Shown here: positions 1 through 39,483 of the stretch, one piece after another | Layout: each line of letters starts with the position of its first letter | How positions within the stretch are numbered: the stretch's first letter is position 1 | Source of the DNA: an uncultured Oscillospiraceae bacterium | GTDB lineage: Bacteria > Bacillota > Clostridia > Oscillospirales > Oscillospiraceae | DNA: 39,483 nucleotides | Direction: 5' to 3' | NCBI GenBank assembly: GCA_947581795.1 | Contig: CANPVS010000018.1 | Coordinates: 1-39,483 of the forward strand | Notes under the pieces: model-generated | Databases searched by the model: none | What the model saw: only the letters and a program-made list of their open reading frames with translations | What the model was told of the DNA's origin: nothing | Position numbers and translations under genes: made by a program

Positions 1-77
1 TGATTGGCGATTTTCATTTGACTGAAATTGGCGATTTTCGCCTGACTCTGAGTGGTTAATCTCTCCTGACTCTAACA
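1..77. mobile_element. Probable end of an IS21-type insertion sequence (24-bp direct repeats)
   Basis: Three consecutive units with an exact 24-bp period lie at 3-26, 27-50 and 51-74. Units 1 and 2 share ATTGGCGATTTTC, and units 2 and 3 share CCTGACTCT. Multiple direct repeats of about this size next to a terminal CA are characteristic of IS21-family ends, and a CA occurs at 76-77, just before the adhesin reading frame. No istA or istB gene is visible because the window starts here. The family assignment is an inference from the repeat layout; the repeats themselves are seen directly. An alternative is an unrelated intergenic repeat. Confidence 0.4.
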
Positions 78-85
78 CCGGCTAC

Positions 86-3000
86 ATGTACTATAAGTCA
101 GTAAAGGACATCGCCAACGACAACAACTTCAAGCGGATGGGCATCAAGTATACCTATCCCGGCACCCCGGACACGGACAGCGTGAAGGGCTGCATGGTCT
201 TCTTTGAGGAGCCCTCCGAGGACCTGCGGGGCGTCCTCTACAAGACGGCGGTGAAACCGGACCAGGCGTCCAACGTCCACTTCCTGGGAAAGCTGCCGGA
301 CGATAGAGTCGGCACCTATGTGGCCATGGGCGGCACTTTCTCCTTCGAGGTGGGGGAGGCCACCACCGCCTCCCTGCGCCTGGAATTCAGGCTTCCGCTG
401 GATGAATTCAAAGACGCGACGATGGGAACGGGCAAGACAGGCTATGAGAAGGCGTCCGGATATACGGTATCTGTCGATACCGGAGATACCAAAGTGACGT
501 TTACCCCTATAGATGGCAGCGGCAATGAGGGCACGTATACCTACGACATAAAGGGCGAGAGCGACAATAAATACGTCGAAATGGCGCCGGTGGAGCTGTC
601 CACGGTGGTGACGCCCCATGCTGAGAACTACATAAATTGGCCCGGCCGGGACGGCAACGGCATCCCCATCCCCGCGGGCACCTACAGCACGGATGAGCTT
701 GTCTACTCCGTCACCCCCAAGGCCGGCGAGATCCACTTCCCCCTTTTCGATATGGAGTTCGCGAAGAAGGGCATCACCATCACCCGCGTCAGCCCGATCT
801 ATGACGTGAACGGGGAACAGCTCAGCGGCAGGAAAGATGGAGGTATTGAAGATACTCCGTCAACCAACATCTTTGAGGCCACGAAGAGCGTGGTCTATTA
901 CGACGATACCCCCATTTATTACGGCGAAAAGGGCGCCAGCACCGGCAAAGGCGAAAATGAGGTGATAGACCAGCCAGGTAAACAATCGGATGGTGTGACG
1001 TCCGACAATTATTGGATGTATCAGAACATGAATCCCATCGGGGGCGGAGAATATGCAGTCCGTACGGCGGAAGGTATAAAAGCATATGTCAGTGATAACA
1101 AGCTGCGAATAGGCGATCACAGCAGCCTCAATAACCATGTGGAATACTATGATGCCAAAGGCGATCTCAGCACGAATGTGGACCAGGTGGCGATCGCGTA
1201 TCTGGACAGCGCGAAGTATCCGCTGGGCAAGGCATCGGGCAGCAGCGGTGCAGCAAATTCGTATCGGGGCACGGTCACAGACTATGGCATCGCCAACTAC
1301 TGGACCTTCCTGCCTGGCCAGACGTTCCAGGCCAGCGGCAAAGAGACGATCACGATCGAGGCCGGCGACGTGTTCAATCTGACGGGCCGGGTGTTCTACG
1401 ACGAGGATACGGACGGAGCGGGAAAGAACCACCCCAACGGCAAGTATCAGCCCCAGAACGATATAGGCGACCACACGCTCTCCGGCGTGAAGGTGAACCT
1501 GTATAAGCTCTACGAGGACCTCAGCGAGGATGAGAAGAAAAACGCAGAGAAATATACGTATTTCACATACGACAGTGCCAGCGGGACGTTCAAAAAGAAC
1601 GAAAACAAGGAAAACAACTACGCCCTGATCGGCTCCACCGTCACCGACGCCAGCGGCAACTATACCTTCTCCGGCCTGGCTTATACGGAAGCTGCTGAGG
1701 GGACAGGCAAGCGGTACGCTGTCGAGGTGGTATCGCCTTATGATGTGTATACTGTCCCATCCAGTATCGTACATGGTGATCCCGAGAAAGTGGTGGTAAA
1801 CAGTAACAACTCTACGTCCACCTCCTATACGGGCAACTATTTCATGTATGCCTACGACGGAACCGCCACAGGGACCGAGGTCCAGCTTATCAAAGTGGGC
1901 GGCGAAGACGGCGTCGACCCCACCAAGCGTGCGTCCAAAAAGTTCCAGGGTGAGAATCCCCAGATTGATGGCAAAACGGTGGACTATACCAACACCACCC
2001 GCACCGTCACCGCCATCGATGTGGGCTTCCACTACGGCAAGATGAGCACCTCCCTGACCGTGGAGAAGGTCTGGAACATGAACGACGACACCGGCACGGC
2101 CCCGGGCGTGGTGCTGGAGATCTCCTACTGCACCACGGATGGGGATAAGGGCGTCTATCAGGAGGTCAGCCTGGCCGCCATCACCAAGACCTCCTATACC
2201 GATAACTTCCTGCCCGACCAGGTCAAGAGCGAGGGCAGGACGGTAGATGTGAAGGAATACTACGTCTCCGCGGAGTACTATATCGAGGGAGGCGCGATTT
2301 ACCGTCATCAATTTAACTACAACCCGAACATAGGCGCCAATGAGTACGCGAGCCTCCTGGGCACGTGCACGAAGCTGGCTGTGGACGCGCTGACCGGCAA
2401 ATATACACTGGATTGGACTGCGCCGGGTGACGACGGGTTCACCTCCTTCACCCAGCTCCCGGACGCCAACGGGGACGGCGCGCGCAACGCCAGCGACCTG
2501 ATGTCGCTGCAGGATAGTACATACTGGACAGATGGCAGCGGCACGAAATACACCGGCACCATCGACCGATACATCGGCCCATCTGATACGGAGATCACCG
2601 TCACCAACTCCGAGAATAAAGGCACCATCGAGGTCTATAAGTACTCCGGCGCGCTGGGTCTCACGGAGGCGAAGCTGATGGGCGCCACCTTCCGGCTGTG
2701 GCAGCTTGGGGAGGCCGGGTTTACAGGCGACTTTACGAATACCGTGGAGATCAAAGCGGCGCTGGATTTGGCAGAGAAGGAATGGGACCCGCAGTCCACC
2801 CGGAAGAATGGCCGCGTGGTGTTCGCCAACCTGGACCCGACAAAGACCTATATCCTGGAGGAGATGTTCCCGCCCGCGGGCTATCAGATCATCCAGAAGT
2901 ACTACCTTGTGCAGCCAACAAGAACTCCGGAGGCCCAGGATCAATTCAAGTTCTCCTTTGGCAATAACGGGGAGAACGCCTGCCTGGTGAAGGCGCAGAA

Positions 3001-6000
3001 CAAGCAGTCCGGCGACGGCCTGAAGGTCCGAAAGGCCATCACCGGCCGCGCCTGGCTGACCGGCGAGGAATATATCATACTCCTCGGCGATGTGAACTAC
3101 GTTATGGAAAGCGCTCCGGAGACGGAAAACGGCAACGTCGACGACAGCCTGGAAGCGGCGACCAACGCGTTCAAAGAAGAGTTCAGAGAGCCCCGCGAGA
3201 TCAAGATCAGTCAAAGCAGCGATACCTACGCGGACCGGACCAACACCACGAGCGCGTCCTCCGACACGCGCATCTCGGACCAGCTTCTGAATAGCTGCCC
3301 CACCGAGATCAACGAGGATGAGGGCACGATCACGGTGACCGATCACATCGACGGCGCCAAGCTGTGCGGCGTGCCGTTCCCCGCCGCGGGCACCTATACC
3401 GTCCGCCTGGCCGAGAATTATCCGGCGACGGAGGAACGGGTCGCCGCCATGACATACTCGACCTGGGTCTATGAGGTATCCATCCAGGTATCCCGCGTGG
3501 ACGAAACGGGCGCACCCTCCACCGACCGCGATGGCACCCACCTGGAGGCGTCCATCTCCCAGGTCACGTTCTGGGAGCTGGAATTGGGGCCTGAAGATAC
3601 GCCGGAGAAAAAGATGGCGGATGATCCTCCTACGGCGAAGCTCCCCTTTACCCAGGCCTATCCCGTGTTCACCAATACCTATACCGTCGCGCCGGCCAGC
3701 CAGGAGACCGGCTATGCCGTCGTGAAGGAATTCGAGGGGCGCACCGGCCTGAACGAAAACGTGTGGCTGGACCCGGTGGAGGGCGTGGAAGGCAGCGGCG
3801 ACCACTTTTCGTTCACGGTGACGGGCGCCGACGACGCCACCAATCTCGCCCTTCAGGAAAAGAACCTGGTGATCGGCGCGTTCGCGCCGGCGGATGAGGA
3901 TGAAGAGGCGGTCGGGAAGACCTCTTTCGACATCGTGATGGATAAGGATACCCGTGACACCTTGGGCGTGCTGCACAGCTTCCGCTTCGAGAGCCTGGAC
4001 TTCGACAACGTCCAGTTCCCGGTGCAGTATACGCTGCTGAGGAAGGGGACTGACGGCACCCACGAGGGTGATCTCGTAACGGTCAAAGAGAACGAGTATC
4101 CGTCGGAAACATATACGGAGGAACAGTGGGAGATCAAGAGCACGGAGACCCTCCCGGTGGAGTACCGGCTCTCTATCACGGAGAATATCCCGGAGGGCGA
4201 CTCCTATGGCATCACTTACGACCAGACGGAGTACATCCTGAAGATCACGCTGAAAAATGTGGAGGATGAAGCGCCGGAGGCAGCCGCCGTGACCTCCCCG
4301 GACGGCGCGGAGGACGACGGCATCATCGAGGAGATGACCTTCGAGATCTATCAGTCGAAGGATAGTGAAGGCGTGTCGCTCATTACGCCTGAAAAAACGG
4401 ACGGGAATCTCTACAGCAAGTGCGTCACAGAGCAGCGCGTCCTGAAGGACGGTGACACGAATAAGAAAACGTGGCTGGATGAAGGCAAAGGCGAGGACGG
4501 CTGGACCGACGAAGACGGCTGGTCCTATTACCATGACCCGGACAATCCGAGCATCACCTTCCGGAAGAAGGCCACTCACGACGTGAACGAAGCCGGCGAG
4601 CCCCAATCGAAGCCGGGGGACGATGACTTCCAGGAGCACCACAATTTCACTTTTAAAAATATCTACAACGCCGCGCCGGTCAAGTGGGAGCCGGAGATCA
4701 CCAAGGAGCTCACGGGCCGCGATTGGCTGACGGACGATGAGTTCACCTTCCTGATGACCGTCAACGCCACAGGCGCCACTGCCGAAGAAAAGGAGCCTTT
4801 CTCCATTGATGGCGATCCTTATAAGGATGGGGAGGGCCATGAGCAGCCCAACACCCGGAAGATCACGATATACGGCGCCGGTTCGGGTGAAACGCGCACG
4901 GGAAAGTTCCCGACGATCACCTTCAACAAGGCGGGCACCTATGAGCTTACCTTCCAGGAGATAGCTTCCAAGGGCGCTGGCATCTCGTACACGGGCAAGG
5001 ACAGCGCGTTCGCCGAGCTGAACTATACCGTGACGGTGACGGACAACAACAAGGGCGCTCTGGAGATCAAGGTATCGCCCCAGGGGACCAGCGACAGTTT
5101 CGACACCAGTGAGATAAATCCCACGTTTGTCAACGTGTTCAGCGCCACCGGCGAGATTGATCTGACCATCCTCAAGAGGCTGGAAGGCCGGGAGTGGAAG
5201 GATACTGACAAGTTTACCTTCATCGTCAAGCCGGGCGATGATATGAAGAAGGCTATCGGAACACTGGTCGACGGCAGCACCGACAAGCATGTCATCACCA
5301 TGCCGGAGTCGCTGCATCTGGAGAGTGACGGCACATATACCGGCACGCTGGACGGGGCGACCGCTGGGACAAGTCCCATCATCCCCAACGGGCGCACCCA
5401 GTCCCTGGGCAGTATCCAATTCAACTATGACCCGGAGTTCTACAACAAGACCGAGGGTAAGACATATACCTTCACCGTGGAGGAAAAAACGCCGGAGGAT
5501 CTGACCCTGTCCCCCTTCCCGAAGAGCATGACGGTGACCGTCACGGTCAAGAACAAGGCGGTGGACGGCCTGCCCGGCGGGAGCCTGGACGTGATGGCTT
5601 CCTACGCGTATTATAATGACCGGATCGACGATGAAATAACAGACGAATCCTCCAGTTCCCTCGTCCTGCCCTTCACCAACACGGTGGTGAACAAGGATGG
5701 CGTGACCATCTCCAAGACGGTAACGACGCCCACGCCGCCTGTGCTCACCGCAGGGGGGGAGCTCCTCAACGATACTGACAAGATCAAAGAGTATATCAAC
5801 GACCTGGAGTTCCGCTTCCAGCTGCGCGCCGTCACCGGCGGCACGGCCCTGTTGACCGGCACCATCTGGAACGGCACGATCGCAAAGAAAGACGGGACGA
5901 CGGAGATATTCTCGGCGCGGTTTGACACCGATCCCGCCTCCGGCGGCAGCAAGGTGACCTATACCCGGGGCGGCGAGACAGGAAAGGACTACTTCGTCCT

Positions 6001-9000
6001 GAAGAACGGCGAGAAGCTGACCCTGGACGAGGCGCCCGTGGGCGTCACGCTCACCGTCACCGAGCTGACCCTTGACTATGGCCCGGCGCGGACCAAGGAC
6101 GACGACACAGACGCGCACTTCTGGCCCCAGGGCGGCAATAGCCAGACAAAAACGATCCCGGATACGGGCGCCTGTGCCTTCGCGTTCACCAACGTCTACG
6201 CCCCCAAGGAGGTGCTGACGCCCAACGCCGACGGCGGCAGCGGCAGGCTCATGCTGGAGAAGGTCATGGAGGGGCGTAATTTCGACGAGGACGACTTCTT
6301 CACCTTCACTATGACCGGCTCGGCCAAGACCCTGGACGGCTCCGCGGACATCGCCTGCCCCATGCCCAAGGACGCCAAAGAGGTGGGCGAAGATAAGGTC
6401 TTGACGGCCTCCGTCACCCTGGCGGGCGATGCGTATTCTAGAGAACATACCGATGCACTGGATGTACTGAAGACCGAAGAAAAATCGGTCAAGGTCGACC
6501 TATGGAACAATGAGGATGATACCCCGGAGACCGGCTGGTTCCCCCTGACCTATACCCGGCCCGGCGTCTATACCTATGTGATCACGGAAGAAGAGGGCGA
6601 GCTCGCCGGCGTGACCTATTCCACGACGAGGCACTATATCCAGATCACCGTGGAGGAGGAGAAAGGCGAAGGTGGCCGCCCCACCGGCGGGCTGACGCAC
6701 AAGGTGGAGTATCTGGACAACGCGACGGCCTCCTGGAAGACGGTCACGGATACCGACGCGGAACTGTCCTTCACCAATACCTATACCTCCAGCAGCGCCC
6801 AGTTCACCCTCACCGGCCAAAAGACGGTGACCGGCCGCGCTATCAAAGCGGCCGACGAGTTCACGTTCAAGCTGGAACCTATGGGCTGGCGTGAGCATCC
6901 CGAAGACGATGACTGGACGGCATCTATGCCGGCCGAGGGCAATTTCAAAGGCAGTGAGACCATGCCTATGCCCAACGACGCCGGTGATGGGAAGGAAATG
7001 GCGCTCCACATGCGGGCCGACGGCACCATCACCTTCGGCGATGACGGGACGGCTCCGGCCCGGGGCGTGCTGACCTTTGACCACTTCGATCTGCCGTCCA
7101 CGGATACGGGCCGCGTGAAGGGCCGTGACTTCCTCTATAAGATCAGCGAGGTCATTCCTGCGGAAGGGGACGCGGAGAAGGGCATGGACTATGATAAGGA
7201 CGCCTGCTATGTGCTCATCTATGTCTACGCGGATGATGACGCGAACGTCCAAACCGAGCTGCTGGGGGCCTATAAGGGCACAAAGAAGCTGGCTGCGGCA
7301 GAGAAAGCGGCCGAATACCAGTTCGGGTTCACCAACGAGTACACGGCCAGCGGCACCTATCAGCTCGAACTGAAAAAGGTCATGACCGGCCGCAGCTTCC
7401 AGAATGACGACAGCTTTACCTTCCGGGTGACCGGAGACGTGCTTTCCGGGCCGGGGGAGAAACATGACGTCCCCATGCCGGGTGGCGGGAAAAACGAGCC
7501 GTATGAGTACGAATTCAGGCCCTCTGACCAGAGCGGGGAAACAGATAGCGAAGAATTTAAACTGCCCGAGATCGCATATGCCCAGGAGGATATCGGCTAT
7601 ACCTACGAGTACTTCATCCGCGAGGTGAGACCGGATACGCCCCTGGTAGGCGTGACCTATTCCACGCTGATGTGGGAGGTCCGGGTCACTGTGGAAGACA
7701 AGGGCGGCGGCAAGCTGGAAGCGACGGCCACCTATATCGACCCGGAGGCGGCGACGGCGGGGGAGGCGACGAACGGCCCGGCGGTCTTCACCAACCGGTA
7801 TACCGCCGAGAGCGCCGTATTCCGCTTCAACGTGAATAAGGAGCTGACCGGCCGCGAACTGAAAGCCGGGGAGTTCCAGTTCAAGCTGGAGCCCGTGGGC
7901 TGGCGTGAGCATGAAGATGTGAGCGACGGCGAGATCTTTGACCTGACGAAGGACTTTACAAACCCTGAAGATGTCCCCATGCCGGAGGGCACGGATAAAG
8001 GCGGAACGAAGAGCGTTCCCGTCGGCGCGGACAAACAGGCCTCCTTCCCCGGCGTGGTATTTGGCCGCGACGATACCGCGGATAAGGACGCCGGTCCCGA
8101 GGCGCGGGAGACGGGCCGGGACTACCTCTATAAGATCACGGAGATAGAGCCCACCGACGGGACCGCGAAGAAGGGCGTCGTCTATGACAAGAGGGTATAC
8201 TATGCGTTGGTCTATGTGCGCGCCACACAGGACACCAGCACCTCCGGCGTCGTGGGCGCGAAGATCATGGCGAACCTCCTTGCCACGTCCGACGACGGAG
8301 TGACGCTCCATCCCACTGCCGGCACCGACGACGTAAAGCCCACCAGCTACACCGCCGAATTCAAAAACACCTATACGGCGGAGGGGGACTCTGTAAACAT
8401 CAACGTGCTCAAGACCCTGACCGGCGGCCGCAAGTTCCAGGATGGCGATACGTTCAAGTTCCAGATCACGGGGACTTGTGTCGGCAGCGAGGGGGATGCC
8501 CCCATGCCGGCGAGTGATCCGGCGAGCGGCAGCTATAACTATGACGAGGCGTCCAAGACCGGCACCTACACCCTCACCACCGGGGCGGGCGCCGGGGTTG
8601 GGAGTGACAGCGCGGACTTTGACTTCCCCGCCATTACCTTCGGCCTGGCGAATGCGGGCAGGCTCTACCGGTATACCATCACCGAGGTGGACACCAAGCT
8701 GCCCGGCGTGAGCTACTCCGGCGACGTCTGGACCGTGGACGTGCTGGTGACCGACGATGGCAAGGGGAAGGTGACCGCTGACGTTGCGTACAGCGCGCCG
8801 CGGACCATCGATGGATTCAATTCGAAGGAAGGCCCAGCAGAGTTCATCAACACATACAGCGCCGAGGATGCCTCCTTCACCTTCGACGTGACCAAGACCC
8901 TGAACGGCCGCGCCATCAATGAAGACGATGGGTTCCAGTTCACCCTGACGCCCGTGGGCTGGCGGGAGCATGAGGATATCGAGGGAAACACCTTTGACCC

Positions 9001-12000
9001 GGAGGAAAGAGAACAATTCAAAGGCATGGACGTCCCCATGCCGGGCGGAAGGAGCGAGGAGAAGACCGTCACAGCGGGCGTAGACGGCAAGGTCTCCTTC
9101 GGCAGCGTGACGTTCGGACGGAACGACACCGCGGAAGATACCGACAGCAGCGATAAGCGGGCCAAAGGCCGGGACTACCTCTATAAGATCACGGAGAAAG
9201 AGGGCAGCAGGACCAACGTCGCATATGACACCCAAGAGTACTATGCGCTGGTGCATGTGTACGCCGTGGACGAGGACGGCGTGAAGGTCAAGGCGGAGCT
9301 CCTGGCCTGGGCCAAGGGCGACAACGTTGAACTCACCACTGAGGATAAAGGCGCAAAGCCCACTGGCTACACCGCCGAATTCACCAATACATACGAGGCT
9401 GCGGCCAGTGAAAAGATCTCGATCGAGAAGATCATCACCGGCGACGGCCGCACGTTCCAGACCGGCGACCAGTTCACCTTTGAGGTGGTGGGCAGTGTGC
9501 TGGTCAGCGGGCCTGCGGCGGCGCATGGCGTCCCCATGCCGAATAGTGCGTCAGTCAACACCTATCAGTATACGTTTGAACCCGAAGAGCATGAGGCTCT
9601 GGGGCAAGACAGGTATACCTTCCAGCTGCCTGAGATCAAATATACCCAGAAGGATATCGGCTATACCTACGAGTACGCCGTCCACGAGGTGCGGCCCGCA
9701 ACGGGCGCCCTCCCGGGCGTGGTCTATTCCAACCTGAACTGGACTGTCCGGGTGGCCGTGACGTACAACGAGGAAGACGGCAGCCTGAGCACAACGGTGA
9801 CCTACGTCGATCCCACCACCGGCACGAGCGCCGTCGCCGGGGGAGGGGAAAAAGAGGGGCCGAAGGCGTCCTTTACCAACCGGTATACGGCCGAGAGCGC
9901 CGTCTTCCGCTTCAACGTGGAGAAGAAGCTGGTCAGCAACAGCGATGGTACCCCGGTCAGCCGTGCCATCAAGGACGGCGAGTTCCAGTTCACCCTGACG
10001 CCCGTGGGCTGGCGCGCCCATGACGGCACGTTCAATGTTACGGAAGGAGAATATAAAGAATCCGAGGTCGTCCCTATGCCGGACGGAAAAACCGGGGACG
10101 GAGGACCCGCTGCCGCGAGCGCGAACGCCTATGGCAGCGCGGCCTTCGGCGGCATAACCTATGTCAGGGAAGACGCTAACAGGAACAGTGCGCCCGCGAC
10201 CGGTATAGATTACCTCTATAAGATCACGGAGAAGAACACCGAAACCATAGACGGCATCACCTATGACGCCAAGGCGCACTATGTGGTGGTGTATGTATAC
10301 GCCGAAGCGGCGGACGAAGATGTGAATATCAAGGCGGAGCTCCTGGCCTGGTCCGTGGACGGCGCGGTCAAGACGCCTGGCGCTGGGGAAGAAGCGCCCA
10401 CCAGCTACACCGCCGAATTCGTGAACAAATATTCTGCCCACGCGGTGCCGGATGTGCAGATCGGCGTGAGCAAGACCCTGGAGGGCCGCGAGGCTCTGGC
10501 CACCGATAGCTTCAAGTTTGAGATCGAGAGCATCGACGGCGGGCCTCTGCCGACAGAGAATACTGACAGCTACGTCTACGATGTGGAACGCAAAGTGGGC
10601 GTCTATACGCTTACCGGCGAGCCTTGGGAGTTCGACTTCCCTGCTATCCCCTTCAACGAGACCCACGCGGGCAAGACATACCGCTATGCCATCACGGAGG
10701 TCACGGGATCGATACCCGGCATGAACTATTCCACGGACCGCTGGACCGTGAACGTGACGGTGAACGACAAGGGCGACGGCACGATGAAACCTGTCATCAA
10801 GTACGACGCGCCGCGGGTCATCGAGCCCTTTGACGAGACGAAGGGCCCCGCCCAGTTCATCAACCAGTACAGCGCCGGGTCGGGCTACTTCACCTTCAAC
10901 GTGAGAAAGACCCTGGAAGGCCGCGCCATGACCGCGGACGACAAGTTCGAGTTCACCCTGGAAGGGGTGGGCTGGCGGACGCATGCCGCGGGCGATGGGG
11001 ATACCTTTGACCCAGCGAATGTGGAAACGGGGTTCAACAAGAGCCCTGGGGATGTTCCCATGCCGAGCGGCGGCGGGTCCGCCGCCATCACCAGCACCAG
11101 CGGCGGCCGGGCCGCCGTCGGGCGGGTGGAATTCACGCGGGACGACGCCATCAGAGGCGGCGCAGAGTCCACGGACGGCGTGGATTACCTCTATAAGATC
11201 ACAGAGACGAAGGGCGAGTTGCCCAACGTCGACTACGATAAGACGGTGCACTATGTGCTGCTGCACGTATATGCCCAGAAGGCCGGGGAGAGCGGGAGCG
11301 ACGTGCAGATCGTCGTGGACCCGGAGTACTGCTGCACTGTCAAGGGCGAAACCGTGGCCGAGGTGGAGCTGTCCGACTCCGCCTATACCGCCGCGTTCGT
11401 GAACACGTACACGGCCGGGGCCGACGTGGCACTCAAGGTGCAGAAGAAGCTTGTGGGCCGCGATTTCCAGGAGGGCGACGAGTTTACCTTCACCCTGACC
11501 GGGATGACCGGGTACGAACCCATGCCGGAGGCGGCGTCCAGGACCATCAAATACGGCGACAGCGACGGCATCGTCAAAAACGGAACGCGGGAGACAGGTC
11601 CCTTTGACCTGTGCCAGATCCCCTATACTCAGGCCGACGCCGGGAAGACCTATACCTATCAGATCAGCGAGACGGCGGGGACTATTACCGGCATGACCTA
11701 TTACGCCGGCGTCTGGACCGTCACGGTCCAGGTCACGGATGACGGCAAGGGAGGCCTGTCCGCCAACGTAAGTTACAGCGCGCCGACCGGCGACAGCAAT
11801 ACGGACGCGGCGGTGTTCACCAACACCTTCACGCCGGTGACGCCGTCGGTTCTCCTGACGAAGTCTCTCGAGACCAACGGCTATTTGCTGCCGGAGGAGC
11901 TCACCTTCCAATTCCACATCGCGCCCAAGGCGGGCAACCCCAAGCCCGACCCGCTGGAGGGCGGCAGGAAGGATGTATCTGTCACCGTCAGAAAGGATAG

Positions 12001-15000
12001 CCTTTGGCTGGGACAGACGGACCTCTTTGCGGAGGTGGCTCCGTATACCAAGGAGGGTACGTATACCTACACGGTGACGGAGCAGCCTTATGAAAAAGAC
12101 GGCTACAAGATCACCACGGATGAGACGGAGCACACCGTTTCCTTTACGGTGGTGAAGGCGGGCGATAACAGCCTTATCGTCAAAGACGTCACGATAGACG
12201 GCGTTTTGTCGGCGGACCACCAGCTCATCGTCCGGAACAGTTATACCCCCGCCGATACGAGCAACTATATCAACGTGGTGAAGACCCTCTACAGCGAGAG
12301 AGACCTGACAGGCAAGGAGTTCACCATTGAACTGCGCGGTCTGCACGGCGCGCCCATGCCTGAAAAAGCTTCCGTCAGTAGCGTCATGACGGACACGGTC
12401 ACGGTGAATGTGACCGGCGCCGAGCACTTTGGCACCGGCGACCTGTGGTTTGGGCCGATTCCCTTCACGGAAGCGGGCACATACGACTACGAAGTCCGGG
12501 AGGTCATCCCCTCCGTCAGCACCAAGGAGGCGATCTACGACCACAGCATCTGGGACGTGGTCGTCGACGTGGAGGATGTGGCCGGTAAGCTGACGGCCGT
12601 CAGCACCACCTATACCCGCCGGTACGATCAGGAGAAGCCCACGTCTCCCCGTGAAGCGGCGGAGTTCATCAACTTCGTCCCCACAAAGACGGAGGTGTCG
12701 GTGAAAGGCGCCGACGTCCCCGCGGGCACGGAAGTGCTTCCCAACGCGGATGTGGGCGACAAGATCGTCTATACGATCGATTGGCGCAACGTGTTCCTGG
12801 ATAGGGCCGCCTCGGACGTGAGCGTCACGGACAGCCTGGACAAGGGCGTGGATCTCGTGAGCGCCGAGATACTGGGAGATGACGGCGCGGCGCTGCTGAC
12901 GCTCAACGCGCCCGAAAAGGAGAAGAAGGACGAGGGCAAGGGATTCGTCATCTCCTATAACGATCAGAACCGAGAGGTGACCTGGGAGCTGAAAGGACAG
13001 CCGCAGGGCGCCTCCGGAAAGGTGCGCCTCACGGTGCAGGTGAACGCCGGCGCCAGCGGCTGGGTGGAGAACGGCGCCCGTATCGGCGTGGCGGAACAGT
13101 ACGCCGCGACAAACCGGCTGTCGAACACGGTCACGCCCGGCCAGCTGAAGGTGGCCAAGGTGTTGCAGGGCAACAAGGCCGAGGCGGATAAAGACTTCAC
13201 CTTCACCCTGACCCTGCAGGACGCCGACGGCAACCCCGCCTCGGGCAAATTCGAGTATACGAAGTACGACGGGGAAGGCAATGCTATCACCCCGGAGGGC
13301 GGCGGAGAGTGGACCATCGCCACCAACGAGACGTTCACGCTGGCCGGCGGCCAGTATGTGATCCTGAAGCTGCCGGTAGGCGTCCGCTACGGCATCACCG
13401 AGAGCGGCAACGAAGGCTACGGCGTGACCATCGGTGTCCAGAGGCCCGTGGAAGGGACGCTGGAAGACGACACGGATGCCGTGGTCTCCGGCGCGGCCGT
13501 GAACGGAACGGTGCACCCGAGCCAAGGCGACGTGGTGCCCACGGTGACGTTTACCAACAAGCGCGATGGCGTCACCGGCCTGGCGCTGCCCATCCAGATC
13601 GAAAAGACGCTGAACAGCGAGGACGGCGCGCGCAAATTCAAGGACACCGACCACTTCACGTTCCTCCTGTCCGGCGATGGCCTGGAGGAAGATCAAAAGT
13701 TCACCATCGACAATGCGCTCCCGGCGTTTGTGGATGCGGTTGCTGCCAGCGGCAGCGACATCACCGCCGCGCCTGACGGCTGGACGGTGGACATCCCCGG
13801 ACCCGGCACGTATACCTATACCATCCGGGAGGCAACCCCCGCCAATGGCACGGAGACCAATCCCGTGCCCGGCGTCACCTACTCCACCCAGGTGTACACG
13901 CTCCAGCTGGATGCGGCGTACAGCACCGTGACCCCCGGCACGCTGGACGTGACGTATACGGTCATAGGGCCTGAGGGCGCCGTGACCGACGAGCCGGTCC
14001 AGGTCCGTCCGGAGCCGGAGGGCGGCGTCACCAAGACAACGCTGCCGTTCGTCAACACCTACGAGCAGGGCGAGGCCAAATTCACCTTCGCGGCGGAGAA
14101 GTCTCTCCAGCCCGCCGGACAGACCCTGACGGACGGGCAGTTCACCTTCCGCCTGACGGCGGCGGGTTCCCGTGTGCACACGGCAGGCGACGAGGCAAAC
14201 AGCGTCGTTGAGGGCTTTGCCGCGGATCCGAACCAGCCCATGCCCGCCGGCGAGATCGCCGATGATACGGGTAGATACCTGACGGCCACAAACAACGCCG
14301 ACGGCGCCGTGGCCTTCGGCGAGGTCGCCTTTACCATGGACGACGCGACGGCCGGCAAGGACTACCTCTATACCATCGAGGAGGTAATACCCGCCGAGGG
14401 CGCGGACGATTACGACTACAGCGAAGCGAAATACAATATCATCCTGCACGTGTATGCCGATGGGGATGACGTCATCTGTGAGCTGGAGCACAGCAATTAC
14501 ACGGAAAGCGGTTACCGGGCGGCGTTCGTCAACACCAGGAAGATGAACGGCGCGCTGGAGATCCAGGTCAAAAAGATCATGGATAACCGGAACTTCGAGA
14601 AAGGCGACGAGTTCGCCTTCACCATGACCGGTAAAGAGCTCAACAGCGACAGCAACGCTCCTATGCCGGAGGGTGTTGAACCGGGCGGCACATATACGAA
14701 GACCATCACGCCCGGACCTGAGAACGGCAGAGAATTCTCCTTCGCGCTGGATGCCATCCAGTTCACCCAGGCGGACGTGGGGAAGACGTATGTCTACACC
14801 GTCAAAGAGAGGCTCGATGAGCGCCCCGATATCGTGTACGACATCAAGGAGAGGAATGTCACGGTCAGCGTAGCCGCCGGGACGGATGAGGGAACTCTTT
14901 CGGTCACGGCTGTCTATCCGGCCGGCGACCATCTGGAATTCGTCAACGCGTATCAGGACGCCGGCAGCGTGGTGCGGCTCCAGGGCCGGAAGTACATCAG

Positions 15001-18000
15001 CGGCCGTGCCTGGGACGCCACCATCGACCAGAATGGCTACAGCTTTACGCTGACAGCCAAAGACAGCGCGCCCATGCCGGCTGGGGTGGTGGGGGATACC
15101 CTCACCATCACCGAGACCAGCACCCGGGCGGATGATGAGTTCAAGTATTACGGTCTGATCGACTTCGGCGCGATCGAGTACGGCGAAAAGGGAACGTATG
15201 TCTATGAGATCACGGAGAGCGGCGTGACGCCGCCCGGCGTCCGCGGGGACAGCAGGACCATCACCGCGACTGTGGAGGTCACGGAGGAAGGCGATCCCGC
15301 CGAGCTCAAGGCGAACGTGACCTACAGCGTCGGCGGAGAGATTCTCCATGACAGCGCGGGTGAGCCGGTGAAGTATTTCACCTTCACCAACGAGTACCGC
15401 AAGAACCTGACCATCGCCAAGCAGGTGACGCCCGGCGACGACGGCGTCACCGTGACCGACGATGACAAGGCGAAGCTCTTTGACTTCACCATCGTGCTGA
15501 AGGACGTCACCGGGACCCCGCTCACAGGTACCTATAATACCGTCACCGAGGGCAAGGCAGGCACGATAGAGAGCGGAGGGACCTTCCAGCTGCATGACGG
15601 CCAGAGCATCGTTATCCAGGAGCTGCCGGAGGGCACGCAGTACACCGTGGAAGAAGAACAGGCGGACGGTTTCGTGGCGGTGGGCAGCCGCAGGGTCGAC
15701 AGTACCCTGGACGAAAAGCAAGAGGTTACCTTCGTCAACGAAAAGCAGAGCCTGTTCCCGGCAAAGCTCACTCTGAACGCAACGAAATACCTGAACGGCC
15801 GCGATTTGCAAAACGGCGAGTTCACCTTCATCCTGGAGCCGGTGGCGTCCAACCCCGCGGGCGACCCCGTGAGCGCCAAGACCCTGACAAACGATGGATC
15901 CGGCGTTATCGCGGTGTTCAGCGACGCGCCCTACTCCCGGACGGGAAGATATGAATACCGCCTGTGGGAGGATATGAGCAAACTGCCCAGCGGCATCATC
16001 CCGGACGACACCATTCATACCATCGTTGTGACGGTGACCCAGGAGACCGCCAGCACCTATACGGGGCGGCTGATGCTCGCCCTCACGGTGGACAATATCC
16101 CCGTCGAGGTCACACCCGTTGTGAATACCTCCGGCGAATATGTGTACAACGCCGAACCGGCGCTCCTGTCCTTCGCGAATACATACGATCCGAACTCGGT
16201 GAGCGTGGTGCTGGAGGCCGCCAAGATTTTCAACGGAGGTGACCTGCGGGACGGCATGTTCTCCGTGGTCCTGTCCGCGCTGGGCGGCCCGCCGGTAGCG
16301 ACGGCCCTGCAGGATGGGGAGCCCATCGCGGACGGAGCCGACGATACCGGCGCGGACACGGGCGAGCCATCTGACGGCGGCGATATCACGACCCCGCCGG
16401 AGGCCGACGGGGACGATAGTCCCGGGGAGGACGGCGGCGACGCGGTGACGCCCGAGGGCGACAGCGGCGCCTCCGGCGACAGTGCCCCTGAGGCGGGCGG
16501 GTCCGAAGTGACTGGATCCGACGACGGCAACGCACCCGGCGAGGGTGCGGGCGGCAGCGTGCCCGAGGAGGTCCCCGGCACGCCGGCTGAGGAACAGGGC
16601 GGCGAGGCGCTGACGGCCGCGGCCGGCCCTGAGACTGGCGACGGCACAGACCAGGCGCCTGCAGAACCTCCGGCCGGCGGCGAGACCTCCGGCGACAGCG
16701 AGGCCTCCGGCGACAGCACGACTCCCGGCGACAGCACAGACCCCGGGACCGGCGAGGACGGCGGCACGTCTTCTGACGGCGAACCGTCTGACGGCGGCAT
16801 GACCGGAACGCCTGACGGAAACGGCGAGGCTGCGCCTCCCTCCGAGGGCGAGAACACGCCTCCCTCTGAGGGCGAGAACACACCTCCCGCGGAAGGTGAG
16901 AGCACACCTCCCGCCGAGGGACTGCCCGGGACAGGACCGGCCGAAGGCGATGAGCCCGGCGGTATGGACGGTATACTCCCCGTGCCCGACCCGATGGACG
17001 GAGAGGACTCTACAGACCCCAACGGCCTGATGGCCCTGTCTGTGGATGCGTGCCCCATGCCCGGCAACGCCACGGGACCTGTGACGATCACCAACGTGGG
17101 CGGCCTGTTCCGGTTCAGTCCGATGACCTTCACGGCGGAGGGAACTTACAACTATCAGCTGTTCGAGATGGCGTCCGCTGGCAGCGGCATCGCCTATGAC
17201 CACACTATCTACAATATTCAGATCGAAGTGACAAAGGCAGGCGACGGCACGCTGCAGGCGGAGGTCAGCTACCTGAAGAATGTGGACAGCAGCTCGGATC
17301 CCGGCGACTACACGCCCATCCCCGGCGCGACCAGCGAGTTCCTCGCGTTCACCAACACCACGATCTCCAAGACGTCTGATACGGCCGGCGAGCCGGTGCA
17401 GATAGGCGACACCATCGACTATGTGATCACCTGGGCCAACTACGCGGGAGATACCGCCAATGTGACGGTCATTGACCCGCTCGACGCCGGCGTGGAGTTG
17501 ACTTACGCCACCGAAGGCTACAGCTATGAAAATCACGTCGTCACTTGGGACCTGGGCGAGCGGCCTGCGGGAGCAAACGGAGAACTGAAGCTCACCGTCC
17601 AGGTCCAAAAGGAGGCCCTGGATGCGTGGAACTATAAACTCAACGATGTGACCGGCGAGCCCGGCTTTGGTCAGGACTTCATCGTTCACAACCGGGCGGC
17701 CGTGAAGTGTGAGACCGGTGTGCCGACTGGTGCGGCCCCCATCTCCGTGATGGGCGAGGCGGCGGACGGATGGAAATACACAGAGACCGTCGACAACCCC
17801 ATCAACGCCCAGGTGCCCGGCTCCCTGACGGTCACAAAGACGGTCACCGGCTACGGCGACAAGGACAAGGCGTTCCACTTCACTGTGACGCTGAGCGACG
17901 ACAGCGTCACCGGCCAGTACGGCGACATGTACTTTGACAATGGCGTCGCTGAGTTCCAGCTGAAGCATGGCGGCAGCGTGATGGCCACCGGACTGACACC

Positions 18001-19162
18001 GGGCGTAACGTATACCGTCCGGGAGGCGGAGGCCAACCAGGACAGGTATTTGACCTATTCCACCGGCGAAACGGGGACCATCACGGCCAACGGCTCCGCC
18101 ATGGCGGTGTTCGTGAACAGTCTGACCTATGCGCCCGTGGAGCCCGGCAACGGCGATCTCATCCTGATGAAGGTCATCACCGGCAGCAACGCGGATGTCA
18201 CCCAGCGGTTCCACTTTACCATCACTCTGAGCGACCCGACGATCAGCGGCCTTTACGGCGTGGTGAACTTCACCAACGGCGTGGGTAAGATCGATATGGG
18301 CCACGGCAGCATCGTGACGGTGAGCGGCCTGCCCGCCGGCACGGGATACACGGTGACGGAGGAACCGACGCCTGGTTACGGCGTCAGGAGCATGGGTTCT
18401 TCCGGCTCCATCCCCACCAACGGCAGCGCGGCGGCGGTGTTCTTCAATGAGGTGGGCGGCGACGCCCCCGGGCCCGACTATCCCACTGAGCCCTCGCCCA
18501 GCCCCAGCACATCCCCTGAACCCAGCACATCCCCCGAGCCCAGTACATCCCCCGAACCCAGTACATCCCCCGAGCCCGGAACAACGCCCGAGCCTGGGAC
18601 AACGCCGCAGCCCGGAACCACACCGCAGCCCGACGGACGGCCCCACAAGGTGGAGACGGCCCCCGGCGCCGGCGTGGAGGTGACGGCCGGCCAGTGGCTC
18701 ACCTATGAGATCATCTGGGAGAACTACACCGGCGAGGCGGCGGCCGTGACGGTCCGCGACCCGCTGGATCCCGGCCTGACATTTGTCAATGCCTCCGGCG
18801 GCGGCGTGTACGACAGCGCGAACCACACGGTCACCTGGGCGCTGGGCGAGCAGCCCGCGGGCGCCAGAGGGTCCGTGACGCTGACGGTCAGCGTGAACGA
18901 GACCGCTCAGATCAATGGCGCTGTGCTGAACATGGCGTATGTGAAGGTGGGTCCCAACGCGGAACAGAGCACCGAGGGGATAGTGAACCCGCTGCCTGTT
19001 CCTGCCACAGCGGCGCCCACGGCTGCCCCCGGCAGGCCCGGCAGTCCCGGCAGCCCCAAGACCGGCGACGACACGGCGATCATCCCCTGGCTGGCCCTGC
19101 TGGTCATATCCCTGGCGGGCTTTGGCCTGGTGGCCGCCGCCCGGAAGCGGAAAAGGCGCTGA
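86..19162 (+). CDS. Giant sortase-anchored adhesin made of pilin-type isopeptide modules, 5'-truncated
   Basis: A very large surface protein of 6358 codons from the first ATG. The frame is open back to position 26, but this ATG has no ribosome-binding site and no signal peptide follows, so the true N-terminus is probably lost upstream. Order by residue: an unrecognised beta-rich region (1-425); an SdrD/CnaB-like domain (about 427-557); a CnaB domain (653-842); a SpaA-like domain (846-974); then about 24 FctA/Spy0128-like modules from residue 978. These are interrupted by DUF11-like (about 4200 and 5757) and DUF7601/CnaB-like modules (about 4352, 5106, 5912, 6023). The typical module has Lys in a KxLxGR strand, Glu in a YxIxE strand and Asn in a final FxNxY strand, the triad of intramolecular Lys-Asn isopeptide bonds. 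A Pro-rich linker, a last DUF11-like module, SPKTG (6323-6327), a hydrophobic helix and a RKRKRR tail close the protein. Likely role is adhesion; ligand unknown. No sortase gene is in the window. Confidence 0.9.
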   Translation: MYYKSVKDIANDNNFKRMGIKYTYPGTPDTDSVKGCMVFFEEPSEDLRGVLYKTAVKPDQASNVHFLGKLPDDRVGTYVAMGGTFSFEVGEATTASLRLEFRLPLDEFKDATMGTGKTGYEKASGYTVSVDTGDTKVTFTPIDGSGNEGTYTYDIKGESDNKYVEMAPVELSTVVTPHAENYINWPGRDGNGIPIPAGTYSTDELVYSVTPKAGEIHFPLFDMEFAKKGITITRVSPIYDVNGEQLSGRKDGGIEDTPSTNIFEATKSVVYYDDTPIYYGEKGASTGKGENEVIDQPGKQSDGVTSDNYWMYQNMNPIGGGEYAVRTAEGIKAYVSDNKLRIGDHSSLNNHVEYYDAKGDLSTNVDQVAIAYLDSAKYPLGKASGSSGAANSYRGTVTDYGIANYWTFLPGQTFQASGKETITIEAGDVFNLTGRVFYDEDTDGAGKNHPNGKYQPQNDIGDHTLSGVKVNLYKLYEDLSEDEKKNAEKYTYFTYDSASGTFKKNENKENNYALIGSTVTDASGNYTFSGLAYTEAAEGTGKRYAVEVVSPYDVYTVPSSIVHGDPEKVVVNSNNSTSTSYTGNYFMYAYDGTATGTEVQLIKVGGEDGVDPTKRASKKFQGENPQIDGKTVDYTNTTRTVTAIDVGFHYGKMSTSLTVEKVWNMNDDTGTAPGVVLEISYCTTDGDKGVYQEVSLAAITKTSYTDNFLPDQVKSEGRTVDVKEYYVSAEYYIEGGAIYRHQFNYNPNIGANEYASLLGTCTKLAVDALTGKYTLDWTAPGDDGFTSFTQLPDANGDGARNASDLMSLQDSTYWTDGSGTKYTGTIDRYIGPSDTEITVTNSENKGTIEVYKYSGALGLTEAKLMGATFRLWQLGEAGFTGDFTNTVEIKAALDLAEKEWDPQSTRKNGRVVFANLDPTKTYILEEMFPPAGYQIIQKYYLVQPTRTPEAQDQFKFSFGNNGENACLVKAQNKQSGDGLKVRKAITGRAWLTGEEYIILLGDVNYVMESAPETENGNVDDSLEAATNAFKEEFREPREIKISQSSDTYADRTNTTSASSDTRISDQLLNSCPTEINEDEGTITVTDHIDGAKLCGVPFPAAGTYTVRLAENYPATEERVAAMTYSTWVYEVSIQVSRVDETGAPSTDRDGTHLEASISQVTFWELELGPEDTPEKKMADDPPTAKLPFTQAYPVFTNTYTVAPASQETGYAVVKEFEGRTGLNENVWLDPVEGVEGSGDHFSFTVTGADDATNLALQEKNLVIGAFAPADEDEEAVGKTSFDIVMDKDTRDTLGVLHSFRFESLDFDNVQFPVQYTLLRKGTDGTHEGDLVTVKENEYPSETYTEEQWEIKSTETLPVEYRLSITENIPEGDSYGITYDQTEYILKITLKNVEDEAPEAAAVTSPDGAEDDGIIEEMTFEIYQSKDSEGVSLITPEKTDGNLYSKCVTEQRVLKDGDTNKKTWLDEGKGEDGWTDEDGWSYYHDPDNPSITFRKKATHDVNEAGEPQSKPGDDDFQEHHNFTFKNIYNAAPVKWEPEITKELTGRDWLTDDEFTFLMTVNATGATAEEKEPFSIDGDPYKDGEGHEQPNTRKITIYGAGSGETRTGKFPTITFNKAGTYELTFQEIASKGAGISYTGKDSAFAELNYTVTVTDNNKGALEIKVSPQGTSDSFDTSEINPTFVNVFSATGEIDLTILKRLEGREWKDTDKFTFIVKPGDDMKKAIGTLVDGSTDKHVITMPESLHLESDGTYTGTLDGATAGTSPIIPNGRTQSLGSIQFNYDPEFYNKTEGKTYTFTVEEKTPEDLTLSPFPKSMTVTVTVKNKAVDGLPGGSLDVMASYAYYNDRIDDEITDESSSSLVLPFTNTVVNKDGVTISKTVTTPTPPVLTAGGELLNDTDKIKEYINDLEFRFQLRAVTGGTALLTGTIWNGTIAKKDGTTEIFSARFDTDPASGGSKVTYTRGGETGKDYFVLKNGEKLTLDEAPVGVTLTVTELTLDYGPARTKDDDTDAHFWPQGGNSQTKTIPDTGACAFAFTNVYAPKEVLTPNADGGSGRLMLEKVMEGRNFDEDDFFTFTMTGSAKTLDGSADIACPMPKDAKEVGEDKVLTASVTLAGDAYSREHTDALDVLKTEEKSVKVDLWNNEDDTPETGWFPLTYTRPGVYTYVITEEEGELAGVTYSTTRHYIQITVEEEKGEGGRPTGGLTHKVEYLDNATASWKTVTDTDAELSFTNTYTSSSAQFTLTGQKTVTGRAIKAADEFTFKLEPMGWREHPEDDDWTASMPAEGNFKGSETMPMPNDAGDGKEMALHMRADGTITFGDDGTAPARGVLTFDHFDLPSTDTGRVKGRDFLYKISEVIPAEGDAEKGMDYDKDACYVLIYVYADDDANVQTELLGAYKGTKKLAAAEKAAEYQFGFTNEYTASGTYQLELKKVMTGRSFQNDDSFTFRVTGDVLSGPGEKHDVPMPGGGKNEPYEYEFRPSDQSGETDSEEFKLPEIAYAQEDIGYTYEYFIREVRPDTPLVGVTYSTLMWEVRVTVEDKGGGKLEATATYIDPEAATAGEATNGPAVFTNRYTAESAVFRFNVNKELTGRELKAGEFQFKLEPVGWREHEDVSDGEIFDLTKDFTNPEDVPMPEGTDKGGTKSVPVGADKQASFPGVVFGRDDTADKDAGPEARETGRDYLYKITEIEPTDGTAKKGVVYDKRVYYALVYVRATQDTSTSGVVGAKIMANLLATSDDGVTLHPTAGTDDVKPTSYTAEFKNTYTAEGDSVNINVLKTLTGGRKFQDGDTFKFQITGTCVGSEGDAPMPASDPASGSYNYDEASKTGTYTLTTGAGAGVGSDSADFDFPAITFGLANAGRLYRYTITEVDTKLPGVSYSGDVWTVDVLVTDDGKGKVTADVAYSAPRTIDGFNSKEGPAEFINTYSAEDASFTFDVTKTLNGRAINEDDGFQFTLTPVGWREHEDIEGNTFDPEEREQFKGMDVPMPGGRSEEKTVTAGVDGKVSFGSVTFGRNDTAEDTDSSDKRAKGRDYLYKITEKEGSRTNVAYDTQEYYALVHVYAVDEDGVKVKAELLAWAKGDNVELTTEDKGAKPTGYTAEFTNTYEAAASEKISIEKIITGDGRTFQTGDQFTFEVVGSVLVSGPAAAHGVPMPNSASVNTYQYTFEPEEHEALGQDRYTFQLPEIKYTQKDIGYTYEYAVHEVRPATGALPGVVYSNLNWTVRVAVTYNEEDGSLSTTVTYVDPTTGTSAVAGGGEKEGPKASFTNRYTAESAVFRFNVEKKLVSNSDGTPVSRAIKDGEFQFTLTPVGWRAHDGTFNVTEGEYKESEVVPMPDGKTGDGGPAAASANAYGSAAFGGITYVREDANRNSAPATGIDYLYKITEKNTETIDGITYDAKAHYVVVYVYAEAADEDVNIKAELLAWSVDGAVKTPGAGEEAPTSYTAEFVNKYSAHAVPDVQIGVSKTLEGREALATDSFKFEIESIDGGPLPTENTDSYVYDVERKVGVYTLTGEPWEFDFPAIPFNETHAGKTYRYAITEVTGSIPGMNYSTDRWTVNVTVNDKGDGTMKPVIKYDAPRVIEPFDETKGPAQFINQYSAGSGYFTFNVRKTLEGRAMTADDKFEFTLEGVGWRTHAAGDGDTFDPANVETGFNKSPGDVPMPSGGGSAAITSTSGGRAAVGRVEFTRDDAIRGGAESTDGVDYLYKITETKGELPNVDYDKTVHYVLLHVYAQKAGESGSDVQIVVDPEYCCTVKGETVAEVELSDSAYTAAFVNTYTAGADVALKVQKKLVGRDFQEGDEFTFTLTGMTGYEPMPEAASRTIKYGDSDGIVKNGTRETGPFDLCQIPYTQADAGKTYTYQISETAGTITGMTYYAGVWTVTVQVTDDGKGGLSANVSYSAPTGDSNTDAAVFTNTFTPVTPSVLLTKSLETNGYLLPEELTFQFHIAPKAGNPKPDPLEGGRKDVSVTVRKDSLWLGQTDLFAEVAPYTKEGTYTYTVTEQPYEKDGYKITTDETEHTVSFTVVKAGDNSLIVKDVTIDGVLSADHQLIVRNSYTPADTSNYINVVKTLYSERDLTGKEFTIELRGLHGAPMPEKASVSSVMTDTVTVNVTGAEHFGTGDLWFGPIPFTEAGTYDYEVREVIPSVSTKEAIYDHSIWDVVVDVEDVAGKLTAVSTTYTRRYDQEKPTSPREAAEFINFVPTKTEVSVKGADVPAGTEVLPNADVGDKIVYTIDWRNVFLDRAASDVSVTDSLDKGVDLVSAEILGDDGAALLTLNAPEKEKKDEGKGFVISYNDQNREVTWELKGQPQGASGKVRLTVQVNAGASGWVENGARIGVAEQYAATNRLSNTVTPGQLKVAKVLQGNKAEADKDFTFTLTLQDADGNPASGKFEYTKYDGEGNAITPEGGGEWTIATNETFTLAGGQYVILKLPVGVRYGITESGNEGYGVTIGVQRPVEGTLEDDTDAVVSGAAVNGTVHPSQGDVVPTVTFTNKRDGVTGLALPIQIEKTLNSEDGARKFKDTDHFTFLLSGDGLEEDQKFTIDNALPAFVDAVAASGSDITAAPDGWTVDIPGPGTYTYTIREATPANGTETNPVPGVTYSTQVYTLQLDAAYSTVTPGTLDVTYTVIGPEGAVTDEPVQVRPEPEGGVTKTTLPFVNTYEQGEAKFTFAAEKSLQPAGQTLTDGQFTFRLTAAGSRVHTAGDEANSVVEGFAADPNQPMPAGEIADDTGRYLTATNNADGAVAFGEVAFTMDDATAGKDYLYTIEEVIPAEGADDYDYSEAKYNIILHVYADGDDVICELEHSNYTESGYRAAFVNTRKMNGALEIQVKKIMDNRNFEKGDEFAFTMTGKELNSDSNAPMPEGVEPGGTYTKTITPGPENGREFSFALDAIQFTQADVGKTYVYTVKERLDERPDIVYDIKERNVTVSVAAGTDEGTLSVTAVYPAGDHLEFVNAYQDAGSVVRLQGRKYISGRAWDATIDQNGYSFTLTAKDSAPMPAGVVGDTLTITETSTRADDEFKYYGLIDFGAIEYGEKGTYVYEITESGVTPPGVRGDSRTITATVEVTEEGDPAELKANVTYSVGGEILHDSAGEPVKYFTFTNEYRKNLTIAKQVTPGDDGVTVTDDDKAKLFDFTIVLKDVTGTPLTGTYNTVTEGKAGTIESGGTFQLHDGQSIVIQELPEGTQYTVEEEQADGFVAVGSRRVDSTLDEKQEVTFVNEKQSLFPAKLTLNATKYLNGRDLQNGEFTFILEPVASNPAGDPVSAKTLTNDGSGVIAVFSDAPYSRTGRYEYRLWEDMSKLPSGIIPDDTIHTIVVTVTQETASTYTGRLMLALTVDNIPVEVTPVVNTSGEYVYNAEPALLSFANTYDPNSVSVVLEAAKIFNGGDLRDGMFSVVLSALGGPPVATALQDGEPIADGADDTGADTGEPSDGGDITTPPEADGDDSPGEDGGDAVTPEGDSGASGDSAPEAGGSEVTGSDDGNAPGEGAGGSVPEEVPGTPAEEQGGEALTAAAGPETGDGTDQAPAEPPAGGETSGDSEASGDSTTPGDSTDPGTGEDGGTSSDGEPSDGGMTGTPDGNGEAAPPSEGENTPPSEGENTPPAEGESTPPAEGLPGTGPAEGDEPGGMDGILPVPDPMDGEDSTDPNGLMALSVDACPMPGNATGPVTITNVGGLFRFSPMTFTAEGTYNYQLFEMASAGSGIAYDHTIYNIQIEVTKAGDGTLQAEVSYLKNVDSSSDPGDYTPIPGATSEFLAFTNTTISKTSDTAGEPVQIGDTIDYVITWANYAGDTANVTVIDPLDAGVELTYATEGYSYENHVVTWDLGERPAGANGELKLTVQVQKEALDAWNYKLNDVTGEPGFGQDFIVHNRAAVKCETGVPTGAAPISVMGEAADGWKYTETVDNPINAQVPGSLTVTKTVTGYGDKDKAFHFTVTLSDDSVTGQYGDMYFDNGVAEFQLKHGGSVMATGLTPGVTYTVREAEANQDRYLTYSTGETGTITANGSAMAVFVNSLTYAPVEPGNGDLILMKVITGSNADVTQRFHFTITLSDPTISGLYGVVNFTNGVGKIDMGHGSIVTVSGLPAGTGYTVTEEPTPGYGVRSMGSSGSIPTNGSAAAVFFNEVGGDAPGPDYPTEPSPSPSTSPEPSTSPEPSTSPEPSTSPEPGTTPEPGTTPQPGTTPQPDGRPHKVETAPGAGVEVTAGQWLTYEIIWENYTGEAAAVTVRDPLDPGLTFVNASGGGVYDSANHTVTWALGEQPAGARGSVTLTVSVNETAQINGAVLNMAYVKVGPNAEQSTEGIVNPLPVPATAAPTAAPGRPGSPGSPKTGDDTAIIPWLALLVISLAGFGLVAAARKRKRR
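6800..11830 (+). repeat. Five alternating A-B couplets of isopeptide modules within the adhesin
   Basis: Two module types alternate strictly. Type A (starts near 6800, 7814, 8870, 9899, 10882) carries a GWR(E/A/T)H motif, a long loop and a YLYKI(T/S)E strand. Type B (starts near 7354, 8387, 9408, 10451, 11421) is shorter, usually has a GRxFQ-type start, and has a GVxYSxxxWxVxV strand. Each couplet is about 950-1060 bp. The pattern points to duplication of a two-module unit rather than of single modules. Boundaries are approximate and were read from motif positions. Confidence 0.8.
16318..17046 (+). other. Asp/Gly/Ser/Pro/Glu-rich insertion inside the last pilin module of the adhesin
   Basis: About 240 residues of low-complexity acidic sequence (runs such as SGDSEASGDS and TPPSEGEN) interrupt the last FctA-like module. 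The module starts at about 16198 with VSVVLEAAKIFNGGDL and resumes at CPMPGN near 17051. The insertion sits in the loop that precedes the PMP motif found in most other modules, so the flanking beta-strands can still fold together. It is probably a disordered extension or stalk. Confidence 0.75.
16835..16921 (+). repeat. 24-bp tandem repeat encoding PP(S/A)EGE(N/S)T
   Basis: Three full 24-bp units (16835-16858, 16859-16882, 16883-16906) and a partial fourth encode the octapeptide PPSEGENT with S/A and N/S variation. They lie in frame inside the acidic insertion of the adhesin, so copy-number change would not shift the frame. Confidence 0.8.
18503..18628 (+). repeat. Seven 18-bp repeats encoding a Pro-rich wall-spanning linker
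   Basis: Seven 18-bp units encode PSTSPE four times, then PGTTPE or PGTTPQ. They lie between the last CnaB-like module and the final DUF11-like module of the adhesin. Such Pro-rich repeats usually extend a protein through the cell wall. The units are in frame and closely similar, so slippage could change the linker length. Confidence 0.85.
19052..19159 (+). other. C-terminal cell-wall sorting signal (SPKTG)
   Basis: The adhesin ends with SPKTGDD (residues 6323-6329), a hydrophobic stretch from IIPWLALLV to GLVAAA, and the basic tail RKRKRR. This is the three-part layout of a sortase substrate. The motif has Ser in place of the Leu of LPXTG, a variant seen in clostridial sortase substrates. 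Confidence 0.9.
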
Positions 19163-19207
19163 CAGGCAGCAAAAACGCGGCGCCCGGTAAAAACGGAATA
19201 GCAAAAG

Positions 19208-19255
19208 CCCCCTGGCACAGTTTATAGCTGCGCCAGGGGGTATTCCTTTTTCTTT
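19208..19255. terminator. Shared terminator between convergent adhesin and restriction enzyme genes
   Basis: A perfect 9-bp stem (CCCCCTGGC at 19208-19216, GCCAGGGGG at 19232-19240) with a 15-nt loop is followed by a T-rich tail on the plus strand. On the minus strand the stem is followed by CTTTTGC, so it may serve both genes, which end at 19162 (+) and 19302 (-). Confidence 0.85.
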
Positions 19256-19301
19256 GCCGGCATGAAAGGGCGCTGTTCTCTTGGCAATGGGGATGTTTAT
19301 C

Positions 19302-22061
19302 TCACTTGCCCGTCAGGTCCTGATACATCTCCATCAGTCTGGCGACGCAAATGGACTCCGTCGTATCCCGGACAGAGAAGCCATATGCCTGCATCACGGC
19401 CCGGTCGTTCTCCTGGTGGGCGCGGCGAAGCTCCGGGGGCATGGTGATCTCGTCGTACAGGTCGGCCAGGCTGGCGTCGGGGTATAGGGCCCGGGCGTCC
19501 AGGATGGCCTGGGCGGTGCGCTCGATCCGGGCCCGCTGTTCCTCCGTGGGCGTGGGCCAGGGGAAGTTGTTGTAGACCACAGTATTGGAATAGCGGTAAC
19601 GCATTTCAAGACGGCCACATACCGCTCTCATCCAGGCGTTGTGAATGTTTGATGTAAGTATACCAAAATGGTATATAGTTGCGTTGGGAATGACTTTTAC
19701 GAGGTTACTGCATAAGGTCTCCGGAGTCAAAAACCCCATAGGAACATACCGGCGCTTTTCAGATGAAACTTCAGGAACGACGATAAATGTACCCTTGGAA
19801 ATATTCGTAAATGCAAACTCTCGCGGTGTATCAGCTAGTTCCCTCGTTACAGCCCTCTTGCTGGATAGACGAAATTTTCGTACTTCTTCGACCCGTTTAC
19901 AACACTCGGGCAATTTCCGCAGTTCTGTCGGTGTACACTCTCGGAGATAAAGAAAGAATCGTGGAATGCTGTTGATGAATTCCTTCGAGCCTATCCAAGG
20001 GCGAAAGTATTGTGCCGAATCAGGTTCAGCCCGAATGAAAGCATCTTTTTCTTCTGTGGAAAACGAGTAAAAACCGCCATCTATTGGTTGATTGCCTAAG
20101 CTCATTGCAGGCACGTCGCACAGCGGTTTGCTGCGGCTCTCAATAAAAATACAGGGGGCATCCAGCAGGTAACCGTTGATATTGCTTGCTATTTGTGGCC
20201 GTTCAGAGGAATAGATGATCTTGGGCGCGGGGTTCGGCGCGATACTGAAGCCTACGATGACACAGTGGACATGGGCTTTGAGCTTGGCTTCGCTGTCCCA
20301 GCGGAAGGTGCGGTGGGCAAAGTCGATATGTATGCCCTGGGCAAAGAGCGGCTTCCATAGGTCGGCCACCGACTCCCCCTGGGTCACGGAGTTGGTGGAG
20401 ACCAACGCCGTGCGTATCGCCGTGCCGGCCATCAGGTCGGCAGCCTTTTTGTACCAGCAGCACACATAGTCCAGGTTTCCGGCGTTCTTCCAGCCGGAGA
20501 ACACGCCATTCAGGTCGCCTTTTTGCTGCTCGCTCATAAGGCGCGCCCCCACGAACGGCGGATTGCCCATAATGTAGTTCAGCCGCTCTTTCGGTACCAC
20601 GCTCTCCCAGTCCAGCCGCAGGGCGTTGCCCTCCACGATATGGGCGTTGGTCTTCAGGGGCAGGAAATCCAGGTCGTGGCGGACGATGGCCTCCGTCTCC
20701 CGCATCATCTGGCTCTCCGCTATCCAGAGGGCGGACTTGGCCACGGTCACGGCGAAATCGTTGATCTCGATGCCGTAAAACTGGCCGATGGAGACGCGGA
20801 TGGGGTTTTCGATATCCCCCAGGACCACCTGGCCGTGGAGCCGGGCGGCGATGGCCTCGTTCTCCAGCCGCCGCAGGCAGAGGTATGTCTCGGTCAGGAA
20901 GTTCCCCGAGCCGCAGGCCGGGTCCAGGAACGTGAGGGCGGCCAGCTTCTCCTGAAAAGCGGCCAGCCGGGCCTCGCGGGTCCTCTCCAGGCCGATGGCC
21001 TCGATCTGGGCGAATTCCGCCTTCAGGCCGTCCAGAAACAGCGGGTCGATGACCTTGTGGATGTTCTCGATGCTGGTGTAGTGCATGCCGCCGGCGCGGC
21101 GGGTCTCCGGGTTCAGGGTGCTCTCGAACACGGCGCCGAAGATGGTGGGGCTGATGCCGGACCAGTCGAAGTCCTCGCTGGCCTGCCGCAGCAGCAGGTC
21201 CACGATGCCGTCCGTGATACGGGGGATGATGACGCTCTCGTCAGAGAACAAGCCGCCGTTGACGTAGGGGAACGCCAGCAGGTCCTCGTCCAGATAGGGG
21301 TCCCGTCCCTGGTCTGTGTCCAGGACGCGGAACAGGTCTATGAGCGCCTGGCGGGCGTTGGACCGCCGGCGGGCCAGGTAGTCATGGAACTGCCTGCGGG
21401 CGAATACGCCGGCGTCCTCCGCGTAGAAGCAGAACACCAGCCGCACGCAGAGGATGTTGAGGCTCCGCTGCCAGTCCGGCGGGGGGGGGGTAGAATTATT
21501 GTACTGTTTCAGCAGCGCGTCGTAGAGAACGCCCACGATCTCTCCGGCTTTCAGGGAGACCTCCATCTCCTTCTGAATGTGCTCATCCTTCGTGTCCACG
21601 AGAAACTGCAGCCGGGGGTATTCCTTTTCCAGGTCCGCCAGCCGAAGCACCTCCGGCTCGTCGTTGGGGCGGTTCATGTCGTGTATCTCGAAGGTCCGGA
21701 AGTTGCAGACGACGATCCAGCGGGGGTTCCGGTCGTGGGGCAGATACCCGGCGTAGCGCCGGGCCTGCTGGAACGGAGTCAGGAAGGAGCCGTCCGACTG
21801 GGACGCGCCCTTGTGCAGGTCCACGTCCCGGCCCTTCTGCTCAATGAGGACGCGGGTGTCCCGGATGAAGCCGTCGATGAAGCTGGTGTGGTCCAGTTTC
21901 ACAGGGACCTCAAAGTCGATGTATTTCTCCGGCTCGGCCACGCCGTAGACTTTTTGCAGCAGCGCCAGCCAAAAGGACTGCGTTTCCTGCTTTTCGTCGC
22001 CCCGGCCCTGCCAGTCGGCGGAAAACTGCCGGGCGGCGGCCCGTCTCTCCTGGTCAGACAT
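19302..22061 (-). CDS. MmeI-like (type IIL) restriction-modification enzyme
   Basis: A 919-residue bifunctional DNA methyltransferase/endonuclease, the length of MmeI itself. Near the N-terminus D63, E74 and K76 (IDGFIRDTRVLIEQK) match the D-X(9-10)-EXK nuclease motif of the MmeI family. The methyltransferase core has motif I DPACGSGNF (about 378-386) and the NPPF motif (about 496-499) of N6-adenine methyltransferases. The target-recognition region is about 615-820, followed by the family's C-terminal helical domain (from about NNFPWPTPTEEQ). No separate restriction or specificity gene is nearby, as expected for one-gene systems. Start: ATG after AGGGGGA, downstream of a near-consensus promoter. 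Oddities are a C10 tract at codons 191-194 and a low-GC recognition region. The family call is confident; the recognised sequence cannot be read from here. Confidence 0.9.
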   Translation of the reverse strand: MSDQERRAAARQFSADWQGRGDEKQETQSFWLALLQKVYGVAEPEKYIDFEVPVKLDHTSFIDGFIRDTRVLIEQKGRDVDLHKGASQSDGSFLTPFQQARRYAGYLPHDRNPRWIVVCNFRTFEIHDMNRPNDEPEVLRLADLEKEYPRLQFLVDTKDEHIQKEMEVSLKAGEIVGVLYDALLKQYNNSTPPPPDWQRSLNILCVRLVFCFYAEDAGVFARRQFHDYLARRRSNARQALIDLFRVLDTDQGRDPYLDEDLLAFPYVNGGLFSDESVIIPRITDGIVDLLLRQASEDFDWSGISPTIFGAVFESTLNPETRRAGGMHYTSIENIHKVIDPLFLDGLKAEFAQIEAIGLERTREARLAAFQEKLAALTFLDPACGSGNFLTETYLCLRRLENEAIAARLHGQVVLGDIENPIRVSIGQFYGIEINDFAVTVAKSALWIAESQMMRETEAIVRHDLDFLPLKTNAHIVEGNALRLDWESVVPKERLNYIMGNPPFVGARLMSEQQKGDLNGVFSGWKNAGNLDYVCCWYKKAADLMAGTAIRTALVSTNSVTQGESVADLWKPLFAQGIHIDFAHRTFRWDSEAKLKAHVHCVIVGFSIAPNPAPKIIYSSERPQIASNINGYLLDAPCIFIESRSKPLCDVPAMSLGNQPIDGGFYSFSTEEKDAFIRAEPDSAQYFRPWIGSKEFINSIPRFFLYLRECTPTELRKLPECCKRVEEVRKFRLSSKRAVTRELADTPREFAFTNISKGTFIVVPEVSSEKRRYVPMGFLTPETLCSNLVKVIPNATIYHFGILTSNIHNAWMRAVCGRLEMRYRYSNTVVYNNFPWPTPTEEQRARIERTAQAILDARALYPDASLADLYDEITMPPELRRAHQENDRAVMQAYGFSVRDTTESICVARLMEMYQDLTGK
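19600..20220 (-). other. Low-GC island covering the target-recognition region of the MmeI-like gene
   Basis: Hand counts of 60-base lines give about 38-53% GC between 19621 and 20220, against about 68-73% in the lines at 19501 and 20881 of the same gene. The island corresponds to residues about 614-820, where MmeI-family enzymes carry their DNA-recognition domain. The sharp change inside one intact gene suggests recombinational replacement of the specificity module. Confidence 0.75.
21481..21490 (-). repeat. C10 homopolymer inside the MmeI-like coding frame (possible phase-variation tract)
   Basis: Ten consecutive G on the plus strand, read as C10 in the gene, span codons 191-194 (Thr-Pro-Pro-Pro). 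The frame is open in this copy. A gain or loss of one base would truncate the protein before the methyltransferase core. Confidence 0.8.
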
Positions 22062-22096
22062 ATCCAGTCCCCCTATCAGATGAAATAAATTGAATT

Positions 22097-22125
22097 ATTA
22101 TATCACAAAAGCGCTGACATCTCAA
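22097..22125 (-). promoter_or_regulatory. Promoter of the MmeI-like gene
   Basis: Read on the minus strand: -35 TTGAGA (22125-22120), a 17-bp spacer, and -10 TATAAT (22102-22097). This predicts a leader of roughly 30 nt before the ATG at 22061. Confidence 0.75.
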
Positions 22126-22142
22126 TATGCCCGGCCGCAGGC

Positions 22143-22172
22143 TTGCGCCGGGACTGGGCGGCATGGTAAAAT
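22143..22172 (+). promoter_or_regulatory. Promoter of the metallo-hydrolase gene
   Basis: TTGCGC (22143-22148), an 18-bp spacer and TAAAAT (22167-22172) lie just upstream of GGAAGGAG (22187-22194) and the ATG at 22201. The -35 is weak, so confidence is moderate. The -10 lies downstream of an in-frame ATG at 22090, which argues against that earlier start. Confidence 0.5.
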
Positions 22173-22200
22173 ACCCTTATCCTATCGGAAGGAGACTGCC

Positions 22201-23379
22201 ATGAGAAGACGCAGGTGGAAGCCCTATGTGCCGCCCAGCTACCGAAAAAAGCGGGCGAAAAAAGTCCTGCTCATTCTGGGCGTGGTACTGCTGCTGGCGG
22301 CGCTGGCGGTGGGGTTTTATTTTGTCCGGGGAAAGCTCACCGGGCAGCTTGAATCGTTCCGGGACATATTCACCCACGGCGCCCCGGCGGGGAACACCGG
22401 CTTCGCGGTGCACTACATAGACGTGGGCGAAGCGGACACGGCGCTGGTGCTCTGCGACGGGGAGGCCATGCTCATCGACGGCGGGAACAAGGAAGACGCC
22501 GGAAAGATATATATGTACCTGCGGGACCACGGGGTGGATGAGCTGGCCTATATCGTGGCCACCCATCCCCACGAGGACCACATGGGCGGGCTGCCCGGGG
22601 CCATGAACGCGGCCAGGGTGAGCCACGTGCTCTCACCCGTCAAGTCAGACAGCACTGTCTTTTTCGAGACGTTCCAGACGTACCTGGACAAGCAGGACGT
22701 ATCCATCACGGTGCCGGAGCCGGGGGACACGTTTACGCTGGGCAGCGCGTCGGTGGAGATATTGGGCCCCATAGACCGGAGCACCCCCTACACCAACGAC
22801 CTGTCCATCGTCCTGCGGGTGCAGTACGGGGACACCTCCTTCCTGTTCACCGGCGACTGTGAGGGGGACGAGGAGGCGTCCATCCTGGCCTCGGGCCGGA
22901 CGGTGAAGAGCACGGTCCTGAAGGTGGGGCACCACGGCAGCACCTTCTCCACCACGGCGGAGTTTTTGCAGGCGGTGGACCCGGACTACGCCGTCATCCC
23001 TGCGGGCGCGGGCAACGACAACGGCCATCCGGCGCCTTCTCTGCTGCGGCGGCTGGGGGACGCGGGGGTGAAGGTGTACCGCACGGACCTGCAGGGCACG
23101 GTGGTATGCGTCAGCGACGGGAAAAAGGTCTCCTTTTCGGTGGAGAGAGGACTCCACGCCGACACCCTGGAGCCGCCGGGGGACAGCCCCGTCCCGGCCG
23201 CTCCGGAGGAGGGGGAGACGGCCTTCATCCTGAACACGTCCACGAAGAAGTTCCATCAGATGTTCTGCCTCAGCGCGGCGGAGATGGACGAGGACAAGAA
23301 GGAGATATATACCGGCACCCGGGAGGAGCTCATCGCCAAAGGGTATGAGCCCTGTAACTGGTGCGACGAAGCGGAATAA
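22201..23379 (+). CDS. Membrane-anchored ComEC/Rec2-like metallo-beta-lactamase-fold hydrolase
   Basis: A 392-residue protein. A basic N-terminus (MRRRRWKPY) and one hydrophobic helix (about residues 22-41) predict a type II membrane anchor with the enzyme outside. The catalytic domain begins at FAVHYIDVGEADTALV. It holds the metal-binding HPHEDH motif (H122, H124, D126, H127), an LFTGDCEGDE strand and LKVGHHGST, as in the extracellular nuclease-like domain of ComEC. The C-terminal 50 residues (FILNTSTKKFHQMFC, then CNWC) form a small His/Cys module seen on several clostridial DNA-handling proteins and probably bind a metal. Start: ATG 22201 has GGAAGGAG six bases upstream, whereas an in-frame ATG at 22090 has no such site. 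It is monocistronic, without the ComEC channel domain, so a role in DNA uptake or nucleic-acid breakdown is only possible. Confidence 0.85.
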   Translation: MRRRRWKPYVPPSYRKKRAKKVLLILGVVLLLAALAVGFYFVRGKLTGQLESFRDIFTHGAPAGNTGFAVHYIDVGEADTALVLCDGEAMLIDGGNKEDAGKIYMYLRDHGVDELAYIVATHPHEDHMGGLPGAMNAARVSHVLSPVKSDSTVFFETFQTYLDKQDVSITVPEPGDTFTLGSASVEILGPIDRSTPYTNDLSIVLRVQYGDTSFLFTGDCEGDEEASILASGRTVKSTVLKVGHHGSTFSTTAEFLQAVDPDYAVIPAGAGNDNGHPAPSLLRRLGDAGVKVYRTDLQGTVVCVSDGKKVSFSVERGLHADTLEPPGDSPVPAAPEEGETAFILNTSTKKFHQMFCLSAAEMDEDKKEIYTGTREELIAKGYEPCNWCDEAE

Positions 23380-23383
23380 GGAA

Positions 23384-23409
23384 CGGGCCGCCCCGGGAGG
23401 GGCGGCCCG
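23384..23409. terminator. Strong hairpin between convergent hydrolase and ABC ATPase genes
   Basis: An 11-bp perfect GC-rich stem (CGGGCCGCCCC / GGGGCGGCCCG) with a GGGA loop starts five bases after the hydrolase stop codon. T-rich sequence is weak on the plus strand and moderate on the minus strand (GTTCCTTATT). It probably terminates both transcripts. Confidence 0.75.
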
Positions 23410-23438
23410 CTGTGTATTTGTGTCGCGGGTCGGCAATA

Positions 23439-25058
<1,620 letters not shown>

Positions 25059-25061
25059 GGT

Positions 25062-26888
25062 TTAACCTCCTATCCCCTTGTCAAGGCTGGCCCCGGTGAT
25101 CTTATTGACCAGGGCGTTGCAGACCAGAATGGTGACGATCAAGATCAGGTTGATGCCGCTGGAGAAGGCGTACAGGCCCATCTCGTCGAAGTAGTCCAGG
25201 GTGGTGGAGAGGATGAAGCCCTGGGTGCACAGGAGCATGAACAGGCTCAGCTCTCGCAGGCACGTCATAAACGGCAGCAGATAGCCGCTGATGATGGACG
25301 ACTTCTGGATGGGGATGATGATGCGGGTCATGCGCTTGATCCAGGGAACGTCCTGGATGATGGCCGCCTCCTCGATCTCGCCGGACAGCTGTAGCATGGA
25401 GTTCAGGGCGCTGCGGCTGGCGAAGGGGATGTATTTGATGGTGCCCACGATGATGAGCAGCGTGTAGGTGTTGAACAGGTTCAGGTACTGGTTGGAGAAC
25501 AGGATGAAGAACGCCACGCCCACGGCGATGGAGGGCATCAGGTAGGGCAGGAAGGCCACGGAGTTGACGTAGTTGGCCCACTTGCTCCGCCGCTGCTTGG
25601 ACACGGCATAGCCGATGAGAGTGCCGATGCTGCCCGCGATAAGGGCGCAGCAGACGCTGACCAGCATGGTGCCCTTGAAGGCGTTCCATATGACTGCGTT
25701 GTGGAGCATGCCCTTCTGGCCGTACATGCCGTTTTCCGTCACGTTCTCGCTGGTGACCCACCACTTGGTGGTCAGGTTCGCCGTGTTGCCCGTGTAGAGG
25801 AACGAGTAGTCGCCGGGGTTGGGCAGGAAGGTCTCAAAGGCAAAGGAGACGATGGGGAAGATGCTGGTGAAGAAGGTGAGGATCACCAGGATGAGAGCGA
25901 TGATGTACCGGCCCCGCTTGCCCAGGTTGATCTTGGAGATCTGGCCGGACTTGCCGGTGACGGTGGTGTAGCTCTTGCGGCTGGTGAGGCTCAGCTGGTT
26001 CATGAGCATGATGGCCACGCCGAACACCATCATGATGATGGCCAGGATACTGGCCTCACCGGTGTACTTGGAGTTCATGGACACGTACTTGGTGCTCAGG
26101 GTGGTGAGACCCAGGTAGTGGGGCACCGGGTAGGAGCCCATGGAACTGCCGAACACCAGCAGGATGGTGGACAATATGGCGGGCTTCACCATAGGCAGGG
26201 TGATCTTCCACATGGTGCGCCACTTGGGGGTGTCCAGGATGGTGGCCGCCTCCTCCAGGTTGGCGTCCATGTTCCGGAAGATGCCGCCTATCAGGATATA
26301 GGCGAAGGGGGCGTAGTGCAGCCCCAAAACCATCACGCTGGGAAACATGCCCTGGCACCACCACTTGGGCATCGCGATGCCCAGCGTGGCGGCCAGAAGG
26401 CCGTTGGAGGTGCCGGTGACGGCGTTGGAGTTGAACATGTGCTGCCACACCACCGCCAGGGTCCACTGGGGCATGATGTAGGGGAAGATGAAGATGGAGC
26501 TCAAATACTTCCGCCAGGCCATATTGGTGCGGGTCACCAGAAAGGCGAACACGCCGCCGTAGAGGATGGACACGAGGCACGTGCCCACCGCCAGCCACAG
26601 GGTGTTCAAAAGCGGCGTCCACAGGTTCGTCTTCGCCATGCGGCTGGTGAACAGGTCCACGTAGTTGGCCACCGTGTAGCCGGAGGCCTTGCCGGTGAGG
26701 TAGGCGTCGATGGTGCCCGGGTGTATCTTGAGGGTGTCCTCCACAATGGCTACGATGGGGGCCACGGTGCTCACGGTGAGCACGATGCCCATTAGCAGCA
26801 GGATGACGTTATGGGGCTTGGAAAAATAGGTCTTCAGCTTGTTGAGCCGGATGGTGGACGGGCTGGCTCTCATGCCGACAGAATCCAT
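25062..26888 (-). CDS. ABC transporter permease, two fused transmembrane domains (FbpB-like)
   Basis: A 608-residue inner-membrane channel subunit with about a dozen hydrophobic segments. It contains two copies of the cytoplasmic EAA loop that docks on the ATPase: EEAATILDTPKWRTM...LP (from about 211) and EEAAIIQDVPWIKRM...IP (from about 505). Two permease domains in one chain are typical of iron(III)- and aminoethylphosphonate-type importers, so one polypeptide can form the whole channel. Start: ATG 26888 is preceded by AAAGGAG ten bases upstream. A second ATG five codons in is possible but less well placed. The gene sits between the binding protein (110 bp upstream, separated by a hairpin) and the ATPase (3 bp downstream). 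The substrate cannot be assigned from the sequence. Confidence 0.92.
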   Translation of the reverse strand: MDSVGMRASPSTIRLNKLKTYFSKPHNVILLLMGIVLTVSTVAPIVAIVEDTLKIHPGTIDAYLTGKASGYTVANYVDLFTSRMAKTNLWTPLLNTLWLAVGTCLVSILYGGVFAFLVTRTNMAWRKYLSSIFIFPYIMPQWTLAVVWQHMFNSNAVTGTSNGLLAATLGIAMPKWWCQGMFPSVMVLGLHYAPFAYILIGGIFRNMDANLEEAATILDTPKWRTMWKITLPMVKPAILSTILLVFGSSMGSYPVPHYLGLTTLSTKYVSMNSKYTGEASILAIIMMVFGVAIMLMNQLSLTSRKSYTTVTGKSGQISKINLGKRGRYIIALILVILTFFTSIFPIVSFAFETFLPNPGDYSFLYTGNTANLTTKWWVTSENVTENGMYGQKGMLHNAVIWNAFKGTMLVSVCCALIAGSIGTLIGYAVSKQRRSKWANYVNSVAFLPYLMPSIAVGVAFFILFSNQYLNLFNTYTLLIIVGTIKYIPFASRSALNSMLQLSGEIEEAAIIQDVPWIKRMTRIIIPIQKSSIISGYLLPFMTCLRELSLFMLLCTQGFILSTTLDYFDEMGLYAFSSGINLILIVTILVCNALVNKITGASLDKGIGG

Positions 26889-26936
26889 AAAATGACCACT
26901 CCTTTCCGCTGGGGAGTCACGCCGGGATATAAGGAA

Positions 26937-26964
26937 GAGCGCCCCGGAGCATTCCGGGGCGCTC
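26937..26964 (-). terminator. Intercistronic hairpin between binding protein and permease (attenuator)
   Basis: A perfect 12-bp stem (GAGCGCCCCGGA / TCCGGGGCGCTC) with a 4-nt loop lies in the 110-bp gap after the binding-protein gene. On the minus strand it is followed by TTCCTTATAT, a weak T-rich tail. It probably causes partial termination and protects the upstream message, giving more binding protein than membrane subunits. Confidence 0.7.
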
Positions 26965-26998
26965 CATTATGTCAGGATCGCTTTATGTCTCGGGTGTA

Positions 26999-28321
26999 TC
27001 AGCCGGCGGAGTACTTGGTCAGCATCTCGATCCAGCTGCCCACCGTGAAGGCCACGGAAGCGCAGTACGCAGGGTCCTCCAGGACCAGCTGGCCTTCGTT
27101 GGTCCACCAGTCGTAGCCGGCGTCGTTCAGCGCGGCGAACTCCACGGTGGTGCCGTCCTCGGCCATGCCGCCGGTCTGATGGTGGAAGATCTCCTCGTTG
27201 TCAGCGGCGACGGTGGGGTTGGAGGAATAACCGCCGATGTCCTTGCCCCAGGCGGAGAAGCCGTCGGTGGTGCAGGTCATGTAGGCGATGAAGGCGCAGG
27301 CAGTCCAGGGCAGGGGGCTGTTGTCGGTGACGAACAGGTAGTGGCAGTAGCCATAGCCGCCGAAGCCGGTGTAGCCGTCCTGATACGCGGCCACGGTGAT
27401 GTTGTTCTTGGAGACGGCGTCGGACTCCTCAACGGAGCGGAGCTTGGAGTACACCAGCAGGCCGAACTGGTCGGTCGCGGACTGGTCCACCAGAGTGTTG
27501 CAGATGGGGCCGTCGTCGGTCTGAGCGTTGTAGCTCTCCACCCACAGCTTGATCCAGGCCAGCGCGTAGGCGCCGTTCTCGCCCAGACCCAGGTCGCCGG
27601 CGTCGGTGGCCATGGCGTCGATGGTGGGCTGGAAGTAAGCCTGCTCCTCGGCGGGCAGGGCGTCAAAGGCGGCCTTCAGGTTGGCGGCGTTGGTGTCCTC
27701 GGTGAGCATGTACAGGAAGTTCTTGCCCACGATCTCGGAGTCGATGTCCATGAACAGGCCATGCTCGCCCTCGGCCACGAAGTCCCACACGTTGTCATAG
27801 GTCTTGTCGCCGGTGTTGTTGAACATGAAGACCTTGTTCAGGGTCTGCAGGGGCAGATAGCCGGAATAGTCGTCGGCGGTGACGCCGTTGGCGTCAGCCC
27901 AATCCTTGGGGATGAAGGTGTCCAGGATACCGGTCTGGACCATCTTGCTCTCGATCTGGTTGCCGTCCTGGATCAGGGTCATGGCAAAGGTACCGGTATC
28001 CTTCAGGGAGTCGGCGGTGAGCTGATCGAAGATCTTGTTGTTCTTCGGCTGCTGCCAATCGAACTCCATGTTGTAGTCGGGGTCGATGGACTGCAGGTAG
28101 GAGATGAACAGGGGCAGAGCGGTGGCGCCGCGGCTGGAGTTGCCCACGCCGTAGAAGGTGGCGCCGTTGGACTCCTCGATGGCCTTCTGGGCCAGCTCCT
28201 CCAGGGTCATGCCCTCGGCCTGGGCGATGATGTCCTGCACGGACTCCCCGTCGGCGAAGGCGGGGATGGCCAGCGCGAACAGCATGGTCAGGGCCAGGAT
28301 CAGAGACAGAAACTTTTTCAT
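26999..28321 (-). CDS. Secreted solute-binding protein of the ABC importer
   Basis: A 440-residue extracellular solute-binding protein, first gene of the importer operon. MKKFLSLILALTMLFALAIP followed by AFA-DGE is a classical signal peptide with an AxA cleavage site. There is no lipobox cysteine, which is unusual for a Gram-positive binding protein that must stay near its permease. The mature part is rich in Asp, Tyr, Trp and Gly and looks like a type 1 (family 1) binding protein, but no ligand motif is recognisable. Start: ATG 28321 has AAGGAGG (28335-28329) seven bases upstream. An in-frame ATG 45 bases earlier would place a hydrophilic leader before the signal peptide and lies inside the predicted leader, so it was rejected. 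A consensus promoter is found about 50 bp upstream. Confidence 0.85.
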   Translation of the reverse strand: MKKFLSLILALTMLFALAIPAFADGESVQDIIAQAEGMTLEELAQKAIEESNGATFYGVGNSSRGATALPLFISYLQSIDPDYNMEFDWQQPKNNKIFDQLTADSLKDTGTFAMTLIQDGNQIESKMVQTGILDTFIPKDWADANGVTADDYSGYLPLQTLNKVFMFNNTGDKTYDNVWDFVAEGEHGLFMDIDSEIVGKNFLYMLTEDTNAANLKAAFDALPAEEQAYFQPTIDAMATDAGDLGLGENGAYALAWIKLWVESYNAQTDDGPICNTLVDQSATDQFGLLVYSKLRSVEESDAVSKNNITVAAYQDGYTGFGGYGYCHYLFVTDNSPLPWTACAFIAYMTCTTDGFSAWGKDIGGYSSNPTVAADNEEIFHHQTGGMAEDGTTVEFAALNDAGYDWWTNEGQLVLEDPAYCASVAFTVGSWIEMLTKYSAG

Positions 28322-28377
28322 AGGGAAACCTCCTTTATGATTTGACGGCCTGGAACGGCCTGTCATTGCTATAGGGT

Positions 28378-28406
28378 ATTATAAGGCTCTCCTAACGGGA
28401 TGTCAA
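28378..28406 (-). promoter_or_regulatory. Consensus sigma-A promoter of the ABC importer operon
   Basis: On the minus strand: TTGACA (28406-28401), a 17-bp spacer and TATAAT (28383-28378), a perfect match to the housekeeping consensus. The predicted transcript starts near 28371 and has a leader of about 50 nt. Confidence 0.9.
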
Positions 28407-28411
28407 TCTAT

Positions 28412-28446
28412 CACAAAAAAATTGTAGCAATTTTTAAACTTTTGTG
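28412..28446 (-). promoter_or_regulatory. AT-rich nested dyad directly upstream of the importer promoter
   Basis: An inner inverted repeat AAAAATTG-TAG-CAATTTTT (28417-28435) is flanked by CACAAAA (28412-28418) and TTTTGTG (28440-28446). The dyad ends a few bases upstream of the -35 box. It could be a regulator site, an UP element, or both. Confidence 0.4.
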
Positions 28447-28495
28447 TAGTCTATATAATTTCGCGCCATGGGATATGGGACTGGGCATAGAGAAA

Positions 28496-28520
28496 GGCCC
28501 ACCGCATTTTGCGGCGGGCC
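28496..28520 (-). terminator. Terminator of the glycosidase operon
   Basis: On the minus strand GGCCCGCCGCA pairs with TGCGGTGGGCC (one G-U pair) around a 3-nt loop, followed by TTTCTCT. It lies about 24 bp after the stop codon of the last GH3 gene and separates this operon from the importer operon. Confidence 0.8.
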
Positions 28521-28543
28521 CGTTGGGTCCGGTCAATTCATAG

Positions 28544-31090
28544 TCAGGGGTCGGCGGCGATGGCGGCGCGGATCACGTTGGCGGCGCAGAACTGAAGGTC
28601 CGCCAACGTGAGGCGGAAGCCGTCCGCGGCCTCGCCGGTCTTCACGGCTTTCACGATGTCGTCCACGTTCTTCTGGCAGCCGGGCATCTGGATGTCGTTG
28701 CCCGCGTAGACACACCCCACGGAGGAGGAGATGGGATAGCGGCTGTGGCCGCCGGTCATATCCGGCATCTCCTGGGAGGTGAACCAGTCGGTCATGACCA
28801 CACCCGTGAAGCCCCACTCGTCCCGGCAGGCGGCCTGGAGAAGGTCGTAGCCGTTGGCGGTGTGCACACCGTTCAGAAGGTTGTAGCTGGTCATGATGGC
28901 GGCGGGCTTGGAAGTGCGGACGGCGATCTCGAAGCCCCGCAGGTATATCTCCCGGATGGCCCGCTCGCTGATGTGGGAGTTGGTGAAGTAGCGGTTGTCC
29001 TCCTGGGAGTTGGCGGCGAAGTGCTTCAGGGTGACGCCCCGGCCGGGGTGGCTCTGTACGCCCCGGGTAATGGCCGCGGCGGCGGCGCCCGCGATGAGCG
29101 GGTCTTCGGAGTAATACTCGAAGTTCCGCCCGCACAGGGGATCCCGGTGGATGTTCATGGCCGGGGCCAGCCACAGGTCCACGCCGAAGGCCTCCATCTC
29201 CTCGCCCACCATGGACCCCGCCTGCTCCAGCAGGGCCGGGTCCCAGCTCATAGCCAGGGACCAGCCGATGGGGATGGCGGTGCAGTACTGATAATAGGTG
29301 TCGGAGTTGGTGTCATCGTACTTGGGGTCGAAGGGGATGACCATGTCGCCCATGCGCCTGCCGCCGGGGAGGATGTTGCCTGCCTTGTCGGCCTTGAACA
29401 CCGGCTGGAGGCGGAGACCGGCGGGGCCGTCGGCCATGACCATGTTCTTCACGCCCCGGCTGGCCTTGATGACGGAGCTGGTGTCGCCCGCCGCGCCGGG
29501 GACGGCGTGGGAGGCGTTGCCCACGATGGAACTCTCAAACCGCAGGGTGCCCACGCACAGCTCCGCCATCTCCTCCACGGTGAGCTGGGCGGTGAGCTCC
29601 TCCACGGTGCAGCGGCCCGCCTTCACGTCCCCGGCGGTGAGCTTTCCTTTGCCCGGGTCGGCATAGGGCTTGCGGGGACCCTGATAGGTGAAGGTATGGG
29701 TGGGGATGGTCCAGGGGTCCACGGAAACCTGGGGCAGGAACGGGTCCGGCGCCGCGTCGTCGGCGGGGGGCGGGGTCAGCTCCCGGAGGCCGCCCGCGCC
29801 GGGGAAGAGGTTTTTCGCCTGGGCGGTGACCACCGTCTCCGCCAGGGTCAGCACCGCCGCGGGCGCGGCGGCGCGGCTGTCATGGCCCACCCGGAGGGTA
29901 TATACCCCCTTGTCCAGCACCCAGGCGGCCCGTTTCTCGTTATAGGAGGCTATGTCCGCGAGAGCAAAGGCGAGGGTCACCGTCTCGCTCTCCCCGGGGG
30001 CCAGCTCTTTCGTCTTTTGGAAGGCGGCCAGGACCTGCCAGGGCTTGGGCACGTCGCCCTCCGGGGCGGAGACGTAGAGCTGGACCACCTCTTTGCCGGG
30101 CCGGCTGCCGGTGTTGCGCACCGTGACGGGCAGGGCGATGGTCCCGTCCTTCACGGAGACGCCGCCGGAGGTCAGGGAGAAGGTGGTGTAGGAGAGGCCG
30201 TAGCCGAAGGGGTAGAGGGGCTCTTTGCAGAAGCTGTCGAACCAGCGGTAGCCCACGAACACGCCCTCGGTGTAATACTCGTCGTCCACGTCCCCGTCGT
30301 TATGGCTGAAGGCGGCCGCGGCGGGGTAGTCGGCGTAGGTCCTGGCCCAGGTGTCCGTAAGCCGGCCAGAGGGATTGACCTTGCCCAGCAGCACGTCCGC
30401 CAGGGCGTCGCCGCCCACGTTCCCCAGCTGGCCCATGAGCAGGATGGTGCTGACGCCGGGGATGGCCCGGAGTTCGGAGACGTCCATGACCCCGCCCACG
30501 TTGAGCACGGCGATCAGCTTTTGATAGGATCGGCCCAGCAGCTCCAGCTGCTCTTTCTCCTCGTCGTAGAGCAGGTAGTCGCCCCGCTTGTTGAAGCGGT
30601 CCGCGCCCTCCCCGGAGGTCCGGGAGATGACGTACACGGCGGTGTCCGCCTCCGAGGCGGCGATGTCGTCGGCGGTAATGGGGCAGGGGGCGGGGATCTG
30701 GAAGGGATGGGAGAACACCACCAGGAATTCGCTCATGCCCTGCTCTTTCGCGTAGGCGGGGACCCAGAGGCGGTAGTCCTCTTTGGCCTGGGCGTGGCGG
30801 GCGTCCTGCCGGTCCAGCCAGGGACCGGTGGTCACGTCAAAGCCCGCCCGGGCAAGGCCGTCGGCGATGTTCACGTCGCTGCGGACGTTCACGTCCCCGG
30901 AGCCGGTGCCGCCCCGGACGGTCTGGCGGGCGCCGTTGCCGTAGAGGGCGATCTTCCCCGGCCCGGCCAGGGGCAGGGTCCCGTCGTTTTCCAGCAGCAC
31001 GGCGCACTGGCCCGCGATGGCGCGGACCAGGGCCATGTGTTTCTCCTCCCGGGCCGACAGGGCCGGGTCCTTCGTGGCGTAGATGTGCAT
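28544..31090 (-). CDS. Glycoside hydrolase family 3, domain-permuted (beta-glucosidase type)
   Basis: An 848-residue GH3 enzyme whose domains are circularly permuted. The GH3 C-terminal domain comes first (about 20-250; GTGSGDVNVR at 61-70). Next is the fibronectin-III-like domain (YPFGYGLSYTTFS onwards, about 285-400), and the catalytic (alpha/beta)8 barrel is last (about 495-790). The nucleophile is D768 in VVMTDWF, and the likely acid/base is E161 in SRTSGEGADR. The substrate-binding loop LCGRNFEYYSEDP and the KHFAANSQEDNR motif are intact. The same order is known from some rumen and gut clostridial beta-glucosidases. There is no signal peptide, so it is cytoplasmic. It is the last gene of a three-gene operon, with AAGGAG before ATG 31090, 18 bp after the esterase. 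It probably splits imported oligosaccharides; the exact linkage is not readable. Confidence 0.9.
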   Translation of the reverse strand: MHIYATKDPALSAREEKHMALVRAIAGQCAVLLENDGTLPLAGPGKIALYGNGARQTVRGGTGSGDVNVRSDVNIADGLARAGFDVTTGPWLDRQDARHAQAKEDYRLWVPAYAKEQGMSEFLVVFSHPFQIPAPCPITADDIAASEADTAVYVISRTSGEGADRFNKRGDYLLYDEEKEQLELLGRSYQKLIAVLNVGGVMDVSELRAIPGVSTILLMGQLGNVGGDALADVLLGKVNPSGRLTDTWARTYADYPAAAAFSHNDGDVDDEYYTEGVFVGYRWFDSFCKEPLYPFGYGLSYTTFSLTSGGVSVKDGTIALPVTVRNTGSRPGKEVVQLYVSAPEGDVPKPWQVLAAFQKTKELAPGESETVTLAFALADIASYNEKRAAWVLDKGVYTLRVGHDSRAAAPAAVLTLAETVVTAQAKNLFPGAGGLRELTPPPADDAAPDPFLPQVSVDPWTIPTHTFTYQGPRKPYADPGKGKLTAGDVKAGRCTVEELTAQLTVEEMAELCVGTLRFESSIVGNASHAVPGAAGDTSSVIKASRGVKNMVMADGPAGLRLQPVFKADKAGNILPGGRRMGDMVIPFDPKYDDTNSDTYYQYCTAIPIGWSLAMSWDPALLEQAGSMVGEEMEAFGVDLWLAPAMNIHRDPLCGRNFEYYSEDPLIAGAAAAAITRGVQSHPGRGVTLKHFAANSQEDNRYFTNSHISERAIREIYLRGFEIAVRTSKPAAIMTSYNLLNGVHTANGYDLLQAACRDEWGFTGVVMTDWFTSQEMPDMTGGHSRYPISSSVGCVYAGNDIQMPGCQKNVDDIVKAVKTGEAADGFRLTLADLQFCAANVIRAAIAADP

Positions 31091-31108
31091 GGTCAGGTCT
31101 CCTTATGT

Positions 31109-31978
31109 TCACATGTGGGCGCGGAAGAACGCGCACTGTTCGTCGTTGCAGGCGATGGCCTCGGGGGTGCGGATGGCGATGTGGAACACGTGGGCCATGT
31201 GCTCCTGGCCCTCCCGGCCGTAGAGGCGGTACTCACAGGGCACGCCCTGAGCCTTCAGGGCATCGCACAGCAGCGGCGCTTGTTCTCTGAGAAAATCGTA
31301 CCAGGCGGTCATCACCAATGTGGGCGGGAAGGCGGGAGTGATGTGGGCCAGGGTGTCCACCAGGGGCAGCTTTTCCCGGGCATTATCGCCGAAATAGGCC
31401 CGCATGGTGGCCTGGCTCAAACTCCCCTCGGACCCGTCGAACTGGTAGTGACCGCAGTGGAAGGCGGCGGCCCGGACGGTGAGCCTGGGCAGGGCAAAAT
31501 CATACATGGCCCCGAAGGAGGGATCCGTGAGCATGGCGCAGTACTGGGCGCCCAGCTGGCCCCCGGCAGAGTCGCCCACCACGAACAGGTGGTCCGTGTC
31601 CAGGTGGTACTTAGGCCCCTGCTCCGCCACCCATGTGAAGGCGGCGTTCACGTCCTCCACCGCCGCGGGGAAGGGGTCCTCCGGCGCGAGGCGGTAGTTG
31701 AAGTTCACCACCGCGAAGCCCCGACGGGCAAGGTCCATGCAGTAGTACTGATACAGCTCCTTGTCCCCGTAGACCCAGCCGCCCCCGTGGACGCTGACGA
31801 TCACGGGAAGAGATTTGTCCTCCGTTCCCTTGGGACGGTACACGTCCAGGGTGTTCCAGCGGCCGTGGGGGCCGTAGGGTATGTCGTTCATGCGGGCCAC
31901 GTCCGGGGGCGTGGTGAGCCCCTTGTCCCGCTCGGTGTCGCTGGCGCTCCATTCGGCGCGGATGTCCAGATAGTCCAT
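31109..31978 (-). CDS. Alpha/beta-hydrolase, acetyl-esterase-like (HSL/GDXG family)
   Basis: A 289-residue carboxylesterase. The oxyanion motif HGGGW (64-68) and the nucleophile elbow GDSAGG (135-140, Ser137) define the hormone-sensitive-lipase-like family. The probable acid is D228 (AWYDFLREQ) and the probable base H263 (HMAHVFH). No signal peptide is present. It lies between two GH3 genes (13 bp after the upstream one, 18 bp before the next) with GGAGG seven bases before ATG 31978. The context suggests removal of acetyl or other ester groups from the oligosaccharides hydrolysed by its neighbours. The substrate is inferred from context only. Confidence 0.88.
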   Translation of the reverse strand: MDYLDIRAEWSASDTERDKGLTTPPDVARMNDIPYGPHGRWNTLDVYRPKGTEDKSLPVIVSVHGGGWVYGDKELYQYYCMDLARRGFAVVNFNYRLAPEDPFPAAVEDVNAAFTWVAEQGPKYHLDTDHLFVVGDSAGGQLGAQYCAMLTDPSFGAMYDFALPRLTVRAAAFHCGHYQFDGSEGSLSQATMRAYFGDNAREKLPLVDTLAHITPAFPPTLVMTAWYDFLREQAPLLCDALKAQGVPCEYRLYGREGQEHMAHVFHIAIRTPEAIACNDEQCAFFRAHM

Positions 31979-31991
31979 ATGACAGCCTCCT

Positions 31992-34403
31992 TTAATCTAT
32001 TTTCAATATGAGTTCCAGCACCCGGCGGGCGCAGGCGGCCAGGTCGTCCCGGCTTATGAGCCCCATGTCCAGGGCCTTTTCCAGCCGCTCCGGGTACCCG
32101 GCGGCCATCTTCACGTCGTTGCCCGCCAGGACCTCCTTGTAGTGCTCGCCCCGGTTCCACCAGTCGGTCATCACGAGACCGGAAAAGCCCCACTCGTCCC
32201 GGAGGATGTCCGTGAGAAGCTCCCGGCTCTCGGAGGCCCGGCGGCCGTTGACGATGTTATAGGCGCTCATGACGCACCAGGGGTCCGCCTCCCGGACCAC
32301 GATCTCGAAAGCCTTCAAATACAGCTCCCGCAGGGCACGCTGGGACAGGCGGGAGTCGGAGTTTTTGCGGTTGGTCTCCTTGTCGTTGCAGGCGAAGTGC
32401 TTCACCGCGGCGGCCACGTTCTTCGACTGGATGCCCCGGACCGTGGCGGCGGCCAGTTTGCCCGCCAACAGCGGGTCCTCGGACCAGTACTCGAAGTTCC
32501 GGCCGCACAGGGGACTGCGGTGCAGGTTGATGGCCGGTGCCAGCCAGATGGAGATGTTGTTCTCCTTCACCTCCGCGGCGGCGGCCGCCCCCACGGCCAG
32601 GGCCAGGTCCTCGTCCCATGCGGAGGCCAGGAGGGTGGCGCAGGGGAAGGCGGTGGTGCGCACGCCGCACTCCGGGATGAGCCGCAGGCCCGCGGGGCCG
32701 TCGGCGGTGGTGACGGTGGGCACGCCGTAGTCGGGCAGGTTCCCCATGCCGAAGGTGTTGGATACGCCGGTGTTGGGCTGGCCGCCCGCCAGGTGGATGA
32801 GCAGTTCGTCGGGAAGCTGGGCGATGAAGTCGTCCAGGGAGAGCTTTCCCTCCGCCACGTCGGACAGGGGCCTCGCCCCCTCCGCCAGGGGGCGCATGAG
32901 AAGCCGCCGGGGCAGGACCCGGACGGCGGGGGTCATGGCCTCCAGCTCCCGGGCATCCATCTTGGGCAGGGCGCTCTCGTCCGGGTCCACGGCGGGAGCC
33001 GCCGGGAGGGACTCCCAGGTCCCGTCCGCCAGCAGCCTCTTTTCCAGCCCCGAGGGGGCCAGCCGGCTTTGAAGCTGCAGGACCACCCGGTCCGACAGCT
33101 GTTCGTATGTATAGCGGAGCGCCTGGGCGGCCCGGACATCCCCGCCCAGATAAAAGCGGTAGGTCCCGGCCTCCAGGACCCAGGCGAAGGCCTGTACCTT
33201 GCCCAGATCGTCGAAGCTGGCCATGTCGGTGACGGGGAAGGCAAGGTCCATCTCCTCGCTCTCGCCGGGAGCCAGTTCCTTCGTCTTTTGGAACGCGGCC
33301 AGAATGCGGGCGGGCTTTTGCAGCCTGCCCCGGGGGGCGCCGTAATAGAGCTGGACCACCTCCCGGCCGGGCCGGGAACCGGTGTTGGTCACCCGTACCG
33401 CGACACGGATATGGCCCTCCGCCTCGTCGGCGGAGAGCATATCTATGGAGAACGCGGTATAAGACAGGCCGTAGCCGAAGGGGTAGCAGACCTTTTCCCC
33501 GGCGCCGGGGAGGGTCTCAAAGTACCGGTAGCCCATGTAGACGTCCTCGGTGTAGTCCACGTGGAAGGGAGAGGCGTGGAAGCCCGCGGTGGAGGGCCAG
33601 TCCTCCAGGGAACGGGCGAAGGTGTCGGGCAGCTTCCCACAAGGGGTGGCTTTTCCCAGCAGCAGGTCCGCCATGGCCCCGCCGCCCTCCATGCCGCCCT
33701 GCCAGGCCAGCAGCGCGGCGCTTATCTTATCGTTATCGCAGAACCAGGAAACGTCCACCGGGCCGCCCACGTTCAGCACCAGCACCACCCGGTCGAAGGC
33801 GGCGCACACGGCGTCGATCATGGCGGTCTCGGCGTCGGAGCGGTAGAAGTCCCCCCGGGGGAAGAGGCGGCCGGCCAGCTTGGGCATGGTCATCTCGTGG
33901 CCCCAGGGATTGTACTCATCCTCATACTCCGCGTCGGACCGGTCCCAGCCCTCGCCGGAAAAGCGACTCAGGACGATGACGGCTGTATCCGCCGCCTTCC
34001 GGGCCCCGGCCAGCAGCTCCGCCGGCAGGGGCGGCTCCGCCATCATGCCGGGCTGGTCCCCGGCGGCATACCGGGCGGTCACATAGTCCCGGTAGTAGTC
34101 CGCGAGAGGCTCGCAGACGCGCACGCCCTGCTCTTTGAGACCGTCATAGAGACCATGCACATATACCGCGGTCACGTCGCCGCTGCCGCCGCCGCCCTTC
34201 ACGTAGTCGAAGCTGCCCTTGCCGAACAGGGCCAGGGTCCCGGCCGGGTCCAGGGGCAGGAGAGAGTTTTCGTTTTTCAGCAGCACCATGCCCTCCCGGG
34301 CGGCCCGCCGGGCCAGGGCGGCGTGGGCGGGGCTGGCGGTCACCCAGCCCTCCTCCGAGAGAGGTAGGTTGGGCTGGAACAGCGCGCGGGTCCATTTTTT
34401 CAT
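31992..34403 (-). CDS. Glycoside hydrolase family 3, domain-permuted (paralogue)
   Basis: An 803-residue GH3 enzyme with the same permuted order as the gene at 28544-31090: C-terminal domain first (GGGGSGDVTAV at about 70-80), fibronectin-III-like domain, then barrel. The nucleophile is D747 in LVMTDWW and the likely acid/base is E151 in SRFSGEGWDR. The two enzymes share many blocks (for example NLHRSPLCGRNFEYWSEDP here) but differ in the loops, so they probably have related but different substrates. Start: ATG 34403 follows AAAGGAG (34415-34409). An upstream in-frame ATG at 34529 would run through the promoter region and was rejected. It is the first gene of the glycosidase/esterase operon, divergent from the sensor genes, and has no signal peptide. 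Confidence 0.9.
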   Translation of the reverse strand: MKKWTRALFQPNLPLSEEGWVTASPAHAALARRAAREGMVLLKNENSLLPLDPAGTLALFGKGSFDYVKGGGGSGDVTAVYVHGLYDGLKEQGVRVCEPLADYYRDYVTARYAAGDQPGMMAEPPLPAELLAGARKAADTAVIVLSRFSGEGWDRSDAEYEDEYNPWGHEMTMPKLAGRLFPRGDFYRSDAETAMIDAVCAAFDRVVLVLNVGGPVDVSWFCDNDKISAALLAWQGGMEGGGAMADLLLGKATPCGKLPDTFARSLEDWPSTAGFHASPFHVDYTEDVYMGYRYFETLPGAGEKVCYPFGYGLSYTAFSIDMLSADEAEGHIRVAVRVTNTGSRPGREVVQLYYGAPRGRLQKPARILAAFQKTKELAPGESEEMDLAFPVTDMASFDDLGKVQAFAWVLEAGTYRFYLGGDVRAAQALRYTYEQLSDRVVLQLQSRLAPSGLEKRLLADGTWESLPAAPAVDPDESALPKMDARELEAMTPAVRVLPRRLLMRPLAEGARPLSDVAEGKLSLDDFIAQLPDELLIHLAGGQPNTGVSNTFGMGNLPDYGVPTVTTADGPAGLRLIPECGVRTTAFPCATLLASAWDEDLALAVGAAAAAEVKENNISIWLAPAINLHRSPLCGRNFEYWSEDPLLAGKLAAATVRGIQSKNVAAAVKHFACNDKETNRKNSDSRLSQRALRELYLKAFEIVVREADPWCVMSAYNIVNGRRASESRELLTDILRDEWGFSGLVMTDWWNRGEHYKEVLAGNDVKMAAGYPERLEKALDMGLISRDDLAACARRVLELILKID

Positions 34404-34439
34404 GGCGTCTCCTTTCTTGGGAGAAAACATATTTATAAC

Positions 34440-34468
34440 AGTATAACGTCCCCGGAAGGGAATGGAAA
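34440..34468 (-). promoter_or_regulatory. Possible promoter of the glycosidase operon
   Basis: On the minus strand: TTTCCA (34468-34463), a 17-bp spacer and TATACT (34445-34440), giving a leader of about 30 nt. The -35 is poor, as expected for a promoter that needs an activator, but the call is tentative. Confidence 0.4.
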
Positions 34469-34470
34469 GG

Positions 34471-34501
34471 GGTATTTTTTCCGCGGCGGTATATTTTTTC
34501 C
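34471..34501. promoter_or_regulatory. Direct repeats upstream of the glycosidase promoter
   Basis: TATTTTTTCC occurs twice, at 34473-34482 and 34492-34501, 19 bp apart (close to two helical turns) and each preceded by GGTA. The pair lies just upstream of the weak -35 box. It is a candidate site for a dimeric or cooperative regulator. Confidence 0.35.
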
Positions 34502-34551
34502 ACAGGGCGGCGCAGGCGACACTTTGCATTAAGTTTTTAACGCGGTTTGTG

Positions 34552-34584
34552 TTATAGAATCAAAACAAATCTACATTCTATAAT
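34552..34584 (+). promoter_or_regulatory. Inverted repeat overlapping the -10 of the sensor operon (candidate operator)
   Basis: TTATAGAAT (34552-34560) and ATTCTATAA (34575-34583) are perfect 9-bp inverted repeats with a 14-nt centre. The right arm overlaps TATAAT (34579-34584), a good -10 with no clear -35. The site is well placed for repression or autoregulation by the ribbon-helix-helix protein encoded 31 bp downstream. Confidence 0.55.
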
Positions 34585-34614
34585 GTGTTAAACTACAGGA
34601 AGGGCCGAGGAGAC

Positions 34615-34797
34615 ATGGAGAAATTCATTATCACGCCCAAAGAGGATAAATCCGTCACCATGACCATCCGCATCGACCGGGCCGTCCAGGAGCGGTACAA
34701 CGACCTGTCCGCCCGGACGAACCGCTCCCGCAACGAGCTCATCAACATGGCGCTCCAGTTCGCCCTGGAGCACATGGAGATCCAGGAACGGGACTGA
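34615..34797 (+). CDS. Small ribbon-helix-helix DNA-binding protein (CopG/Arc type)
   Basis: A 60-residue protein. TMTIRIDRAVQERYNDL gives a beta-strand and first helix, and TNRSRNELINMALQFALE gives the turn and second helix, the ribbon-helix-helix pattern of dimeric repressors. Start: ATG 34615. AGGAAGGG lies ten bases upstream and AGGAG two bases upstream. A GTG start at 34585 would add ten residues outside the fold and sits on the predicted transcription start. The gene is followed after 15 bp by the sensor/GGDEF gene, so the two are probably co-transcribed. No toxin gene is adjacent, so it is unlikely to be a classical antitoxin. Target sites are unknown; the inverted repeat at 34552-34583 is a candidate. 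Confidence 0.75.
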   Translation: MEKFIITPKEDKSVTMTIRIDRAVQERYNDLSARTNRSRNELINMALQFALEHMEIQERD

Positions 34798-34812
34798 CCG
34801 GGGGGAGAGGGT

Positions 34813-36714
34813 ATGTACCACGACAACAAGATCGCCATATTCGTCTCCCATCTCTACGGGGACTATCAGCGCCAGGTGTGCCAGGGAGCGGTGGACCGGG
34901 CGGCGGAGTACGGCTACCGCACGGAGATATACTGCTCCAACGACGGGGAGGACCTGGGCGAGTATGTGGCCCAGGAGAACGCCATCCTGCGCATCCCCGA
35001 CTTCCGGTTCCTGGACGGGGCGGTGTTCGTCTCCGGCCCCTATGTGGACCAGTCCCTCCGGGAGCAGATCACCGCGGAGCTGAAGGCGCAGAAGATACCG
35101 GTGGTGGAGATCGCGGATTATGACCTGCAGTTCCCCGCCGTGGTGCTGCAAAACAGCGAGCTCTTCTCCGACCTGGCAGAGCACCTGGTCACGGTCCACG
35201 GCGCGAAGCGCATCTGCTACCTGGGGTTCAAGCCCCAGCGGTATTTCTCCGACCAGCGCTATGACATCTTGAAGGGGTTCATGGCGGAGCACAGCCTGCC
35301 CTTCGGGGAGGGGGACGTGTACTTCTGCCAGGACGACCCGGCGGATTACGCCGCCGCTTTGCACCACTTCACCGCCCAGGGCACGCCGGACGCGGTGATG
35401 TGCTACAACGACCATGTGGCGGTCCGCTTCTGGGAGGCGGCCCACCGGGAGGGGTATGTCATACCAAAGGACTTTGCCCTCACCGGCTGCGACCGGGACG
35501 AGGAGGGGCAGAACATGGACCCGCCTCTCACCACCATCACCTTCCCCACCCGGGAGGTGGGGGCGGCGGCCGTCACGGCCCTGATGGACGAGATGCACGG
35601 CGGGGCCCGGCGGGTGACCACCGTCCGGGCGGAGCTGGTACCGGGGGGCACCTGCGGCTGCGGGCGGGCGCCGGAGGGCAGCGCGTTTTTGTACCGGCGG
35701 AAGCTGTCGGACCGCATCGATAGGACGGAAAGCGTGCTCATGGACTCCATGCACATGGCGGCGGAGCTGAGCCGTGCGCCGGACGTGGACGCGGGCATGG
35801 ACGTGATCGAGCGGTATATCCGCGCCGCCGGGGATTACAGCGACTTTTATCTCTGCCTCTATCCCCACTGGGACGAGCCGGCGGAGTACCTGCGGGAGCT
35901 GGCGGGGGTGTCCGGCGGGGAGGAGCCCCGGGAGGAGGACGTGCTTTTGAAGCTTGCCCTGCGCGGGGGCCGGAGGCTGCCGGAGTGCTCCTTCCAGCGG
36001 GAGAGGCTCCTGCCGGACTACATCCAGCGGGACTCCGACGCGGCCTACATCGTCTCGCCGGTGTTCTTTGGCAGCCATTTCTTCGGCTACCTGGTCCGGG
36101 CCTTCCGGGACAACCGGCTGGATTACAAGTTCCTGGACGTGCTGTGGCTGACCAACATCGCCCAGTTTTTGCAGAATATCTTTGAACACCGCCGGCTGCA
36201 CGCGGTGAGCCGGCAGCTGGAGAGCATCTACACCAAGGACAGCGTCACGGGGCTTTATAACCGCCCAGGCTTTCTGAACCGCCAGGGCACGGTCCTGCGC
36301 TCCGTGGAGGGCAGGGTCGTGGCGGCGGCCATGTACGACGTGGACAGCCTCAAGGAGATATCCGACCACTTCGGCCACAAGGAGGGGGACTTCGCCCTGC
36401 TCACCGTGGGCCAGGCCCTTCGGAAGATCTACCGGCAGGAGGACCTGTGCGCCCGGTTCGAGGGGGACGAGTTCTACGTGCTGGCCAAGGCGGACAGCGA
36501 GGCCGAGGCTGCCCGGACCGTGGAGCAGGTGCGAAGCTATCTGGAGAACTTCAACAAGCTGAGCGCCAAGCCCTACCGGGTGTCCGTGAGCGCGGGGCTC
36601 TTCTGCCGGCCGGCGGAGGAGGTCACGGAGCGGGACCTGGAGGACATGTTCGCCCGGGCCGACGCAGACCTGCGCCTGGCCAAGCGGGAGAAGCCCGGGT
36701 CGTATTTGAGATAA
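34813..36714 (+). CDS. LacI-type sugar-sensor / GAF-like / GGDEF signalling protein
   Basis: A 633-residue cytoplasmic protein. Residues about 5-285 resemble the ligand-binding core of LacI/GalR regulators (KIAIFVSHLYGDYQ at the start, DAVMCYNDHVAVRFWEAA, then FALTGCDRDEEGQ), but without the N-terminal helix-turn-helix and hinge. A GAF-like middle region follows (about 300-450). The C-terminal GGDEF domain begins at DSVTGLYNRPGF (476). It keeps the metal Asp (D509), the I-site R541-Q-E-D544 at the usual spacing, and EGDEF (550-554), but the usual Asn of the INDxxGH motif is Ser517. It may make or only bind c-di-GMP. There is no transmembrane helix or signal peptide. It follows the ribbon-helix-helix gene by 15 bp and diverges from the glycosidase operon, so the ligand is probably a sugar. 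Confidence 0.85.
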   Translation: MYHDNKIAIFVSHLYGDYQRQVCQGAVDRAAEYGYRTEIYCSNDGEDLGEYVAQENAILRIPDFRFLDGAVFVSGPYVDQSLREQITAELKAQKIPVVEIADYDLQFPAVVLQNSELFSDLAEHLVTVHGAKRICYLGFKPQRYFSDQRYDILKGFMAEHSLPFGEGDVYFCQDDPADYAAALHHFTAQGTPDAVMCYNDHVAVRFWEAAHREGYVIPKDFALTGCDRDEEGQNMDPPLTTITFPTREVGAAAVTALMDEMHGGARRVTTVRAELVPGGTCGCGRAPEGSAFLYRRKLSDRIDRTESVLMDSMHMAAELSRAPDVDAGMDVIERYIRAAGDYSDFYLCLYPHWDEPAEYLRELAGVSGGEEPREEDVLLKLALRGGRRLPECSFQRERLLPDYIQRDSDAAYIVSPVFFGSHFFGYLVRAFRDNRLDYKFLDVLWLTNIAQFLQNIFEHRRLHAVSRQLESIYTKDSVTGLYNRPGFLNRQGTVLRSVEGRVVAAAMYDVDSLKEISDHFGHKEGDFALLTVGQALRKIYRQEDLCARFEGDEFYVLAKADSEAEAARTVEQVRSYLENFNKLSAKPYRVSVSAGLFCRPAEEVTERDLEDMFARADADLRLAKREKPGSYLR

Positions 36715-36730
36715 AACGATGGCAATGTAA

Positions 36731-36963
36731 AAAGCCTCCCTCTGACGAGGGAGGTGGATTGGCCGTTAGGCCAAGACGGAGGGAGAGACAGATTATTTCC
36801 CTCCCCCAGTCTCGTCGTCGGAGCACGCGCTGCCAGGTCTCCCTTCGCCGCAAGCGGCAAAGCTCGAGTGGCCCGCGGCTCCTCCTCTTCCCCACGCGAC
36901 CCGCTACGCTGGGCTCGCGCGGGGGCCCCAAAAGGCGCTGACAGCCCCCTCGTCCGAGGGGGC
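36731..36963. repeat. Intergenic palindromic repeat element with several hairpins
   Basis: A non-coding element between the sensor gene and the recombinase, containing four hairpins. They are CCTCCCTC-TGAC-GAGGGAGG (36735-36754), TTGGCC-GTTA-GGCCAA (36759-36774), GGAGGGA/TCCCTCC (36778-36804) and GCCCCCTC-GTCC-GAGGGGGC (36944-36963). The first and last hairpins are similar and bracket the element. Its form is that of a dispersed REP- or MITE-like repeat; the first hairpin may also end the sensor transcript. Only one copy is in the window, so dispersal is not shown here. Confidence 0.6.
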
Positions 36964-36994
36964 GTCATAAGACAGTACAATATCGTATTTTGGG

Positions 36995-39124
<2,130 letters not shown>

Positions 39125-39172
39125 GGTGGCCCTCCTGGATGGAATGAACAGGTCAAGAATTTACTTTAAAGC

Positions 39173-39201
39173 ATGATAGCAGAACGCGGGCGATTTTACA
39201 A
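39173..39201 (-). promoter_or_regulatory. Promoter of the TnpW/recombinase operon
   Basis: On the minus strand: TTGTAA (39201-39196), a 17-bp spacer and TATCAT (39178-39173). The predicted leader is about 40 nt. The 79-bp repeats lie upstream of it and would not be in this transcript. Confidence 0.6.
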
Positions 39202-39266
39202 GGGTGCAGTTGTGTCTGTTGAATCAAAACCGACGAATCTGACAGCAATCAAAATGGGCCGTTACG

Positions 39267-39483
39267 ATCCTGGCAAGCAGGGCATGGTGGTACACACCAT
39301 GCAAAAACTTCGTTTTCCTGCCTGCCAGTCTTTTGCCTCCGCACAATCCTGGCAAGCAGGGCATGTGTGGCACCACATGCATAAAACTTCGTTTTCCTGC
39401 CTGCCAGTCTTTTGCCTCCGCGCAATCCTGGCAAGCAGGGCATGTGGGCGCCCATACCGCGAAAACTTCGTTTTCTCTGCTTG
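39267..39483. repeat. 79-bp tandem repeat array with three-way-junction folding potential
   Basis: Units start with ATCCTGGCAAGCAGGG at 39267, 39346 and 39425, an exact 79-bp period; the third is cut by the window end. In unit 1, CTGGCAAGCAGG (39270-39281) pairs with CCTGCCTGCCAG (39317-39328) with one mismatch. This encloses two hairpins, GCATGGTG/CACCATGC (39282-39302) and AAAAC-TTC-GTTTT (39304-39316). The first hairpin varies between units but stays paired in unit 2 (GCATGTG/CACATGC) and partly in unit 3. The rest of the 359-bp region between the TnpW gene and the window end holds the operon promoter and otherwise shows no gene. Confidence 0.85.

Follow-up and report, generated by a model that had tools for sequence, protein, structure and literature searches.

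Type IIG restriction-modification genes that are switched by G or C tracts are already known. In Cj0031/Cj0032 of Campylobacter jejuni, as described in the sections of PMC4889913 drawn on here, restriction and methylation reside in one chain and are switched together by a G tract of 9 to 10 bases, G9 corresponding to the ON state of Cj0031 and G10 to the OFF state, and the tract occurs in only some of the alleles. The Type IIG gene JHP1272 / HP1353-HP1354 of Helicobacter pylori also contains a C tract that encodes PPPP and acts as an ON/OFF switch; the excerpted text of PMC3936762 compares the recognition region of JHP1272 with that of MmeI. On the scale of whole genomes, Campylobacter carries a phasome of many poly-G/C tracts, mostly of 9 or 10 bases, most of which lie in ORFs, restriction-modification genes included; with a cut-off of 7 for a poly-G/C tract, the part of PMC6321876 cited here gives 52% 9G and 30% 10G. 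Intragenic G-tract slippage also switches pili in the gut commensal Bifidobacterium breve (PMC9187656, in part), and poly-C slippage switches mga in Group A Streptococcus, a Bacillota organism (PMC10330708, in part). A 2025 review (PMC11868660, in part) treats the apparent restriction of many-locus phase-variable genomes to pathogens as a major question and suggests database bias as a possible explanation for it.

In the window (the whole stretch of DNA analysed, 39,483 nucleotides from an uncultured Oscillospiraceae bacterium) a C10 tract lies in the gene of an MmeI-family Type IIG/IIL restriction enzyme-methyltransferase. Very probably this tract is a slipped-strand ON/OFF contingency switch of restriction and methylation, which is ON in this copy and forms part of a poly-G/C phasome. 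In the literature consulted, which was mostly open-licence, no tract switch is recognised for MmeI/Type IIL enzymes, Oscillospiraceae, gut Firmicutes or Clostridia. Type IIG switches on G/C tracts being known, what is new here is the lineage of the enzyme switch and the phasome together with its sequence context.

Enzymes of the MmeI family cleave about 20 bases away and methylate adenine on one strand. The gene in the window is on the minus strand (19302..22061), begins with ATG and stays open throughout its 919 amino acids. Its product has the full MmeI-type architecture, with five Pfam domains in order on a single chain, all of them above cut-off: the MmeI_N nuclease domain (PF20464, 9.6e-37; aa 9-186, 21504..22037), the MmeI_hel spacer domain just downstream of the tract (PF20465, 1.6e-21; aa 200-272, 21246..21464), the MmeI_Mtase domain (PF20473, 1.1e-87; aa 361-617, 20211..20981), the MmeI_TRD target recognition domain (PF20466, 4.6e-72; aa 635-837, 19551..20159) and the MmeI_C domain (PF20467, 1.2e-21; aa 840-917, 19311..19544), each likewise on the minus strand. 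The PADLOC Type IIG model matches the enzyme over aa 1-918, and the solved MmeI (PDB 5hr4) is a homologue over nearly the whole length (aa 5-917, E 1.6e-189) with an identical domain order; the MmeI-like identity proposed in the first-pass annotation is thus borne out. LIEQKG, LDPACGSGNF and NPPF, which we take to be nuclease and methyltransferase motifs, align with MmeI 5hr4.

The tract occupies 21481..21490 of the minus strand, at a zero-based CDS offset of 571, and is read as codons 191-194 (ACC CCC CCC CCG, then CCG); on the plus strand it is a G10 with C on its left and TA on its right. The first-pass annotation had placed ten C inside these codons, between the nuclease and methyltransferase domains and in the ON frame, and each of these points was confirmed: MmeI_N, the only one of the five domains upstream of the tract, ends at aa 186, MmeI_Mtase starts at aa 361, and the frame is open to 919 aa. 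The predicted loss of the methyltransferase and recognition domains through a one-base change was reproduced in silico, where C9 gives a product of 240 aa and C11 one of 226 aa. Unlike the window enzyme, MmeI 5hr4 has an alignment gap at the tract-coded residues, which together with the Pfam domain limits places the tract in a variable linker directly behind the nuclease domain, where extra prolines would therefore be tolerated. In Cj0031/Cj0032 the poly-G is at 2573 of 3732 bp (PMC4889913, in part), whereas the poly-C of the window is at 572 of 2760 bp, at the junction of nuclease and spacer. A single tract was seen in the window enzyme, while in JHP1272 a second tract alters specificity, according to the excerpt of PMC3936762.

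The repeat is long enough for slippage and lies within the frame, and it is the longest homopolymer of the window, in which the only other runs of at least 7 are a single G7 and a single A7. Overlapping C8 matches in the window numbered 3, against 8.07 expected from dinucleotide shuffles, and within-gene shuffling of synonymous codons recreated a C10 at the tract site in 2643 of 20000 trials (13%). Since both kinds of shuffle reach chance level, the argument from this sequence by itself is weak: taken alone, the C10 tract is not significant and is within chance for this gene. The case for a C10 switch is decided, on the sequences compared, by the relatives and not by the tract alone.

Among the best 80 loci of a longer list of relatives from other genomes, which are 60-76% identical, none (0/80) has a homopolymer longer than 5 in the linker, and the same was found for all eight linker-covering relatives out of ten on viral contigs. 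Within the genus, where each species is represented by one genome, an enzyme match was present in 17 of 35 genomes, the window's own genome (G000) included, and 13 of them cover the linker. A long C run is found in three of these, as C10 in the window and as C9 in genomes G031 and G013; the linkers of the other ten are without such a tract. Where the tract is lacking, the relatives have other linker residues instead of four prolines spelled by mixed codons. Both C9 alleles carry the run at the site of the window tract and are split in frame exactly there, and both pieces of each are in open frames with no inner stops, the two pieces being 87.2% and 80.2% identical to the window enzyme in G031 and 65.5% and 66.5% identical in G013. 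Tract length is therefore not invariant between species, and the difference moves the frame (C10 in, C9 out). The phase-variable reading put forward in the first-pass annotation is thus supported by the MmeI architecture, the truncation and the out-of-frame C9 alleles of two same-genus genomes, and the refuting conditions named there, an invariant tract length or mixed proline codons in relatives, do not overturn it. The allele of G007, which has no linker run, breaks at an A-C7-G run (L122:1128-1134) around codon 250. One-piece alleles that span the linker with no inner stops occur in G001, G003, G006, G018, G021, G022 (two copies) and G029; the G012 allele runs into the edge of its contig, and that of G009 is a fragment.

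Between the window and G031 alleles, dN/dS is 0.12 (aa 1-185), 0.16 (aa 205-360) and 0.14 (aa 361-620), values which, for the sequences compared, are as for a gene under constraint, and which may mostly reflect the time before the OFF state of the G031 allele. Fourfold-site identity between G000 and G031 is 0.74-0.83 in aa 1-620, so that retention of the C run in both genomes is weak evidence of selection.

In a tree of residues 1-185 (89 rows kept from 93 loci plus the window), G000 and G031 are sisters (98/86, a bootstrap that had not settled). In a tree of residues 260-919, for which 30 of the best 80 relatives were used and 39 rows were kept from 41 loci plus the window, the three tract alleles lie on three branches, which disfavours a single clonal origin of the tract. 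Identity between G000 and G031 is 88% in the methyltransferase and 69% in the TRD and C-terminal part, and this greater divergence of the recognition part suggests exchange. In residues 205-360 the tract alleles are nearer to one another (pN 0.05 and 0.08) than to three alleles with no tract (0.18-0.20), with that of G007 in between (0.14); by these comparisons the tract and the spacer probably move as a block through recombination. Mosaic inheritance of the tract alleles appears likelier than a single clonal origin, with G013 unplaced. Beside the enzyme in nine relative stretches, none of ten other products of the window was found, apart from a 26% recombinase match (L009), which indicates that the enzyme gene has moved; a common genomic place in the relatives was rejected, as the neighbours differ.

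The genome from which the window comes (2,286,560 bases in 62 contigs, 84% complete) contains 77 overlapping C8 matches and 41 C9 matches on both strands. Its C/G runs number 3 of length 8, 25 of length 9 and 8 of length 10, with none longer, and those of G031 number 4, 22 and 8, with one of 11; G000 also has 17 runs of length 7 exactly, counted where the next base is A or T and not where it is G. A mode at 9 is unlike a geometric tail, there is an excess of long runs throughout G000, and a chance origin at this scale is unlikely. Counting the MmeI tract, G000 has 33 poly-G/C tracts 9-10 bases long, located within or next to genes for glycans, surface proteins, regulators, transporters and RiPP-like products. 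For 19 tracts, 20 proteins or pieces of proteins were chosen among the ORFs reaching them, and 17 of the 20 matched Pfam families: an AraC regulator, two cytidylyltransferases, an HMGL-like protein, two substrate-binding proteins, a radical SAM protein, DUF4422, a glycosyltransferase 2, a MazE/AbrB-like protein, a histidine kinase, a dicarboxylate symporter, a xanthine permease, a choline-binding protein and three FkbM methyltransferase genes, one of the last in two pieces (one piece with no match). In the FkbM-like genes a G9 is in frame in two cases and a G10 out of frame in one. Several of these genes have the tract at one end of the ORF and not inside it. Small RiPP-like ORFs with the tract about eight codons past the start were seen by eye to recur; one small tract piece gave a Nif11-leader match below cut-off (17.5 vs 32.3 bits), and the other two small pieces scanned gave no RiPP match.

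At six places, tracts of G000 and G031 coincide in matches of their flanks (1206-1510 nt aligned), and length differs at three of the six, the MmeI gene included. Runs of at least 9 range from 0 to 45 per genome in the 35 genus genomes and from 0 to 15 in 25 genomes of other genera; given the range within the genus, a large tract set marks some species and not the whole genus. A repeat family carrying C9 was rejected as the sole cause, since 36 of the 63 tracts of G000 and G031 survive removal of those with alike flanks, and these 36 sit in unrelated genes. In its excess of long G/C runs, its mode at 9-10 and its location in surface, restriction-modification and regulatory genes, the set resembles a Campylobacter-type phasome. 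By comparison, the B. breve switch in the excerpts of PMC9187656 concerns pilus clusters, one or two in each genome, and not a restriction-modification gene, and that of Group A Streptococcus (PMC10330708) a single regulator gene.

The host also differs from C. jejuni, being a relative of the Clostridia that has both mutS and mutL. Mismatch repair by MutS and MutL should slow slippage, and its absence commonly goes with Campylobacter-type phasomes, which it does not define. MutS_I and MutL_C were found in long open frames in both G000 and G031, neither of which thus lacks these mismatch repair genes, and in 32 and 34, respectively, of the 35 genus genomes. Loss of mismatch repair was therefore rejected as an explanation for the abundance of tracts, and switching may be slower than it would be with mismatch repair missing, unless the context of the tracts matters.

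The long tracts of G000 have a common context, which was unexpected: A-C9/10-purine, then an A/T box at +8/+9. Set beside the Campylobacter phasome, this context may be a distinguishing feature of the G000 tracts. An A at -1 precedes 32/33 tracts of 9 bases or more in G000 and 29/30 distinct ones in G031, and TA precedes 21/33 in G000; only 4/17 of the G000 C7 runs have this A (Fisher p 8e-8). The same A is found in 43/45 tracts of G014, 26/28 of G027, 13/13 of G003 and, among the other genus genomes listed, 13/14 of G033, 6/7 of G007 and 4/4 of G029. It is infrequent in G028 (7/24), G005 (5/16), G032 (6/15), G004 (5/11) and G019 (2/6), and G018 has it in 5/10. Across the non-redundant set of 36 tracts from G000 and G031, A or T occurs at +7, +8 and +9 in fractions of 0.86, 0.78 and 0.83. 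A validation set of 19 tracts of G027, G014 and G003 (64 before filtering), unlike one another and unlike the first set, had A or T in at least two of these three positions in 16/19, against 53/144 of C5-C7 controls from the G000 and G031 stretches (Fisher p 1e-4) and 60/178 of C4-C7 controls from the validation stretches (p 3e-5); all three were A or T in 6/19 tracts vs 13/178 C4-C7 runs (p 0.004), and A at -1 was present in 16/19 vs 35/178. Positions +8 and +9 held up in this set (0.84 A/T each), +7 alone failed (0.47 A/T in the 19 tracts), and so did C at +2 (2/19 vs 20/36 in the first set). The window MmeI tract has TA directly before it (21491..21492, minus strand), the flank common to most long C tracts of G000, and GC directly after it (21479..21480, minus strand), G at +1 being shared by 24/33 G000 tracts; its A/T box is weak (one of three positions), and that of the G031 allele has two of three.

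The basis for a contingency switch is thus the anatomy of the gene, the truncation in silico, the out-of-frame alleles of sister species and the genome-wide length mode. Replication slippage would add or remove one C in the tract, presumably in a reversible manner. With C10 in frame the whole enzyme would be made and the cell would both methylate and restrict; one base off, translation would stop about 32 to 46 codons past the tract and leave little beyond the nuclease domain, a truncated form that we expect to be inactive. As such a product has no methyltransferase or recognition domain, restriction and methylation would be switched off together, with the effects on phage defence and methylation that we infer from this loss. 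The MmeI tract would be one of the 33 tracts of a Campylobacter-type phasome.

The common context of the tracts makes passive slippage and directed switching distinguishable. One explanation of it would be a dedicated site, WA-C9/10-R followed about 8 bases on by an A/T box, bound by a protein that sets or changes tract length or serves another purpose. The preference of long tracts for A at -1 over C7 runs in G000, and the A/T box of the validation tracts compared with C4-C7 runs, argue for such a site. However, in the MmeI tracts the 5' flank is accompanied by only a weak A/T box, several C9-bearing genomes of the genus (G028, G005, G032, G004, G019 and G018) are without the A flank, and +7 and C at +2 did not hold in the validation set; we regard a dedicated site as rather unlikely. 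It is to the same degree doubtful that the tract-rich members of the genus possess dedicated length-changing machinery that acts at this motif despite mismatch repair, with MmeI as a client. If they did, phase variation would be steered by sequence and not by homopolymer length alone.

Passive slippage itself has to be weighed against a neutral history, in which the linker, rich in proline and encoded by a GC-rich gene, happened to end up with C10 and the broken relatives represent ordinary decay. Restriction-modification genes often decay, most of the relatives examined have no tract, and synonymous shuffles readily give a C10, but two of the breaks coincide exactly with C9 at one and the same site and a third with a C7 run, the broken alleles have open pieces free of further stops, and the length mode at 9 is genome-wide. 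We consider a neutral origin quite improbable. Assembly or sequencing error as the source of C9 in G031 and G013, with a gene that is always in frame, is very improbable: the excess at length 9 affects numerous genes, in two genomes at least, and the G007 break is at a mere C7. The risk of such errors is nevertheless attached to any single-base indel here, because the genus genomes are drafts of 40-350 contigs and Illumina reads are troublesome on G tracts according to the excerpt of PMC9187656. Very little weight is attached by us to programmed frameshifting, in which the RNA polymerase or ribosome would slip and produce a mixture of products at every tract length, a soft switch with no mutation. 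The RNA-DNA hybrid has a length of 9, equal to the tract mode, and both the presence of mismatch repair genes and the narrow keeping of lengths at 9-10 accord with slippage of this kind; transcriptional slippage is, however, known mainly on A/T runs, and the tracts show no fixed offset, G9 being in and G10 out of frame in the FkbM-like genes whereas C10 is in and C9 out of frame in the MmeI gene.

If the MmeI enzyme is switching, sister cells would differ in their phage defence, their DNA uptake and their methylome. A tract-rich phasome in a Clostridia genus with mismatch repair genes also bears on the question of pathogen restriction raised in the cited part of PMC11868660. Among the best 80, the nearest named relatives of the enzyme are mostly from uncultured Oscillospiraceae and related Clostridia, and from the records of these relatives the genus apparently has a gut habitat. 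As a separate observation on the gene, GTG and TTG codons at 206, 209 and 271, downstream of the tract, are candidate internal restarts that would yield a methyltransferase without the nuclease.

Long C runs in the genome to which the window belongs (G000) and in four further genomes of its genus (G031, G014, G027 and G003) share common flanks, with an A on the 5' side, a purine on the 3' side, and an A/T box at positions +8/+9 downstream of the run. In two other genomes of the genus, G032 and G005, C runs reach about 29 bases; these very long runs, some of them clustered and some close to contig ends, mostly lack the A flank, and they are possibly an assembly artefact that forms a class apart from the tracts of 9–10 bases.

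The allele of the MmeI-family enzyme in G007, also of this genus, is broken near codon 250 at an A-C7-G run (L122:1128-1134), which may be a second tract site within the gene. A putative second DNA methyltransferase in G031, recognized by eye (L221:2631-3534), contains a G10 tract directly after a DPPY-like motif, and the frame differs between the parts 5' and 3' of the tract. FkbM-like methyltransferase genes also carry tracts (L152:2136-3026, L151:7985-8867 and L151:4362-5264), two being in frame with G9 and one out of frame with G10.

Small RiPP-like ORFs (L149:2463-2699, with family members in L082, L157, L158 and L155) have leaders that look double-glycine-type by eye and a G9/G10 tract about 8 codons past the start. 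Some are in frame at the tract and others out of frame, and the family could represent a phase-variable peptide set.

Within the window, a serine-recombinase-like ORF close to its end (37011-38681, minus strand), judged by eye only, likely points to a mobile element. Inspection by eye also indicated a giant repetitive surface-like protein of 6358 aa (86-19162, plus strand) with Cna-B-looking repeats. A giant ORF of similar appearance on contig C25 of G000 (L143) has one internal G9 tract and another near its start.
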